This document shows, piece after piece, positions 1-51,492 of a DNA stretch of 51,492 nt (positions within the stretch are counted from its first letter, which is position 1; each line of letters begins with the position of its first letter). Below the pieces are notes generated by a model, which did no database searches, was not told the origin of the DNA, and was given only the letters and a program-made list of their open reading frames with translations. Source of the DNA: a virus. Location: positions 1-51,492 of the IMG/VR virus record IMGVR_UViG_3300042731_008773; one strand, given 5' to 3'. The position numbers were made by a program, and so were the translations under genes.

Positions 1-608
1 TTGGACCTGAGTGTATAATTGAACTTGATTGTGAAATTAAATCTGATTGTAAAATTGGATCTGAGTGTATAATTGGATCTGATTGTATAATTGAACCTGA
101 GTGTATAATTGAATCTGACTGTAAAATTGGATCTGGTTGTCATATTGAATCTAGTTGTATAATTGAACCTGAGTGTATAATTGAATCTGAGTGTATAATT
201 GAATCTGACTGTAAAATTGGATCTGACTGTAAAATTGAACCTAATTGTATAATTGAACCTAATTGTGAAATTGAATCTGGTTGTCATATTAGATCTGGTT
301 GTCATATTAGATCTGGTTGTAAAACTGGATCTGATTGTGAAATTAAATCTGGCTGTAAAATTGGACCTAATTGTGAAATTGAACATGGTTGTCATATTTG
401 GTATAATTGTAAAATTAAGGATAGTTGTCATATTGGATCTGGTTGTATAATTAACCCTGATTGTGTAATTAAACCTAATTGTCATATTGGATCTGGTTGT
501 TATATTGGATCTAATTGTCATATTAAATCTGGTTGTCATATTAAATCTGGTTGTACAACCGAAATTGGTACTCGAATAAAAAAGAACACTATCCAAAGAA
601 AATCATAA
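1..608 (+). CDS. Left-handed beta-helix hexapeptide protein (5' partial)
   Basis: The frame is open from base 3 to TAA at 606-608, so the gene begins upstream of the window. Almost all of the 201 visible residues are hexapeptides of the form I-[GEK]-[SP]-x-C-x, which fits the left-handed beta-helix rule (aliphatic, small/acidic, x, x, small, x), with Cys nearly always in the small position. The C-terminus loses Cys and ends TEIGTRIKKNT followed by IQRKS. The downstream genes at 670 and 1446 are paralogues with almost the same ending. A block containing CHIWYNCKIKDSC is shared with the gene at 670, which points to recombination between copies. Function unknown; a structural or fibre role is only a guess. 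No acyltransferase catalytic residues were recognised. Confidence 0.75.
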   Translation, partial: GPECIIELDCEIKSDCKIGSECIIGSDCIIEPECIIESDCKIGSGCHIESSCIIEPECIIESECIIESDCKIGSDCKIEPNCIIEPNCEIESGCHIRSGCHIRSGCKTGSDCEIKSGCKIGPNCEIEHGCHIWYNCKIKDSCHIGSGCIINPDCVIKPNCHIGSGCYIGSNCHIKSGCHIKSGCTTEIGTRIKKNTIQRKS

Positions 609-660
609 ATTTTTTAATTCTAATGTGTATATATTTATAGATGAATAAAATATTTTAAAA
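604..660 (+). promoter_or_regulatory. Repeated promoter-like element, copy 1
   Basis: An AT-rich block containing TGTGTATATATTTATAG and then AATAAAATATTTTAAAA directly precedes the SD and ATG of the gene at 670. The same block occurs almost base for base at 43175-43231 and, for about 45 bp, at 50076-50120, each time just upstream of a + strand gene. TGTG-TATATA/T resembles an extended -10; there is no good -35. Inference: a phage promoter class that may need a phage factor. Confidence 0.6.
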
Positions 661-669
661 GGAGCAAAT

Positions 670-1419
670 ATGAAAATTTTCTATGATGGTAAGTTAATAG
701 AAGTCGATCAGTCTGATTCTAGACTAAAAGAATTAAATATAACAATCGGGGATGGTTGTATAATTGAATCTAATTGTTATATTGAATCTGATTGTCATAT
801 TGGATCTGGTTGTTATATTGGATCTAATTGTTATATTGGATCTAATTGTCATATTAAATCTGATTGTGAAATTGGACCTGATTGTTATATTAAATCTGGT
901 TGTTATATTAAATCTGATTGTGAAATTGGACCTGATTGTTATATTGAACCTAATTGTAAAATTAAATCTGGCTGTAAAATTGAACCTAATTGTGAAATTA
1001 AATCTGATTGTGAAATTGAACCTGACTGTAAAATTGGATCTGGTTGTCATATTGGATCTAGTTGTTATATTGGAAATAGTTGTTATATTGAATCTGACTG
1101 TAAAATTGGACCTGATTGTATAATTAACCCTAATTGTATAATTGAATCTGGATGTAAAATTGGATCTAATTGTTATATTGAATCTGATTGTAAAATTGGA
1201 TCTAATTGTATAATTGAACCTGATTGTGAAATTAAATCTGATTGTAAAATTAAATCTGGTTGTAAAATTGGACCTAATTGTGAAATTGAACATGGTTGTC
1301 ATATTTGGTATAATTGTAAAATTAAGGATAGTTGTCATATTGGATCTGGTTGTTATATTAAATCTGGTTGTACAACCGAAATTGGTACTCGAATAAAAAA
1401 GAACACTATTATTAAATAA
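670..1419 (+). CDS. Left-handed beta-helix hexapeptide protein, copy 2
   Basis: The 249-aa protein starts MKIFYDGKLIEVDQSD after the SD GGAGCAAAT. Residues about 30-235 are about 34 consecutive hexapeptides with I at position 1 and Cys at position 5, as expected for a left-handed beta-helix; Cys would stack along the inner faces as a ladder. It ends TEIGTRIKKNTIIK. The N-terminal 30 residues are nearly identical to those of the next gene, so the two arose by duplication. It follows the repeated promoter-like element. There are no signal peptide, TM segments or recognisable catalytic residues. It may be an accessory structural or binding protein. Confidence 0.75.
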   Translation: MKIFYDGKLIEVDQSDSRLKELNITIGDGCIIESNCYIESDCHIGSGCYIGSNCYIGSNCHIKSDCEIGPDCYIKSGCYIKSDCEIGPDCYIEPNCKIKSGCKIEPNCEIKSDCEIEPDCKIGSGCHIGSSCYIGNSCYIESDCKIGPDCIINPNCIIESGCKIGSNCYIESDCKIGSNCIIEPDCEIKSDCKIKSGCKIGPNCEIEHGCHIWYNCKIKDSCHIGSGCYIKSGCTTEIGTRIKKNTIIK

Positions 1420-1445
1420 CTTAACATTAAAAACAAGGAGCAAAT

Positions 1446-1907
1446 ATGAAAATTTTCTATGATGGTAAATTAATAGAAGTCGATCAATCTGACCCCAGAT
1501 TGAAAGAACTAAACATTACAATCGGGGATGGTTGTGAAATTAACCCTAATTGTATAATTAAATCTGGTTGTCATATTAAATCTGGTTGTAAAATTGGATC
1601 TGATTGTGAAATTGGATTTGATTGTTATATTGAATCTGGTTGCCATATTGGAAATAACTGTTATATTGGATTTGGTTGTTATATTGGATCTAATTGTCAT
1701 ATTGAACCTGATTGTGAAATTGGATCTAATTGTTATATTGGATCTAGTTGTATAATTGGATCTGATTGTCATATTGAATCTGATTGTAAAATTAAATCTA
1801 GTTGTTATATTGGATCTAATTGTATAATTGAACCTGATTGTGAAATTAAATCTAATTGTGTAATTGGATTTGGTACTCGAATAAAAAAGAACACTTATTT
1901 GAAATGA
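1446..1907 (+). CDS. Left-handed beta-helix hexapeptide protein, copy 3 (short)
   Basis: This 153-aa paralogue of the previous protein has the same N-terminus (MKIFYDGKLIEVDQSD), about 18 hexapeptide turns rather than 34, and the shared end GTRIKKNT. Its SD (AAGGAGCAAAT) copies that of the gene at 670, so the whole unit with its ribosome-binding site was duplicated. Its stop overlaps the ATG of the next gene (ATGA, 1904-1907), which implies translational coupling. The function is unknown. Confidence 0.75.
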   Translation: MKIFYDGKLIEVDQSDPRLKELNITIGDGCEINPNCIIKSGCHIKSGCKIGSDCEIGFDCYIESGCHIGNNCYIGFGCYIGSNCHIEPDCEIGSNCYIGSSCIIGSDCHIESDCKIKSSCYIGSNCIIEPDCEIKSNCVIGFGTRIKKNTYLK

Positions 1908-2227
1908 GACAATGGAATGTAAACCCAAAATGCCTTTGTGATAAACATCTTCTTGGTGAACATGTGGAGCATCACATGTTTGCTGGATGTATTATAAGAA
2001 ATAAATCATTAAAAGGATATATAGAAACAGGTTTAGTTGAAATTCATAATCTTAAAAAAAGACATGATGAACTAGTAAAAGAAATGGTTAGAAGAAACAT
2101 GAATCATAAAAGTCCTTTTCCAGATATAAAATTATATAAAGCTGGGAAGGTTAATACAAATAAAAATATTGAAGAATTAAAAAGACGTTGTTCTGAGTGT
2201 AAAGAATTAATTAAAAATAAAGGGTAA
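1904..2227 (+). CDS. Pyrimidine-dimer DNA glycosylase-like small protein
   Basis: From the ATG that overlaps the previous stop, the protein is 107 aa and begins MRQWNVNPKCLCDKHLLGEH, followed by VEHHMFAG and then RRNMNHKSP. This pattern (WNV/DP, C..HLLGEH, NHKSP) is that of small phage proteins usually annotated as pyrimidine-dimer DNA glycosylase (endonuclease V-related), which incise UV-damaged DNA. I recognise the family by sequence; activity is not proven. An in-frame start at 1856 would lie inside the upstream gene and lacks an SD, so it was rejected. The C-terminus has a CSEC motif. Confidence 0.6.
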   Translation: MRQWNVNPKCLCDKHLLGEHVEHHMFAGCIIRNKSLKGYIETGLVEIHNLKKRHDELVKEMVRRNMNHKSPFPDIKLYKAGKVNTNKNIEELKRRCSECKELIKNKG

Positions 2228-2232
2228 TTATT

Positions 2233-2748
2233 ATGAGAAATGTTATTATTATTTTAATCTTATATTTAATTATTTGTAATATTATTTATTGTGAATATAG
2301 TTCAGATGTTTCTCTTGAAAATATAGAAGTAGAAAAAATGGAAGATTATGTTTGTAAAGAATGTGATAAAATTGAAATTAATTCTATAAAAGATATTCTT
2401 GAATATCTTTCAAATAATATACAATATAAGGATGAAAAAAATGATTATTGGCAATTGCCCGAAGAAACAATAACAAAAGGTACTGGAGATTGTGAAGATT
2501 TTTGTATTTTATTTATGTATCTTTTAAAGAATAAATTAGAAATAGAAAATTCATTAACGTTAATAAAACCAAATAAAAAAACTGTTCATACAGTTGTTTA
2601 TTATTCTAACCAATATTCAGATCCAACTATGTATAATGGATTTATGAATATTTATGTTCCTGATTCTCACATTCTTTGGAAATCTTCATATGAAGAGGTT
2701 ATGTGGATGACTTATAATTATCATGATAATATAGGAAAATATAGATAG
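2233..2748 (+). CDS. Secreted transglutaminase-like cysteine protease-type protein
   Basis: The 171-aa protein has an N-terminal hydrophobic signal (residues 4-20), so it is probably exported or membrane-anchored. The core has the bacterial transglutaminase-like Cys-His-Asp arrangement: C87 in GTGDCEDF, H119 in TVHTVVYY and D130 in QYSDPTMYN. Family members cut or cross-link peptides or act at the cell surface. It lies 5 bp after the previous gene on the + strand and meets the - strand late operon almost head-on (gap of one base, no terminator). A role in host-surface modification or lysis is inference. Confidence 0.6.
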   Translation: MRNVIIILILYLIICNIIYCEYSSDVSLENIEVEKMEDYVCKECDKIEINSIKDILEYLSNNIQYKDEKNDYWQLPEETITKGTGDCEDFCILFMYLLKNKLEIENSLTLIKPNKKTVHTVVYYSNQYSDPTMYNGFMNIYVPDSHILWKSSYEEVMWMTYNYHDNIGKYR

Positions 2749-2749
2749 A

Positions 2750-3925
2750 TTAACTCCAGTCTGGACTCATTGGATTATGAGGATAGTCAAAATAAAAAGC
2801 AAATCTATAGCATTTTAGTACATTATCACTATTGCCATGAAAAGCAATATCAGTCCCATTAAAAGTAGTTATAGTAAAGAATGATCCTACATTAGTTATA
2901 CTCGAAACATCTCCAACTTGTGTCCAGTCAGTACCATCAAATCGATAACATCTTAAATTATCACCTGTACCATTAAGAAAAGCAATATCAGTACTGTTCA
3001 ATGCTGTGATAGATACACCACCACTTACTCCAGATAAATGTAAATCATTTCCAACTTGCGTCCAGTCAGTACCATCAAATCTATAACATCTTAAATCGTC
3101 ATTATCTATATCAATATAAGCAATATCAGTACTATTCAATGCTGTAATAGATATATTACTACTTATTCCTGATAAATTTAAATCATTTCCAACTTGCGTC
3201 CAGTCAGTACCATCAAATCTATAACATCGTAAATCATCATTATCTACATCAATATAAGCAATATCAGTACTATTCAATGCTGCGATAGATGCTCTGTTTG
3301 CTAATCCAGATATGCCTAAAGCATTTCCAACCTGAGTCCAATCTGTACCGTCAAAATCATATGTTCTTAATTCATTGTCGGAAAGATGTATAAAAGCTAT
3401 TCTTGAAGATGTCAATGCTGTTAAAATTCCTTGATTAAGAGGAGATAAATTTAAATCATTTCCAACTTGCGTCCAGTCAGTACCATCAAATCTATAACAT
3501 CTTAAATCGTCACTACCATTATCAATATATGCAATATCAGTACTGTTCAATGCTGCGATGCCAGAATTGGTGCTGCCAAAACCTGCAGAATCATTTCCTA
3601 TTTGTACTGCTCTCCCCCAATTTACTTTTAAATTATTTATTGTAACTTTTCCAAATTGAGTATATTCATCAATAGTATTAGTTGTTACCTCTCCATTTAT
3701 AGGCAGATTATCATTAATTTCTCCATCTTTTATATTAATTCCTTCAATATCTACACCGTTATCAGTTGTTTTTTCAATAATCGAATCTGTTTTTATGGAT
3801 TGTAAAAAATTTGATCTTGTCTCTTTTTTATCTGCACCAACTCCTGTTCCTCTTACTAAATATAAAACATCAGAATCGTCCACATCCGTTATCTCTGTAA
3901 AATCTAAAATTGTTTTTTCACCCAT
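2750..3925 (-). CDS. Tail fibre / receptor-binding protein with propeller-like repeats
   Basis: The 391-aa protein has an SD AGGAG upstream of the ATG. The N-terminus (EKTILDFTEITDVDDSDVLYLVRG) is a typical phage fibre attachment segment. From about residue 100 there are six repeats of 42-45 aa with the signature ALNSTDIAYID...LRCYRFDGTDWTQVG, resembling beta-propeller blades. It is the last gene of the late operon, where fibres usually lie. Near-identity of repeats 1, 3 and 4 at DNA level suggests recent expansion. The ligand is unknown. Confidence 0.7.
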   Translation of the reverse strand: MGEKTILDFTEITDVDDSDVLYLVRGTGVGADKKETRSNFLQSIKTDSIIEKTTDNGVDIEGINIKDGEINDNLPINGEVTTNTIDEYTQFGKVTINNLKVNWGRAVQIGNDSAGFGSTNSGIAALNSTDIAYIDNGSDDLRCYRFDGTDWTQVGNDLNLSPLNQGILTALTSSRIAFIHLSDNELRTYDFDGTDWTQVGNALGISGLANRASIAALNSTDIAYIDVDNDDLRCYRFDGTDWTQVGNDLNLSGISSNISITALNSTDIAYIDIDNDDLRCYRFDGTDWTQVGNDLHLSGVSGGVSITALNSTDIAFLNGTGDNLRCYRFDGTDWTQVGDVSSITNVGSFFTITTFNGTDIAFHGNSDNVLKCYRFAFYFDYPHNPMSPDWS

Positions 3926-3942
3926 TTTATTTCTCCTTTGGT

Positions 3943-4467
3943 TTAAAATATTGCTATTAAATAATCCCCTTCTTGATCTATAATGTAATTATCTTCCTGA
4001 TCTATAATATAATAACCATGTCCCCCTTTTATTCCAGCAGGGGATATAGAATTTAATTCTGCTTCTGTAATTGATAAATCAGTAACTACGTAATATTTAC
4101 CAGGATATAAAGTATGGTAATAAACATAACTTGCTTCAAATATACTTTTCAAAATATCAATTATTCCTTCAGGTTCCCCACTATATATAGTTACTCCTTT
4201 TTGTTGTATAGCTGCTCTATAATCTGTATCATTTCTTCCTTGTCGGTCTTCATTAAAGATTCTACCTAATATATCAAGTTGTGCACCTATTGCCATATCA
4301 ACACTCATTTCATCTCTAATTTCAAATAGTGCTGTTTCAATATCATTGGCACGATTATAAACCACAGACATTATTCCATTCAACTTTGTACTATCTTGAA
4401 ATTGTGTAAGAAAAAGACTTAACTTTTCATTATAATCTGTAATTTTTTCCAATACGTAATCAGACAT
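3943..4467 (-). CDS. Baseplate/tail protein (DUF2612-like)
   Basis: The 174-aa protein has the pattern of small baseplate proteins that follow gpJ in myophages: ETALFEIRDEMSVDMAIGAQLDILGRIFNEDRQGR.D.DYRAAI. Such proteins link the baseplate wedge to the fibre. The C-terminus carries a tandem IIDQE(D/G)(N/D)Y repeat. The start overlaps the stop of the baseplate J gene by one base. Assignment is by motif and position. Confidence 0.6.
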   Translation of the reverse strand: MSDYVLEKITDYNEKLSLFLTQFQDSTKLNGIMSVVYNRANDIETALFEIRDEMSVDMAIGAQLDILGRIFNEDRQGRNDTDYRAAIQQKGVTIYSGEPEGIIDILKSIFEASYVYYHTLYPGKYYVVTDLSITEAELNSISPAGIKGGHGYYIIDQEDNYIIDQEGDYLIAIF

Positions 4468-5915
4468 TATGGTATATCTCCTACTATGATTCTATCTGTA
4501 GAAAAGTCTGCATATTCATCAGCAGCAATATCAATATTCTGTACTGCATAAGTTGGAGTATCTCCAGGATTTGCTGTGCCGTCAATTGTAATTTGTAAAT
4601 CTTCAATTCCAGGTACTTCATAAACAGGAATATTTAATCTTTGCCTAATAACATCTTTTCCGATAGGTTGATTTAATAATGCCCAGTCAACAATATTATC
4701 TTTTACTTGTGCATCACCATCAGTCGGATATCCTTCTTCACTGTAATAACTTCTTAATACTTTCACATGTATATAAATTGGTGTTGGACGACTAAAATAT
4801 ATATCTTGATTTTGCCCTTCGCTATCAACTACAACAATATGAGTAGACCCATAACTTGCAATGCCAGCCGGTTGTACATTCCAAATTTGTTGAGCAATGT
4901 CATCATCATTACCTCCGGCAACAACAACATGAAATGAATGCGGGGGCAATAACCCAACTGCTGCATCTGTTCTATTGCTTTCTATACTTACAGCAGTAAC
5001 TCCAGTTACATTATTTGATATTGCTTGCACAATTGCATCCTCAGTAGCATTACCTGTTAATAATGTTTGTGCCCTTCTTATTCTTAATTCTGAATCTGTT
5101 TCAGTATTACGGCCAGTCACCCCTGCAGCAGGATTTGTAACTTCATCCCATCCACTTACCAGAGTAACTATTGTATCAAGAGTTGTTGCCGGAACTGGAA
5201 TAGCTCCTGAAGTGGTTGCAGTAAAGTCTCCTCCACTTGCAAGCTCTTCTTCTGTAATATTAGAAGTAAAAGAAATTACAAAATCAAGATTGTATTGCTC
5301 AATTTCTAATTCCGCCCCTGTTCTTGTAACTGTACCACCAAATGTTCCAGCTTCAATTAGTACTTTCAAATTTTCTGCAATATCTTCTGCAGTATCAGAA
5401 GGAACTGTTGCTGTATCACTATAAGGAATGCTATCAATTGTAATTGTAAACACCTCGGAATCAGAAGGTGTTCCTACAGTTAATTTTATATATCTACAAG
5501 CTGACTTTGTAATAGTTACTGCTTCGTCAAGTGAAAATTCAACTGTAGTGTAATCACCTGTGCTTTGCCGTACTGTTTTTCCGGCAGTAACGATCGTTCC
5601 ATCTGTGCCTTTTAGGTATACATTATAAATTTGTGTGAATGTTGCAGCTTGTCTTATTACTCCTGTTTCAGCACATATCTTATCAAGACTCATTCCTTCA
5701 GCAATATCAGGATCTCTACTATTATAAATTTCTTCAGCACCGTCCCACAAATCAGCATCTCTATTTGCAAGCATAGCAATTAGTTGTCCAACTGGACCAA
5801 CTGAATCAAGATCAACCTCCTCTCCAAATATACTTTTAAAACCTTCCTCATATTCTGTTTTTAACTCATCAAAAGTTTTTTTAACAAAACCATTTGCAGT
5901 GACAAATATTCCCAT
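4467..5915 (-). CDS. Baseplate assembly protein J-like
   Basis: The 482-aa protein has a gpJ-type N-terminus (FDELKTEYEEGFKSIFGEEVDLD.VGPVGQLIAMLANRDADLW) and a core motif TDSELRIRRAQTL followed by AI..I.NNVTGVTAVSIESNRTD, typical of phage baseplate J (PF04865). It forms the baseplate periphery or wedge. An extra segment at about residues 130-240 (VFTITIDSIPYSDTATVPSD...) resembles the inserted domain of the sheath and decoration proteins of this phage. An SD AAGGAG precedes the ATG. Confidence 0.8.
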   Translation of the reverse strand: MGIFVTANGFVKKTFDELKTEYEEGFKSIFGEEVDLDSVGPVGQLIAMLANRDADLWDGAEEIYNSRDPDIAEGMSLDKICAETGVIRQAATFTQIYNVYLKGTDGTIVTAGKTVRQSTGDYTTVEFSLDEAVTITKSACRYIKLTVGTPSDSEVFTITIDSIPYSDTATVPSDTAEDIAENLKVLIEAGTFGGTVTRTGAELEIEQYNLDFVISFTSNITEEELASGGDFTATTSGAIPVPATTLDTIVTLVSGWDEVTNPAAGVTGRNTETDSELRIRRAQTLLTGNATEDAIVQAISNNVTGVTAVSIESNRTDAAVGLLPPHSFHVVVAGGNDDDIAQQIWNVQPAGIASYGSTHIVVVDSEGQNQDIYFSRPTPIYIHVKVLRSYYSEEGYPTDGDAQVKDNIVDWALLNQPIGKDVIRQRLNIPVYEVPGIEDLQITIDGTANPGDTPTYAVQNIDIAADEYADFSTDRIIVGDIP

Positions 5916-5927
5916 AATTTATTCTCC

Positions 5928-6302
5928 TTATAAAATTATTGATCCAATATCAATAACTTCATTTTCTTCAGATTGAACAACTAATGAACTTATAACATAA
6001 GTACGTGTGCTTGAATTATATTCTGGTTCAAATTTTATAATGGTTCTTACACCTTCAATATTTTTAATTGCATTTTTAAAAATAATATTTACTTGATTTA
6101 TGTTAGATTGTTTTTTTAATATCGTTTGAAAATAAGGTATACCCAAAGTTTGATTTGCAAACCATTCTCCGTATAATGTTTTTAAGGTATTTTCTATTTT
6201 CTGACTCAACCACTGCGAATAAGAATTAGTAACTTTTAAATTAAAATTATTATCAAGTTCTATATCATAAGTATTTGGATTTAAATATAAATTACTTTTC
6301 AT
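5928..6302 (-). CDS. Baseplate wedge protein (gp25/W-like, Mu gp46 type)
   Basis: The 124-aa protein starts MKSNLYLNPNTYDIELDNNFNL and contains SQWLSQKIENTLKTLYGEWFANQTLGIPYFQTIL. Small wedge proteins next to gpJ show the same NTL..L.GEWF.....G.P pattern. These form the inner baseplate wedge that triggers sheath contraction. It lies 12 bp upstream of the J-like gene. Assignment is by motif and gene order. Confidence 0.65.
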   Translation of the reverse strand: MKSNLYLNPNTYDIELDNNFNLKVTNSYSQWLSQKIENTLKTLYGEWFANQTLGIPYFQTILKKQSNINQVNIIFKNAIKNIEGVRTIIKFEPEYNSSTRTYVISSLVVQSEENEVIDIGSIIL

Positions 6303-6319
6303 TTTTAATTTACCTTTTA

Positions 6320-6769
6320 TTATTCAGTATGATAAAACACCCCCCCAAAAGACATCCAATTATTTCCAAGTAAATTATAACATTTTATTTCACCTGTATT
6401 TGCTATAATTTTCACATACAAACTGCTATTAAAAGGATAGGCTATGATGGGAAGGGTATGACTTATTGGAGGTCTATATCCTACAGGCATTATAAATAAA
6501 TTTGTGTCATTAACAAAGACACCATCTTTAATCATTCCTCTAAAATATACAATCCCTGTTATTGGATCTTTCCAATATTTTACGGTGTCCCAAAGGCTTC
6601 CGAAACCTACCCAACTATTTAAAAGTGTAGGAGCAGTCCATGAAGGTGTAACAACTCCTATAGTTTCATCATAAATATCACCACCAATATTTGTTGCGGC
6701 AGTATCGGAATCAGCCGGTGTTTCACCAAATCGTATTTTTAATTTATCTATTAACCCTATTCTACTCAT
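6320..6769 (-). CDS. Small tail-associated protein with fibre-type domain
   Basis: The 149-aa protein has an N-terminus (IDKLKIRFGETPADSDTAATNIGG) that looks like a particle-attachment segment. The C-terminal half (WKDPITGIVYFRGMI...MPVGYRPPISHTLPI) has the GYRP pattern of compact beta-rich fibre or receptor-binding domains. It lies between spike and wedge genes. A minor baseplate or receptor-binding role is inferred. Confidence 0.45.
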   Translation of the reverse strand: MSRIGLIDKLKIRFGETPADSDTAATNIGGDIYDETIGVVTPSWTAPTLLNSWVGFGSLWDTVKYWKDPITGIVYFRGMIKDGVFVNDTNLFIMPVGYRPPISHTLPIIAYPFNSSLYVKIIANTGEIKCYNLLGNNWMSFGGVFYHTE

Positions 6770-7444
6770 TTAATTATTTTTCACTCCTATTGATAAAATT
6801 TCAAAAAGCAATGCTTTTATAGCTGTAAAAGTTGCTGAATTTGCAGGAGGTCCCAAAGGCCCCAAAGGACTTGGAATTATTATAGCAACTATTCCGTCTA
6901 ATATTTCCTCTATTTTTCCTTTAGTTGTTTCTCCTAATAGAGACCATTCTGCTGAGGATCCATTTTGACTAATTATGGATAAGATACCAGATAAGTTAAG
7001 AGTAATATTTGAAGTTCCTGGCTGAACAGTGTTAAAAGGATACATTCCAGGTAAAAATATTGCATCTGTCAATTGAAATTTTGCCGGACTATCTGCTTCA
7101 ACTTCATTACCACTTCCAGCTAAATAATTTCCAATACCAGTCTCTGCAAATATAATTAATCCTTTGTCTCCTGTCATTAAAGGATAAGTCAAAGTAAAAG
7201 AACCAGCAGCAGGAAATATTACCGGTACATTATCTATAACAGGCACTTCAAGAATATCCCCATTATTTCTAACTGGTTGTATAAGAGGTTTAACTTGTGC
7301 TTTTCGTGTTGATTCAACATAACTTTCAACTTGCCCTGGAATAGATGTATGAATATTTTCAAATCTACTTGAAAGAAATTTACTTAAGACATCAACAATG
7401 TCTTCCTCTTTTAGAAGTTTATCTTTTCTTGTCGGTTCACTCAT
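6770..7444 (-). CDS. Membrane-puncturing spike protein (Gp138-like N-terminal domain)
   Basis: The 224-aa protein has an N-terminal OB-type region (IHTSIPGQVESYVESTRKAQVKPLIQ...VPVIFPAAGSFTLTYPLMTGDKGLIIF) typical of Gp138-family central spikes, which form the trimeric needle tip of short-spike myophages. The gene overlaps the hub gene by 4 bp. The C-terminus is hydrophobic and Gly/Pro-rich. Confidence 0.7.
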   Translation of the reverse strand: MSEPTRKDKLLKEEDIVDVLSKFLSSRFENIHTSIPGQVESYVESTRKAQVKPLIQPVRNNGDILEVPVIDNVPVIFPAAGSFTLTYPLMTGDKGLIIFAETGIGNYLAGSGNEVEADSPAKFQLTDAIFLPGMYPFNTVQPGTSNITLNLSGILSIISQNGSSAEWSLLGETTKGKIEEILDGIVAIIIPSPLGPLGPPANSATFTAIKALLFEILSIGVKNN

Positions 7445-8304
7445 GCAATAGCTTCTCCTCTACAAATATAATCCCCTCCAAAATTATCCCCTACAAATGA
7501 TAATTTTTCAACAATATACGTTCCATCTTGATCCGTTCCAAAAACATTTATTGGAGCATTTAATTGAAGTTGTGGAATTAAAATAGTTTCAAATCTTATT
7601 TTTTTTGAAATTTCTTTTATCTTATTTCGTTTTTTACCAGTTCCCTGTGACTTTTCAGGGGGTTCAGTTATATCCTCAATTGATAATAAACCACCACTAT
7701 AAGCAAGCCTTACAATTTCAAATTTACTTGCTATTCCAATATTGTATATAACTAATTCATTATCATTAAAATAAAGATCTTTACCTTCATTTCTTAAAAT
7801 ATTTTGAATATATCTCAAAGCTCCACCAGTAGTTCCTTGATAAACCCAACCGTTTGGTAAAATAATATTTGCATTTGTTATGCCTGCAACAACTAAACCA
7901 AGTGTTGCAGCAAGTTGATTAATTATTGTTGATAACAGAGTTTGTGCTGCAAACGATAATGTTAAAGGTATTGTATCAATTTTTTTCAAACTACCTCTAC
8001 TTGTAACGGCTATAATATCAGTTATCCAATCACAACTAATCTTTTTTGAAATAGATCTTGTTATTTGTCCTATAAATATTGTGCTATTTCCTTCATCTTT
8101 ATACCCAGCAGCAAATGTTACATTATTTCCTTGTTTTAATATATCACTTCTTGTACTAAATTTTGCATTATAAATTTTAAATTGTGCAAAATTTTCTGAT
8201 ATTTTCATTGACTTTTGTATTTCAAATTCAATATCAAGATCACTAATAAGAAGTCCAATAGCATTTTCACCGATTGATAACTTACAAAATCTATCCCATG
8301 CCAT
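7441..8304 (-). CDS. Baseplate hub protein
   Basis: The 287-aa protein occupies the hub position (gp27/gpD/Mu gp44 equivalents) between plug and spike genes. Visible features are the N-terminal beta-rich segment (LISDLDIEFEIQKSMKISENFAQFKIYN), GNNVTFAAGYKDEGNSTIFIGQI and TGGALRYIQNILRNEGKDLYFNDNELVIYN, matching hub proteins of Pam3/Mu-like tails. It overlaps both neighbours, consistent with coupled baseplate gene translation. Confidence 0.65.
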   Translation of the reverse strand: MAWDRFCKLSIGENAIGLLISDLDIEFEIQKSMKISENFAQFKIYNAKFSTRSDILKQGNNVTFAAGYKDEGNSTIFIGQITRSISKKISCDWITDIIAVTSRGSLKKIDTIPLTLSFAAQTLLSTIINQLAATLGLVVAGITNANIILPNGWVYQGTTGGALRYIQNILRNEGKDLYFNDNELVIYNIGIASKFEIVRLAYSGGLLSIEDITEPPEKSQGTGKKRNKIKEISKKIRFETILIPQLQLNAPINVFGTDQDGTYIVEKLSFVGDNFGGDYICRGEAIA

Positions 8305-8650
8305 TCACATCCTCCCATGCTTCAGCTTCATCAGAATTATAAAAATACAAAATATATCCAACACCAAAATTAGTATATGTGACTCTATCTTCAACTGTAT
8401 CATCTACTTTAACGACAATAAAATCACCAAATAGATTTGGCATATAAGCTCTAAATTGTCGAATTAATAACCAATTTGGAATAAGTTTAACTCCTGTTAA
8501 TATATAATCATTTTCACTATCAATAATATCCATATAAAATGCTTCACTTCTGCTATTCCAATGAATTTCTATATCAATCAATAAATTAGCTAAAACTATA
8601 CTTTGCTTCCATTTACTTGATATTGTATTAAAAACAGGTATTTTATCCAT
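8291..8650 (-). CDS. Baseplate plug protein (Pam3 gp18-like)
   Basis: The 119-aa protein carries the pattern WKQSIVLANLLIDIEIHWNSRSEAFYMDII then LIRQFRAYMPNLFGDFIVV, which resembles the small plug domain described for cyanophage Pam3. Such proteins close the tube at the baseplate. Start and stop overlap neighbouring genes. Assignment rests on motif plus position. Confidence 0.55.
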   Translation of the reverse strand: MDKIPVFNTISSKWKQSIVLANLLIDIEIHWNSRSEAFYMDIIDSENDYILTGVKLIPNWLLIRQFRAYMPNLFGDFIVVKVDDTVEDRVTYTNFGVGYILYFYNSDEAEAWEDVNGMG

Positions 8651-9168
8651 TACAATGGGACCGTCCTTCCTGCATTATAAACTTTAGCAATCTGTCTGTT
8701 TTGATTTGTAAGCACATCAACTACAATCTCTTGTAATTGCACAACTTTAACTTCTCTAAATGAAATCTGAAAAACAAGACTATCAGACATAGTTTCATCA
8801 AGTGTAATAGGCATACTTGTAATTGCTACATTTTCATATATATTCAAAACTGTATATAATGTAAATAACTTCTTATTCTCCCAAAGATCAACTAAAGTAT
8901 TAAAAACGTCTTGAGCTCTATTAGTTATTAAAAATGGAGTATTAATGCTATAATTGGTGATAAGACCTGTTATATCCCCTTTAATTAGTTCATTTTGTAT
9001 ATGATCCGAAATTTCAGAACCGTCCTCAACTGGATGGGTAGTAACCTCAGAATCAAAATTGTGGTTTTCTGACAATATAAGATCAAAGTTTACAAATATT
9101 AAGTCTTCCGTCTCAAGTCCATAAATATTTAAACCTTTAAAAAACATACTTGCTGGAATTAGTGCCAT
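8650..9168 (-). CDS. Dit-like tail/baseplate protein
   Basis: The 172-aa protein includes LIFVNFDLILSENHNFDSEVTTHPVEDGSEISDHI, the conserved start of Dit-like N-terminal domains of contractile-tail phages (cargo V-x-x-H-P-V-E-D/G-x-x-I-S-D-H). It lies between the tape measure and plug genes as expected. It connects the tail tube to the hub. Confidence 0.65.
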   Translation of the reverse strand: MALIPASMFFKGLNIYGLETEDLIFVNFDLILSENHNFDSEVTTHPVEDGSEISDHIQNELIKGDITGLITNYSINTPFLITNRAQDVFNTLVDLWENKKLFTLYTVLNIYENVAITSMPITLDETMSDSLVFQISFREVKVVQLQEIVVDVLTNQNRQIAKVYNAGRTVPL

Positions 9169-9171
9169 ATT

Positions 9172-10986
9172 TTACACCCCTGCATTAATTAATAATTTTT
9201 GTAATTCAAGTGAAAATATAGATTTTGCTGCTTCCTCCATCGTTCTTTTTACACCCGCCTTTGTGCTAATACCACCGGTTGTTGTAATAGCAATTTGATT
9301 TTGCATATTTATATTTGGTTGTTTTCTGCTTCCTGATTGAGACTTCATAGCATCAGCAACATTTGGTATTTTACTTTTTATATCAAGTTTAAGTTTTGTT
9401 TCTTTCTCTTTTGGAGGACCTTTCATAAAAATACCAAATATGTCTTTTAACCAATTCCATATAGAACTAAATAAATTTGTAAACCAATCAAATAAAGAAC
9501 TAATTTTTGCACCAATTGCTGAAAATAAATTACCCATCATATCATCAATAAAAGAAAATAATATAGAAATAGGCTTTATCATTTCAATAAAAATTGTAGA
9601 AAAAATAGAAATTATAGAATTAAATATTTCAACAAAACTGTTTTTTAAATTTCTACCAAGTTTGAATATCAAATCAACAAGTAATTTAGTTTGATTAACA
9701 AACCATTTCAAACCTGAAATGAAATATTGTAAAGCACCTTTATTAAGATAAACAAACCAAGCAAATACAGGTTTAAATATCTTTATTAAAAATTTAGCAA
9801 GCCAACTAAATCCTTGTATTAACCATTGTATTGGCTTTAATATTATTGTAATACCTCTGATAAGCAGATTAAGAATCCATGCCAATGCTTTTAAAAATAA
9901 ACCTAATACAATAAGAAGAGGTTTTAAAATCGGCATTAGTGCCTTTATTATTTCTCCTAATAATTGAATAAGAGGAAGGAATCCTTCAAGTATAATTGCA
10001 ACAGCTTCAAAGATAACAATTAAAAATCCAATTATAGGTTTTAATGCTTCAAATGTTGGCAATAATACTGCTCTAATAATATTAATAATAGGTCTTATTA
10101 CTTTCATAAAAGCATCATGCAAAGGAATAATAACTGCTATAAGAGGACTTATTAACTCAGATAATAATTTCAGAAGTGGGACAAGTACTTTAACAAGCAC
10201 ACCTACAAGATCACGCAGACCTCCCTTTGCTAATTCTGTTAGTGTTTTCGTGAGTTCTTTAATAAGAGGGAGTAAAGCATTTCCTAAATCTATTAAAACC
10301 TCTTTAAATGCTCCTCTCATTGTTGATAGTAGTCCTGGCAATGTTAAAGACTGTTTTTTCATATTTTGAAAAAATTGTCCTCCTTCAGCAGTTGCAATAC
10401 GAAAAGCTTCTGTAACCATCTCAGCAGAAATTAAACCTTTTGACATTTCATCTTTCAATTGAGAAACGGTTTTGCCGGTTTTTTTTGCAATTACTGTCAA
10501 TGGATTAAATTTCTGATTAATAAGTTGAAGTAAATCCTGTCCCATTAATTTACCAGTAGATTGTATCTGTCCGTATACAAGAGCAAGTGATTGAAACCTT
10601 TCTCTGTTCGATCCGGCAACATCCCCAAGCATCTGTAGAGTTTCCATAATTTTTTCAGATTGAATACCAAATTGTAATAAAGTTGTTGTTGATTGTGCAA
10701 GATCCTCGGTTTCAAATGGTGTTCTAATAGAAAATTCTCTAAGGTTAGACATCATTTTCTTAGCAGCTTCAACACTTCCCAACATAACCTCAAATTGAGT
10801 ATTCAAAGTTTCCATATCCGCAGCAACATCTATAGCCTTTTTACCAATAGCAAGTATTCCAACTACAGCACCTGTAATTGCCAATTTCATTCCCATTGAC
10901 ATTTTTTTAACACGAGATTCGGCTTGTTCTATATCATTCTCTTTTACTTTGAATCCTAATTTTGTTGTAAGTTCTCTAACAGTCAT
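9172..10986 (-). CDS. Tail tape measure protein
   Basis: The 604-aa protein has an N-terminal tape-measure domain (residues about 35-220) with MLGSVEAAKKMMSNLREFSIRTPFE, then GQDLLQLINQKFNPL and GLISAEMVTEAFRIAT, well-known signatures. Residues about 235-500 are repetitive hydrophobic helices (many LL/II/IL stretches) that may insert in the host membrane during DNA delivery. The protein sets tail length and forms the tube lumen. At 604 aa it predicts a fairly short tail. It follows the tail-assembly-chaperone genes. Confidence 0.85.
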   Translation of the reverse strand: MTVRELTTKLGFKVKENDIEQAESRVKKMSMGMKLAITGAVVGILAIGKKAIDVAADMETLNTQFEVMLGSVEAAKKMMSNLREFSIRTPFETEDLAQSTTTLLQFGIQSEKIMETLQMLGDVAGSNRERFQSLALVYGQIQSTGKLMGQDLLQLINQKFNPLTVIAKKTGKTVSQLKDEMSKGLISAEMVTEAFRIATAEGGQFFQNMKKQSLTLPGLLSTMRGAFKEVLIDLGNALLPLIKELTKTLTELAKGGLRDLVGVLVKVLVPLLKLLSELISPLIAVIIPLHDAFMKVIRPIINIIRAVLLPTFEALKPIIGFLIVIFEAVAIILEGFLPLIQLLGEIIKALMPILKPLLIVLGLFLKALAWILNLLIRGITIILKPIQWLIQGFSWLAKFLIKIFKPVFAWFVYLNKGALQYFISGLKWFVNQTKLLVDLIFKLGRNLKNSFVEIFNSIISIFSTIFIEMIKPISILFSFIDDMMGNLFSAIGAKISSLFDWFTNLFSSIWNWLKDIFGIFMKGPPKEKETKLKLDIKSKIPNVADAMKSQSGSRKQPNINMQNQIAITTTGGISTKAGVKRTMEEAAKSIFSLELQKLLINAGV

Positions 10987-10993
10987 CTTTCTA

Positions 10994-11311
10994 TTATTTT
11001 CCTAACGTTGTTCTTATTTTATCAGACTGAAAAGAATTATATCCATCAAAAGCATCACTATAATCATTTTTCATATTCATAAATATATGATATTTATGAA
11101 CATCTTCAAGATCCCATTTATTAACTTCTGATAGGGGAAGTCCATCCATTACAATTCTCCATACAATAGATTCTGCTTCAAGATCTTCATCTAACTCTCC
11201 AATTTCTCCAATTCTTTTCCAAATCCGTTCATGCTCTTTTCGTCCTCTTTGAAGATAGACATTACTTGATTTACAGTTCCATTGCCCGCCAACAACTCGA
11301 AAGGGGAAAAT
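10994..11311 (-). CDS. Tail assembly chaperone, -1 frameshift extension
   Basis: The -1 frame relative to the chaperone gene at 11191-11673 is open from about 11311 to TAA at 10994-10996 and reads ...ERIWKRIGEIGELDEDLEAESIVWRIVMDGLPLSEVNKWDLEDVHKY, a protein-like sequence. It has no start codon with an SD, but overlaps the upstream gene by about 120 bp and lies just before the tape measure gene. That is the classical arrangement for a G/GT-type programmed frameshift. A possible slip site is A-AAA-G near 11212-11220; no perfect heptamer was seen. Confidence 0.55.
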   Translation of the reverse strand: MFPFRVVGGQWNCKSSNVYLQRGRKEHERIWKRIGEIGELDEDLEAESIVWRIVMDGLPLSEVNKWDLEDVHKYHIFMNMKNDYSDAFDGYNSFQSDKIRTTLGK

Positions 11312-11673
11312 TTATTATATTTCATAACTTCATACATTAATTTATATAAAGTCTTAAGTGAACCTTTAAATATTTCATTGAGTTTCTGTGAATTTACTTC
11401 GGTTGGCGGTTGACCTGGTATAACACATATAACTGTAGAACATAGATCGATTATAAATTGTTCATAATCGACATCACTTAAATTACTTAGTGACTCCATA
11501 ATTACATTAATAACTTCTCCTAAATTAATCTCATCATCCAAATTTTTTACTGTTCCCAAAACCGGAGCTAATAATGATATTACTTTCTTATCCAATTTTG
11601 CAGCAGACAAAATTGGTAATGGATGTAATTGAAAAGTTATTCCATCAATTATTACTTGTTTCGTATCAAGCAT
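11191..11673 (-). CDS. Tail assembly chaperone (zero-frame product)
   Basis: The 160-aa protein lies between the tube and tape measure genes, the usual chaperone site. It begins MLDTKQVIIDGITFQLHPLPILSAAKLDKKVISLLAPVLG, typical of tail chaperones in this phage group, and is mostly helical. It likely coats the tape measure during tail assembly. The 3' end overlaps a long open -1 frame, suggesting a frameshifted longer form. Confidence 0.6.
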   Translation of the reverse strand: MLDTKQVIIDGITFQLHPLPILSAAKLDKKVISLLAPVLGTVKNLDDEINLGEVINVIMESLSNLSDVDYEQFIIDLCSTVICVIPGQPPTEVNSQKLNEIFKGSLKTLYKLMYEVMKYNKFSPFELLAGNGTVNQVMSIFKEDEKSMNGFGKELEKLES

Positions 11674-11700
11674 GAGTATAATCCTCCATTATTTATTATT

Positions 11701-12141
11701 TTATACTGTTAACGTACCACCTATAAATTGAGCAGCATTGCCTGTATCAAAACGCCATTCTCTATTCTCAAGAGAATCACCATAAGCAACATCAGGATCT
11801 TTTGCAACCCAAGCTTGTCGAGCAAAAAATAAAGTAGTACCTGCCAAATCTTTTACAGTCAGGGGTAAAACACCAACATTTCCCTGTACATCAAGAAGCA
11901 TTTGTGCTGAAAATAAATCATTTGTTATTGATGTCTGTTTAATTGTAATGGTCACAGAAAAATCATTGGCGTTTCTATTAATTCTATCAACCGTCCCATC
12001 AGCACCTTTTGATTTTTCAAATAAATCACCATTTCTTGCAATTGAGATAAATGTTCCCTCAGCGAATCCAGTCACAATAACTGCACCCCATGTCACAACA
12101 ATTTGTTTAGGATCATATGTTCTAACTTCACTATCTAACAT
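11701..12141 (-). CDS. Tail tube protein (DUF3277-like)
   Basis: The 146-aa protein reads YDPKQIVVTWGAVIVTGFAEGTFISIARNGDLFEKSKGADG, the hallmark of DUF3277/PhiTE-type inner tube proteins, then NDFSVTITIKQTS and a C-terminal FARQAWVAKDPDVAYG. It polymerises to the inner tube beneath the sheath. It is flanked by sheath and chaperone genes. An SD (GGAGG) precedes the ATG. Confidence 0.8.
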   Translation of the reverse strand: MLDSEVRTYDPKQIVVTWGAVIVTGFAEGTFISIARNGDLFEKSKGADGTVDRINRNANDFSVTITIKQTSITNDLFSAQMLLDVQGNVGVLPLTVKDLAGTTLFFARQAWVAKDPDVAYGDSLENREWRFDTGNAAQFIGGTLTV

Positions 12142-12208
12142 TTTTATCCTCCTTCTTTCTATGATTAAATGTATTGCTAAATATTTCTTTAATATTCATT
12201 TATTAACC

Positions 12209-13549
12209 TTAAACTGTCACAACACCAGAAATTTCCACATTATGAATAGCTCCTTGAAGTGTTGCTGTAAATTCAACGTCTGGTAAATTTCTTGCAAGTA
12301 AATTTGCTGAAGATATATCAGCACGTTTTGGGGCAGTAATTTCAATTGATTCCGAAATTAGCAAACCAACACTTGCTCCCTCTTCAAGCACTCCCTGAAC
12401 TATACCGGCAATTGCTGTTATTCCTTCATCTGTAAATGGCACTTTTCTACTGTTTACAAAATTTATAAATACTTCTGTTTGCAATCTACTTGTTAACCAA
12501 TCAATACCCCTCATAATATCAATATATTCACCACTTGCAACTTTTCCATTTTCAGTAATATTTACACCACCTGTCTCCGTATATATATTACAATTCTTAT
12601 CAAGAATAGCTGTTCTTTCCCCCGATGTTAAGCCATATGCAGCTACACCAGATAGTGTCTTAAACGCCCATGTCTGTGAACCAGGATCATAAGGTAAGGA
12701 TTCACCAGGCCATGCTGCTTCAATCCATGACGGGCTTGCGTCACCTTGAGCAGCATCATGATAAATCGAAACAGTTCTATCATATGCAAGATTCTTCATA
12801 TAATATGCAATATCAGTTGTAGAACCACTATCATAAATTGCAGCACTACTTGAAGCATAGAAAAAGATTTTAGTCTGAGTCTCGGCCCATGCTGCAGCTG
12901 CTTTAAAATCATCTTCATCTTGATATGTGACTGTACCTACAGCTTGACTTGCTCCACCTGTAACAACAACTGAAGCACTTGTTACACCACCATCTAGAAT
13001 CTCAACTAACACAGTTTTGGCTGTAGCATTTACTGTAACAGAACTATTAGCAATATCTGCTTCAATCTGTGTTTTAATATCCGCATAAGTCGTAGCATTG
13101 TCCGTATTGAAAGGCACAGTCGTTACAGCAGTTCCATTAATTGTAAAATCAATGTTATTGCCTGTAACAAAATCAATATCAAATGTATATGTAGCAACAC
13201 TCGAAGCAATAATCATAAAAGTATACCAATCCGAACTTGCAATCTGTATTGCTGTAAGAGCATCGGCCCAGGTTGAATCCGAAGCATCTTTACGACCAAT
13301 CATAATTTGACTAACTTTAGGATTCTGACTAAATATTAGAGACGCTGCTTCATATTCAGGATCAGACGAAGACCATCCATCATCAGTCATTTCCGTTAGA
13401 CTTCCATAATATCTATGTCTAACAAATGTTGTAATTGTCTTACTTGTTAAAAATTCTGAAATTATAGCAGGTATTCCAAATCCAGTTTGTGTAACAGCTT
13501 GTGTTTCACGTGATATAATTACCTGCACAATGTCATTTAATCTACTCAT
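12209..13549 (-). CDS. Contractile tail sheath protein (DUF3383-like)
   Basis: From the ATG behind the SD AGGAGGAAAAAA the product is 446 aa, starting MSRLNDIVQVIISRETQAVTQTGFGIPAII, typical of DUF3383 sheath proteins. An earlier in-frame ATG (13636) would lie inside the neighbouring gene and was rejected. Late motifs include YDRTVSIYHD, WPGESLPYDPGSQTWAFKTLSGV and GIDWLTSRLQTEVF. About 90 residues in the middle (FVTGNNIDFTINGTAV...VVVTGGASQAVGTVTY; DNA about 12930-13200) form an extra domain also found in the protein at 17064. Confidence 0.85.
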   Translation of the reverse strand: MSRLNDIVQVIISRETQAVTQTGFGIPAIISEFLTSKTITTFVRHRYYGSLTEMTDDGWSSSDPEYEAASLIFSQNPKVSQIMIGRKDASDSTWADALTAIQIASSDWYTFMIIASSVATYTFDIDFVTGNNIDFTINGTAVTTVPFNTDNATTYADIKTQIEADIANSSVTVNATAKTVLVEILDGGVTSASVVVTGGASQAVGTVTYQDEDDFKAAAAWAETQTKIFFYASSSAAIYDSGSTTDIAYYMKNLAYDRTVSIYHDAAQGDASPSWIEAAWPGESLPYDPGSQTWAFKTLSGVAAYGLTSGERTAILDKNCNIYTETGGVNITENGKVASGEYIDIMRGIDWLTSRLQTEVFINFVNSRKVPFTDEGITAIAGIVQGVLEEGASVGLLISESIEITAPKRADISSANLLARNLPDVEFTATLQGAIHNVEISGVVTV

Positions 13550-13559
13550 TTTTTTCCTC

Positions 13560-14066
13560 CTAATGTGAAATATTATCAACAAAATCCACTGTATCAATCC
13601 AACTGGATTGCTCTGTGGTTGTATCTGCAAAGCCAATTCTCATTTCAAACATGGCCTGTTCAGTCCAATATTCATTATCAAGCCTGGGGATATTAGTTAT
13701 TCCAATGACTCCTCTATTTACAATTAATTCCTTAGTAAAATATTCATTCTGAATTTCTTGTCGTTCAAGAGAATTAATTAATATTCTTAAAAAATTTCCC
13801 TCTCCATCAATTTCCCATATTTCCAATGTTCCTTCATAATCATTACTAATCTTAGTCTTTCCAGTAGTCTCATCTGGTGGATATTTCTTAATAGCTCTAC
13901 CGATTTGAATCATCTCAACAATTCGATCAATTACAATATATGTTCCTTCCGGAGCAGGGGTATTCTGTCTGCTTTGAACAATAGGAATTTTAAAACCATT
14001 TTCAGTATTTATAACGTAATAAACCCAATTATAAATTTTTTGATAAATGTCATCATTTAAACCCAC
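13560..14066 (-). CDS. Neck/tail terminator protein
   Basis: The 168-aa protein lies directly upstream of the sheath gene and reads YQKIYNWVYYVINTENGFKIPIVQSRQNTPAPEGTYIVI, the common start of phage neck terminator (LIC_12616-like) proteins. It ends with EQAMFEMRIGFADTTTEQSSWIDTV, also characteristic. It caps the tail for head joining. Assignment is by sequence pattern and position. Confidence 0.6.
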   Translation of the reverse strand: MGLNDDIYQKIYNWVYYVINTENGFKIPIVQSRQNTPAPEGTYIVIDRIVEMIQIGRAIKKYPPDETTGKTKISNDYEGTLEIWEIDGEGNFLRILINSLERQEIQNEYFTKELIVNRGVIGITNIPRLDNEYWTEQAMFEMRIGFADTTTEQSSWIDTVDFVDNISH

Positions 14067-14068
14067 TT

Positions 14069-14416
14069 CTAAGCCTCTATATATTGTCCAAAATATTTAT
14101 AATGAGGAATTAAATAATTTTGAAATTTTAATTCCTTAACAAGCTCCCATCGATCATTTTGCCATAGGACTACATCACCAGAAGTATCTCCCCCACGTAC
14201 GTTAACATTCAATTGAGAACTACTATAAATTTTAACATGCCCTATATCTTGTCTTAAATATTCATAAGATTTTATTTCACGTCCAGACATAGGTTGAACA
14301 CTTCCCTCAAATGTTATTTCACTTACTATACCAGGAATCCATTTCCCTGTAACCGGATCATACCTTCCGCCGGATTCTGTTTCAATTGAAATAGTTGTAA
14401 AAAGTAAAGTACTCAT
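14069..14416 (-). CDS. Head closure / neck protein (putative)
   Basis: The 115-aa beta-rich protein contains GRYDPVTGKWIPGIVSEITFEGSVQPMSGREI and DVVLWQNDRWELVKE, resembling small head-closure or stopper proteins between connector and tail terminator genes. It is 2 bp from its downstream neighbour. Function is assigned mainly by gene order. Confidence 0.45.
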   Translation of the reverse strand: MSTLLFTTISIETESGGRYDPVTGKWIPGIVSEITFEGSVQPMSGREIKSYEYLRQDIGHVKIYSSSQLNVNVRGGDTSGDVVLWQNDRWELVKELKFQNYLIPHYKYFGQYIEA

Positions 14417-14944
14417 TTATAATTTTTCTCTATGTGTAGTAGCTCTCCACATCTCACCGGTATCAACTAATCGCTTCGTACTCTTTTTTTGTTTTATAGT
14501 TATAGGACTTAATTTTGGCCATCTACCTGTTTTAATCATAGATTTAATTCTTCCAACATACCAAGCACCAACTCTTGTGATCGCTTGCTGTGCTCCTCTT
14601 TTACCTGCAAGAACATTATCATATTCAATAGCAATTCTATTATTAATATTTTTTTTATTTTTCTGAAATGTTTTTCGCATAAAATGAGTTGCAGGAATTA
14701 TAAGTTTTCTTTTCTTCAACCTTACTCCAAAATTAAATAACCACCACCCACTCATCTTAGGTGTAACTCTAATAATTGCACCTGTCTCTTGAACTAGTGC
14801 ACGTGCAGCAATATTTTTATCAGGCCCTCCAACACCATCTGAGAAATAACCAACAAAAGTTGCTGCATTGTTGAATTTTTTAACTTCTCTTTTAATTTTA
14901 TTCCAACCCATATCCTTCTCAGTTATCGTTATATTAATAGACAT
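14417..14944 (-). CDS. Tail completion / HK97-gp10-like protein
   Basis: From the ATG at 14944 the product is 175 aa (MSINITITEKDMGWNKIKRE). Features are NAATFVGYFSDGVGG...AARALVQETGAIIRVTPKMSGWW, then PATHFMRKTFQKN and the C-terminal TGRWPKLSPITIKQKKSTKRLVDTGEMWRA, typical of gp10-type tail-completion proteins. A more distal start (14995) overlaps the upstream gene by 62 bp and was rejected. It acts in head-tail joining. Confidence 0.6.
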   Translation of the reverse strand: MSINITITEKDMGWNKIKREVKKFNNAATFVGYFSDGVGGPDKNIAARALVQETGAIIRVTPKMSGWWLFNFGVRLKKRKLIIPATHFMRKTFQKNKKNINNRIAIEYDNVLAGKRGAQQAITRVGAWYVGRIKSMIKTGRWPKLSPITIKQKKSTKRLVDTGEMWRATTHREKL

Positions 14945-15341
14945 TATCATTTCCTCCTGGTGGTGTTGGCCATGTAAAGGAATTAGAATTACCACTCGAT
15001 ACTCCTATAAAAGGACCACAACTATTTCTTAATTGTAAAAATTGTCTACCATAACTTGTCTGTCCTAAAATAGAGTCAGTCCCTTTTTCTTTTGTATTTG
15101 AAAAAGTAACAGACAAATCTCCTTCTCTTTTATTTGTAATCCCCCCAGTGGACAATCCGATAAGAGCAACATTTGTATCAATAGTGAGGAGGTGTGCTGC
15201 CATATATCCAATAGCTAAATCGTATTTGTCTCCAAAAAAATCTTCAGTCACTTGTAGTTCAGCATAAGCAAGATAATTGTCTCTTCCAGCAGTAGAGTCA
15301 AATTGTGGTGCAATAATAGACAATATGGCAGAGGCACTCAT
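14934..15341 (-). CDS. Head-tail connector protein (DUF4054-like)
   Basis: The 135-aa protein has the DUF4054 signature: ILSIIAPQFDSTAGRDNYLAYAELQV, FFGDKYDLAIGYMAAHLLT, a GDLSVTFSN segment and TSYGRQFLQLRNSCGPFIGV at the C-terminus. Such adaptors bind the portal exit. The start overlaps the stop of the upstream gene (ATGA). Confidence 0.7.
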   Translation of the reverse strand: MSASAILSIIAPQFDSTAGRDNYLAYAELQVTEDFFGDKYDLAIGYMAAHLLTIDTNVALIGLSTGGITNKREGDLSVTFSNTKEKGTDSILGQTSYGRQFLQLRNSCGPFIGVSSGNSNSFTWPTPPGGNDNVY

Positions 15342-15622
15342 TCACACACCCCCTCAGAAATTGAATCAGTAATGGAGGATTCTTTTTTAAATCTACGTCT
15401 TCGTGATTCCTTAAGATTCAAGGAATTATTTATTTCAGGATGGAACCGTTCTATCATTATAAGTCTTTTTGTTAATATTGGATCTTTTAATTTTTCAAGT
15501 GATTTCTCTGGCAATAAAATTTCTTGACCAGGCACAAAATGTAATTCTGCTGTATATCCATCTCCTTTAATATGTACCCTTTCTTCTTTTGCCCCTTTCC
15601 AAAGTGCTTTAATCATTTTCAT
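15338..15622 (-). CDS. Small head-region protein, function unknown
   Basis: The 94-aa protein reads MKMIKALWKGAKEERVHIKGDGYTAELHFVPGQEILLPEKS, with a very basic stretch SRRRRFKKES near the C-terminus. It resembles small phage proteins often found between capsid and connector genes, but no family is named with confidence. It is separated from the next gene upstream by one base. Confidence 0.5.
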   Translation of the reverse strand: MKMIKALWKGAKEERVHIKGDGYTAELHFVPGQEILLPEKSLEKLKDPILTKRLIMIERFHPEINNSLNLKESRRRRFKKESSITDSISEGVCE

Positions 15623-15623
15623 C

Positions 15624-16067
15624 TTATTTATCCTCTTTATCAGATTTTGGATTATTTATTTTTTCAATTTGTTTATAAATAACTGCTCTAATTTCATCCC
15701 GCCCCTCCTTATCAAGCCACTTCTCTAGAGTAGGCAAATCCCATGTATCTTGTATTATTTCTTTCGCTGTCTTAGCAAACATCTTATGTATTGACTTTGT
15801 TACTTTAACAACTTTTTCCTCCTCTCCCTCCTTACTTAACCGCCTACGTGAACCTGGTTTTATCTCTTCTACTTCCGTAACTTCAATAAGATTACCATTA
15901 TCAATATGATAATTAACACCAGAATTTATTTTTATGTTTTCCCATAATTCATCTTCAATCTCATTATGACCAGGCATTAAAACCACCATTTGTGTTATAT
16001 TTCCTTTCTTGTCAATTACAGAAATTGTAAGTAATCCTGCATTCTTTTTTTTCCAATTTACAATCAT
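15624..16067 (-). CDS. Small head-region protein, function unknown
   Basis: The ATG at 16067 follows the SD GGAGG by eight bases and gives 147 aa (MIVNWKKKNAGLLTISVID). A start five codons upstream would use the SD itself as coding sequence. The N-terminal half is beta-rich. The middle has the basic SRRRLSKEG and the C-terminus is helical (LPTLEKWLDKEGRDEIRAVIYKQIEKI), a pattern seen in head-completion or accessory proteins. Not recognised further. Confidence 0.5.
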   Translation of the reverse strand: MIVNWKKKNAGLLTISVIDKKGNITQMVVLMPGHNEIEDELWENIKINSGVNYHIDNGNLIEVTEVEEIKPGSRRRLSKEGEEEKVVKVTKSIHKMFAKTAKEIIQDTWDLPTLEKWLDKEGRDEIRAVIYKQIEKINNPKSDKEDK

Positions 16068-16121
16068 TTTTAAATCCTCCAATTTTTAAAAAATAAAAAT
16101 CCTCCATTACGTCATTAAGAA

Positions 16122-17045
16122 TTAAATCCCATCACCAAATACAACTGATTGTGGATAATAAATTATTACTCCACCATGTTCAGCATGACAAGGAATTATA
16201 TATTCCATTCCTTTCTTGTCTGCTTCAAGTTGTTCAAATGGTTGAGGTAATTCAAGTGTAACATTATTTGGATCTCTCACATATCCCATCATTCTGCTAG
16301 TACTTCCTGCTCCGGCACTTGCAAGCAAATCAAGAACTTCAATTGTAATACCAGGATTATTATCCATAAAAAACGTAAAAATAGTCTTACTATTTCCATC
16401 TGTCATTCTTGTATTTTTAATTAATTCAAATTGAGTTCTTGGTAACAGAATAGTATTGATTTCTTCACGTCCTTTTGTAGGAACAGAAACTGCAGTCCTC
16501 ATTCCGGTTAGATCACGAATAATTTGATCAGGAGTTTTTGTTGACCATGTTTTTGTCGTGCCTGTACCATCATTAGGTACTGTATATTCAGTTATCCCAG
16601 GATAATCTAAAAATCCTTGTATATTAAAATTCTCATCCCCATTCCATGCAAGATCATCTGTTAATTCTTCTATTGCCCTTCTTGCTGTATTAGCGCGCCT
16701 ATCATTCAGATTTACACCTGCCATTAAAGCACGTCTTATTTCTCTTATTGCATACCCATAACTATCACCAAGTGATTTAACCTTACTCTGATTTTCAGTT
16801 GCATAAACATCTACACGTGGAAAATCATTAGCATAATCAGCAATAATTTTTGCTTGCCCCACCTTGTCAAAGCTATACCAAATGATATAATCTGCTCCAG
16901 CAGGAGCTTCACTTGATACAGGAAGTAGAGTTTTTGCTTTAAGATTCTTATACTTAACATCATATGTTCTGCTTTTAACATATTCAAGCTGACGTTTGAA
17001 AAAAGCACTTTCTCCAGCATCCAAATTTAGTATATCTTTTTCCAT
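16122..17045 (-). CDS. Major capsid protein (DUF2184-like)
   Basis: The 307-aa protein contains EDxx-type HK97-fold capsid features of the DUF2184 family: FFKRQLEYVKSRTYDVKYKNLKAKTLLPVSSEAPAGADYIIWYSFD, YAIREIRRALMAGVNLNDRRANTARRAIEELTDDLAWNGD and a C-terminal GGVIIYYPQSVVFGDGI. Gene order (protease, decoration, capsid) supports it. It builds the icosahedral shell. An SD GGAGG precedes the ATG. Confidence 0.8.
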   Translation of the reverse strand: MEKDILNLDAGESAFFKRQLEYVKSRTYDVKYKNLKAKTLLPVSSEAPAGADYIIWYSFDKVGQAKIIADYANDFPRVDVYATENQSKVKSLGDSYGYAIREIRRALMAGVNLNDRRANTARRAIEELTDDLAWNGDENFNIQGFLDYPGITEYTVPNDGTGTTKTWSTKTPDQIIRDLTGMRTAVSVPTKGREEINTILLPRTQFELIKNTRMTDGNSKTIFTFFMDNNPGITIEVLDLLASAGAGSTSRMMGYVRDPNNVTLELPQPFEQLEADKKGMEYIIPCHAEHGGVIIYYPQSVVFGDGI

Positions 17046-17063
17046 TTATTTTATTCCTCCTTT

Positions 17064-17825
17064 TTAGAATGAATCAGCATAGTCCATTTCACTTTGACCG
17101 TCTGTATAAATTCTTACCAATGCTCCTGATGTTGCATTACTTCTAAATCTTGCATTGATAGCTTCCCCGCTTGCTCCTACTTTTCCAAAATCAGCACCAG
17201 CAGTTGCATACACATAAGCTTCATTATTTGCTTCACATGTTCCTGTAGAATCACACCAAATTTCACCTTTATTCATCACATTTACAGCATCATATTGATC
17301 ATATTTAGAAGCAGTGGCTCCGTCATCACTTACTTTCTGTACAAACATAGCAACGCCAAGATATACTTGACCCGAATGGCTTGTAATTGTTCCAGTTGCT
17401 TGACTCGCTCCACTAGCAACTACCTCTGAAGATACACAAGTTGCTCCTTTTGTCCTAATAAGAAAAGTCCTATTATCCGTATCAGCAGGATCTAATACAC
17501 ATTCAACACCGGTTAATGCTGCAACTGCTGCAGCAACCAAACCTGCTGTAGTATCATGATCAGTGTCAAAAGTAACCTGTGCCGCTGCAACCCCATTAAC
17601 AGTAATATCAATAGTATTACCTGTAACAAAATCAGCATCAAATGCCATTTTGTCAACATCAAGAAAATAATTGTATACATTTATAGGGTCTCCCCTATAA
17701 CCAAAAACAGGTTTACCGAAGGCTATTCCATTGGAATCGGCGCAAGCCCAACCACCTTCTACTCTGGAATCAATTCCAGATTTTAAACCAGCAATGGTAC
17801 TGTCCATTACATCATATGCACTCAT
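17064..17825 (-). CDS. Capsid decoration / structural cement protein with inserted domain
   Basis: The 253-aa protein sits between protease and capsid genes where cement proteins lie. The outer parts (GLKSGIDSRVEGGWACADSNGIAFGKPVFGYRG; ATAGADFGKVGASG; MDYADSF) resemble cement proteins. Between them is a roughly 85-aa domain (FDADFVTGNTIDITVNGVA...VVASGASQATGTIT) that closely matches the insert in this phage's tail sheath, even at DNA level (CCTGTAACAAAATCA shared). Confidence 0.6.
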   Translation of the reverse strand: MSAYDVMDSTIAGLKSGIDSRVEGGWACADSNGIAFGKPVFGYRGDPINVYNYFLDVDKMAFDADFVTGNTIDITVNGVAAAQVTFDTDHDTTAGLVAAAVAALTGVECVLDPADTDNRTFLIRTKGATCVSSEVVASGASQATGTITSHSGQVYLGVAMFVQKVSDDGATASKYDQYDAVNVMNKGEIWCDSTGTCEANNEAYVYATAGADFGKVGASGEAINARFRSNATSGALVRIYTDGQSEMDYADSF

Positions 17826-19571
17826 TTATTTGTCCTCCCCTTTCCATAAATTTTGTTCTCTTTCTACCATCCTTTGATAAGCTGCTTTAGAATCGTATTT
17901 TTCAGCTTCGGAAGTTGTTTTATTAATAGAATCCCCCTTGAGTTGTTCGGAAGTCTCCTGTCTTTCCTTTTCCAACTCATCAAGTTTTTCTAAACAACCG
18001 TCAAAACGTGCATTGATATAAACTTCATCAGCATTATCCAATTTTTCCTTTGCTCCTGAAAAAAGTTTAACAATCACTTCTTTTTTAATATCCATTTCAG
18101 ACATATCTTCTTTAATTTCTAATTCTGCTCTCTTAGCTGAATCAAGAATTTTAAGACGTGTTTGTACCGCTTTCTCCAGTTCTTCTTTTTTCAAGCCTTC
18201 ATCATTCTTAACATCTTCTTTAAACTTTTCATACTCCTCCTTTAATTGATCCCTCTCAGCTTCTAATTTTTGATTATCCACTTTCAGTTCATCAATTTCT
18301 TTAGAAGTATTTGCCTTTAATGCTTCAAGCTCTGTTTGTGTTTGAGTATATGCAGTTATGACAGGAGCTTCTGCATCATACTCAACACCGTCAATCTTGA
18401 TTTTCTTCATCATTGACACTCCTTCTTGATTTATTTTCTGAACGCAAACTGCGTCTCCAGAATCCATTTTAATTCTTGCTGAATCCCCTGCTCTCCCCAC
18501 ATCCGTAACAACTATATGATTATATCTTATTTTTCTTTGTATAGCATCATAATGTATTCCCATCCATACCCCTGAGGACTCTTCAAGAACTACTTTATAT
18601 CCACAAGACAAACCTCTCTTGCCTCCTCTAATATCTTCAATTGTGTCAGCATCTGTCCAAGTTAAATTATTGGATAAATGATATTCGTCTTTTCTTACAT
18701 CGTCACCGGAAAAACCTACTTGATATTCTTTTATATTATCAACATTGATTTCTCCATCTATAGGATGCTCATTTCCCAATGGTAAATTTTTTAATGTTTT
18801 AATTGACTCCTCAGCAAAAACTTCTTCCGGCAATCTCAATTCATTTTTGATTGAACCATCAGACATTTTATAAGGAAATACACCAACATTTGTTACAATA
18901 GCTCTACCTTTTAAATATCCCTCTGGTGTTCTTTTAAATTTTTCCTCCATATAGGAATCTTCCTCTTTAGTTTCAAGCAATGGAAAAAAATCATATCTTT
19001 GAACACTATCTTCTTTCTTTTGTTTTTTATTGATTGCTTCTAAAAGACTATTAGCAACTTTCTCAATTGCCGGTTGTGTTGTTGCCCCCCTTGCTCCAGC
19101 TGCAGCCGCCTTTGCTGCAATTACTCCACGTCTAAATATTTGTATTTCATTTCCAACCATTTTAGCAACCGGATAAGCGTAATAATTTTTAGTCTCTTTT
19201 TCTGCTTCATTATTTATTGCAAGATGAACTTTTCCATATTTTGCCCACTCTTCATTTTCACCAAGCAACTTATTTCCATCAGCTGAAGAAAAAGACCATG
19301 ATCCATTATTTATTTTTCCTGAAGAGATTAATCCTTTTAAAAAACTAATAGCACTTGAATTAACTGATAAACTATCCTCTTTAAATTCATTTTGATTATA
19401 AATATCTAATTCATCAGTACTGATTTCCCCTATTACAATTCCTTGAGCAGTTGCTTTTTCCCTTGCCGACGCCTTTGACCCAGCCTCTCCTGGAGTATAA
19501 GTATAACATTCTCCTTTCTGTCCCCACTTAAATCCTGGTTTTCCATTTAATTCACAATTTATCATTGGCAT
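17826..19571 (-). CDS. Prohead protease / scaffold polyprotein (DUF2213-like)
   Basis: The 581-aa protein has three parts. Residues 1-45 (MPMINCELNGKPGFKWGQKGECYTY) are a common phage N-terminus. Residues about 70-180 (SFLKGLISSGKIN...SWSFSSADGNKLLGENEEWAKYGKVHL) are another widespread phage domain. Residues about 200-380 are DUF2213-type protease (FKRTPEGYLKGRAIVTNVGVFPY, LKNLPLGNEHP, GKRGLSCGYKV, YNHIVVTDVGRAG). The remainder is coiled coil (LEALKANTSKEIDELKVDN...) likely to act as scaffold. It is a fusion-type head maturation protein. Confidence 0.7.
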   Translation of the reverse strand: MPMINCELNGKPGFKWGQKGECYTYTPGEAGSKASAREKATAQGIVIGEISTDELDIYNQNEFKEDSLSVNSSAISFLKGLISSGKINNGSWSFSSADGNKLLGENEEWAKYGKVHLAINNEAEKETKNYYAYPVAKMVGNEIQIFRRGVIAAKAAAAGARGATTQPAIEKVANSLLEAINKKQKKEDSVQRYDFFPLLETKEEDSYMEEKFKRTPEGYLKGRAIVTNVGVFPYKMSDGSIKNELRLPEEVFAEESIKTLKNLPLGNEHPIDGEINVDNIKEYQVGFSGDDVRKDEYHLSNNLTWTDADTIEDIRGGKRGLSCGYKVVLEESSGVWMGIHYDAIQRKIRYNHIVVTDVGRAGDSARIKMDSGDAVCVQKINQEGVSMMKKIKIDGVEYDAEAPVITAYTQTQTELEALKANTSKEIDELKVDNQKLEAERDQLKEEYEKFKEDVKNDEGLKKEELEKAVQTRLKILDSAKRAELEIKEDMSEMDIKKEVIVKLFSGAKEKLDNADEVYINARFDGCLEKLDELEKERQETSEQLKGDSINKTTSEAEKYDSKAAYQRMVEREQNLWKGEDK

Positions 19572-19592
19572 ATTATTTACCTCTATATAATA

Positions 19593-21407
19593 TTATACAT
19601 CAACTAAAGAATTAAAACTTATATAATCAACCTCAGAAACATACTTTTGGAATATTTTATCCTTTAATCTAAAATTATAAAAAACAGTTCCCTCCATATT
19701 GTCAGTCTCCACTAATTCTATTTCCCAATAACCATCTGATCTCGGAGTGGTTGATATTTCGTCTCCAGTTATTTGTGTTACATTTTTATATTCAGCTAAA
19801 TCTATACTTAAATAAGCAATAATTGGTGTTTCATCAGCATTACCATCAGCATCCACTTGATAACCATACACAATTGTTTTATGTATTGTATCTATAACTC
19901 CAGCAAAATTATAAACTATTTGCAATGGACCAGCTTCAGGCGATGTTAGTCCTGTCTCGCTATGTATAAATAATCTTACATACATATTAATTTGTACAGT
20001 AGTAAAAGTTGCTTTATTTGTTTGTATTTCAGTTAAAGTATTAGATTGACTATATGTTTCATCACTTACACTCCAATCTGCTCCATCATAATAATAGGGA
20101 ACACTTCCTTTATATAAAATTATTTTTACTTCATCACTTCCAGTTTTTACAATTGTTAAAAGAAAACCCATTAATTCTTCAAGAGAAGTTGCATCCGAAA
20201 TATATACAGAAGGATTTGTTAACGGATATATTTGTGCTGTCAATGAAGCAGTTAATTCAGCCACACTGCTTTGAACTGCTGTATTTGTAAAATGTATTTT
20301 GAATTGTCCATATATTTCTCCCTCTATATTAAGAGAAGCAAGATTAGCATTAAAAGTCGCCTTATCATTAGCCTGCGAATATGTCCCATCACTTGTAACC
20401 CATGCAGAGCCATTCCAATATAAATAATTTCCCGATCTCCCAATTTGTAATGAATATCGAGGAGAACCTCCTTCAGTAGTTATAAAAGAGTCAAATGTTA
20501 TGAGTGTTCCTGCTCCTGTATATTCCATTTCTGGCAAAATAACTTCTGATTCTAAATACTCATATTCATAAATATCTGACCAATCAGGAGTATAATTAGT
20601 CGTATGTTGAACAGAATCAAAATATATTAAATCATTTATAGAAAAGTTAGAACTATTTGACCCACCGGTATCTGCACCTACTCTTAAAAGACCAATATCA
20701 CTACTTCGTATACCTGTATCAGTTAAAGTTGAACCTAATTGTACACCATCAACAAATAGTCTTGTTTCTCCTGTTGTTATGTCCCAATTCAATTCAATTT
20801 CATATTCCGTATCAATTACAGGACTCCAAATTTCCGCATTAGAAATAATTGCACTGCCGACATTATTGTTAACCGTAACAAAAAGTAATGTACTTGATTG
20901 AAATATCTTTATAGCATTAGTAGCGTCACCGTCTGATTTACTAACAACCACAAAAGATTGAACACTACCTGGATTTCCACTATAATTTGTTATTAGCCTA
21001 AATCGAATACATCCAGTTTGTTGGCTATCCGCATTTCCATTTGCGTCATAATTAACATATCTTATATCATTATGTGTTAAGTCTAATTTTCCATCAGATA
21101 CAGAAGCTCCGCCAACTGCCAATCCTGTTAATACTCCATCACCCCAATTACCATTTATATCAGAATTATAACTTGAATAAAAAATCGCATTACTTGGCCT
21201 TTTATTTTTTTGCTGAACTTGCCCATTTAAAACTTCAATTAGATCGGAATCAAATACTAATCCTGTTTCATCCTCAAAATCTTCTGTAAAATCCTGTCCC
21301 GGATTATTCTGAAGTTTTAATCTTATTCCATTTAAAATTTCAATTAGATCAGAATCAAATACTAATCCTGTTTCATTCTCAAAATTATATGTTTTTGTTA
21401 CACTCAT
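19593..21407 (-). CDS. Large beta-rich structural protein with LamG-like region
   Basis: The 604-aa protein starts with two copies of an NxETGLVFDSDLIE(I/V)LNG motif. Residues about 75-270 look like a concanavalin/LamG fold (GCIRFRLITNYSG, YEIELNWDITTGETRLFVDGVQLG). The rest contains repeated Ig-like segments (TFNANLASLN..., KIILYKGSVPYYYDGADWSVSDETYSQSN). Such proteins are often head fibres or surface carbohydrate binders. The ATG follows a terminator-like T-run and has no visible SD, so the exact start is uncertain. Confidence 0.5.
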   Translation of the reverse strand: MSVTKTYNFENETGLVFDSDLIEILNGIRLKLQNNPGQDFTEDFEDETGLVFDSDLIEVLNGQVQQKNKRPSNAIFYSSYNSDINGNWGDGVLTGLAVGGASVSDGKLDLTHNDIRYVNYDANGNADSQQTGCIRFRLITNYSGNPGSVQSFVVVSKSDGDATNAIKIFQSSTLLFVTVNNNVGSAIISNAEIWSPVIDTEYEIELNWDITTGETRLFVDGVQLGSTLTDTGIRSSDIGLLRVGADTGGSNSSNFSINDLIYFDSVQHTTNYTPDWSDIYEYEYLESEVILPEMEYTGAGTLITFDSFITTEGGSPRYSLQIGRSGNYLYWNGSAWVTSDGTYSQANDKATFNANLASLNIEGEIYGQFKIHFTNTAVQSSVAELTASLTAQIYPLTNPSVYISDATSLEELMGFLLTIVKTGSDEVKIILYKGSVPYYYDGADWSVSDETYSQSNTLTEIQTNKATFTTVQINMYVRLFIHSETGLTSPEAGPLQIVYNFAGVIDTIHKTIVYGYQVDADGNADETPIIAYLSIDLAEYKNVTQITGDEISTTPRSDGYWEIELVETDNMEGTVFYNFRLKDKIFQKYVSEVDYISFNSLVDV

Positions 21408-21409
21408 TA

Positions 21410-21450
21410 GAAATAAAAAAAGTCGGGCAATCTTGAAAAAGAGCCCGACT
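21410..21450 (-). terminator. Intrinsic terminator, - strand
   Basis: AGTCGGGC (21421-21428) and GCCCGACT (21443-21450) form a perfect 8-bp GC-rich stem with a 14-nt loop. On the - strand the stem is followed by TTTTTTATTTC. It would end transcripts from the gene at 21546-22079. It lies only three bases before the ATG of the next - strand gene. Confidence 0.75.
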
Positions 21451-21545
21451 TGTGTTCCTCACTCAGCCAGTATACCATAAGAAGGTTCTATTTAATTAAT
21501 AAATAAAATACCTTATTAAGTCAACTATTTTTTTTAAAAATTTAT

Positions 21546-22079
21546 TTAAATAATTTGCCCTTGCTTTTTATATATACTACTTCCATTTCGTTGCTCCTTC
21601 CAAATAATTGGTTGTAACTCCACCCTTATTTTTTTAATACCCGATAAATATAAAAACTGAGGTTTTGATAATACAAAATCTGTTTTATTTTTAATTTTTA
21701 TCAAATCTGCTCTTATTACAAATTTATAAACAGCAAAAAGACCATACCTATTATACAAACTCAGAATAAAAGTATAATTTCCATCTACAGGAATCCAAGA
21801 TGAATTTCTCTCAATTTCACACTCAAAATTAAAAATATATCCTCTACTGCATTCCAATAAAACTATATCAAAACGTTTTATAATTAATAATGTTTTTACT
21901 TTTACTGTATTTGTATTAGAAATTACACGCATTGTTGAAGTGTGTATTTTTTCAACTGTAGGTATCTTTATATATGAAGTTCTTACAATTTTATTTTTTG
22001 GTATAGAGGAGCAAAAAATAAATCCCATTATTAAAAACATAAACATTAAAATTAAAATAATTATTACTCTTTTACTCAT
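21546..22079 (-). CDS. Membrane-anchored protein, function unknown
   Basis: The 177-aa protein has an N-terminal hydrophobic segment (residues 5-24, IIILILMFMFLIMGFIFC) followed by Cys/Ser, compatible with a signal anchor or lipoprotein. The rest is beta-rich and basic (VDGNYTFILSLYNRYGLFAVYKF). The SD is GAGGAAAAAT. It is the first - strand gene left of the accessory island and ends at an intrinsic terminator. No family recognised; a superinfection-exclusion or surface role would be speculation. Confidence 0.6.
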   Translation of the reverse strand: MSKRVIIILILMFMFLIMGFIFCSSIPKNKIVRTSYIKIPTVEKIHTSTMRVISNTNTVKVKTLLIIKRFDIVLLECSRGYIFNFECEIERNSSWIPVDGNYTFILSLYNRYGLFAVYKFVIRADLIKIKNKTDFVLSKPQFLYLSGIKKIRVELQPIIWKEQRNGSSIYKKQGQII

Positions 22080-22117
22080 ATTTTTCCTCTTTCTTTAAAT
22101 AAATTTAAAAAAAAACA

Positions 22118-22154
22118 AACATTTCTCTCTATAAATAATATAGAAGGGAATGTT
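22118..22154. other. Imperfect inverted repeat in divergent intergenic region
   Basis: The arms AACATTTCTCTCTATA (22118-22133) and TATAGAAGGGAATGTT (22139-22154) pair over 14 of 16 positions. The repeat lies between the divergent starts of the - strand membrane gene and the + strand island promoter, in a 200-bp gap with no gene. It could be an operator or 5' UTR hairpin; unproven. Confidence 0.4.
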
Positions 22155-22215
22155 TATTTATGTCAATGAAAATTATTATTTATATCAAAAAAAATAATAA
22201 TTTTTTATAAAATAC

Positions 22216-22244
22216 TTGACAAAGTACATAAATATATGTACTAT
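22216..22244 (+). promoter_or_regulatory. Island promoter P1 with palindromic operator
   Basis: A perfect -35 TTGACA (22216-22221), a 17-bp spacer and -10 TACTAT (22239-22244). The spacer holds GTACATAAATATATGTAC (22224-22241), an inverted repeat that reaches into the -10. The same 38-bp block recurs at 24040 and 24448. A bound repressor would block RNA polymerase. It drives the genes from 22284 to 23995. Confidence 0.85.
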
Positions 22245-22283
22245 AGTAGTAGAAGTTAAAATTAAAAATTCAGGAGAAAATCA

Positions 22284-22448
22284 ATGATAAAAATGATAAA
22301 AAAAATAATAACAGGGTTTAGGTTTTTAAATATTCCAGATTTTTTACTAAAAGATGGAAATAAGTTATACGGGCCGAAGCCCGTATTGAATATACCGAGA
22401 TCATTCAGGCATTGGAAAGCATGCCTGAAGAATCATTTTCAAAATTAA
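22284..22448 (+). CDS. Small protein of the hairpin-rich island (54 aa)
   Basis: The ATG follows the SD AGGAGAAAATCA and gives MIKMIKKIITGFRFLNIPDF... ending HFQN, 54 aa, basic. The 3' half is overlaid by hairpins: ATACGGGC-CGAA-GCCCGTAT (22367-22386), TTCAGGCAT/ATGCCTGAA (22404-22429) and an 11-bp AT stem over the stop (22439-22465). Another frame over 22363-22437 also looks protein-like (IEYTEIIQALESMPEES), so a frameshifted remnant is possible. No family is recognised. Confidence 0.45.
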   Translation: MIKMIKKIITGFRFLNIPDFLLKDGNKLYGPKPVLNIPRSFRHWKACLKNHFQN

Positions 22449-22657
22449 ATATATTTTAATTTTGAAAGTCTTGCCGCCATCCATGGGCGTGGATCGAATC
22501 CAAGCAAGACGCATAACGGAATTACTTTCTTCGTAAGCCGGTGCGATTCCGGAACGGCGACCGTGGCCGTTGGACAAGAGTGTCATCGGGGAAAGTAAGG
22601 TAGGGTAAGGATATATACTTGCCCTATTTTAAAAAATTTTTAAATAGGAGAAAAAAT
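22449..22657 (+). other. Structured, GC-rich leader between island genes
   Basis: This 209-bp stretch has no convincing gene but several nested inverted repeats: GTCTTGC/GCAAGAC (22468-22510), CCGG/CCGG (22538-22552), AACGGC/GCCGTT (22553-22571), and CCTATTT/AAATAGG (22623-22648), whose 3' arm covers part of the SD (AGGAG) of the next gene. It may be a cis-acting RNA that controls translation of the gene at 22658. It is richer in GC than its surroundings. Confidence 0.45.
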
Positions 22658-23083
22658 ATGAAGATGATAATCGCAAGGGTCTATGAAACGAATGGCCCTA
22701 TTTATTTCCTTGGTTCGTCTAACGTAGACGAAATCGAGGAAATATGGAAAATAGAATCAAAATCGGATTTTGATTCTATCAACGATTCCTGCCATGGAAA
22801 CTTGTCCTGTGACGGCAGCACTTGGCAGGATTGGGAAGGTGTATTTTTCGTCCACTATTGGGACGGGAATAATTGGAAGGCTTTACAAATCGACGATGAA
22901 TTTGAAATCGTCGAGTATGAAGAGGTGGAGGACACCTCTCCCGAGCCGGCTTTCTACTTTGGGAAAAGAATAGAAGTAGATGACCAGTCCATTGAACTGG
23001 TCACGAGTAATATGTCAGGAAATATTACTCCATTCTGGATGAGTCATCCCGAATACCTGTGGAACACCATTCGGGGGGCTTAG
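22658..23083 (+). CDS. Hairpin-tiled island protein, function unknown (141 aa)
   Basis: The ATG at 22658 follows the SD AGGAGAAAAAAT; an in-frame start at 22619 lacks an SD. The acidic 141-aa protein contains STWQDWEGVFFVHYWDGNNWKALQIDDEFEIVEYEE; no family recognised. The coding sequence carries successive perfect stems, including a 14-bp inverted repeat with a single-base centre (22751-22779), TGACCAGT/ACTGGTCA (22981-23003) and GAGTAATAT/ATATTACTC (23005-23030). Transcribed from P1. Confidence 0.65.
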   Translation: MKMIIARVYETNGPIYFLGSSNVDEIEEIWKIESKSDFDSINDSCHGNLSCDGSTWQDWEGVFFVHYWDGNNWKALQIDDEFEIVEYEEVEDTSPEPAFYFGKRIEVDDQSIELVTSNMSGNITPFWMSHPEYLWNTIRGA

Positions 23084-23116
23084 GTAGCAATATTATTTAA
23101 AAAGGAGAAAAAAATT

Positions 23117-23503
23117 ATGAAAAATTACAACATTATTAACCACTCCCTGAGCGAAGAGCAACTCAGGGAAATTGAGGGGGAAATTATTTCCCCCTCCGAG
23201 GAGATCAAAAAAGGTCTCCTCCAATCGCCTGATAACGAGGAGGCGATTGGTTCTTTAGCTACAAAGATAATTTTGGAAGCTAAAGAGCGAGGATGTACTG
23301 CTATCCTCGCACCAGGCGGAAGTCCTGCTTTGATGGCGATTATTGCCATCGAAGCAAATGAGGCCAAAATTGGCCTCAAATTCTCTCACTCTGTGAGGGA
23401 TTTTTCTGAAGTCGTAGCTCCTGATGGAACTGCGACAAAAACGAACGTATTTCGACACGTTCGTTGGTTGGAATTCCATCCGACTAAATACAAAATTATT
23501 TAA
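23117..23503 (+). CDS. Hairpin-tiled island protein with SxR...PDG...VFRH motif (128 aa)
   Basis: The 128-aa protein has an SD AAGGAG. Its features (NHSLSEEQLREIEG, APGGSPALMAI and SHSVRDFSEVVAPDGTATKTNVFRHVRWLEF) resemble a widespread small phage/prophage family with an N-terminal LTxxQ segment and C-terminal PDG..KTNVFRH; its biochemical role is not known to me. At least twelve stems tile the gene, for example GAGGGGGAAA/TTTCCCCCTC (23174-23196), CCAATCGCCT/AGGCGATTGG (23221-23250) and ACGAACGT/ACGTTCGT (23441-23464). Confidence 0.65.
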   Translation: MKNYNIINHSLSEEQLREIEGEIISPSEEIKKGLLQSPDNEEAIGSLATKIILEAKERGCTAILAPGGSPALMAIIAIEANEAKIGLKFSHSVRDFSEVVAPDGTATKTNVFRHVRWLEFHPTKYKII

Positions 23504-23518
23504 GCATCCCTAACCTCT

Positions 23519-23552
23519 GCCCTCTTCGGAGGGCTCAGCCGGCGATGCTGAG
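23519..23552 (+). other. Two adjacent hairpins in intergenic gap
   Basis: GCCCTC-TTCG-GAGGGC (23519-23534) has a UUCG tetraloop, and CTCAGC/GCTGAG (23534-23552) follows at once. No T-run follows, so they are not typical terminators; they continue the hairpin tiling outside coding sequence and could block 3' exonucleases or mark processing. Confidence 0.6.
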
Positions 23553-23578
23553 AAATAAAATTAAAAAGGAGGAAAGCT

Positions 23579-23995
23579 ATGGGTTATTTTCATAAAGGTG
23601 GGCAAATAAAGGACTATATTTGCCCACACGGAATCAACTTTTCAAAATTCGGGGAGTGTAAAACTTGTGCACTCTCCGAAAGAGAGGATGACTACTTGCG
23701 AAGTCATCCTGAAAAAATTATTTCCCGGGCAACCGGGAAAGATATCGTTACCGTTTTTCAAAACAACGGTAACGAAGAGACCTTGTATCTTCCAACCGGA
23801 AAATACAAGGTTGGCTCGATCGTGAAAGAAACGATCGAAGAAGATGGGTATGAAGAATACCCAACAATAAAAGTTGTAAAAGGAACAGCGATCAAAGTTG
23901 TTCCTGAAATGAAAAAGTTTAAGATCCTTCCAAAAAGTTGGAAGGAAGAAGTCGAAGAACTATATATCTACTCGAAAGATATAATTTTCGAGTAG
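23579..23995 (+). CDS. Hairpin-tiled island protein with possible zinc knuckle (138 aa)
   Basis: The 138-aa protein follows the SD AGGAGGAAAGCT. N-terminal CPHG...CKTC (residues about 15-31) could bind zinc; the rest is beta-rich and charged. No family recognised. Ten stems cover nearly the whole gene: 11 bp at 23598-23627, 11 bp at 23648-23680, 9 bp at 23685-23710, 8 bp with GCAA loop at 23721-23740, 10 bp at 23746-23774, 8+4 bp at 23781-23810, 8 bp at 23816-23838, 7 bp at 23845-23863, 9 bp at 23925-23946 and 16 bp at 23962-24001. Confidence 0.65.
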   Translation: MGYFHKGGQIKDYICPHGINFSKFGECKTCALSEREDDYLRSHPEKIISRATGKDIVTVFQNNGNEETLYLPTGKYKVGSIVKETIEEDGYEEYPTIKVVKGTAIKVVPEMKKFKILPKSWKEEVEELYIYSKDIIFE

Positions 23996-24005
23996 ATATA
24001 TTTTT
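23962..24005 (+). terminator. Terminator overlapping the 3' end of the island gene
   Basis: A perfect 16-bp stem (23962-23977 with 23986-24001, 8-nt loop) spans the last codons and stop of the gene at 23579 and ends in TTTTT (24001-24005). It probably terminates the P1 transcript; P2 begins 35 bp later. Confidence 0.7.
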
Positions 24006-24039
24006 GACCTTTCCTCACTCCTCGAAGGGATAAAATAAC

Positions 24040-24068
24040 TTGACAAAGTACATAAATATATGTACTAT
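24040..24068 (+). promoter_or_regulatory. Island promoter P2 with palindromic operator
   Basis: TTGACA (24040-24045), 17-bp spacer, TACTAT (24063-24068). Operator GTACATAAATATATGTAC at 24048-24065, identical to P1. It drives the 89-aa gene at 24101. Confidence 0.85.
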
Positions 24069-24100
24069 AGTAGTAGAATAAATACTATTAGGAGAAAAAT

Positions 24101-24370
24101 ATGGAAAATATATATGCACAAATTAAAAAAATTAAGGATCTCTCAACTATCCCAACAGTTGAAGAGGATCCTTCTATTATCTCCATGCAGGAGAAAATAG
24201 AAAAAGATCTACAGGAAATTAAAAGTCTACAAGAGAAATTATTTTCTATTGTAGACTTTCTACATAAAGAAAATATATATAGAAAGAGTGCTTCATCTAT
24301 ATTTATAGATGAAATTAGAACACAGGTTCTGATAAATCTTGATAAATTAAATCAATTAAATCAATTTTGA
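24101..24370 (+). CDS. Hairpin-tiled island protein, coiled coil (89 aa)
   Basis: The SD AGGAGAAAAAT precedes the ATG. The 89-aa product is highly helical (EKDLQEIKSLQEKLFSIVDFLHKE) and probably a coiled coil. No family recognised. Stems include AAGGATC/GATCCTT (24134-24173) enclosing TCAACT/AGTTGA, and an 11-bp stem AAAGTCTACAA/TTGTAGACTTT (24222-24259). An 8-bp stem (24386-24412) lies just after the stop. Confidence 0.6.
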   Translation: MENIYAQIKKIKDLSTIPTVEEDPSIISMQEKIEKDLQEIKSLQEKLFSIVDFLHKENIYRKSASSIFIDEIRTQVLINLDKLNQLNQF

Positions 24371-24447
24371 GAAGAAATCTATTTCAGAGAATCAAGGAAT
24401 TAGAGATTCTCTTAGAAGAAGAAAAATAATAATTTTTTCAACATAAC

Positions 24448-24476
24448 TTGACAAAGTACATATATTTATGTACTAT
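24448..24476 (+). promoter_or_regulatory. Island promoter P3 with operator in reverse orientation
   Basis: TTGACA (24448-24453), 17-bp spacer, TACTAT (24471-24476). The operator GTACATATATTTATGTAC (24456-24473) is the exact reverse complement of that in P1 and P2, while the flanks are unchanged. The SD of the next gene overlaps the conserved GTAGTAGGAG, so the leader is very short. Confidence 0.85.
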
Positions 24477-24494
24477 AGTAGTAGGAGAAAAGTT

Positions 24495-25088
24495 ATGAAA
24501 AAAGAGTTTAAACTTGAAAATTTGGGCTTGGGAAAAGGCCCTTATAAATTAATCGATTATTTTGAAATCCAAGCTCCTGATACAGATTCAGGAGCTCTTT
24601 TTGCTATACCTATCAAAAACAGGACAAAATATCCTGTTAAAAATATTGGGGTTTGTGCAATATGCGGAACTCCAATTAAGAACAATTATGTTGTTCGGTC
24701 ATCTGATAACGAGATATTCGTTGTTGGGTGTGAATGTATTAAAAAAATCAATGACTGCATCTTGATTGATGCAGTTAAAAGACATCAGAAAATCCTCAAT
24801 AAAGTTAAGGATTTTCATCAAGCAAAAGCCTTATTTAGTAATTTTTTCGACTCGTTAACGCAACCTCAAATAGATCATCTAAAGAAGGAAATCAAGACGA
24901 ATTACAGACATTTTAGCAACGTCCGTCAAGCAGACGAATTCTGTAATATCTACGAGGCCCTCAAGGATCAAAAAGAACGAATTGAAAAAATACAACTAAA
25001 AAAACTCTCCGACATATTACAAGTCTCTTTTCAAACACACAAACAAGTCAAAGAAGAGATTGCTTACATTGAAAACCTTTTTACGTAA
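24495..25088 (+). CDS. Hairpin-tiled island protein with treble-clef zinc finger (197 aa)
   Basis: The ATG at 24495 has the SD AGGAGAAAAGTT; an in-frame start at 24468 lies inside the -10 and was rejected. Residues about 50-85 (GVCAICGTPIKNNYVVRSSDNEIFVVGCECIKKI) are a Cys4 zinc finger seen in many phage proteins of unknown role. The remainder is helical. Stems include AGCTCCTGA/TCAGGAGCT (24572-24596), AACAGGA/TCCTGTT (24618-24638), ACTGCATC/GATGCAGT (24754-24775), GAAAATCCT/AGGATTTTC (24788-24816) and ATTACAGA/TCTGTAAT (24901-24947). Confidence 0.65.
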   Translation: MKKEFKLENLGLGKGPYKLIDYFEIQAPDTDSGALFAIPIKNRTKYPVKNIGVCAICGTPIKNNYVVRSSDNEIFVVGCECIKKINDCILIDAVKRHQKILNKVKDFHQAKALFSNFFDSLTQPQIDHLKKEIKTNYRHFSNVRQADEFCNIYEALKDQKERIEKIQLKKLSDILQVSFQTHKQVKEEIAYIENLFT

Positions 25089-25090
25089 AT

Positions 25091-25264
25091 TCAAACCTCC
25101 TCTTTTTTTTCTTTAATCGAGAACCTTTTTCTCGATCTTGTTACAACATCAATTTTGTTTGCTGTCTCTTGTATTTCAATAACTATATCACCATATTGTA
25201 AATTACCAATTTCTTCTTTGACAAATTGCAGTATATTTTTTAGCACATTATCTGAGACTTCCAT
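25091..25264 (-). CDS. DUF2292-like small protein (57 aa)
   Basis: ATG at 25264 behind the SD AGAGGAGATATAA, stop at 25091. The product (MEVSDNVLKNILQFVKEEIG, then LQYGDIVIEIQETANKIDVVTRSRKRF) fits the DUF2292 pattern (alpha helix, YGxVxIxIxDG...). The role of the family is unknown. It ends two bases from the convergent island gene and carries an 8-bp inverted repeat (25116-25136). Confidence 0.6.
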   Translation of the reverse strand: MEVSDNVLKNILQFVKEEIGNLQYGDIVIEIQETANKIDVVTRSRKRFSIKEKKEEV

Positions 25265-26263
25265 TTATATCTCCTCTGGAAATGGTTTCATATCAATTTC
25301 ATTATCCACCATGGCAATTACATCATCAAAATATGGTATTGCAGTACATCGACATTGAATATCCTGACCTGGATGTAATTCAATACCACCAATTGATAAT
25401 CGTTTCTTCCATGTCTTCCCGCCATCATCACTATATACACTAGCATCATCCCACCGGCATAATCTCCCCTGCATTGCTCTATGAGTTTTCCTTACCCTCT
25501 CGTCTCCAACAGTTGCCCATATATACATTTCAATACCGGCGTCAGTTTGTCTGCGCCTTGTAAACGACTCAGTAAGTTTTCCTACCTGGTCCCTTGCAAT
25601 TAAACGTGCTCTATTATCAATATATTTCTTTTGCAGTTTCTTACTTTTCTTTAGCATCTTTTTAACTGCTTCCTCAAAAGTCGGAGCACTTGCTGAATTT
25701 TGAACACCTTCACTAACAAGTAAATTGAGATTTTTAATATAATCTTGTGTTAATGATTTAATCAAAGTCTCATTGTTTTGTGCCCACACATTGATGACTT
25801 CAGCCTCCCAGGGCTCATAAGGAAAAAATTTAAGTCCAAGCACCTCTTCAGTAAATCTGAACCACTGCTTTGCATTTTGCTCCGAGGTGTCAAAGCCAAC
25901 ATTAACTATCATTGTCTTTAATCCCTCCTCCGACGCCTTCTGTGCCATCACTTGCAATTCCTCAATAGTCGTTGCAAACTCATCTACAAATGCATCCATT
26001 CTAATACTGTCTTGCTTTTCGGTATTAAGATTATACCCAATGACCCAATTCATTAGATTGGCTTGCAGGATCAAATATGCTGTTTCCGTAAGTGGTTTCA
26101 TCCAAGTTCTTAATGCTTGCCAGTACTGCCGTTCGATTGCATGAGGATATATCCACTTTTTGCGTTGTGGACGTTTATTTCTTTTACGATTACCTTTACC
26201 CATATTACGACGACGCTGATAAAGCATTTCTTGAAATACAGTTGTATTATTAAATTGAGGCAT
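25265..26263 (-). CDS. Head morphogenesis protein, Mu F / SPP1 gp7-like
   Basis: The 332-aa protein has the family C-terminal signature: NRARLIARDQVGKLTESFTRRRQTDAGIEMYIWATVGDERVRKTHRAMQG, then PGQDIQCRCTAIPYFD (PF04233). The N-terminus is very basic. Such minor head proteins bind the portal and help procapsid assembly. In related phages it lies right after the portal gene; here the type IV-B module separates the two. Confidence 0.85.
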   Translation of the reverse strand: MPQFNNTTVFQEMLYQRRRNMGKGNRKRNKRPQRKKWIYPHAIERQYWQALRTWMKPLTETAYLILQANLMNWVIGYNLNTEKQDSIRMDAFVDEFATTIEELQVMAQKASEEGLKTMIVNVGFDTSEQNAKQWFRFTEEVLGLKFFPYEPWEAEVINVWAQNNETLIKSLTQDYIKNLNLLVSEGVQNSASAPTFEEAVKKMLKKSKKLQKKYIDNRARLIARDQVGKLTESFTRRRQTDAGIEMYIWATVGDERVRKTHRAMQGRLCRWDDASVYSDDGGKTWKKRLSIGGIELHPGQDIQCRCTAIPYFDDVIAMVDNEIDMKPFPEEI

Positions 26264-26472
26264 TATATTCTTTTTCCTAATTTCGTTAATAACAGTCTTT
26301 TATTTCTTTTTTTACCTTTCAAGTATTTATATTCGATTCCGTCCCATCCAGTTAAAGGGACAACCCAATATAAAATACACCATTCTTTAAATATTCCATT
26401 ATCAATTGTTTTTGCTAATCGAATAAACAACCATTGGAGAAAGTAATAATTTAATATACCTAATTTAGACAT
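26263..26472 (-). CDS. Small phage protein, function unknown (69 aa)
   Basis: The 69-aa protein reads LNYYFLQWLFIRLAKTID...EWCILYWVVPLTGWDGIEYKYL, aromatic-rich with a basic C-terminus. Similar short W-rich proteins occur next to phage head genes, but the function is unknown to me. The stop overlaps the Mu-F-like start by one base. Confidence 0.5.
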   Translation of the reverse strand: MSKLGILNYYFLQWLFIRLAKTIDNGIFKEWCILYWVVPLTGWDGIEYKYLKGKKRNKRLLLTKLGKRI

Positions 26473-26635
26473 TTACTTTCCTTTTTCTACGATATAGTGA
26501 CCGACGTTTGTTGGTGCCGTTTGTTATTGTTTTGCCTTGTCTTGCAAGTCTTTTTTTACTGGTTGTTTCTTTTGCAATCTTTACCATATCTAATTTTTCA
26601 ACTTCTCCATATATCCCGTCATTTATTTGTTGCAT
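26465..26635 (-). CDS. Small basic protein, function unknown (56 aa)
   Basis: ATG at 26635 with SD GGAGGATATT; 56 aa, MQQINDGIYGEVEKLDMVK ending in the strongly basic NKRRSLYRRKRKVNV. It overlaps the next gene by 8 bp. A nucleic-acid-binding or capsid-associated role is possible, but nothing specific is recognised. Confidence 0.5.
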   Translation of the reverse strand: MQQINDGIYGEVEKLDMVKIAKETTSKKRLARQGKTITNGTNKRRSLYRRKRKVNV

Positions 26636-26664
26636 AATATCCTCCTAAAATATATTTTAAAGCC

Positions 26665-27375
26665 TTACTGCAATTTATGCAAAATATCACTATAATATTC
26701 TCGTTCCCATAAATTTTTATCAAAATTATCCCCTCTTTTTATACCTATTGAAGCAACTCGTAAATATTCACGTTTATAACGACCTCCTCCAAGCATCGCA
26801 TAATTAGAATGAATTGGTAATTTATAATGATTTAAATAAGCGAAAACATCTTTTTCTTTCCACCACCCCAAAGGACGACACGTGTTTTTAGTTTGATAAC
26901 CATATAATTTCATTACTATCTTTCTTATACCAGACTCATCTGCTCTAATACCAGATACATATTTATTTCCATATTTTTTATTAGCTATTTTAAATCCTTT
27001 TTCAATAGTTCCTGTAGCTCTCAATCTATTCCCATCAAACCATCGATCTATATGTATTTCATTATAATTTACATTTCTAAATTGTTTTAAAAATTTATCC
27101 CTAACAACAAAACAATAAGGATTTACTATATCTTTCACAACAATCCAAACAAAAGGAATATTTAAACCTGACTGAAGACATAAATGAATAAGTACAGTCG
27201 AATCCTTTCCCCAGGAAATAGAAGCATAATTCGGTTTAAATTTTTTTATAATATTGATTGCATCAATTTCTTTTTTTCTGACATTATTTAATTTATAATT
27301 TATTAAATCAATTTCTTCATACTCCTTCCATAATTCTAAATCTTCTTTTGTATGTCGTTCACATTCTATGAGCAT
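26665..27375 (-). CDS. cysH: CysH-like PP-loop enzyme of the type IV-B module
   Basis: The 236-aa protein has the PP-loop ISWGKDST (residues 53-60), which binds ATP or adenylylated substrates in PAPS reductases and related sulfurtransferases, then VSGIRADESGIRK and a C-terminal CRPLGWWKEKDVFAYLNHYKLP, typical of CysH-like proteins. CysH-like genes are a known, unexplained companion of type IV-B csf operons. It is the last gene of the block and overlaps the SPOUT gene by 10 bp. DndC-type DNA phosphorothioation is an alternative, but no dnd genes are seen. Confidence 0.75.
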   Translation of the reverse strand: MLIECERHTKEDLELWKEYEEIDLINYKLNNVRKKEIDAINIIKKFKPNYASISWGKDSTVLIHLCLQSGLNIPFVWIVVKDIVNPYCFVVRDKFLKQFRNVNYNEIHIDRWFDGNRLRATGTIEKGFKIANKKYGNKYVSGIRADESGIRKIVMKLYGYQTKNTCRPLGWWKEKDVFAYLNHYKLPIHSNYAMLGGGRYKREYLRVASIGIKRGDNFDKNLWEREYYSDILHKLQ

Positions 27376-27767
27376 TGTTTTATACTCCAGTCATATAAAA
27401 TAATAGATAAAGAAGCTTCTACAGTAAGACAAAAACTATTAATTGTAGGAATTTTTAATTTATTGTTACAATTGATTTTTTTAGGTAAACCACAGGTTTC
27501 TCCACCAATTATTATACCTTCAATATTTTTCCAATCAAAATTGTATATTGATTTTTCATAATAATTTTCAAATGCTACTATATTTTTTAAATTATTAGGA
27601 AAAGAAATTGTTTTAATTTGTACTTTATCTTTTGCAGTAAATAAGTTACCTTTTAATTTATAATTTTTATTATCAGAAATAATAAAAATTTCTTCTATAC
27701 CAAAACTATAACAAGTTCTATATACTCTATTTAGATTCCTATTAACATTATACAAATAAATTTTCAC
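27366..27767 (-). CDS. SPOUT (TrmH/SpoU-like) methyltransferase in the type IV-B block
   Basis: The 133-aa protein has the TrmH-family pattern: N-terminal MKIYLYNVNRNLNRVYRTCYSFGIEEIFII, the SAM-knot motif GIIIGGETCGLP and the final IPTINSFCLTVEASLSIILYDW. Such enzymes 2'-O-methylate RNA ribose. It is shorter than typical (about 150-160 aa), as often in single-domain SpoU forms. It overlaps cysH and the zinc-finger gene (ATGA). I know no published link of SPOUT enzymes to type IV-B, so the association may be new. Confidence 0.7.
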   Translation of the reverse strand: MKIYLYNVNRNLNRVYRTCYSFGIEEIFIISDNKNYKLKGNLFTAKDKVQIKTISFPNNLKNIVAFENYYEKSIYNFDWKNIEGIIIGGETCGLPKKINCNNKLKIPTINSFCLTVEASLSIILYDWSIKQCS

Positions 27768-28276
27768 TTTTTCTCCTTATTCCTTCCATAATTAGGATTG
27801 ATATATTTTCGGATATGTTGTCGCCGGCAATTTCTACAAACTGTTTTACCAGGAAAAAAACTTTTAAACATATATTCTTTTTTACTTTCACCACAAATAT
27901 CACAACAATTAAAATAATTAGGGGAATTTTTTTTATACTTCTTCCTTCTTTTTTTTTCTCTTTTATCTGCTTTGTCAAACGGAAGCTGACGATTAAAAAT
28001 TTTTTTAATATAAGAAAAAGAATAAGAAGAAATTACATGCCTATAAAAATAATATAATTCACGTTGTAATAATAAATTTCTTTTTTTCAAATCACCTTCT
28101 GATAAACAAGCAAAGGCGATGATTTGAAAAACATCCTCTTTATAATAAGGATAAACATATTCAAAAATTCTATTATGTTTTGCAAAAGTAAAAAATAATA
28201 GAAAATCAGGAATAATCTCTGCATATTTTTTTATTATAAAAAAAGTACCTGTTCCAGAATAATTAATACTCAACAT
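27764..28276 (-). CDS. C4 zinc-finger protein in the type IV-B block, function unknown
   Basis: I chose ATG 28276 (MLSINYSGTG; 170 aa), preceded by AAAGGGAAAT; a TTG at 28312 has no SD. The N-terminal 100 residues are helical (EDVFQIIAFACLSEGDLKKRNLLLQRELYYFYRHV), the middle is very basic (KREKKRRKKYKKN), and the C-terminus has CCDICGESKKEYMFKSFFPG followed by VCRNC, a C4 finger like those of phage HNH-related proteins. It overlaps csf3 and the SPOUT gene. It could bind nucleic acid. Confidence 0.55.
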   Translation of the reverse strand: MLSINYSGTGTFFIIKKYAEIIPDFLLFFTFAKHNRIFEYVYPYYKEDVFQIIAFACLSEGDLKKRNLLLQRELYYFYRHVISSYSFSYIKKIFNRQLPFDKADKREKKRRKKYKKNSPNYFNCCDICGESKKEYMFKSFFPGKTVCRNCRRQHIRKYINPNYGRNKEKK

Positions 28277-28938
28277 GGAATAATTATTTCCCTTTGATTT
28301 TTTGGATGCCAATATGGGGGATTAACTGCTCCATATCCTATTTTAAATCCTGTGTATTCATTTTGCTTTTCTATTGGAAGAGTACGCATTAAAATTTTAA
28401 TATTATTTCCTTTGGCATAAACACTTAAATCGTCTTCTATTTTTTCAATTTCCCATGAAGAAATAAAACCATACCCTATTTTTCTATAATAACCAATAAA
28501 ATTTACATCTTTTAAAAGACGCTGACATTCTTCAAAATTACCATTCACAAACCATATAATTTTATCTATAAGTTTTACATGAATAGGAGCAAACCGGCTT
28601 TTATATACTCCTCCTCCAATTGATAGAACTCTCCTTTTGTCTGATTTAATTAATAGACTTAATTTATCAGTTTCAAATCGATATTGATGTCTATCATGCC
28701 ATTCTGTATATATTTTATAAATTGGATTAGAACACCTATATATTTTTAAATTTTGTATCATAAAATAATTAATAGGTATAGGAATATTTTCAAATTCCGA
28801 AAGTGGAGTAGATCTTAAAAATTTCTTTCCAGACACCTTCTTCATTTTAAAACTTAAAATGTATGTTAATAAAGAATCAAGTAAAGGAGGATCCCCACAT
28901 AAAGGAGATCCTAAATTAGCTGTTACTTTTAAATTCAT
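28270..28938 (-). CDS. csf3: Csf3 (Cas5-like) subunit of type IV-B complex
   Basis: The 222-aa protein starts MNLKVTANLGSPLCGDPPLLDSLL and has the RAMP-type glycine-rich segment FIGYYRKIGYGFISSWEIEKIE, plus IYTEWHDRHQYRF, matching Csf3, the Cas5-group subunit that caps the 5' end of the guide in type IV complexes. The gene overlaps csf2 by 4 bp (ATGA). Assignment by motif and operon order. Confidence 0.8.
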   Translation of the reverse strand: MNLKVTANLGSPLCGDPPLLDSLLTYILSFKMKKVSGKKFLRSTPLSEFENIPIPINYFMIQNLKIYRCSNPIYKIYTEWHDRHQYRFETDKLSLLIKSDKRRVLSIGGGVYKSRFAPIHVKLIDKIIWFVNGNFEECQRLLKDVNFIGYYRKIGYGFISSWEIEKIEDDLSVYAKGNNIKILMRTLPIEKQNEYTGFKIGYGAVNPPYWHPKNQREIIIPC

Positions 28939-29855
28939 TTTTTCTCCTTATCTTCAGAAAAATTTTCATTCAGCCATTGTATACATTTTTCTTTATTTTT
29001 TATTATATGATCTTCATAATTTGATATATACATATCTATCTTATCGTCAGTAATTTCTATTTCTTTACACTCAATAAAATATCTCATATTTAAAAGACCA
29101 TGTCCAATTCTCGCTTGTCCTCCTATTGTTCCTCCTAATTCAGACCATGTTTTAAGTGCTAAAAATAAACTTCCAACTTCAAGTAAAGATACCTTATTCA
29201 AAATAAAACCATGATAAAACATAGCCCCTGGAATAACTGTCTGTCCAGAATACAACATTAAATTGCTTTTGGAACTTTCTATATTTTTATGTAATAATTC
29301 AGAAGCATCTTTTCTTTTTAATGCGTCTCCTCTTGTATATTGATATTGTTTTATAAAATCATCCGACATTTTTAAACAATCATTTGTTAATTTCCATTCA
29401 TTTGGCAAATGATTGTTTATATTTTTTTTATTCTCCTCACAAATTAATACACCACGTTTACAAATCATACTACCTGCCACGATTTGATCTCGTAAACTCC
29501 CACCAAGTAAACGAAATAAAGGAAATAAAATTTGTAATTCAGCTATAGACTTCATATTCTCATTTATAGAACTTTTTGTAAGTGCTCCTCCATAAAACAT
29601 ATAATTTACTTGATCTATATTTAATTTCCCTGCAAGATCTAATTTATCTATTAAAAATAAAGTGCCAGGCTCTCTTATAAATTTATGTCTAATAGCGTTT
29701 CCGGAAATTACAGGAACATCTTTTATTTTGTCATTATATAAAATTTTTTCTTTATTTATTAAAGATTCATTACCAGCCGTTCCCATCATATGTGTTAGAG
29801 AAGACAATACTTTTGAAATACAATGTATATTTACATTTAATAATTTTTCACTCAT
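28935..29855 (-). CDS. csf2: Csf2 (Cas7-like) backbone subunit of type IV-B complex
   Basis: The 306-aa protein has typical Csf2/Cas7 features: LSSLTHMMGTAGNESLINKEKI, VPVISGNAIRHKFIREP near the N-terminus, a LLGGSLRDQIVAGSMI segment, and the C-terminal SELGGTIGGQARIGHGLL. Cas7 subunits polymerise along RNA and form the helical backbone. The gene overlaps cas11 by 8 bp and csf3 by 4 bp. Confidence 0.85.
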   Translation of the reverse strand: MSEKLLNVNIHCISKVLSSLTHMMGTAGNESLINKEKILYNDKIKDVPVISGNAIRHKFIREPGTLFLIDKLDLAGKLNIDQVNYMFYGGALTKSSINENMKSIAELQILFPLFRLLGGSLRDQIVAGSMICKRGVLICEENKKNINNHLPNEWKLTNDCLKMSDDFIKQYQYTRGDALKRKDASELLHKNIESSKSNLMLYSGQTVIPGAMFYHGFILNKVSLLEVGSLFLALKTWSELGGTIGGQARIGHGLLNMRYFIECKEIEITDDKIDMYISNYEDHIIKNKEKCIQWLNENFSEDKEKK

Positions 29856-30384
29856 TTTCTTCCTCCTGAAATAAATCTAACTCTTTTTTCATATTTTTTC
29901 TTTTTCTTACCCTTATTTTTTCTTCTATAATTTTTTCCTTCTTATCATCATATTTTTTTCTCCATAAATCCCTTGCATGAATAAGAAAAAGAAAATATTT
30001 CTTTTCAATAAGCTTCAAAAATTCAACTTTCCATTCTAAAGATTTTGTAGAAATAATATCTACAAATGATATAAGAGATTCATTTGCAGCCACTTTACCA
30101 GGTTCAGCTTTTATATAATCCAAAGAACAATTTATAAACATATCAATATCATCCCCTGCTTTTGCAATAGAAGCAAGCAATCCATTTCCTATTCTTTCCC
30201 ATAAAGTTTTACGATCCAAATCACTTGAAAATAGTTCTGGTAAAATGGAAATAAATTTTATTATTTCCATTTTTAAATCCTCCTGATCTTCTACTTCTAA
30301 TTTTTTAAACGTATCCACCACCCCTGCTACTTCCAAACGAAATTCTTCCAAAGAAATAGAAGTTACATTACTTTTTTGATTCAT
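29848..30384 (-). CDS. cas11: Small subunit (Cas11-like) of type IV-B complex
   Basis: The 178-aa protein is all-helical (LPELFSSDLDRKTLWERIGNGLLASIAKAGDDIDMF) with a strongly basic C-terminus, and lies between csf1 and csf2, the place of the Cas11 small subunit in type IV-B loci. Small subunits form the belly of the effector. There is no diagnostic motif, so the call rests on fold character, size and order. It overlaps csf1 by 17 bp. Confidence 0.65.
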   Translation of the reverse strand: MNQKSNVTSISLEEFRLEVAGVVDTFKKLEVEDQEDLKMEIIKFISILPELFSSDLDRKTLWERIGNGLLASIAKAGDDIDMFINCSLDYIKAEPGKVAANESLISFVDIISTKSLEWKVEFLKLIEKKYFLFLIHARDLWRKKYDDKKEKIIEEKIRVRKRKNMKKELDLFQEEENE

Positions 30385-31012
30385 TTCTTGATTCCTCCTT
30401 ATTTTTTGCCAACCATGCAGCCAATTGACTTAATAATTCATTTTGTATAGTTAACCATTTCTCATATTCAGAAATAGTATTATAATAATCATTAACAGCT
30501 ATGAAATAATTAAAATGAGGTTTCACTAATAAAGCCGGTTTTCCAATAGCTGCTGTTAAATAATCTGCTAACTTCAATCTACTTATTAATTTACTTATAT
30601 TTACATATATTCTTTTTTCTTCAAATTGAATAGGATAATCATCTTTTGTTTGTGCCCAAATGCTTCTAAAAGCAATATTCTTTTTTCCTGATTCTGAAAT
30701 AATTATTTTAAAAGGGGGTTCTGGTGGAATTAGTATTTTCTCTCTTATCTCTTTTACATGTTTTTTTGAAAAAGCAATTCTTTTATCTTTAGTAATTACC
30801 CAGGAATATAAACGAGGAGAGCCTGTTCTTACTTCCTTATCAATCATTTCAATTTTTGATTTGCTTCCAAAAAAATAAGCACATTCTTCACAAACATATT
30901 TTGATAAGGAATCTGCAACAATATCAACATTTGTAAAAGTTGACCTAACAAAATCTTTTGTGGAATACTTATTAGTACATACACAACCACAAAAATAACA
31001 ATTATAATTCAT
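30368..31012 (-). CDS. csf1: Csf1 (Cas8-like large subunit) of type IV-B complex
   Basis: The 214-aa protein has the Csf1 zinc finger: C5-x2-C8 and C41-x2-C44 flanking STKDFVRSTFTN, followed by SPRLYSWVITKDKRIAFSKK and PPEPPFKIIISESGKKNIAFRS, as in Csf1 proteins. Csf1 is the signature protein of type IV systems. SD GGAGG precedes the ATG, and it starts 33 bp after the portal stop in the same direction, so the csf block is probably transcribed with late genes. Confidence 0.8.
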   Translation of the reverse strand: MNYNCYFCGCVCTNKYSTKDFVRSTFTNVDIVADSLSKYVCEECAYFFGSKSKIEMIDKEVRTGSPRLYSWVITKDKRIAFSKKHVKEIREKILIPPEPPFKIIISESGKKNIAFRSIWAQTKDDYPIQFEEKRIYVNISKLISRLKLADYLTAAIGKPALLVKPHFNYFIAVNDYYNTISEYEKWLTIQNELLSQLAAWLAKNKEESRNESKK

Positions 31013-31045
31013 TAAAAATCCTCCAAAACTTTTAATATGTTTAAA

Positions 31046-32314
31046 TTATATCAAAGTATTATTTTCTAATTCAGGAAACCTCATCTTCCTTGCTTCTTCA
31101 CTATCATAAATTTGATTCATAATATTAAGATTATCTGTTTCTGCTTCTATTTTACCAATTTCAGCTAATTCCTTTTCAGTAGGTTCCCATAATGGATTAA
31201 GTTCAACTTCATATTCTTCAATTGGTTCTCCTTCTTCAGTTTGTCTTATTTGAGGATAAACATAACCAGCAACTAAATTAACTATTTTTTGTAATTCTGG
31301 CAATAATATAATTTCTTGTTTGCTCGATACATCATCATAATAATTTCTTATATCACTCTCACCTGTAGCATTCATGCCGGCAGGGGATCGTCCGAACAAC
31401 TTAGTAACAGGAATCCCACACACAGAAGATAAATTCATCATTCCTCTGTCAACAACATCACCAATTCCATTGAGAGAAACAGTATCTCTTGAATAGTCTT
31501 CATTCTCTCCAAGTAGAACGGCGTTTATAATTGATTTGCTTGCATTGATAATTTCCATACGATTGTAACACATATCAACACCAGACTTTCCTTGCGACAA
31601 TATTTGTGCAAGATTTGAAAGCTTATATTTACCAACTGAAAATTCAAGCATAAGATTAGAAATACCTCTTTCAATTGCTGAATAATTTGCAAGTCGCTGC
31701 CATATTTTTTGTAATGTTGATAATCCCCAATATCTGTACTTAATATCAAGTTCTTGACAATCCGAACTTACTTCCCCTTTAAATATTAAACATCTCGAAT
31801 TATGAACTTTCATTATATTTCCATCTCGTTTATAGATTGGAAATACCTCTATCTCCTCAAAATATTTACTATTTGGATCATCCACAATATCCGTACTGAT
31901 CAAGGGAATACGTGCAGCACTATAAACCCTCAAGGATTTTATTTCACCAGATGTTTGATTTAATGGATTTTCAAGTTTACCATTTTTTGTAATAATAACA
32001 ATTAATGCACCACGATATAACCTGGCATACTTTAATGCTTTGTTTATTGCAGTTCTTACACCAAGACGGCTCATTTCTTTTTTTATTACTTCATCATCAT
32101 TTTTTATTTTCCAACCATTCCTCGTCATATCATCTGGTACAACATCAACAATCTTAGAAGCAAGACCATCACCATCATACAAATTAGAAAGAGTTGAATC
32201 ATCAAATAAAACATATCCCCCCCAATCATTATGTTTTGTCTTATCAGATCGTTTGCCAAGACCAGCAAGTAAATTTACCCAACCATCTAATCTTGTCATC
32301 ATATCATTAAACAT
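31046..32314 (-). CDS. Portal protein (DUF1073-like)
   Basis: The 422-aa protein starts MFNDMMTRLDGWVNLLAGLGKRSDKTKHNDWGGYVLFDD...LSNLYDGDGLASKIVDVVPDDMTRNGW, the signature of anti-gate DUF1073 portals. Later motifs are KYARLYRGALIVI, CGIPVTKLFGRSPAGMNATGESD and the acidic tail. It forms the dodecameric DNA channel. Gene order terminase-portal is standard; downstream the csf block interrupts the usual portal to Mu-F pairing. Confidence 0.85.
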   Translation of the reverse strand: MFNDMMTRLDGWVNLLAGLGKRSDKTKHNDWGGYVLFDDSTLSNLYDGDGLASKIVDVVPDDMTRNGWKIKNDDEVIKKEMSRLGVRTAINKALKYARLYRGALIVIITKNGKLENPLNQTSGEIKSLRVYSAARIPLISTDIVDDPNSKYFEEIEVFPIYKRDGNIMKVHNSRCLIFKGEVSSDCQELDIKYRYWGLSTLQKIWQRLANYSAIERGISNLMLEFSVGKYKLSNLAQILSQGKSGVDMCYNRMEIINASKSIINAVLLGENEDYSRDTVSLNGIGDVVDRGMMNLSSVCGIPVTKLFGRSPAGMNATGESDIRNYYDDVSSKQEIILLPELQKIVNLVAGYVYPQIRQTEEGEPIEEYEVELNPLWEPTEKELAEIGKIEAETDNLNIMNQIYDSEEARKMRFPELENNTLI

Positions 32315-32326
32315 TCAGTTCACCTC

Positions 32327-32467
32327 TCACTTTTTTTGCTGCTGTTGTAACTTATCATAATATATAGATTTTAATAACACACCTCTCATTTTTGTCAATC
32401 TTTTTATTTGTTGCTTTTGAAATTGCTTTATTCTATATTTATTTATTAAACTTTTTAATATTTTCAT
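32327..32467 (-). CDS. Small basic protein, function unknown (46 aa)
   Basis: The ATG at 32467 follows SD GAGAGGAGTAAAA and yields MKILKSLINKYRIKQFQKQQIK..., 46 aa, highly basic and Gln-rich, likely one helix. An earlier in-frame ATG at 32515 lies inside the terminase gene. It lies between terminase and portal; no family is recognised. Confidence 0.45.
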   Translation of the reverse strand: MKILKSLINKYRIKQFQKQQIKRLTKMRGVLLKSIYYDKLQQQQKK

Positions 32468-32483
32468 TTTTACTCCTCTCAAG

Positions 32484-33953
32484 TTACATTTGCCAAAGAG
32501 CATCATCACTCTCAATTAGTCCTGAATATTCGAGTACTCCTGTAATTCCATCAGAACAATCATCATGTTTATTTGCCTTAAAATTCTTTTTATATCTCAG
32601 TAAATGTTTTGCAAATAAAGGAAACCGAGTCGTCCAATTAATTGGCATTAAAATTTTTCTCTGTACTTCAGCACTGTTAGTAATAATTCTACTTTCTTTA
32701 TTTGCTCCCTGATGAAACCAATTTATTACAAGTTTATTTTTTGACAACCTGTCAACATTCCTTGCAAATCCCCTACCTCCATTATTTGATTCAATAAATG
32801 CTTCTCTAATATGATTCCTTATAAGCATATTTGCTGTTTCTATCTCAGTCACCTCATGTGGTTCTTCTGTATAATAAATATCCAAAACATAAATCATATC
32901 ATCAATACCAACTCCAAAACAAATAGAACAAAGATAATCTGTACCGGTATCCGCCGTGTCGGTATAATTTCTAAGGTATCTAAAATCAGGTAAACGACTC
33001 CAAATATTAAAACCTTTATATAGTAACCCAACTTTCGGTTTTGGATCCCCTTGATGTAAAGACTCAAACTGCTCCTCATCAAGATTCCTTGTATCTTCTA
33101 ATTTCTTTTTGCTATGTCGATGTGGCCATAAAGGTTCTCCTATTTTTCTTTGATCTATTTCAGTTGAAGCATGATTCATTAAAGAAGGAAAATTTATTTT
33201 ATACCAAGCATTGTCAATTATATTTTTAGATTCTAACTGTTCTTTATTTTCAATTAAAATTACTTGCTCCTTATTTTCAAGCCACCCAATTAAATCTCCT
33301 TCATTCCATCGAGTAAATACAATTAACTCCTGACTATCATTATGTAATCTATTCCTTACAACTGATGAGTACCAATCAATAACACTGTCTAATATTACCG
33401 GACTGTTTCCTTCAGCATAATCTTTATACAAATCATCCATTATCATTAGATCAATTGGATTCCCTCCTAAAGGACCTCCTCTTCCCACAGCAAGTAATGA
33501 CCCCCGATAATTTACAATTTCAAATTCATCTTTTGTTTTCTGAAAAGCACTGTCTGATTTTTGAGTAAATTTTGTCTTAGCAATTGTTGTCTCCGAAAAT
33601 ACATTATAATACTCTTGAGAGCCAATAATTCTCTGTACATCAACACTAAACTTCCGCACAAAAGTTGTTGAATATGAAGCTATGCCAACTTTTAAATTAG
33701 GATTTAAACCAAGCATAAATGCCGGTAAACGTCTTGAAGACAATTCACTCTTTCCATGCTGAGGTCCAATCGTAACTATTAATTTTTTTATAATACCAAA
33801 TGCAAAAAGATTTAATATATTAGCATAAGTGCTGTGAAATGTTGTTTCCTTATAAGCTGGGAAGGTATATTTAACAAATGTTCCAAAATTCTTTGACGCC
33901 AAACTTCGCTGTATAAGTTCCAATTGTATTTGTTGTAATGCCAATCGACTCAT
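32484..33953 (-). CDS. terL: Terminase large subunit
   Basis: The 489-aa protein has the Walker A motif TIGPQHGKSE (residues 61-70), Walker B DLMIMDD (about 170-176), the adjacent LVTIGP / ARGG context and a C-terminal nuclease region with FIESNNGGRGFARN and DDCSDGITGVLEYSG. It is the packaging ATPase/nuclease that binds the portal. The start overlaps the stop of the small membrane gene (ATGA). Confidence 0.9.
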   Translation of the reverse strand: MSRLALQQIQLELIQRSLASKNFGTFVKYTFPAYKETTFHSTYANILNLFAFGIIKKLIVTIGPQHGKSELSSRRLPAFMLGLNPNLKVGIASYSTTFVRKFSVDVQRIIGSQEYYNVFSETTIAKTKFTQKSDSAFQKTKDEFEIVNYRGSLLAVGRGGPLGGNPIDLMIMDDLYKDYAEGNSPVILDSVIDWYSSVVRNRLHNDSQELIVFTRWNEGDLIGWLENKEQVILIENKEQLESKNIIDNAWYKINFPSLMNHASTEIDQRKIGEPLWPHRHSKKKLEDTRNLDEEQFESLHQGDPKPKVGLLYKGFNIWSRLPDFRYLRNYTDTADTGTDYLCSICFGVGIDDMIYVLDIYYTEEPHEVTEIETANMLIRNHIREAFIESNNGGRGFARNVDRLSKNKLVINWFHQGANKESRIITNSAEVQRKILMPINWTTRFPLFAKHLLRYKKNFKANKHDDCSDGITGVLEYSGLIESDDALWQM

Positions 33954-34072
33954 CTATATAACACCACCAAGACTACTGGAAGGACCATTAAATAGCAAAC
34001 AAGCAGTATGCCTAATATAGTCCACACAGTAAGAATAATTACTTTCCATAATGTAGAAATAAAATCAATCAT
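33950..34072 (-). CDS. Small single-span membrane protein (40 aa)
   Basis: ATG at 34072, stop at 33950 overlapping the terminase start. The 40-aa product has one long hydrophobic stretch (VIILTVWTILGILLVCYLMVLPVVLVVL). It follows the lipase gene and may be a lysis (holin-like) or membrane accessory peptide. The start has only a weak GGTGATTAG upstream, so translation may be coupled. Confidence 0.5.
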   Translation of the reverse strand: MIDFISTLWKVIILTVWTILGILLVCYLMVLPVVLVVLYR

Positions 34073-34080
34073 CTAATCAC

Positions 34081-34755
34081 CTATAACTGTTTTAAATAAT
34101 CTTGCGGATAATGATCTAATGGATTTCCAAATATCTTTACAATCGGAAATAGTATTCTTTCTATTATAGAGGTTTTTCCTAATATAATTTTTAATTTTAT
34201 ATGTGTATACCCCATCCACACAGGAGGAACTTTTGTAACTGAATCCTCATTAAGCACATATCTGATAGATTGATAAATTTTTTTATTTAACCATTTCACA
34301 AAACCAATTAACCCCACTCTCGGAGACCCAAATGTAACCAATGTAACTTTTATACTCCTTTTTGTCAATATCCCAGCAAATATAGTCCCAACTGCCGCTC
34401 CTAAAGAATGACCTATAATAATCAATTCATTCATTTCTTTTGTTAATTCCATAATCCTATTATAAATTGTCTTTACTTGAGATACAAAACCAGCATGCAA
34501 ACGATAACTTTTTCCAAACCATTCTTTTGGAGTTTTGGTCCAAAAAGCCTTTATATTATCAAACCAATCTGTCCATCCATCTGACCCTCTAAAAACCAAT
34601 ATCTTTCTATCGTCATAGTCTCCTATACGTCCCTCAACATGTCCTACTTTAAATGTTGTAACATTATTTAATATATTTTTTACTTTCCCATGTTCTCCAT
34701 TATACTCATCAATACATGCCTGACAATAAACCTTATGTAATTCTTTATTTATCAT
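34081..34755 (-). CDS. Class 3 lipase-like alpha/beta hydrolase
   Basis: The 224-aa protein has the Lipase_3 pattern: ILVFRGSDGWTDWFDNIKAF, then the nucleophile motif IIGHSLGAA with Ser117, VTLVTFGSPRVGL, and a C-terminal VLNEDSVTKVPPVWMGYTHI with candidate Asp and His. It probably hydrolyses lipid or ester bonds in the host envelope. It lies among lysis-region-like genes just after a coiled-coil membrane protein, which suggests a role in lysis. No signal peptide. Confidence 0.75.
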   Translation of the reverse strand: MINKELHKVYCQACIDEYNGEHGKVKNILNNVTTFKVGHVEGRIGDYDDRKILVFRGSDGWTDWFDNIKAFWTKTPKEWFGKSYRLHAGFVSQVKTIYNRIMELTKEMNELIIIGHSLGAAVGTIFAGILTKRSIKVTLVTFGSPRVGLIGFVKWLNKKIYQSIRYVLNEDSVTKVPPVWMGYTHIKLKIILGKTSIIERILFPIVKIFGNPLDHYPQDYLKQL

Positions 34756-34765
34756 TTTATTTTCC

Positions 34766-35224
34766 TTACTTAAAATAAATAACAGCTATAGTAAGTATTA
34801 TATTTACTAGAAGAAAAAATCCCAATCCAAAAAACCAAATTTTCCAATCCTTCATAACATCCTCCTTAACTTTTCTATGTGCTTCCTCCTCACTTTGATG
34901 ATATTCTTTAATAGTAGTCTCACACTTTTCTTTATGTTCTTTTATTTCTGCTCCAAGTTTTCTTATACCGGAATCCCAGACAATTTCAATTTGATCTTTC
35001 ATTTCACCTTCATTTCTCCTAAGTACCTCTTGTAGGAATTGAATATCTTTAGCATTATCATAAGTTGATTTTGTTGTTTTATTTAATTCTGATTGAATCT
35101 GTGTTAATGAATTTTCTATTCTTACTAAATTTTGAGTTAAAGAATCATGTTTTAATGCCATTCCTTCGACAACTGATTTAATCGATGTTAATAAATCTGT
35201 AAAATCCTGGTTATTCTGTTCCAT
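34766..35224 (-). CDS. Coiled-coil protein with C-terminal TM segment
   Basis: The 152-aa protein is helical (LTQNLVRIENSLTQIQSELNKTTKST...) and ends in one TM span (residues about 130-151, WFFGLGFFLLVNIILTIAVIYF). This layout is like phage haemolysin XhlA/BhlA-type accessory lysis proteins. It is followed by the lipase and small membrane protein genes. The role is inferred. Confidence 0.5.
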   Translation of the reverse strand: MEQNNQDFTDLLTSIKSVVEGMALKHDSLTQNLVRIENSLTQIQSELNKTTKSTYDNAKDIQFLQEVLRRNEGEMKDQIEIVWDSGIRKLGAEIKEHKEKCETTIKEYHQSEEEAHRKVKEDVMKDWKIWFFGLGFFLLVNIILTIAVIYFK

Positions 35225-35255
35225 TAATCCTCCCCCTACTTTTAATATTTTAATT

Positions 35256-36023
35256 TTATTCCTCTATAATTCCTTTTTTTAAATTTTGCTCTAATTCTAA
35301 CAACTCCTCCACACTCAATTTTTTATAATCTTGTAAACCAATCTCATTTCCATTCTCATCAAGTGTAGTAAATATATGTTTTGTTGTAATAGGCTCAAGA
35401 AGAGAGGGACACATCTGAATTAAAATTTTTCTCGCTTTATCCCTGTCTATAAGCTTCAAAACTGTCTTTGTTACGTTAGCATCTTTTCCATATGCTCTTG
35501 TCTCAATGCCTTCAACGCAACAACGATATTCTTGAGGAATTTCATCCCATGATTCAAATTTTGGTTTCCCTGTAACGGCAATAAACATAGAAGGATCATA
35601 TGTGGCTTGGATTATTAATTGTTGTAATAATCCAACAGGTAAATTTTGCTTCAGTTCTGCTTCAATAACTTTATTAATTCTACTAATTGCTTCCTGAATA
35701 TATACACGCTTCATCAATTCCCTTGCTGTTACCGGTACTGATTTTTTATTAGAAATTAAATTTTCCTGTATTACTAACTGATTTAATCTCCTATTAAATC
35801 TTCCAAAAAAAGCTCTACGATAGGCATCGGTTTTATTATTATTATTAAAACAAAAATACCAAGCAAAGGATCTATGTCTCAGTGTTAAATAACGTGCTTT
35901 CTCATTGTGTGTTTCAATTCTTACTGAATTTTCCACAATATCATCAAGGTAAGGTGTTAAAATTTTTATTGTTTTAGATGGATAAAAAATTTCATCCACT
36001 GTCTCAGGTACAGGATTCTTCAA
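35256..36023 (-). CDS. Terminase small subunit (putative)
   Basis: The 255-aa helical protein contains FAWYFCFNNNNKTDAYRRAFFG.FNRRL, a helix-turn-helix-like DNA-binding region, and AISRINKVIEAELKQNLPVGLLQQLIIQATYDPSMFI and CCVEGIETRAYG, typical of small terminases of AT-rich phages. It is upstream of the large subunit gene in the same operon. It would recognise packaging sites. Confidence 0.65.
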   Translation of the reverse strand: MKNPVPETVDEIFYPSKTIKILTPYLDDIVENSVRIETHNEKARYLTLRHRSFAWYFCFNNNNKTDAYRRAFFGRFNRRLNQLVIQENLISNKKSVPVTARELMKRVYIQEAISRINKVIEAELKQNLPVGLLQQLIIQATYDPSMFIAVTGKPKFESWDEIPQEYRCCVEGIETRAYGKDANVTKTVLKLIDRDKARKILIQMCPSLLEPITTKHIFTTLDENGNEIGLQDYKKLSVEELLELEQNLKKGIIEE

Positions 36024-36027
36024 AAAC

Positions 36028-36363
36028 TTACTCCAACATCTTTATAAATTTTTTAAATGCCTTTCTTTCTTTTTCTGTAATTTTTGAATCTTGTATATAT
36101 TCTTTTACCTTTCTAAAATTAAAATTTTTCTTTGTTTTTTCAGTGTTTAAATAGATTTGGTGAGCTTTTTCCACAATATTTTTTTCTATTTTACTTTTAG
36201 AAATTTTTAGTAGTTCAATTTTGTATATTAATTTACAAATACCACAATAAAAATAGGTGAGATTATTTGCGCTTGTTACTTCAACTAAATTACTTCCACA
36301 TTCTTTGCAATAAATATCTTGAATAAGAGGAAAGGCACTTAATTTAAAATTATCAAATAACAT
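36028..36363 (-). CDS. Zinc-ribbon protein, function unknown (111 aa)
   Basis: The protein has CKECGSNLVEVTSANNLTYFYCGIC, a Cys4 zinc ribbon (residues about 19-43), and a basic helical C-terminal half. It is near the start of the leftward operon, next to the small terminase. It could be a transcription-associated factor or packaging accessory; not recognised. Confidence 0.5.
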   Translation of the reverse strand: MLFDNFKLSAFPLIQDIYCKECGSNLVEVTSANNLTYFYCGICKLIYKIELLKISKSKIEKNIVEKAHQIYLNTEKTKKNFNFRKVKEYIQDSKITEKERKAFKKFIKMLE

Positions 36364-36484
36364 TGTCTAATCTAATTTTTTTATTTTTATTAATATTTCC
36401 TACTTTTATTTTTCTCTTTTTCATATCTTTTCTAACTTCTTCTTTTGAAGCTACATCATTTATTTTTCTTATTTTTATTTTCAT
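36353..36484 (-). CDS. Small very basic protein, first gene of leftward operon (43 aa)
   Basis: ATG 36484 to TGA 36353, 43 aa (MKIKIRKINDVASKEEVRKD...) rich in Lys/Arg/Asn. No SD is visible and it overlaps the next gene by 11 bp, so it is uncertain. A hairpin (36498-36534) lies directly upstream. Confidence 0.35.
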   Translation of the reverse strand: MKIKIRKINDVASKEEVRKDMKKRKIKVGNINKNKKIRLDNVI

Positions 36485-36497
36485 ATTTTTAAAAATA

Positions 36498-36534
36498 TTA
36501 CAGTAGAGTTTGATTTTTTCAAATTCTACTGTAA
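36498..36534. promoter_or_regulatory. Long inverted repeat at head of leftward operon
   Basis: TTACAGTAGAGTTTGA (36498-36513) pairs with TCAAATTCTACTGTAA (36519-36534): 16 bp with one G-T pair and a 5-nt loop. It lies in the intergenic region 14 bp upstream of the first leftward gene. It may be an operator or a 5' UTR hairpin of the late transcript. Confidence 0.5.
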
Positions 36535-36635
36535 TGACAATAAAATAAACATGAGAGATTAAGGAAATACTTATATTTACAATATATAAAACCCCTAAAT
36601 TTTTTTAAAGTCTTTTTTTATAAAAAATCAAATTT

Positions 36636-36674
36636 TTTGTTATCTTTTTTAACTTTGTTATCTTTGTTATCTTT
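36636..36674 (+). repeat. Three iterons TTTGTTATCTTT
   Basis: TTTGTTATCTTT occurs at 36636-36647, 36654-36665 and 36663-36674 (spacings 18 and 9 bp), just upstream of the rightward promoter. The pattern suits binding of an activator, repressor or origin protein. The rest of 36535-36635 is AT-rich without recognised signals. Confidence 0.5.
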
Positions 36675-36681
36675 TTTTTAC

Positions 36682-36709
36682 TTGACAAAATTTTATGCCC
36701 CTATATATT
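36682..36709 (+). promoter_or_regulatory. Rightward early promoter
   Basis: TTGACA (36682-36687), 16-bp spacer, TATATT (36704-36709). It points at the sigma-like gene and replication genes and lies 8 bp after the iterons. Confidence 0.7.
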
Positions 36710-36711
36710 AG

Positions 36712-36818
36712 AAATAACATAATAATACTTTCTAATAAAAGAGAATGAATAAAAATCCCAACTGCACGGCCGTTCGTGCAGATTAAAAATAACATAATAA
36801 TACTTTCTAATAAAAGAG
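36712..36818 (+). repeat. Duplicated translation-initiation region with hairpin mini-ORF
   Basis: A 32-bp direct repeat (36712-36743 and 36787-36818) contains the SD region AAAAGAG. Copy 1 is followed by ATG 36745 of a 13-codon ORF (MNKNPNCTAVRAD, stop 36784-36786), copy 2 by the real gene at 36826. The mini-ORF contains a perfect 7-bp hairpin CTGCACG/CGTGCAG (36762-36781, 6-nt loop). It may be a leader peptide that controls translation of the sigma-like gene. Confidence 0.6.
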
Positions 36819-36825
36819 TAAAAAA

Positions 36826-37323
36826 ATGAATAATAATATAAAAAAATTATTTCTTAAACAAGAAAGCCTTATAAAAATAAAGGCATTCCAGTACTGGAAT
36901 AAAAATAAAGTCATTCCCTTCGATGACTTTATATCGGAGTGTCATTTTATCTTTTTACATTGTTATGAAAAATATAATCCGGAAAAAGGCTCGTTTAAAA
37001 CCTTCTTCACAAAAGCTCTCGATAATAGATTAAAAAATTTTATATATCGAGAAGGAAATAAATATAATCAAACAGCAACCTCTAATATAAATTCAATAAA
37101 TGACACATATAATATTTATTTTGAAGACTGGAAAAATGAACTGTCTTCTGAAGCACAAAAAATTATTGAAATAATATTATATAAACCATTAAAACAAATA
37201 AAATCAAGAAAAGGAACAATAACAAAAACTTCAATTAAAAATTTCTTAAAACAAAATAATTGGAAAAATAGTCTTATATTTTTCTGTTTTAATGAAATAC
37301 AAACAGCATTAAAAAAAGTATAA
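36826..37323 (+). CDS. Sigma-70-like factor (putative)
   Basis: The 165-aa protein has a region-2-like segment IPFDDFISECHFIFLHCYEKYNPEKGSFKTFFTKALDNRLKNFI, which matches DLxQEG...YDPxKGxFxTxAxxxIxNxI of sigma factors. The C-terminal half (EAQKIIEIILYKPLKQIKSRKG) is a weaker region-4-like helix set. As the first early gene it could direct the host polymerase to later promoters such as the repeated 55-bp element. The gene also carries strong stems (ATTCCAGTACTGGAAT palindrome at 36885-36900; a 10-bp stem at 36905-36932). Confidence 0.55.
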   Translation: MNNNIKKLFLKQESLIKIKAFQYWNKNKVIPFDDFISECHFIFLHCYEKYNPEKGSFKTFFTKALDNRLKNFIYREGNKYNQTATSNINSINDTYNIYFEDWKNELSSEAQKIIEIILYKPLKQIKSRKGTITKTSIKNFLKQNNWKNSLIFFCFNEIQTALKKV

Positions 37324-37335
37324 GGAAAAAATAAA

Positions 37336-37587
37336 ATGAATAATTTACAAAAAATAGCAATTAACGTATGTAATGAAAAAATAGCAATTAAATTATATAA
37401 TGAAAAAATACCATTTAATTTTTTTACTTTTTCATTATATAAGGAAATTAAAAAAACTTTAGAAAGGCATTATTGTGAATCCAAAATAACTGGAATGATA
37501 CATGATTCATTTACCTTTAATATTATTCCAGAGGAGTTTAAAACAGTGAAATATATAATAAAAGAAATAATGAGGAGATATTTATAA
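37336..37587 (+). CDS. Small protein related to PolA motif C region (83 aa)
   Basis: The C-terminal half, GMIHDSFTFNIIPEEFKTVKYIIKEIM, lines up with the motif C region of this phage's PolA (GQIHDSIVFDIVPDEIKELFPVIRKIM). The HDS of motif C holds a catalytic Asp. The N-terminal half is IAINVCNEKIAIKLYNEK. It looks like a detached or duplicated end of a family A polymerase, either a remnant or an accessory peptide. SD is AAGGAAAAA. Confidence 0.6.
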   Translation: MNNLQKIAINVCNEKIAIKLYNEKIPFNFFTFSLYKEIKKTLERHYCESKITGMIHDSFTFNIIPEEFKTVKYIIKEIMRRYL

Positions 37588-37604
37588 TATGGAGATAAAA
37601 CAGC

Positions 37605-39128
37605 ATGATTGATTATATTTTAAACGGTCTAAAATGGTCCGAACAAAAATTAGTACATACAAAAAATGGGTTGATGTATGTACAAGAAGCAAATATACCA
37701 AAAAATTTCTGGGAATATTGGAATAAGTATAAAAAAATATTTCAAGAAAATGGTATCACTCCAAATAAATACAATGAAAATTGGAAATTATGTAAATGGA
37801 CAAAATGGACAAGTCCCAAAAAAGAAAATAAAAAAATTCAAGAACAATATAAAGATAAAATATTAAGAGAATATCAATTACCTCATACTCAAATCATTTT
37901 AAATTCATTACAAAAAAATAATAGTGCGATTGATGGTTCTGATACAGGAACCGGCAAGACTTTCGTCGCCTTGTCTCTTTGTAAACATCTACACATGACT
38001 CCTGTCATACTGTGTAGTAAATCCGGTATATATGGGTGGATCAATAAAGCTGAAAAATATTTTAATATTAAAAATATAATAGCTGCTAATTATGAACAAT
38101 ATAAACTCGGTAATCTTAAGTATTTAATCAGAAAAGATATAAAAAAAACAAAAGTAATAGAAACAAATTATACTTGGACAACACTTAATCCTAACAAACA
38201 TATTATAATCTTTGATGAAGCTCATAAATGTCAAAATCCAAATTCTCTAAATAGTAAAATGCTTATACAAGCTGCAAAACAAAAATTTAAATTATTAATA
38301 TTATCAGCCACACTCGCAGATAATCCTCTACAAATGTATAGTACTGGATTATCTATAGGTCTTTTTAAAAATAAAAGAGAATTTTTTAAATGGGGATTCA
38401 CTCGTGGCATTCAAAAAAATTATTGGGGGGGACTTAAATTTAAAGCTACTAAAGAAAATCTCCAATTAATACATAATGATTTATTTCCTCAGTTTGGTAG
38501 TAGAATCAAAATATCAGATTTAAAAGACTTTCCTGAGACCCTTATACTTCCAGAATGTTATACAATGGATGAAGCAATCAAAATTGAAGAATTATGGAAT
38601 ACAGCCTCAGAATTACCTATCATCAAACGTATTAGAATTAGACAAGAAATTGAACTTTTAAAACTACCTACTTTTGTTGAAATGACAAAGGATGCAATCG
38701 CAGAAGGTAATTCAGTTTGTATATTTCTTAACTTTAGAGAATCAATTGAACAAATCTCTAAATTACTAAAAACTAAAAATATTATTTATGGTGGAAGCAA
38801 AAACAGAGAAGAAATATTAAGTCGTTTTCAAAATAATAAAGACAAAATTATCATTTGTCAAACAAAGTCTGGTGGTGAATCTATTGATTTACACGATATT
38901 AACGGAAAACATCCACGAGTGTCTTTAATAAGTCCTCCAGAGTCTGCAAAGGCTTTATTGCAAATATTTGGAAGGGTACAACGTGAAGGAGGTAAAAGTA
39001 AGTCAATACAAAAAATTATTTTCTGTGCCAATACAGTCGAAGAAGAGGTTGCCAATAATCTCAGAAAAAAGATTAATAACATACACATAATAAATGATGG
39101 GGACCTCGAAAATGTTAAAACATTTTAA
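37605..39128 (+). CDS. SF2 helicase (SNF2/DEAD-like)
   Basis: The 507-aa protein has motif I DTGTGKTF (residues about 113-120), motif II IIFDEAHKCQN, motif III LILSATLADNP, a C-terminal VCIFLNFRESIEQISKLL and motif VI QIFGRVQREGGKSKS. It is a DNA-dependent ATPase used in phage replication or recombination. Early part of the gene has strong stems such as GTACATAC/GTATGTAC (37653-37683). It is followed by a small zinc protein and primase. Confidence 0.85.
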   Translation: MIDYILNGLKWSEQKLVHTKNGLMYVQEANIPKNFWEYWNKYKKIFQENGITPNKYNENWKLCKWTKWTSPKKENKKIQEQYKDKILREYQLPHTQIILNSLQKNNSAIDGSDTGTGKTFVALSLCKHLHMTPVILCSKSGIYGWINKAEKYFNIKNIIAANYEQYKLGNLKYLIRKDIKKTKVIETNYTWTTLNPNKHIIIFDEAHKCQNPNSLNSKMLIQAAKQKFKLLILSATLADNPLQMYSTGLSIGLFKNKREFFKWGFTRGIQKNYWGGLKFKATKENLQLIHNDLFPQFGSRIKISDLKDFPETLILPECYTMDEAIKIEELWNTASELPIIKRIRIRQEIELLKLPTFVEMTKDAIAEGNSVCIFLNFRESIEQISKLLKTKNIIYGGSKNREEILSRFQNNKDKIIICQTKSGGESIDLHDINGKHPRVSLISPPESAKALLQIFGRVQREGGKSKSIQKIIFCANTVEEEVANNLRKKINNIHIINDGDLENVKTF

Positions 39129-39145
39129 TATTAAGGAGAAACAAT

Positions 39146-39361
39146 ATGATAGTAAAAACAACAATAAATAAATGTCAGAAATGTAGACATGCGGATCATT
39201 CTGGAGCATTTACACCTGGAGGTGCAAAATTATTGTGTAGTCATCCAATGTCACCAAGAAAAATTAAATATCATGCACCATTTCTTAATGAAAAAGAACC
39301 TACAAAATGGCCAAATAAAATTCCAAATTGGTGTCCACTAAAAAACGGTGTGGAGTATTGA
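39146..39361 (+). CDS. Small Cys-rich zinc-binding protein (71 aa)
   Basis: The sequence CQKCRHADHSGAFTPGGAKLLCSHP and NWCPLKNG gives four Cys plus His, a pattern common in small phage zinc-binding proteins. It has SD AAGGAGAAACAAT and lies between helicase and primase. Function unknown. Confidence 0.55.
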   Translation: MIVKTTINKCQKCRHADHSGAFTPGGAKLLCSHPMSPRKIKYHAPFLNEKEPTKWPNKIPNWCPLKNGVEY

Positions 39362-39370
39362 TATAGTTAA

Positions 39371-40258
39371 ATGTTTGATGCAAAGAAATTTCTTGACGAT
39401 TATAATATACCGTATGACACAAAAGGCAAAAATTGCTCACCAGGTTACATCAATATTCAATGCCCAATGTGTGACGACAGATCAAATCATGGTGGATTTA
39501 ATATAAATCAAGAATTTTATAATTGTTGGAAATGTAAAACATACTCACTTGGTACAGTTATAAAAGAACTGCTTGACATTTCTTGGCCTCAAGTAAATTT
39601 AATTATTGATGAATACACCAATAATTATTCAACTGTAGTAAAAAAAGTAATAACAAAAAAACCAATAAAAGTATTCCTCCCAAAAGGTGTTATACATCCC
39701 TTACCGAAACGACATAAAAAGTATTTAAGAAAACGTAATTTTGACCCTTATAGGATAGAAAAAGAATTTGATTTATATGGTACTGAATTACTTGGCAGTT
39801 ATTGTTTACGAATTATAGCACCAATTTATTATGGTGGTAAACTTATATCATACCAAGCAAGAGATATTACCGGCAAACAGAAATTGAGATACAAGACTTG
39901 CGAAAAAGACAAGGAGATTATATTCCATAAAGACATTCTATACAATCAGGACAATTGCAAAAGCCGTGCTGTTATCGTTGAAGGCATTACAGATGTATGG
40001 CGACTGGGTAAAGGAGCATGTGCTACATTTGGTACAGGCTGGAGACAATCACAACTTTTAGAAATGATAAAATTATTTAATCATATTTTTATATTATATG
40101 ATAAAGGTGTTGAGGCACAAAAACAAGCTGAAAAATTAGGAGGAGCTTTCTCCTCTTTTCATAATAAAACTGCTGAGATTATTATGCTCGATTATGATGA
40201 CCCTGCTTCGATGCCACAAAATGAAGCCAACTATTTAATAAAAGAATTAAATTTATAA
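39371..40258 (+). CDS. DNA primase (zinc finger + TOPRIM)
   Basis: The 295-aa protein has an N-terminal zinc finger CPMCDDRSNHGGFNINQEFYNCWKC (residues about 36-60) and a TOPRIM domain: AVIVEGITDVWRLG with Glu, ATFGTG, IFILYDKGVEAQKQAEKL with Asp. It is a short phage primase that makes RNA primers for lagging-strand synthesis. The DnaB-like helicase gene lies downstream. Confidence 0.8.
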   Translation: MFDAKKFLDDYNIPYDTKGKNCSPGYINIQCPMCDDRSNHGGFNINQEFYNCWKCKTYSLGTVIKELLDISWPQVNLIIDEYTNNYSTVVKKVITKKPIKVFLPKGVIHPLPKRHKKYLRKRNFDPYRIEKEFDLYGTELLGSYCLRIIAPIYYGGKLISYQARDITGKQKLRYKTCEKDKEIIFHKDILYNQDNCKSRAVIVEGITDVWRLGKGACATFGTGWRQSQLLEMIKLFNHIFILYDKGVEAQKQAEKLGGAFSSFHNKTAEIIMLDYDDPASMPQNEANYLIKELNL

Positions 40259-40300
40259 AAATTTTCTTGACAATAATGATAAAATATTTTAAATGAGACG

Positions 40301-40306
40301 TATAAT
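40301..40306 (+). promoter_or_regulatory. -10 element of the structured RNA
   Basis: TATAAT at 40301-40306 places the start near 40313, exactly at the 5' arm of the first hairpin. A TTGACA at 40267-40272 is 28 bp away and cannot pair with it; the -35 at proper distance is weak. Confidence 0.5.
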
Positions 40307-40311
40307 CTATA

Positions 40312-40440
40312 TTAACAACTTATGCGTTTTTGCCCTTAGACAAATCCATAAGTTGTTAATACAAAAAATTTAGAGCTGGTTTAAACATCGTCTAAGGGGG
40401 ACCGAAAGGTTTTGATGCTTAAACCAGCTTTTTATTTTTA
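40312..40440 (+). ncRNA. Structured RNA with kissing hairpin loops, ending in a terminator
   Basis: Hairpin 1: TTAACAACTTAT (40312-40323) with ATAAGTTGTTAA (40348-40359), 12 bp, 24-nt loop. Hairpin 2: AGCTGGTTTAAACATC (40374-40389) with GATGCTTAAACCAGCT (40414-40429), 15 of 16 pairs, 24-nt loop, then TTTTTATTTTT, an intrinsic terminator. The loops carry CCCTTAGAC (40333-40341) and GTCTAAGGG (40390-40398), perfectly complementary over 9 nt. A small ACC-GAAA-GGT hairpin (40401-40410) sits in loop 2. It is either a roughly 125-nt noncoding RNA or an attenuator of the initiator gene at 40456. No family recognised. Confidence 0.75.
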
Positions 40441-40455
40441 AAAGAGGAAGAAAAA

Positions 40456-41610
40456 ATGCATGATGATACCTTAATACTTGAAACATTATCTCAAGATGCT
40501 CATCTCTCTTTAAATAAAAAATTATTAAAAATTCTTGGAATAAATACTACATTAATTTTATCTGATTTAATCTCAAAATATAAATATTTTAAATTAAAAA
40601 ATGAATTAGATGAAGAAATGTTTTTTTATAACTCAATGCATAATATTATGAAAGATACTACATTAACACCAAAACAACAAAGAAAAGCAATAGAAATATT
40701 AGAAGAAAAAAAGATACTTGAAACAAAACTCAATAGAAAAAATAAAAAAACATACCCCACAAAACATTTTAAAATAAATTTTAATCGATTAGAAGAAATA
40801 TTAAAATCATCTGATAAAATAGTACATACTATGTGCCCAAATGTCACATACGAATGTGACCAAAAGACACATACGAATGTGACCAAAGGTCAGTGTAATA
40901 AGAATAATATTAATAAGAATAATATTAATAAATCTTTTAATAAATTAAAAGATAACAGGTTTGAAAAACCTGTCAATTTTGATAATTCTCCTAATAATAA
41001 AAATAACAAAAATAAACATCCTAAAATAAATGAATTTACAATTAAAATTATCACTCTATGGAATAAATGTCCTTCTGTTCCTACAAAACATAAAATAGAT
41101 AAGTATTACAAATTTCATTCTAAAGTACAAAAATATATTAATGCTTTAAAAGCAGGAATGTTTGGAGAAATAATAGATCTATCAAGAGATTATATGTATA
41201 AAAATGCAATCATGGAAAAAGATTTAACAAAAAAATATACTGAAGCAGAAATTAAAAAAATAGTATCTAATTGTTTATTGGCTTACAAAGAAGGGTATTG
41301 GCCAACAAATAAAAATATATTACCTAAATCAATTTCTGAATTATTTTATTCAACACCTTTTTATTCAACAAAATATGTTCCTGGTGAATCCAAAAGTCAT
41401 TTTTTATATATTCATGCTAGACCCCCACGTAAAATAAGAAAATCAAAATCTTCAGAAATAGTTAAAAGAGAAATGGAAGCAAGAAAGTGTATACTTACTG
41501 AAGAAGAAGAAAAAATTCTTGATAAACAACTTAGTAGACAAATAGAGGAGCGTATGTTTAGACGTCAGATAGCAGCAGGAACATATATACCAATGGAGGA
41601 TGTAAAATGA
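40456..41610 (+). CDS. Replication initiator-like protein (winged helix N-terminus)
   Basis: The 384-aa protein starts with LSLNKKLLKILGINTTLILSDLISKYKYF and MHNIMKDTTLTPKQQRKAIEILEEKKILET, a winged-helix unit as in phage O/DnaD-type initiators. The middle is Asn/Lys-rich linker (NKNNINKSFNKLKDN), and the C-terminus is basic-helical (PRKIRKSKSSEIVKREMEARK). SD AAGAGGAAGAAAAA lies immediately after the terminator of the structured RNA, so expression may depend on readthrough. An 18-bp coding repeat (ACATACGAATGTGACCAAA, 40848-40885) is present. Confidence 0.6.
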   Translation: MHDDTLILETLSQDAHLSLNKKLLKILGINTTLILSDLISKYKYFKLKNELDEEMFFYNSMHNIMKDTTLTPKQQRKAIEILEEKKILETKLNRKNKKTYPTKHFKINFNRLEEILKSSDKIVHTMCPNVTYECDQKTHTNVTKGQCNKNNINKNNINKSFNKLKDNRFEKPVNFDNSPNNKNNKNKHPKINEFTIKIITLWNKCPSVPTKHKIDKYYKFHSKVQKYINALKAGMFGEIIDLSRDYMYKNAIMEKDLTKKYTEAEIKKIVSNCLLAYKEGYWPTNKNILPKSISELFYSTPFYSTKYVPGESKSHFLYIHARPPRKIRKSKSSEIVKREMEARKCILTEEEEKILDKQLSRQIEERMFRRQIAAGTYIPMEDVK

Positions 41611-41771
41611 AAATTTTATTTATTATTTTAATTAGTTTATTATTTCTCCTTATATTTATTTTTATTCTTTTATTAAAAATTGAAATGAGAAATAAAAAGA
41701 AGCAAAAGAAAATAATAATATTATCACAAAATGGTATCACATATGGATTAATTAAAAACAAGGAGCTTTAA
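41607..41771 (+). CDS. Small N-anchored membrane protein (54 aa)
   Basis: ATG overlaps the previous stop (ATGA). The 54-aa product has a long N-terminal hydrophobic span (ILFIILISLLFLLIFIFILLL) and a basic tail (MRNKKKQKKI). Its own last codons contain the SD AAGGAG of the helicase gene. Membrane attachment of the replisome is a possibility. Confidence 0.5.
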   Translation: MKILFIILISLLFLLIFIFILLLKIEMRNKKKQKKIIILSQNGITYGLIKNKEL

Positions 41772-41775
41772 AAAT

Positions 41776-43170
41776 ATGTCAAAGTGGAAAAGAAAACAAA
41801 TTGATGTTGATATTGAGAAAGATATTCTTATTGGAATAATAACAAACGATAGATTTATTACAGAAATTCAAAAAATGTTAGTGATGGAAAACTTTAAAAC
41901 ACCATATGCAAAAAAAATAGTTATGTGGTGTAATGAATATTTTAAAAAATATAAAAAAGCTCCAGGAAAAAATATAAAAAGTATTTTTAATTCTTATATT
42001 AAAAATCAAAATATAGATGAAACACAAATTGAATTAATAGAAAAATTTTTATCAGGTTTATCTGATTCTTATATTAAAAAAAATTTTAATCTTCAGTATG
42101 CACTTGACAAAGCAGAATTATATTTTAGAACACGTCAAATTGAATTGCATAGAGATAATATAGTTGCATTACTTATGCGAAATGAGATTGATGAGGCAGA
42201 AAAAGAAATTGCAACATTTAAAAGAGTTACAAGACCCTCTACAGTTGGTATTGATATATTAAATGACAATATTAATAAATATTTGAATGAAGAATATGAG
42301 AAATTGTTTTCTTTACCAGGTGATTTGGGAAAACTCGTTGGAACTTTTCACCGTGGAGATTTTGTAGCTGTTGCAGGTCCGGCAAAACGAGGTAAAACAT
42401 GGTGGCTCATACTTTTTGCTATGGAGTCCTTTTTTGCTGAATTAAATATTTTATATTTTGATCTTGAATCTACAGAATCAAAAATGTTAAATCGATTCTA
42501 TACCCATATGTCCGGACAACCAAAAAATAAAGAAATAATTTCTTTGCCTTATTTTGATGAGAATAATTTTATACAACAACGTAAGGTTAAAAAAGAAGGA
42601 TTAACAGGAAAAATAATTAATAAAAAAAGAGAACAACTAAAACAAATGGTAGCAAAAGGTTCTATTAGATTAATGAATGCGGCTCAGTATAGTATTAATG
42701 TTACTGATATAAAAGTAATTCTTGATAATTTAGAATATTATCATAACTTTATTCCAGATGTAATTATTATTGATTATGGTGATATATTATCTCCAGAAAA
42801 ATATTATGAGGGTAAAGATGAAAGACATAGAATAAATAGAACGTGGGGTTCACTTAGAAGTTTAGCTCAGGAAAAGCATTGTCTTGTTGTCACCGGTACA
42901 CATACAAATAAATTGACTTTTAAAAAAGATATAGAACAAGGTGATCTATCAGAGGATATAAGAAAAATGGCACATATTACACATGGAATAGCTCTTAATC
43001 AAACAACTGAGGACAAAAAACAATCTCTTATGAGAATAGGTGTAATAGCTTTGCGTGAGGAAGAATTTTTTGTTGATGAGGAAGTTATTGTATTACAATG
43101 TTTAAAGATAGGACAACCTTATATTGATAGTCGATTTAAGAAAAAAGTAAAAAATTTAAATGAAGGATAA
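41776..43170 (+). CDS. Replicative DNA helicase (DnaB-like, RecA fold)
   Basis: The 464-aa protein has Walker A AGPAKRGKTWW (about residues 196-206), the downstream ILYFDLESTESKM, Walker B VIIIDYGDIL and TGTHTNKL / RKMAHITHGIAL motifs of DnaB/RecA-type helicases. The N-terminal 150 residues are helical. It unwinds DNA at the fork and likely works with the primase at 39371. Confidence 0.8.
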   Translation: MSKWKRKQIDVDIEKDILIGIITNDRFITEIQKMLVMENFKTPYAKKIVMWCNEYFKKYKKAPGKNIKSIFNSYIKNQNIDETQIELIEKFLSGLSDSYIKKNFNLQYALDKAELYFRTRQIELHRDNIVALLMRNEIDEAEKEIATFKRVTRPSTVGIDILNDNINKYLNEEYEKLFSLPGDLGKLVGTFHRGDFVAVAGPAKRGKTWWLILFAMESFFAELNILYFDLESTESKMLNRFYTHMSGQPKNKEIISLPYFDENNFIQQRKVKKEGLTGKIINKKREQLKQMVAKGSIRLMNAAQYSINVTDIKVILDNLEYYHNFIPDVIIIDYGDILSPEKYYEGKDERHRINRTWGSLRSLAQEKHCLVVTGTHTNKLTFKKDIEQGDLSEDIRKMAHITHGIALNQTTEDKKQSLMRIGVIALREEEFFVDEEVIVLQCLKIGQPYIDSRFKKKVKNLNEG

Positions 43171-43174
43171 AAAT

Positions 43175-43231
43175 TATAAATTTTTTAATTCTAATGTGTA
43201 TATATTTATAGATGAATAAAATATTTTAAAA
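43175..43231 (+). promoter_or_regulatory. Repeated promoter-like element, copy 2
   Basis: Nearly identical to 604-660: TTTTTTAATTCTAATGTG, then TATATATTTATAGATG and AATAAAATATTTTAAAA. It lies immediately upstream of the QueE gene, after the helicase stop. Confidence 0.6.
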
Positions 43232-43244
43232 AAGGGAAAAGTAT

Positions 43245-43895
43245 ATGAGTATAAGATTATTAATACAAAAAATTTATTCCTCATTTGATAGTGAAGTAAA
43301 TGCTTATGGACAAGGTTATCCAACAACTATAATTAAGATGGCTGGCTGCAATATGGATTGTCCACATTGTGATATTGATTATGGCCCATTAAAGAGTAGC
43401 CAAATGTCGATACAAGAAATAATAGAGTTTATTAAAACAAAAAAAGTAACAATTACAGGGGGTGAACCACTTCTCCAAACAGAAAATTTATCTGTTTTAT
43501 TAGATAGATTAATAAATAAAAATATTCATATAACAATAAAAACTAATGGATCATTACCTCTACTTGCTGTTGATTCTGAATTAGCCTCTTATGTAGTTGA
43601 TTTTAAATTACATGATCCAGAATCTTTTTTATTTGAAAATGTTAAAAATTTAAGTACATATGATTGGATAAAGTTTGTAATTGACTCAAATGAGCAATAT
43701 AGACAAGCTCTTGTTTACATAAGAGCAATAAAACAAATTAATAGTTGTGTAAAAATTGCATTAAGTCCTATTCATAAAATAAAAGCAGGTAAACATATAA
43801 TTACACCAACTCCAGAAGAATTATTATCATGGATGATACTGGATGAAATAACTGATAATACTGTTAATTTTCAATTACATAAATTTATTAGATAA
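43245..43895 (+). CDS. queE: 7-carboxy-7-deazaguanine synthase (QueE-like radical SAM)
   Basis: The 216-aa protein has the QueE cluster motif C35-x3-C39-x2-C42 (GCNMDCPHC), VTITGGEPLLQ and an ITIKTNGSLPL segment. QueE makes 7-carboxy-7-deazaguanine, a precursor of PreQ0. Phages use such pathways to put deazaguanines into DNA against host restriction. QueC, QueD and DpdA were not seen in the window. The SD AAAGGGAAAAGT follows the repeated promoter-like element. Confidence 0.85.
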   Translation: MSIRLLIQKIYSSFDSEVNAYGQGYPTTIIKMAGCNMDCPHCDIDYGPLKSSQMSIQEIIEFIKTKKVTITGGEPLLQTENLSVLLDRLINKNIHITIKTNGSLPLLAVDSELASYVVDFKLHDPESFLFENVKNLSTYDWIKFVIDSNEQYRQALVYIRAIKQINSCVKIALSPIHKIKAGKHIITPTPEELLSWMILDEITDNTVNFQLHKFIR

Positions 43896-43956
43896 AAAAG
43901 CTATTCTTATTTATTATTAAAGAATAAAATTAAAAAAATAATTTGGAGGAATTTAT

Positions 43957-44484
43957 ATGAATATAAAAAGAATGAAACAAGCTGGGGAGGAACTAAATGA
44001 AATTATTAAGCTTGATGTTCCAATTGATCTTAATACAAATGATAAAGAAATACTTACTCTTGATATTGAAGAAGTAGCAGCAATGCTTGAGAAGGGGGAT
44101 CAAATTTCTTTTAAAACTGCTGAGACTATCAAAGAGCTTGGATTTGATATTCCTAAAGGAGTTATAATTCTTGAAGAAAAAAAAGAAAAAGAATTAAATT
44201 TAGATCCTATTAATCCCCCCTCTATTTCAAAAACTCCTACAACAGTAAAAACACAATACTCAAAAAAACCTGGTGTTATAAAAACTATTCTTTTACTTAT
44301 TGATGAATATGGTCCAATTACAAAAGATGAAATATTAGAAAAACTTGTAGAAGAATTTTCTGATAGAAAAGAAACAGCAATGAAAAAAACAATAAGTGCT
44401 TGGCTTCCTAATGGTTTTAATAAAAGGAAAGGTTTAAATATTATAAAAACTAAAAAAGGATTTATTAACAAAACAAAAAAATGA
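43957..44484 (+). CDS. Protein with C-terminal winged-helix-like domain, function unknown
   Basis: The 175-aa protein has an acidic N-terminus and a C-terminal unit (IKTILLLIDEYGPITKDEILEKLVEEFSDRKETAMKKTISAWLP...GLNIIKTKKGFI) resembling a winged helix (RPA32/AsnC-like). SD GGAGGAATT. It overlaps the methyltransferase gene by ATGA. It could regulate or bind DNA; not recognised. Confidence 0.5.
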   Translation: MNIKRMKQAGEELNEIIKLDVPIDLNTNDKEILTLDIEEVAAMLEKGDQISFKTAETIKELGFDIPKGVIILEEKKEKELNLDPINPPSISKTPTTVKTQYSKKPGVIKTILLLIDEYGPITKDEILEKLVEEFSDRKETAMKKTISAWLPNGFNKRKGLNIIKTKKGFINKTKK

Positions 44485-45224
44485 ATTTAAAGGAATGGGT
44501 AAATAAAAATAAACTCAATAATTCTTTTATTAATTGTAATTGTATGGATTTAATGAAAGAATTTCCAAATAAAATTATTGATTTAGCAATTGTTGATCCC
44601 CCTTTCTTTTCAGGACCTAATAAGAAAAATTATTACAGAGGAGGAAATAGTAAAAAATATAACACTGCTTATAAAGATATTTGTTCTTGGGAAACTCCTA
44701 AACAAAATTATTTTGATGAATTGTTGCGTGTTTCAAAAAATCAAATTATTTGGGGAATAAATTATTATAATATTAATTATCTTGGAACTGGAAGAATAAT
44801 TTGGGATAAAAAAAATGATATTCCAGGCAATTCATTTTCCGATTGTGAAATTGCTTATTGTAGTTTATTTCATCATGTACGTATTTTTAGATATTTATGG
44901 TCAGGTTTTCGACAAGAAAATATGAAAAATAAAGAGAAAAAAATACATCCAACTCAGAAACCTTTGGAACTTTATCGATGGATTTTAAAGAATTATGCTG
45001 AAGAAGGAAATATTATCTTAGATACACATGTAGGTTCTGGAAGTTCTATTATTGCATGTATTGAATTTGGTTTTAAATATATTGGATGTGAATTAGATAA
45101 TGATTATTATAATAAAGCACAGAAAAGAATAAATGATAGCTACAATGAATTAGAAAATAGTTTAGGACTTATCAATTATACAAAAATAAATAAAAAAGAA
45201 AAAATAAGAAGTTTATTTAAATAA
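44481..45224 (+). CDS. DNA methyltransferase (N6-adenine / N4-cytosine)
   Basis: The 247-aa protein has catalytic motif IV DPPF (residues 39-42) near the N-terminus, and SAM motif I DTHVGSGSSIIAC at the C-terminus with HPTQKPLELYRWIL between, a beta-class order (PF01555). It probably protects phage DNA against restriction. No cognate nuclease is nearby. Start overlaps previous stop (ATGA). Confidence 0.85.
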   Translation: MNLKEWVNKNKLNNSFINCNCMDLMKEFPNKIIDLAIVDPPFFSGPNKKNYYRGGNSKKYNTAYKDICSWETPKQNYFDELLRVSKNQIIWGINYYNINYLGTGRIIWDKKNDIPGNSFSDCEIAYCSLFHHVRIFRYLWSGFRQENMKNKEKKIHPTQKPLELYRWILKNYAEEGNIILDTHVGSGSSIIACIEFGFKYIGCELDNDYYNKAQKRINDSYNELENSLGLINYTKINKKEKIRSLFK

Positions 45225-45235
45225 CGAGGGTAAAA

Positions 45236-46279
45236 ATGAAAATAAATAAAAAAGAATTATTAAATATTTTAACGGCAATAAAACCAGGACTTGCTGCAAC
45301 TAATTTTGTTGATTATAGTAATAACTTTATATTTACAGGTAAAGAAATAATGACTTATAATAATACAATAGCAATTAGTTATCCTTATAAATCAAATTTT
45401 AAATGTTCAGTTCTAGCGGACAAATTTTATAATTTAATATTAAATATAGATGAACAGGAATTTGTAATGATTCAAAAAGAAAATGAACTAAAAATTAGAT
45501 CAAAAGGAATAAAAGCTTCAATACAAATAAATAATATTAATATTGAAAATATTGTTGAAGAAATTAAACCATCAAATATTAATATTAAATGGGAAACGTT
45601 ACCAGATGATTTCAAAAAAGGAGTAGAATTTTGTTTGTTTTCATTGTCTAACAGCAATTCGATGCAACCAGCATTAACTTCTATGCGTCCAGCATTAACT
45701 TCTATGCTTATTGATCATACTCGAATTATTAGTTGTGATAATTATAGAATCACTCAATTTTTATTAAAAAATAAAATAGAATATAAATTTTTATTACCTG
45801 GCAGAGCTGCTCATGAATTAGTTAAATTTAATATTGTTAAATATTATTTAACAGGGACATGGATCTATTTTAGTACAGATATTGGAGTAGTATTTTGTTC
45901 ACGACGTGATTTGAGTATATATCCTGAAATTGATAATCTATTAAAAGTTGAAGGAAAAAAAATAATTTTATCAAAAAAAATAAAAGATAATGTTAATATA
46001 GCAGCAATTATGGCGGAAGAAGATTTTAATCATAAGAAAGGAGTAACAATCGATATTAATAAGAATAAAATTATATGTAAAGGTGAAAGTAATGTTGGTT
46101 GTATAGAATCTTTTGAAATAATTGATAATGAAGAAGATATTACGTTTAAAATAGATCCTTTATTTTTTTCACAAATACTTGATAGAAGTACTACTTTAAT
46201 TTATGATGAGAGGACATTAAGATTATTATTTGAATCAGATAATTTTAAACATGTTTTAATGTGTCGGGGAAAAAAGTAA
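45236..46279 (+). CDS. Sliding clamp (DNA polymerase III beta-like)
   Basis: The 347-aa protein starts MKINKKELLNILTAIKPGLA and includes VDYSNNFIFTGKEIMTYNN, CSVLADKFYNLI, LPGRAAHELVKF and VFCSRRDLSIYPEIDNLL, resembling beta clamps in a diverged form. A 21-bp tandem repeat (MQPALTSMRPALTSM; about 45662-45706) is present. With the clamp loader at 48967 and PolA it makes a phage replisome. Confidence 0.65.
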   Translation: MKINKKELLNILTAIKPGLAATNFVDYSNNFIFTGKEIMTYNNTIAISYPYKSNFKCSVLADKFYNLILNIDEQEFVMIQKENELKIRSKGIKASIQINNINIENIVEEIKPSNINIKWETLPDDFKKGVEFCLFSLSNSNSMQPALTSMRPALTSMLIDHTRIISCDNYRITQFLLKNKIEYKFLLPGRAAHELVKFNIVKYYLTGTWIYFSTDIGVVFCSRRDLSIYPEIDNLLKVEGKKIILSKKIKDNVNIAAIMAEEDFNHKKGVTIDINKNKIICKGESNVGCIESFEIIDNEEDITFKIDPLFFSQILDRSTTLIYDERTLRLLFESDNFKHVLMCRGKK

Positions 46280-46280
46280 A

Positions 46281-48761
46281 TTGGAAGGTTTTTTTTATAA
46301 AGAGGAAATAAATCAGAAAAAGACTATAAAAAATAATATTTATAATTGTGAAAATTGTGGTCTTGATAAAAATTGTACAACACCTAACATGCCTATTTCT
46401 GGTTTTGGTCAAAAAAAAATTCTTATAGTTGCAGAAGCTCCTGGAGCTAAAGAAGATCAAAAAGGAACACAATTAATTGGTACTGCCGGAAAAACATTAC
46501 GTCTTATTTTAAATGAATATAATATTGATCTTGATAAAGATTGTTGGAAAACAAATGCTGTTAATTGCCGTCCACCAATGAACAGAACACCAAAAACGAA
46601 AGAAATTAATTGCTGTCGACATAAATTAATTAAAACGATTAATGATTTAAAACCTAAAAAAATTATATTGCTTGGTGCTTCAGCACTTGAATCTTTTATT
46701 GGTGATCGTATGCAAAAAATCGGAGGAATTAAAAGGTGGGTTGGATACAGTATTCCTGATCAACATTATAAATGCTGGGTATTTCCTACCTATCATCCGC
46801 AGTATTTAAATTATAATAATAAAGATAAAGTACTCAGACAAATATTTAAAAAACATATTAAAAATGCAATTGGATGGTCAAAAGAATTTAAAGTTTTTAA
46901 ATATAAAATAAAAAAAATTTGTGAGGCATATGGAGCTATAATATATTTAGAATCATTATTAAAAAAACCAATGACTATATTTATAGATTTTGAGACTACC
47001 GGAATAAAACCACATAGAAAAGGGCATAAAGTTCTAACAATGTCTATAACTACATATGATAATGAAGCAACTGCTTTTCCTATTTTTTATAAAAATAAAA
47101 AATTTATGTTGATGCTTAAACGTGTTTTAACTTCACAAAAAATAAAAAAAATTGGACATAATATAAAATTTGAAGACACTTGGTGTAAATGGATATTTGG
47201 TTATAATATTACACCTTGGGCAGCAGATACTATGATAAAAGCTCATTGTGTTGATAACAGAACAGGCATAACAGGATTAAAATTCCAAAGTTATGTTAAT
47301 TTTGGTGTAATTGGATATGATAACAAAGTAGAATCTTACAAAGATGCAAAATCAAAAAATGCAAATGATTTTAATAAATTAGAAGAATTTCCACTTAATG
47401 ATCTTCTTGAATATAATGGGATGGATACACTTTTGACTAAAAAATTGTATCATAAACTAAAATTATCTAAAAATAATATTGAAGGAAATAACTTATTTAC
47501 ACAGGGACAAATTGAATTATCTAAAGTTGAATATAATGGATTACATATAAACATCAAATATTATGAAAAGCAAAACAGAATTCTGTTGAAGAAAATGGAT
47601 TTACTTAAGAAAAAAATACTTGAAAGTGAAGAAGTACAAAAATGGACAGAAGAAAATTTTAATTTTAATTCTGATACTCAACTTTCTAAATTACTTTATA
47701 AAATATTAAACTATAAAATAACGCTACAAACACCAACAGGTAAAGGTTCAGTCAATGCAGAAGCCTTAAAAAAAATTGATACTCCTTTTATTAAAATGAT
47801 TCTTGAATGGAAAAAATTAAATAAAATACAAAATACATATATTGCTGGATTTTTACGTGAAACAGTAAATAATTATATGAGACCTAATTATAATTTAAAT
47901 GTTGCACGAAGTTATAGATCAAGTTCAAGCCATATTAACTTTCAAAATATTCCTGCTCGTGATAAACAAGCACAAAAAATAACACGTGGGGGGATTCTTC
48001 CCCGAACAGGAAGACAATTATTAGAGATTGATTATTCAAAACTTGAAGTATGTATTTCTGCTTGTTATAATAAAGATCCTATCTTAATTGCTGAAGTAAC
48101 TGATCCAACTACTGATATGCATAGAGATACTGCAAGGGATATATTATGCAAAAAAGAAATTACAAAAGAAGAAAGACATTTGGCTAAAAACAATTTAGTT
48201 TTTCCTCTTTTTTATGGTGACTATTATATACAATGTGCTGCAAATTTGTGGAAAAATATGAGTCAAGAGACAAAAATAAATTTGCCCTTTAAAAAATATG
48301 AGCAATTTGAAAATCATATTAAAAAAATTGAGGACAATTTTTGGAATGTAAGATTTAAAGTTTATAATAATTGGAGAAATGAAGTATGGAATGAATATCA
48401 AAAGACAGGTGTAGTATATTCCTATACAGGATTTATTTATAAGGGATATATGAATAGGAAGGAGACTTCTAATTATCAAATACAAGGATCAGCTTTTCAT
48501 TGTTTATTATGGTCACTCATACAATTAAATAAATTCTTAATTGAGAATAAATTTGAAACAGTAATAATTGGACAAATACATGATTCTATAGTTTTTGATA
48601 TTGTTCCTGATGAAATAAAAGAATTATTTCCAGTCATTAGGAAGATAATGACAATAGATATAAGAGAATATTGGAAATGGATTATTGTTCCTTTAAATAT
48701 TGATGCAGAAATAACGGAGATTAATAAGCCTTGGAGTACAAAAGAAGAAATAGAAATATAA
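46281..48761 (+). CDS. Uracil-DNA glycosylase (family 4)-DNA polymerase I fusion
   Basis: The 826-aa protein starts at TTG 46281 two bases after the clamp stop; no ATG is available before the UDG cysteines. Residues 20-200 are a family-4 4Fe-4S UDG (C23, C26, ILIVAEAPGAKEDQKG, NCRPPMNRTP...C, FPTYHPQY). Residues about 230-400 are a DEDD 3'-5' exonuclease (IFIDFETTG, GHNIKFEDTW, YNGMDT). The remainder is a family A polymerase (motif A EIDYSKLE about 580, LVFPLFYGDY, motif C GQIHDSIVFD about 766). Confidence 0.85.
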   Translation: MEGFFYKEEINQKKTIKNNIYNCENCGLDKNCTTPNMPISGFGQKKILIVAEAPGAKEDQKGTQLIGTAGKTLRLILNEYNIDLDKDCWKTNAVNCRPPMNRTPKTKEINCCRHKLIKTINDLKPKKIILLGASALESFIGDRMQKIGGIKRWVGYSIPDQHYKCWVFPTYHPQYLNYNNKDKVLRQIFKKHIKNAIGWSKEFKVFKYKIKKICEAYGAIIYLESLLKKPMTIFIDFETTGIKPHRKGHKVLTMSITTYDNEATAFPIFYKNKKFMLMLKRVLTSQKIKKIGHNIKFEDTWCKWIFGYNITPWAADTMIKAHCVDNRTGITGLKFQSYVNFGVIGYDNKVESYKDAKSKNANDFNKLEEFPLNDLLEYNGMDTLLTKKLYHKLKLSKNNIEGNNLFTQGQIELSKVEYNGLHINIKYYEKQNRILLKKMDLLKKKILESEEVQKWTEENFNFNSDTQLSKLLYKILNYKITLQTPTGKGSVNAEALKKIDTPFIKMILEWKKLNKIQNTYIAGFLRETVNNYMRPNYNLNVARSYRSSSSHINFQNIPARDKQAQKITRGGILPRTGRQLLEIDYSKLEVCISACYNKDPILIAEVTDPTTDMHRDTARDILCKKEITKEERHLAKNNLVFPLFYGDYYIQCAANLWKNMSQETKINLPFKKYEQFENHIKKIEDNFWNVRFKVYNNWRNEVWNEYQKTGVVYSYTGFIYKGYMNRKETSNYQIQGSAFHCLLWSLIQLNKFLIENKFETVIIGQIHDSIVFDIVPDEIKELFPVIRKIMTIDIREYWKWIIVPLNIDAEITEINKPWSTKEEIEI

Positions 48762-48964
48762 TTATAAAAACAGAATGGTATAAAAAATTAAAACAATTAG
48801 AATTTTTTATAAATTGTCCTAATGTAAAATGCAAAATTAAATTATATAATTCTAAAAAATATAAATTAAAAGGAGAAAAAATAAATAGAAAAGTAAAATG
48901 TTCTTATTGTAAATATTTATTTAGATTAGTAGTTCCAAAATATAAAAATAAAGGAGGAAATTAA
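48731..48964 (+). CDS. Small zinc-ribbon protein (77 aa)
   Basis: The protein has CPNVKCKIKL...VKCSYCKYLFRLVV, a Cys4 ribbon like the MJ0042 motif. The start is a TTG at 48731 inside the PolA gene and without a clear SD; the true start is uncertain, as there is no later ATG before the zinc motif. It ends 2 bp before the clamp-loader gene. Confidence 0.45.
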   Translation: MEYKRRNRNIIIKTEWYKKLKQLEFFINCPNVKCKIKLYNSKKYKLKGEKINRKVKCSYCKYLFRLVVPKYKNKGGN

Positions 48965-48966
48965 AA

Positions 48967-49872
48967 ATGTCATTACATGTAGATTATAGACCTAAAAATT
49001 TTGATAGTTTTTATGGTAATAAAATTATTATTAAAAATTTAATAGAAGCAATTAAAAATAAAACATTAGCACATACTATATTATTTCATGGAGCAAAAGG
49101 TTGTGGTAAAACAACACTTGCGAGAATAATAAAAAAAGAATTAGGATGCTCCAATTTAGGTTTTTTTGAATTTAATAATGCTAATACACGAGGTATTGAT
49201 ACCGCAAGGGATATTATTGATAATATACAATTTAAAGCAGTTGATGGAAGTATTAAAATTTTTGTGCTTGATGAAGTTCATAAAACAACAAATGATTTTC
49301 AAAATGCTTTATTAAAAGTAACTGAAGAACCTCCTTCTTATGTTTATTTTATTTTATGTACAACTGAACCAAAAAAATTGCTTAATACATTATATAATCG
49401 TTGTGTAAAATTTCAAGTGTCTGAATTAAAAAATAAAGAAATAGAAGAATTATTAAGAAATGTTATTAAAAAAGAAAAAATAAAACTAAATGAGGATATT
49501 CTTGAAATAATAATTGATGAAAGCGAAGGTAATCCACGACAAGCACTAATTATGTTAAATATTGTTAGATATTCTAACACAACAAGAGAGGCGTCTAAAT
49601 TAATTACGGAAGTAACTGATTTATCAAAAAACACTCTTGATTTATGTCGTGCTTTATTAAAAAGAGATAACTGGAAAATGGTTGCTTCAATACTTAAAAA
49701 ATTAAAAGAAGATCCTGAAACTGTACGATATGGAATACTTGGTTATATGTCTAAAGTTCTACTTGATAAAGGAATACCACAAGCAGCAATAGTAATGGAA
49801 TGTTTTGAAGATACTTTTTTTAATTCTAAAAAGGCCGGACTAATATTAGCATGTTATAGAGTTTTTCATTAA
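48967..49872 (+). CDS. Clamp loader (DnaX/RfcS-like AAA+ ATPase)
   Basis: The 301-aa protein has Walker A HGAKGCGKTT (residues 41-50), the RPK.FD.FYGN start typical of clamp loaders, Walker B IFVLDEVHK, ALLKVTEEPP, and the SRC-like YNRCVKFQ motif. It loads the sliding clamp. SD GGAGGAAATTAAA. Confidence 0.85.
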   Translation: MSLHVDYRPKNFDSFYGNKIIIKNLIEAIKNKTLAHTILFHGAKGCGKTTLARIIKKELGCSNLGFFEFNNANTRGIDTARDIIDNIQFKAVDGSIKIFVLDEVHKTTNDFQNALLKVTEEPPSYVYFILCTTEPKKLLNTLYNRCVKFQVSELKNKEIEELLRNVIKKEKIKLNEDILEIIIDESEGNPRQALIMLNIVRYSNTTREASKLITEVTDLSKNTLDLCRALLKRDNWKMVASILKKLKEDPETVRYGILGYMSKVLLDKGIPQAAIVMECFEDTFFNSKKAGLILACYRVFH

Positions 49873-49901
49873 AATTTAAATAATAAAGAGGAGGGTGTAA
49901 A

Positions 49902-50066
49902 ATGTCAAAAATAAATATTATAAAAAAAATTCCCTGTGAAATTTTTACTCGTTCAGTGGGTTATTTTAGACCTGTATCTAATTGGAATAAGGGCAAAAAA
50001 GCAGAATTTAGAGATAGATTTACTCATGATCCAAAGAAAATTATAAATAAATTAAAAAAAATGTAA
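49902..50066 (+). CDS. Stand-alone NrdD C-terminal glycyl-radical domain (54 aa)
   Basis: ATG 49902 after SD GAGGAGGGTG; 54 aa: CEIFTRSVGYFRPVSNWNKGKKAEFRDR. This matches the C-terminal glycyl radical region of anaerobic ribonucleotide reductase (RVxGYxRPVxxWNxGK), with the radical Gly in VGYFRP. No catalytic domain is present. It may be a spare radical domain, like GrcA for pyruvate formate-lyase, or a remnant. Suggests an anaerobic host. Confidence 0.7.
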   Translation: MSKINIIKKIPCEIFTRSVGYFRPVSNWNKGKKAEFRDRFTHDPKKIINKLKKM

Positions 50067-50075
50067 TTTATTTAT

Positions 50076-50120
50076 AATTCTAATGTGTATATATTTATAG
50101 ATAAATAAAATATTTTAAAA
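50076..50120 (+). promoter_or_regulatory. Repeated promoter-like element, copy 3
   Basis: AATTCTAATGTG, then TATATATTTATAGAT and AATAAAATATTTTAAAA match the copies at 604 and 43175 (one G to A change). It is immediately upstream of the gene at 50135. Confidence 0.6.
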
Positions 50121-50134
50121 GGAGAAAGTAAAGA

Positions 50135-50671
50135 ATGAAGGATTATGATTATGATCAGGATTTATTTATTGATATTGATCAATTAGAAGTTGAATGGTTA
50201 AACCAACCCCATCGATACATGAAATATGCTAAATTGTGTATTGATGCTGAAAAAGAAAGACAAGAAGCAAAACAATTTTTTGATTTAAAAAAAGCCATAT
50301 TGGGGGAAACTATTAGAGAAGAATTTGCTACAATAAGTGATGATTTAAAAAAACAAGGGATAAAGATTACTGAATCATTTATAACGTCTAAAATATTGCA
50401 ACATAAAGAATACCAAAAAGCACAGGACAGTTATAACAAAAGATGTTATGAACATGATATATTAAAAGTTGCGGTTGAATCCTTTCAGCAAAGAAAAGGA
50501 GCACTTGAAAATCTTGTCAAGTTGGCACTTGCAGAATGGTTTTCAACACCAACTGAACCAAAGTCTATTGAAAAAATACGTCAAAAATCAATTGATGAAA
50601 TTGATGAAATTATAATTAAAGATTTAAATAATAATAAAAAAAGGAGAAGAATAAATGACAAAAAAAAGTAA
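50135..50671 (+). CDS. UvsY-like recombination mediator (putative)
   Basis: The 178-aa acidic, helical protein reads LEVEWLNQPHRYMKYAKLCIDAEKERQEAKQFFDLKKAILGETIREEF and later ALENLVKLALAEWFSTPTEP, matching phage proteins often annotated as UvsY-like recombination mediators. The C-terminus is basic (NNNKKRRRINDKKK). It is followed by the gp32-like SSB, its expected partner; the two overlap by 17 bp. Confidence 0.6.
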   Translation: MKDYDYDQDLFIDIDQLEVEWLNQPHRYMKYAKLCIDAEKERQEAKQFFDLKKAILGETIREEFATISDDLKKQGIKITESFITSKILQHKEYQKAQDSYNKRCYEHDILKVAVESFQQRKGALENLVKLALAEWFSTPTEPKSIEKIRQKSIDEIDEIIIKDLNNNKKRRRINDKKK

Positions 50672-51492
50672 AAGAAACTTAAAAAAAAGTAGAAGAAGTT
50701 TAAAGGAAGTTTATCAAGAAGATTATAATGACAGAGAATCTGGAGGTTTTGGTGGACAACAATTACTTGATATCTCCAATTATGAGGAGGTTGAATTTTA
50801 TCAAGTAAAAAAAGGTGAAAATGCCATTGATATTATTCCCTATGAAGTAAAATCAAAGAGACATCCTAAAGGAAGAAAAATTGGAAGTTTAGATTATAAA
50901 TTAAGTGTTGCTGCACATAAATCAGGTGCAGGAGCACTTGAGGGATCAATTCTTTGTCTTAAATATACATTTGGAAAACCTTGTCCAATTTGTGAAGAAC
51001 GAAAGAGAATGCTTGATTCTGGGCAGTTTTCAAAAGATGATGAAGAAATTAAAAAACTTAATTTTTCAAAACGTGTAATATATAATGTTATTGATACTCA
51101 AGAACCGGATAAAGGCATTCAATTATTTAGTACGAGTGATTATGAAGTACAGAAAGAAATAATTGAAAAAGCAAAATATTCAGCAAAAGGGGAGGGAGAA
51201 TTTATTGCCTTTGCTGATCTTGATGAAGGATATACTGTAACTTTTAGAGGTGCAAAGCGTCTTGGTGATTATAAAGGATTTAAACCAAAAGATTTTGATT
51301 TTGAAGAGCGGGAAGAAAATTATAATGAAGATATTCTCAATGATGTATATCAACTTGATGAAATGCTTTGTATCCCTACCTATAAAGAAGTAAAAAATAT
51401 ATTTTTAGGTATAGGGAATGAAGAAGAGGATGAAGTTGAAGAGGATGAAGTTGAAGAGGATGAAGTTGAAGAGGATGAAGTTGAAGAGGATG
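50655..51492 (+). CDS. Single-stranded DNA-binding protein, gp32-like (3' partial)
   Basis: ATG 50655 behind SD AAGGAGAAGAATAA; open to the window end. The protein has a basic N-terminus (TKKSKRNLKKSRRSLKE), a zinc-type CLKYTFGKPCPICEERK, VIYNVIDTQEPDKG, LFSTSDYEVQKEII and a very acidic C-terminus made of (E)DEVE repeats. This layout is that of phage gp32 SSBs, where the acidic tail binds partners such as UvsY and helicases. Confidence 0.75.
   Translation, partial: MTKKSKRNLKKSRRSLKEVYQEDYNDRESGGFGGQQLLDISNYEEVEFYQVKKGENAIDIIPYEVKSKRHPKGRKIGSLDYKLSVAAHKSGAGALEGSILCLKYTFGKPCPICEERKRMLDSGQFSKDDEEIKKLNFSKRVIYNVIDTQEPDKGIQLFSTSDYEVQKEIIEKAKYSAKGEGEFIAFADLDEGYTVTFRGAKRLGDYKGFKPKDFDFEEREENYNEDILNDVYQLDEMLCIPTYKEVKNIFLGIGNEEEDEVEEDEVEEDEVEEDEVEED
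51422..51492 (+). repeat. 15-bp tandem repeat encoding acidic SSB tail
   Basis: GAGGATGAAGTTGAA is repeated about 4.5 times up to the window end, coding for EDEVE units. Copy number may vary by slippage. Confidence 0.85.

What the first reader, a model, noticed from the sequence alone, without database searches (positions are those of the whole stretch)
22367..25000. Genes tiled end to end with perfect stem-loops
In five successive island genes the coding sequence itself is a chain of short inverted repeats, 7-16 bp stems with 3-16 nt loops, hardly leaving gaps. The 417-bp gene at 23579 alone has ten, the last 16 bp; at 22751-22779 two 14-bp arms are separated by one base; GNRA and UUCG-type loops occur (23721-23740, 23519-23534). 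Such density is far above chance and must constrain both codons and protein. The mRNAs would be highly structured, perhaps to resist RNases or RNA-targeting defence, to tune translation, or because the RNA itself acts.
Basis: seen in the sequence. Interest (0 to 1): 0.9.

Follow-up and report, generated by a model that had tools for sequence, protein, structure and literature searches.

The report
Phage counter-defence genes as hairpin chains
A small gene island in an uncultivated DNA phage, which includes a probable enzyme against type III CRISPR immunity, is written almost end to end in perfect hairpins, so its messenger RNAs are predicted to be as structured as, or more structured than, the genomes of RNA phages, perhaps as armour against RNA-attacking defences.

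Summary
Five + strand genes (22658-25088), a short upstream ORF and the leader are packed with perfect local inverted repeats. Against codon shuffles that keep protein and codon usage, local folding energy is z -7.2, -11.1, -11.4, -5.0 and -4.1 for g1-g5; most other genes of the phage score near 0. Genes g2 and g3 have about twice the structural excess per base of MS2 and Qbeta genes; g1-g4 have 19-26 perfect stems of 7 bp or more per kb, the RNA phages 0-3.4. With stems held fixed, the rest of the sequence favours the sense strand as RNA (z -3.8), and all six start regions are among the most open stretches: this points to selection on mRNA, not only a DNA-level repeat process. Gene g2 matches the Csx20 ring-nuclease family end to end, below the curated cut-off. 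The island has three copies of its own promoter and is absent from the nearest relative. Best reading: a counter-defence island whose mRNAs are shielded from RNA-targeting immunity or single-strand RNases. The structure is shown computationally; protection is inferred. No homologous island was found, so covariation is untested.

The parts
22216..25088 (+). whole island: three promoters, leader, mini-ORF and five genes, inserted between late genes of the opposite strand
   Evidence: absent at the same place in relative L008
22216..22252 (+). promoter copy 1 (TTGACA-17-TACTAT) with dyad GTACATAAATATATGTAC, a likely operator
   Evidence: 3 copies in the window, 0 in shuffles
22284..22448 (+). g0, mini-ORF of 54 aa, with hairpins at 22367-22386, 22404-22429 and 22437-22467
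   Evidence: no family match
22468..22652 (+). structured leader: four-way junction 22522-22598, and two mutually exclusive hairpins, one of which covers the g1 ribosome-binding site
   Evidence: z -3.7; z -2.8
22658..23083 (+). g1, 141 aa, acidic, no known family; hairpin-tiled
   Evidence: (z -7.2)
23117..23503 (+). g2, 128 aa, Csx20-like (ring-nuclease family); most structured with g3
   Evidence: z -11.1; NF040559 E 1e-5; PADLOC Csx20 1.7e-6
23504..23578 (+). structured intergenic stretch with C(UUCG)G tetraloop
   Evidence: z -3.0
23579..23995 (+). g3, 138 aa, possible N-terminal Cys/His zinc site, no known family; ten stems
   Evidence: (z -11.4)
23962..24001 (+). 16-bp perfect hairpin over the g3 stop codon, followed by a U-rich tail; candidate terminator of transcript 1
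24040..24076 (+). promoter copy 2
24101..24370 (+). g4, 89 aa, no known family; hairpins of 12, 16 and 9 bp (two with one mismatch)
   Evidence: (z -5.0)
24448..24484 (+). promoter copy 3
24495..25088 (+). g5, 197 aa, Cys-rich domain shared with Aeromonas and other phages; hairpins in its first half only
   Evidence: z -4.1; phrog_2319 1.4e-7

Best explanation
The island is a self-contained counter-defence cargo of a DNA phage: three copies of one operator-bearing promoter drive short transcripts that encode a Csx20-like ring nuclease and uncharacterised partners. Shown computationally: the mRNAs are far more structured than protein and codon usage require, the structure favours the sense RNA, and start regions are left open. 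Inferred: the hairpins shield the transcripts from immunity that acts on single-stranded RNA. Guides of type III or Cas13 systems must pair with accessible RNA, and Csx1/Csm6-type HEPN nucleases cut single-stranded RNA; a ring nuclease destroys the cyclic oligoadenylate that switches those nucleases on. A message that stays translatable while RNA decay is under way would let the phage make its antidote after immunity has fired. Hairpin-templated mutation may have supplied the perfect repeats on which selection acted.
For: Structural excess z -4 to -11 under protein- and codon-preserving shuffles, about twice that of MS2/Qbeta genes in g2 and g3. Sense-strand preference z -3.8 with stems fixed. 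All six start regions at the 87th-99.7th percentile of openness. Few open 30-nt windows in g1-g3: 0-1% against 3-10% in shuffles. Csx20-like g2, a family with shown cA4 ring-nuclease activity that also occurs in phages (PMC12409355). Csx1/Csm6 cut single-stranded RNA of invader and host (PMC7192623). The g2 motif KTNVFRHVRW, conserved in the family, is encoded by a perfect 9-bp hairpin at 23440-23465. Homologues outside the island are unstructured.
Against: No covariation test: no homologous island found. Csx20 match is below the curated cut-off and the single-sequence model was useless. Stems are nearly pure Watson-Crick and G-U is not enriched at stem ends, which fits a DNA-level process. 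Start regions stay single-stranded and could still be cut. Host and its immunity are unknown. No other gene outside the island shares the pattern at this strength, so the need would have to be special to these genes.
Confidence: 0.35

Rival explanations
1. General mRNA stability: the hairpins keep ordinary host or phage RNases (RNase E/Y type and 3' exonucleases) off these messages, with no link to RNA-guided immunity, much as RNA phage genomes resist decay.
For: Structure excess of the same order as, or above, MS2 and Qbeta genes; leader, intergenic bits and genes all structured; stems stop at about 16 bp, short for RNase III.
Against: Other early and late genes of the phage show no such structure; one 5' hairpin usually suffices to slow RNase E, so tiling would be excessive (established knowledge).
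Confidence: 0.25
2. DNA-level origin without RNA function: repeated template switching at small quasi-palindromes turned imperfect into perfect inverted repeats, and the island tolerates them.
For: Stems almost purely Watson-Crick, few interior mismatches; no G-U enrichment at stem ends; the least synonymous codon phase is commonest.
Against: Sense-strand energy preference in all five genes and z -3.8 with stems fixed; start regions kept open; conserved Csx20 motif kept intact inside a hairpin; why only this island would be hit is unexplained.
Confidence: 0.2
3. Regulation: the hairpins slow ribosomes or couple translation along the operon, and the leader is a switch for g1, so the structure tunes protein output or folding.
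For: Leader with a four-way junction and mutually exclusive hairpins at the g1 ribosome-binding site.
Against: Tiling along whole genes is more than tuning needs; no Rfam match; start regions are open rather than occluded.
Confidence: 0.12
4. Exemption from the phage's own type IV-B complex: Csf filaments assemble on RNA without clear sequence preference, and structured messages escape being coated.
For: csf1, cas11, csf2, csf3 and cysH lie one gene away and are likewise absent from the nearest relatives; type IV-B assembles on non-CRISPR RNA (PMC7937560).
Against: Other phage messages, including the csf genes, are unstructured; the type IV-B genes of Skermania phage SPI1 and their neighbours have no hairpin-tiled gene of this strength.
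Confidence: 0.08

Closest known systems
Globally structured coding RNA of single-stranded RNA phages (MS2, Qbeta) and GORS of RNA viruses
   Same: Coding sequence folds far better than protein and codon usage require
   Different: Here a few genes of a DNA phage; excess up to twice as large, built from perfect local hairpins (19-26 stems of 7 bp or more per kb in g1-g4 against 0-3.4) instead of imperfect long-range helices
Csx20 ring nucleases of type III CRISPR loci
   Same: g2 matches the family end to end, including the C-terminal DG..K..F.HV.W motif
   Different: Score below the curated cut-off; family GE and STTER-like motifs only partly kept (APGGSP, SHSVRD); gene is hairpin-tiled while 14 genomic csx20-like genes are not
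Phage morons / anti-defence islands (for example AcrIII-1 ring nucleases)
   Same: Inserted among late genes on the opposite strand, own promoters, absent from relatives
   Different: Three copies of one promoter/operator and hairpin-tiled genes

Membership tests
Globally structured coding RNA | folding energy of coding sequence well below protein- and codon-preserving shuffles over whole genes | tested here: met
Globally structured coding RNA | pairing conserved by compensatory change in homologues | not testable with these tools
   no homologous island found
Globally structured coding RNA | selection acts on the RNA strand that is translated | tested here: met
   sense preference z -3.8 with stems fixed, all five genes in the same direction; G-U counts at stem ends give no support
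Csx20 ring nuclease (NF040559) | score above the curated cut-off (70 bits) | tested here: not met
   25.9 bits, E 1e-5, though over model positions 3-124 of 124
Csx20 ring nuclease (NF040559) | family motifs: N-terminal H..(x)sE.Q, central GE/GD, S-x-x-x-R, C-terminal K..F.HV.W | tested here: inconclusive
   first, third and fourth kept; central position is PGGSP
Csx20 ring nuclease (NF040559) | CARF-like fold | tested here: inconclusive
   single-sequence model, mean pLDDT 39.9
Csx20 ring nuclease (NF040559) | cleaves cA4 | not testable with these tools
   needs an enzyme assay
Phage moron / anti-defence island | own promoters and absence from close relatives | tested here: met
   relative L008 lacks it
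Phage moron / anti-defence island | shown to counter a defence system | not testable with these tools
   needs infection or expression assays

The most novel reading that the evidence does not exclude
A DNA phage protects selected counter-defence messages by encoding them as continuous perfect hairpins, so that guide RNAs and single-strand RNases of type III, Cas13 or similar immunity cannot engage them: RNA armour, a sequence-independent counter-CRISPR strategy written in codon choice.
Probability: 0.3. Interest if true: 0.92.

Novelty: new variant of a known kind. Interest (0 to 1): 0.75.

Why it matters
Dense RNA structure across coding sequence is known from RNA viruses. Finding it, in stronger and more regular form, in a few genes of a DNA phage next to a likely ring nuclease suggests that phages may defend transcripts by structure. 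It gives a clean test: recode the genes without hairpins and ask whether RNA-targeting immunity now wins.

Tried and rejected
Known RNA family: none at gathering; weak matches are chance. Repeat family or CRISPR-like array: no repeats shared between hairpins, only the promoter recurs. Property of the protein families: rejected, since g5 homologues and 14 csx20-like genes are unstructured. A possible second case, L066 1056-1346, proved to have no hairpin tiling. Close relatives by protein or promoter in IMG/VR, and by g2 and terminase in GTDB contigs: none with the island. Single-sequence structure prediction of g2 failed. G-U counts as a strand test were ambiguous: 17 G-U against 7 A-C interior mismatches at stem length 8, 10 against 6 at length 9, 5 against 6 at length 10, and no enrichment at stem ends. 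Unpaired dinucleotides point to no single RNase motif; UC, CC, GU and CG are the most protected. Metagenome chimera: unlikely, since reading frames and ribosome-binding sites are intact and g5 is confirmed by another contig; g1-g3 rest on one record. The first script of the mismatch test failed with an index error and was rerun.

Full report
What is there. The window is most of a DNA phage genome (a virus record). Between late genes on the minus strand lies a plus-strand island from about 22216 to 25088 with three copies of a 37-nt promoter that carries a dyad, GTACATAAATATATGTAC. It encodes a mini-ORF (g0) and five genes (g1-g5). The transcribed region, coding and non-coding, is filled with short perfect inverted repeats. 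A scan for perfect stems of 8 bp or more finds 10, 15 and 8 in the three island kilobases and mostly 0-3 elsewhere; one other kilobase, 40001-41000, has 6.

Is it more than chance? Yes. Shuffling synonymous codons, which keeps protein and codon usage, gives on average 6-9 bases paired in stems where g1, g2 and g3 have 67, 62 and 89. Local folding energies lie 7 to 11 standard deviations below shuffles for g1-g3 and 4 to 5 for g4 and g5. Against 614 ORFs from other contigs, the excess of g2 and g3 is about twelve standard deviations out. As a yardstick, MS2 and Qbeta genes have an excess of -0.074 to -0.100 kcal/mol per nt; g2 and g3 have -0.19 and -0.18, g1 and g4 about -0.10, g5 -0.05. The architecture differs: the RNA phages have 0-3.4 perfect stems of 7 bp or more per kb, g1-g4 have 19-26.

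RNA or DNA? Perfect Watson-Crick stems are equally good on both strands, so a DNA-level repeat process had to be considered. Three results favour selection on the mRNA. The excess energy is larger on the sense strand in all five genes. When stems are fixed and everything else is shuffled, the observed remainder favours the sense strand by z -3.8. All six start regions are among the most open windows, at the 87th to 99.7th percentile, with structure beginning downstream. Against this, G-U pairs are not enriched at stem ends and interior mismatches are few and of no clear type. I think both may be true, hairpin-templated mutation as source and selection on RNA as filter; that is inference.

What the genes are. 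g2 matches Csx20 over nearly the whole model (NCBIfam E 1e-5, PADLOC 1.7e-6), below the curated cut-off, and aligns with genomic Csx20-like proteins at the C-terminal DG..K..F.HV.W motif. In g2 that motif, KTNVFRHVRW, is written as a perfect 9-bp hairpin, so structure was fitted onto a conserved protein. Csx20 is a confirmed cA4 ring nuclease and occurs in a few phages (PMC12409355). g5 has a Cys-rich domain found in Aeromonas and other phages. g0, g1, g3 and g4 match no known family convincingly.

Where it came from. The nearest relatives (L008, L009; terminase 59% identical) have terminase, portal and the following head gene in the same order, with the portal directly followed by that head gene and no csf genes. 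L008, which continues past the head gene, has no hairpin island there; L009 ends inside it. So the type IV-B CRISPR cluster (csf1, cas11, csf2, csf3, cysH) and the island look like cargo on either side of one gene. Homologues of g5 and of g2 elsewhere carry no hairpins: the hairpins belong to the island, not to the protein families.

How it most likely works. Type III immunity senses RNA and, through cyclic oligoadenylates, releases RNases that cut single-stranded RNA of invader and host (PMC7192623). An island that encodes a ring nuclease may have to be translated while such RNases are active. Messages that are hairpins almost throughout, with only start sites open, offer few accessible 30-nt guide targets (0-1% of windows in g1-g3 against 3-10% in shuffles) and less single-stranded RNA. 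This is the best-supported account but it is not shown: host, immunity type and activity of g2 are unknown. I put it at 0.35, general RNase resistance at 0.25, DNA-level origin at 0.2, translation or regulation at 0.12, and exemption from the phage's own Csf filament at 0.08.

Novelty. I found no report of a DNA phage with hairpin-tiled coding sequences in the papers searched, though that library is partial. As a phenomenon it is a new variant of globally structured coding RNA; if the protective role is right it would be a new counter-defence principle. The main limits are one genome, no covariation, a sub-threshold family match for g2 and a strand test that depends on an energy model.

Noticed in passing
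26665-31012 (-): Type IV-B-like CRISPR cluster in a phage: CysH-like, Csf3, Csf2, Cas11 and Csf1 (PADLOC E down to 1e-87); absent from the nearest relatives L008 and L009. No array was sought systematically.
   Followed up: partly
27366-27767 (-): SpoU-type RNA methyltransferase (Pfam 3e-8) inside the csf cluster, beside an orphan Cys-rich protein at 27764-28312.
   Followed up: no
36826-37323 (+): Sigma-70 region 2 protein whose gene is the only long non-repetitive gene outside the island with strong structural excess (z -4.5 to -5.0).
   Followed up: no
670-1419 and 1446-1907 (+): Two Cys-rich hexapeptide-repeat proteins (Pfam Hexapep 2.4e-60 for the first) with the same N-terminus; their repeats probably explain the structural excess there.
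   Followed up: no
22522-22598 (+): Non-coding four-way junction with a 12-bp closing stem and two 7-nt loops, tRNA-like in outline, no Rfam match; could be a sensor or a ribozyme-like element.
   Followed up: partly
22137-22166 (-): Strong minus-strand promoter-like site (11 of 12) just past the island, which could restart late transcription.
   Followed up: no
24468-24484: A second IMG/VR contig (IMGVR_UViG_3300035136_000045) identical to the window begins exactly in promoter copy 3, as expected if the repeated promoter broke the assembly.
   Followed up: partly
43245-43895 (+): Radical SAM protein that resembles QueE, which would suggest deazapurine DNA modification; the QueE reading is from memory and untested.
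   Followed up: no

What the first reader, a model, noticed from the sequence alone, without database searches (positions are those of the whole stretch)
26665..31012. Type IV-B CRISPR-Cas effector module inside the structural operon of a phage
Seen: csf1 (Cys4 finger), a helical small subunit, csf2 (GGTIGGQARIGHG), csf3 and a CysH-like PP-loop protein in order, each gene overlapping the next, on the same strand as the portal (33 bp upstream) and the Mu-F-like head gene downstream. Known: csf1-cas11-csf2-csf3-cysH is the type IV-B layout, usually on plasmids, without array, Cas1/2 or Cas6, and of unknown function. Inference: the phage makes the complex late, together with virion proteins, so the complex might coat RNA, act against competitors or host RNA, or even be packaged. 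No CRISPR array was found in the window.
Basis: partly seen in the sequence, partly recalled or inferred. Interest (0 to 1): 0.93.

Follow-up and report, generated by a model that had tools for sequence, protein, structure and literature searches.

The report
Phage Cas complex with RNA-modifying enzymes
An uncultured phage carries, wedged between two of its head-building genes, a stripped-down CRISPR-type protein complex with no CRISPR memory, together with two likely RNA-modifying enzymes; one of these, a methyltransferase, recurs beside the same complex in at least six other phage contigs and is a new clue to what this puzzling complex does.

Summary
On a viral contig, 33 bp after the portal gene and before a Mu-F head gene, lies a type IV-B-like module: csf1, cas11, csf2, csf3 and a CysH-like gene (PADLOC E 3e-38 to 7e-87 for the four Cas subunits), with no Cas1, Cas6 or array. 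A second contig is identical across both junctions.

Some 35 related loci show two things. The cassette sits repeatedly, at different junctions, in the TerS/TerL/portal block, but also beside replication genes, so "late, perhaps packaged" is not general. The methyltransferase recurs in seven cassettes spread over the Csf2 tree (single clade rejected, p-AU 0.001); all 5 viral loci found by searching with it alone are csf cassettes; tblastn found none in 72,556 plasmids or 50,697 phages.

Virus-borne type IV-B is already published; the methyltransferase link and packaging-operon positions were not found in the papers searched. Best mechanism (inferred, untested): an array-less Cas7-type RNP holds RNA while partner enzymes modify it, for host takeover or counter-defence.

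The parts
32484..33953 (-). terminase large subunit (TerL), upstream context
   Evidence: PHROG phrog_38 E 2.4e-79
31046..32314 (-). portal protein, 33 bp upstream of csf1
   Evidence: PF06381 E 3.4e-82; phrog_146 E 9e-99
30368..31012 (-). csf1 (type IV Cas8-like large subunit, Cys4 finger), strong Shine-Dalgarno GGAGG
   Evidence: PADLOC typeIV_Cas8 E 2.9e-63; TIGR03114 E 3.6e-9
29848..30384 (-). cas11 small subunit, overlaps csf1 by 17 bp
   Evidence: PADLOC typeIV_Cas11 E 2.6e-44
28935..29855 (-). csf2 (Cas7 backbone), overlaps cas11 by 8 bp
   Evidence: PADLOC typeIV_Cas7 E 7.3e-87; profile matches type IV-B Csf2 structure 7jhy E 7.6e-4
28270..28938 (-). csf3 (Cas5), overlaps csf2 by 4 bp
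   Evidence: PADLOC typeIV_Cas5 E 3e-38
27764..28312 (-). zinc-finger protein of unknown function (CxxC...CxxC); likely start at 28276; homologue only in L042 (46%)
   Evidence: no family above cut-off
27366..27767 (-). minimal SPOUT (TrmH/SpoU-type) RNA 2'-O-methyltransferase, GTG start
   Evidence: PF00588 E 3e-8, above gathering; model pLDDT 83, pTM 0.81; Foldseek top TrmH 1v2x E 8.1e-8
26665..27375 (-). CysH-like PP-loop protein (SxGKDS motif)
   Evidence: PF01507 E 3.6e-8; model pLDDT 94, PAPS/APS reductase and tRNA thiolase folds
26465..26635 (-). 56-aa basic ORF, 29 bp after cysH, links the cassette to the head genes
26263..26472 (-). 69-aa ORF between cassette and Mu-F gene
25265..26263 (-). 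Mu-F-like minor head protein, downstream context
   Evidence: PF04233 E 2e-14

Best explanation
The locus is a phage-borne type IV-B-like effector module, inserted as one translationally coupled cassette into the packaging/head operon. Shown here: gene identities, gene order, the missing array and adaptation genes, recurrence in other phages, and the SPOUT methyltransferase as a recurring partner. Known from a homologue: the Csf proteins of Mycobacterium sp. JS623 assemble a Csf2/Cas11 filament around heterogeneous 55-60-nt RNAs that are mostly not crRNAs (PMC7937560). Inferred: the phage complex likewise picks up RNA from the infected cell. The PP-loop (CysH-like) protein, probably by adenylation chemistry, and the SPOUT protein, by ribose 2'-O-methylation, modify the bound RNA or an RNA paired to it. 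The purpose is to neutralise or re-programme host RNAs (guide RNAs, tRNA or other small RNAs) during infection, i.e. counter-defence or host takeover rather than adaptive immunity. The enzyme slot is exchangeable between phages (SPOUT, B12/radical-SAM, ParB-like, HD), as expected if the RNP is a scaffold for different modifying enzymes.
For: Cas subunits. Methyltransferase: PF00588 in 4 of 5 members; its model matches TrmH/TrmL/RlmB-type SPOUT proteins throughout the top 50; SPOUT enzymes act almost only on RNA (PMC9508554). Functional link: SPOUT genes in seven non-redundant csf cassettes (window, L042, L044, L045, L064, L065, and degenerate L035); a scan of 2.9 million viral contigs with SPOUT patterns alone gave 5 relatives, all in csf cassettes. 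Csf2 tree: at least 4 changes of state, a single SPOUT clade rejected (p-AU 0.00135). In L064 the gene order is shuffled (csf2-cysH-phosphatase-SPOUT-csf3), yet SPOUT stays. CysH-like PP-loop motif conserved in 31-32 of 33 rows without the ECG motif of PAPS reductase; fold neighbours include tRNA thiolases TtuA/NcsA and TilS. Long maintenance: window and L042 cassettes diverge about as much (46-62% identity) as their TerL/portal/Mu-F genes (43-61%). One operon: Shine-Dalgarno sites and overlaps, 33 bp and 29 bp gaps at the two ends.
Against: No RNA, substrate, expression or phenotype data exist for this phage. In the SPOUT family the canonical S-L-N loop (own knowledge of TrmH) reads C/S-L-T, and L035 and L045 lose further key residues, so some copies may not be catalytic. 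Many type IV-B cassettes have no SPOUT gene, so it is an optional partner. The slot between csf3 and cysH might simply tolerate cargo genes. No candidate guide RNA or array was found.
Confidence: 0.4

Rival explanations
1. Guide-RNA sponge: the Csf filament sequesters small host RNAs such as crRNAs or Argonaute guides, protecting the phage from RNA-guided defence; CysH and SPOUT are accessory or help trap or inactivate the bound RNA.
For: JS623 type IV-B complex binds heterogeneous RNA without specificity, and authors proposed a sponge (PMC7937560, PMC8175902). No array in the window or at related viral cassettes.
Against: [quoted passage not shown] A pure sponge does not explain a conserved PP-loop enzyme and a recurring RNA methyltransferase. 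In the window the module sits with late genes, where early counter-defence is not expected.
Confidence: 0.25
2. RNA-guided interference with competing phages or plasmids, using guides made in trans (host arrays or phage mini-arrays), as type IV-A does on plasmids.
For: Type IV-A represses competitor plasmids; Fuxivirus carries IV-B genes with a two-repeat mini-array (PMC10848311, PMC11656645).
Against: No array, Cas6 or Cas1 in the window. The only CRISPR-like spacing near the operon (36707-36818) reads as a duplicated leader with a 13-codon mini-ORF. No DinG- or RecD-like gene in the cassette.
Confidence: 0.12
3. The RNP is made late to be packaged into, or attached to, the virion and injected into the next host.
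For: Same apparent transcription unit as portal and Mu-F in the window; portal or terminase neighbours in 13 of 36 records within 4 kb, always the same strand.
Against: In L035, L041, L045, L055 and L059 the cassette lies beside helicase, DNA polymerase, clamp-loader or DnaB genes. Enrichment near packaging genes is modest and depends on a guessed background (P 0.007-0.16). The start of the late operon is a usual place for cargo genes (own knowledge).
Confidence: 0.07
4. Passive cargo: an ordinary cargo cassette whose SPOUT, zinc-finger and radical-SAM genes are unrelated neighbours in an insertion-tolerant slot.
For: Cassette G+C 26% against 32-38% in flanking head genes; slot contents vary between phages.
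Against: SPOUT recurs in four Csf2 lineages and, in the searches run, nowhere outside csf cassettes; the genes overlap one another.
Confidence: 0.16

Closest known systems
Type IV-B CRISPR-Cas (csf1-cas11-csf2-csf3-cysH), e.g. Mycobacterium sp. JS623 megaplasmid
   Same: Same core genes in the same order, PP-loop CysH-like protein, no array, Cas6 or adaptation genes; Csf2 profile matches JS623 Csf2 (7jhy).
   Different: Phage packaging operon instead of plasmid; Csf2 in a mostly viral clade separate from the plasmid clade (99/89); SPOUT methyltransferase and zinc-finger protein added.
Fuxivirus type IV-B (Bathyarchaeia virus, PMC10848311)
   Same: Virus-encoded type IV-B with CysH-like gene and no adaptation module.
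   Different: Archaeal virus; cas genes 1-5 are far in gene number from terminase and portal (27, 28); has a two-repeat mini-array; no SPOUT gene reported in the text read.
Skermania phage SPI1 (KR011061) ORF40-44
   Same: The only deposited phage of 50,697 with a Csf2 match; csf2-csf3-cysH found by profile; ORF40/41 take the csf1/cas11 positions.
   Different: Csf2 only 23% identical; near the lysis genes, no SPOUT; annotated hypothetical.
TrmH/TrmL/RlmB SPOUT (SpoU) 2'-O-methyltransferases
   Same: Fold and motif 1 and 2 residues.
   Different: 133 aa, no extra RNA-binding domain, altered motif 3; the family profile hit no gene in three bacterial genomes at E 1e-3.
Box C/D snoRNP (RNA-guided 2'-O-methylation; analogy only, from own knowledge)
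   Same: Would also combine an RNA-holding RNP with a 2'-O-methyltransferase.
   Different: Unrelated proteins; guide and target for the phage complex are unknown.

Membership tests
Type IV-B CRISPR-Cas | csf1, csf2, csf3 core genes | tested here: met
   PADLOC E 2.9e-63, 7.3e-87, 3e-38; NCBIfam hits below curated cut-off
Type IV-B CRISPR-Cas | cas11-like small subunit | tested here: met
   PADLOC typeIV_Cas11 E 2.6e-44
Type IV-B CRISPR-Cas | CysH-like PP-loop protein lacking the PAPS-reductase catalytic cysteine motif | tested here: met
   PF01507; PP-loop conserved, no ECG motif in 33 rows
Type IV-B CRISPR-Cas | no CRISPR array, no Cas6, no adaptation genes | tested here: met
   (repeats, Cas6, Cas1); Cas2 and Cas4 not searched by name; contig may be incomplete
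Type IV-B CRISPR-Cas | Csf2 falls in the IV-B branch of a type IV tree | tested here: inconclusive
   Tree lacks IV-A, IV-C and IV-E references, so it separates viral from plasmid IV-B-like Csf2 but cannot place the group within type IV
Type IV-B CRISPR-Cas | forms an RNP on 55-60-nt RNA | not testable with these tools
   needs expression and purification
CRISPR-Cas adaptive immunity | array plus spacer acquisition | tested here: not met
SPOUT/TrmH RNA 2'-O-methyltransferase | SpoU fold | tested here: met
   PF00588 above gathering score; Foldseek TrmH E 8.1e-8, TM 0.78
SPOUT/TrmH RNA 2'-O-methyltransferase | conserved catalytic/SAM residues (motif 1 N..R, motif 2 E, motif 3 SLN) | tested here: inconclusive
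   N11, R17, E90 kept in 5 of 7; motif 3 is C/S-L-T; residue roles from own knowledge of TrmH
PAPS reductase (CysH) | C-terminal ECG(I/L)H catalytic cysteine | tested here: not met
   no ECG in 33 rows

The most novel reading that the evidence does not exclude
Phage type IV-B complexes are RNA-directed (or RNA-holding) RNA-modification machines: the Cas7 filament presents an RNA or RNA duplex to a dedicated SPOUT methyltransferase and PP-loop enzyme, so that specific host or competitor RNAs are 2'-O-methylated or otherwise modified during infection. This would be the first function assigned to type IV-B and a Cas-based counterpart of box C/D snoRNPs.
Probability: 0.15. Interest if true: 0.95.

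Novelty: new variant of a known kind. Interest (0 to 1): 0.74.

Why it matters
Type IV-B is the Cas effector without array, nuclease or known function; the papers read here say its CysH partner is the main clue and ask for more (PMC8175902, PMC7937560). A recurring, apparently csf-specific RNA methyltransferase is an independent second clue: its enzyme superfamily acts almost only on RNA, which turns "what does IV-B do" into a testable RNA-modification question. The phage setting shows these complexes serve viruses in several lineages, not only plasmids. One cultured phage (SPI1) and a prophage in a 4.65-Mb chromosome contig make experiments feasible.

Tried and rejected
Assembly chimera: rejected by an identical second contig and by related phages with the same neighbourhood. 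CRISPR mini-array at 36707-36818 (two 37-nt repeats, 38-nt spacer): rejected; the repeats carry ribosome-binding-like sites and the spacer is a 13-codon mini-ORF with a hairpin. Rfam families and tRNAs in the window: none. First Csf2 alignment with plasmid sequences was too diverse to scan with. SPOUT profile against PDB sequences: no match at E 0.01, so the fold search was used. Late expression as a general rule: rejected by replication-side cassettes in relatives. Packaging-side enrichment: suggestive only, background guessed. Literature: no paper found linking SpoU/SPOUT to type IV; two key type IV papers are not in the library and preprints are not held, so novelty is not proven.
Full report
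WHAT IS THERE. The window is a 51,492-bp IMG/VR virus record. Its minus strand carries TerL (33953-32484), portal (32314-31046), then csf1, cas11, csf2, csf3, a zinc-finger gene, a SpoU-type methyltransferase gene, a cysH-like gene, two small ORFs and a Mu-F head gene. The Cas subunits match PADLOC type IV profiles at E 3e-38 to 7e-87; NCBIfam csf models hit at about 1e-9 to 1e-10 but below their curated cut-offs, so these are divergent members. The Csf2 profile also matches the solved type IV-B Csf2 (7jhy, E 7.6e-4). Successive genes overlap by a few to about 40 bp, several with good Shine-Dalgarno sequences. The cassette begins 33 bp after the portal gene and ends 29 bp before the next ORF, leaving little room for a separate promoter or terminator. 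Terminator-like sites in the region are at chance level. Cassette G+C is 26%, against 32-38% in flanking head genes.

One (27767-27366) is a 133-aa SPOUT protein: Pfam SpoU_methylase E 3e-8, above the gathering score. AlphaFold gives pLDDT 83 and pTM 0.81, and Foldseek returns TrmH first (E 8.1e-8, TM 0.78), with SPOUT proteins, nearly all TrmH/TrmL/RlmB/TrmJ-type, filling its top 50. The other is a CxxC...CxxC protein with one homologue, in L042.

REALITY OF THE LOCUS. L002, a separate 17,882-bp contig, is 100% identical over 15,387 bp spanning both junctions. L042 and L044 are related phages (portal 54% and 41%; TerL of L042 61%) with the same cassette at TerL|portal and at portal|...Mu-F respectively. 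Portal relatives L012, L015 and L018 have portal and Mu-F adjoining with no cassette, which serves as an empty-site comparison. Window and L042 cassette proteins diverge (46-62% identity) about as much as the head genes (43-61%), suggesting long residence in this phage lineage.

CONTEXT IN OTHER PHAGES. Across 36 non-redundant loci (viral contigs, one deposited phage and host contigs) a packaging gene lies within 4 kb in 13, always on the same strand, and within 1 kb in 8. Junctions differ: TerS|TerL (L009), TerL|portal (L030, L042), portal|Mu-F (window, L044), upstream of TerS (L025 and L071), with several TerL families. L071 is a prophage-like region in a 4,653,970-bp chromosome contig: csf1-cas11-csf2-csf3-wHTH-cysH, then a 132-aa ORF, TerS, TerL and portal. 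Other cassettes lie beside replication genes (L035, L041, L045, L055, L059). So packaging-operon position is recurrent but not a rule, and the statistical excess depends on a guessed background (P 0.007-0.16). Among 50,697 deposited phage genomes only Skermania phage SPI1 has a Csf2 match.

THE METHYLTRANSFERASE LINK. SPOUT genes occur in the csf cassettes of window, L042, L044, L045, L064, L065 and, degenerate, L035. A scan of 2.9 million viral contigs using SPOUT peptide patterns alone returned five relatives, all inside csf cassettes. tblastn with the L065 SPOUT protein found nothing in 72,556 plasmids or 50,697 phages, although L065 Csf2 finds 72 plasmids. The SPOUT profile hit nothing in three bacterial genomes at E 1e-3, so it stands apart from cellular SpoU enzymes. 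On the Csf2 tree the SPOUT-bearing rows need at least four changes of state and a single clade is rejected (p-AU 0.00135). In L064 the gene order is rearranged yet SPOUT is retained. Residues N11, R17 and E90 (window numbering; matched to TrmH motifs from own knowledge) are kept in 5 of 7 members, whereas motif 3 reads C/S-L-T instead of S-L-N: activity is likely in the window, uncertain in L035 and L045. In other phages the same slot holds wHTH, HD, ParB-like or B12/radical-SAM genes, and some radical-SAM cassettes have no recognised cysH (L021, L023, L043, L049, L052).

CysH-LIKE PROTEIN. It has a near-invariant PP-loop SxGKDS and no ECG motif, as reported for type IV-B CysH (PMC8175902). 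The model (pLDDT 94) resembles PAPS/APS reductases, CysD, tRNA thiolases TtuA/NcsA, LarE and TilS.

MECHANISM. Shown: composition, operon structure, recurrence, co-occurrence. From a homologue: the JS623 complex holds 55-60-nt heterogeneous RNA (PMC7937560). Inferred: the phage RNP holds RNA and partner enzymes modify it or a paired RNA, in host takeover or counter-defence. SPOUT enzymes act almost only on RNA (PMC9508554), and a 133-aa minimal SPOUT domain may need a partner for RNA selection, which the Csf complex could supply. No experiment tests this.

KNOWN VERSUS NEW. Virus-borne type IV-B is published (PMC10848311; also mentions in PMC11656645 and PMC9723712). In the papers searched I found no report of a SPOUT partner or of a packaging-operon location; preprints and most subscription papers are not held. 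I therefore call it a new variant of a known kind. Sampling is biased towards viral contigs and towards Csf2 sequences similar to the window's.

Noticed in passing
window 22180-25088: Island of small + strand genes inside the minus-strand late region, with three near-identical promoter/operator repeats (TTGACA plus palindrome AGTACATAAATATATGTACT) at 22180, 24004 and 24412.
   Followed up: partly
window 36707-36818: Two 37-nt direct repeats flanking a GC-rich hairpin and a 13-codon mini-ORF just upstream of the + strand operon; CRISPR-like spacing but best read as a duplicated leader.
   Followed up: yes
window 595-668, 43170-43231, 50054-50127: A 62-76-bp repeat (AATTCTAATGTGTATATATTTATAGATGAATAAAATATTTTAAAA core) directly upstream of three + strand genes; possible phage-specific promoter.
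   Followed up: partly
window 7-1859 and 51423-51492: Contig ends lie in tandem arrays (18-bp unit, about 102 copies; 15-bp unit), so the genome may be incomplete.
   Followed up: no
window 46281-48761: DNA polymerase A with 3'-5' exonuclease and an N-terminal uracil-DNA-glycosylase domain in one protein.
   Followed up: no
L064 7072-7884 and 9477-10004: csf cassette interrupted by an extra 270-aa gene and a dual-specificity-phosphatase-like gene (HCxxGxxRTG), with csf3 moved to the end.
   Followed up: partly
L023 11603-14235, L043, L049, L052, L021: Type IV-like cassettes in which B12-binding/radical-SAM genes stand where cysH is expected.
   Followed up: partly
L025, L036, L047, L031: ParB-like gene plus a second CysH-like gene next to or within csf cassettes, as also seen near csf genes on haloarchaeal plasmids (L005, L007).
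   Followed up: partly
L003 (Skermania phage SPI1 ORF40-44): Unannotated type IV-B-like module in a deposited phage genome with a cultured host.
   Followed up: partly
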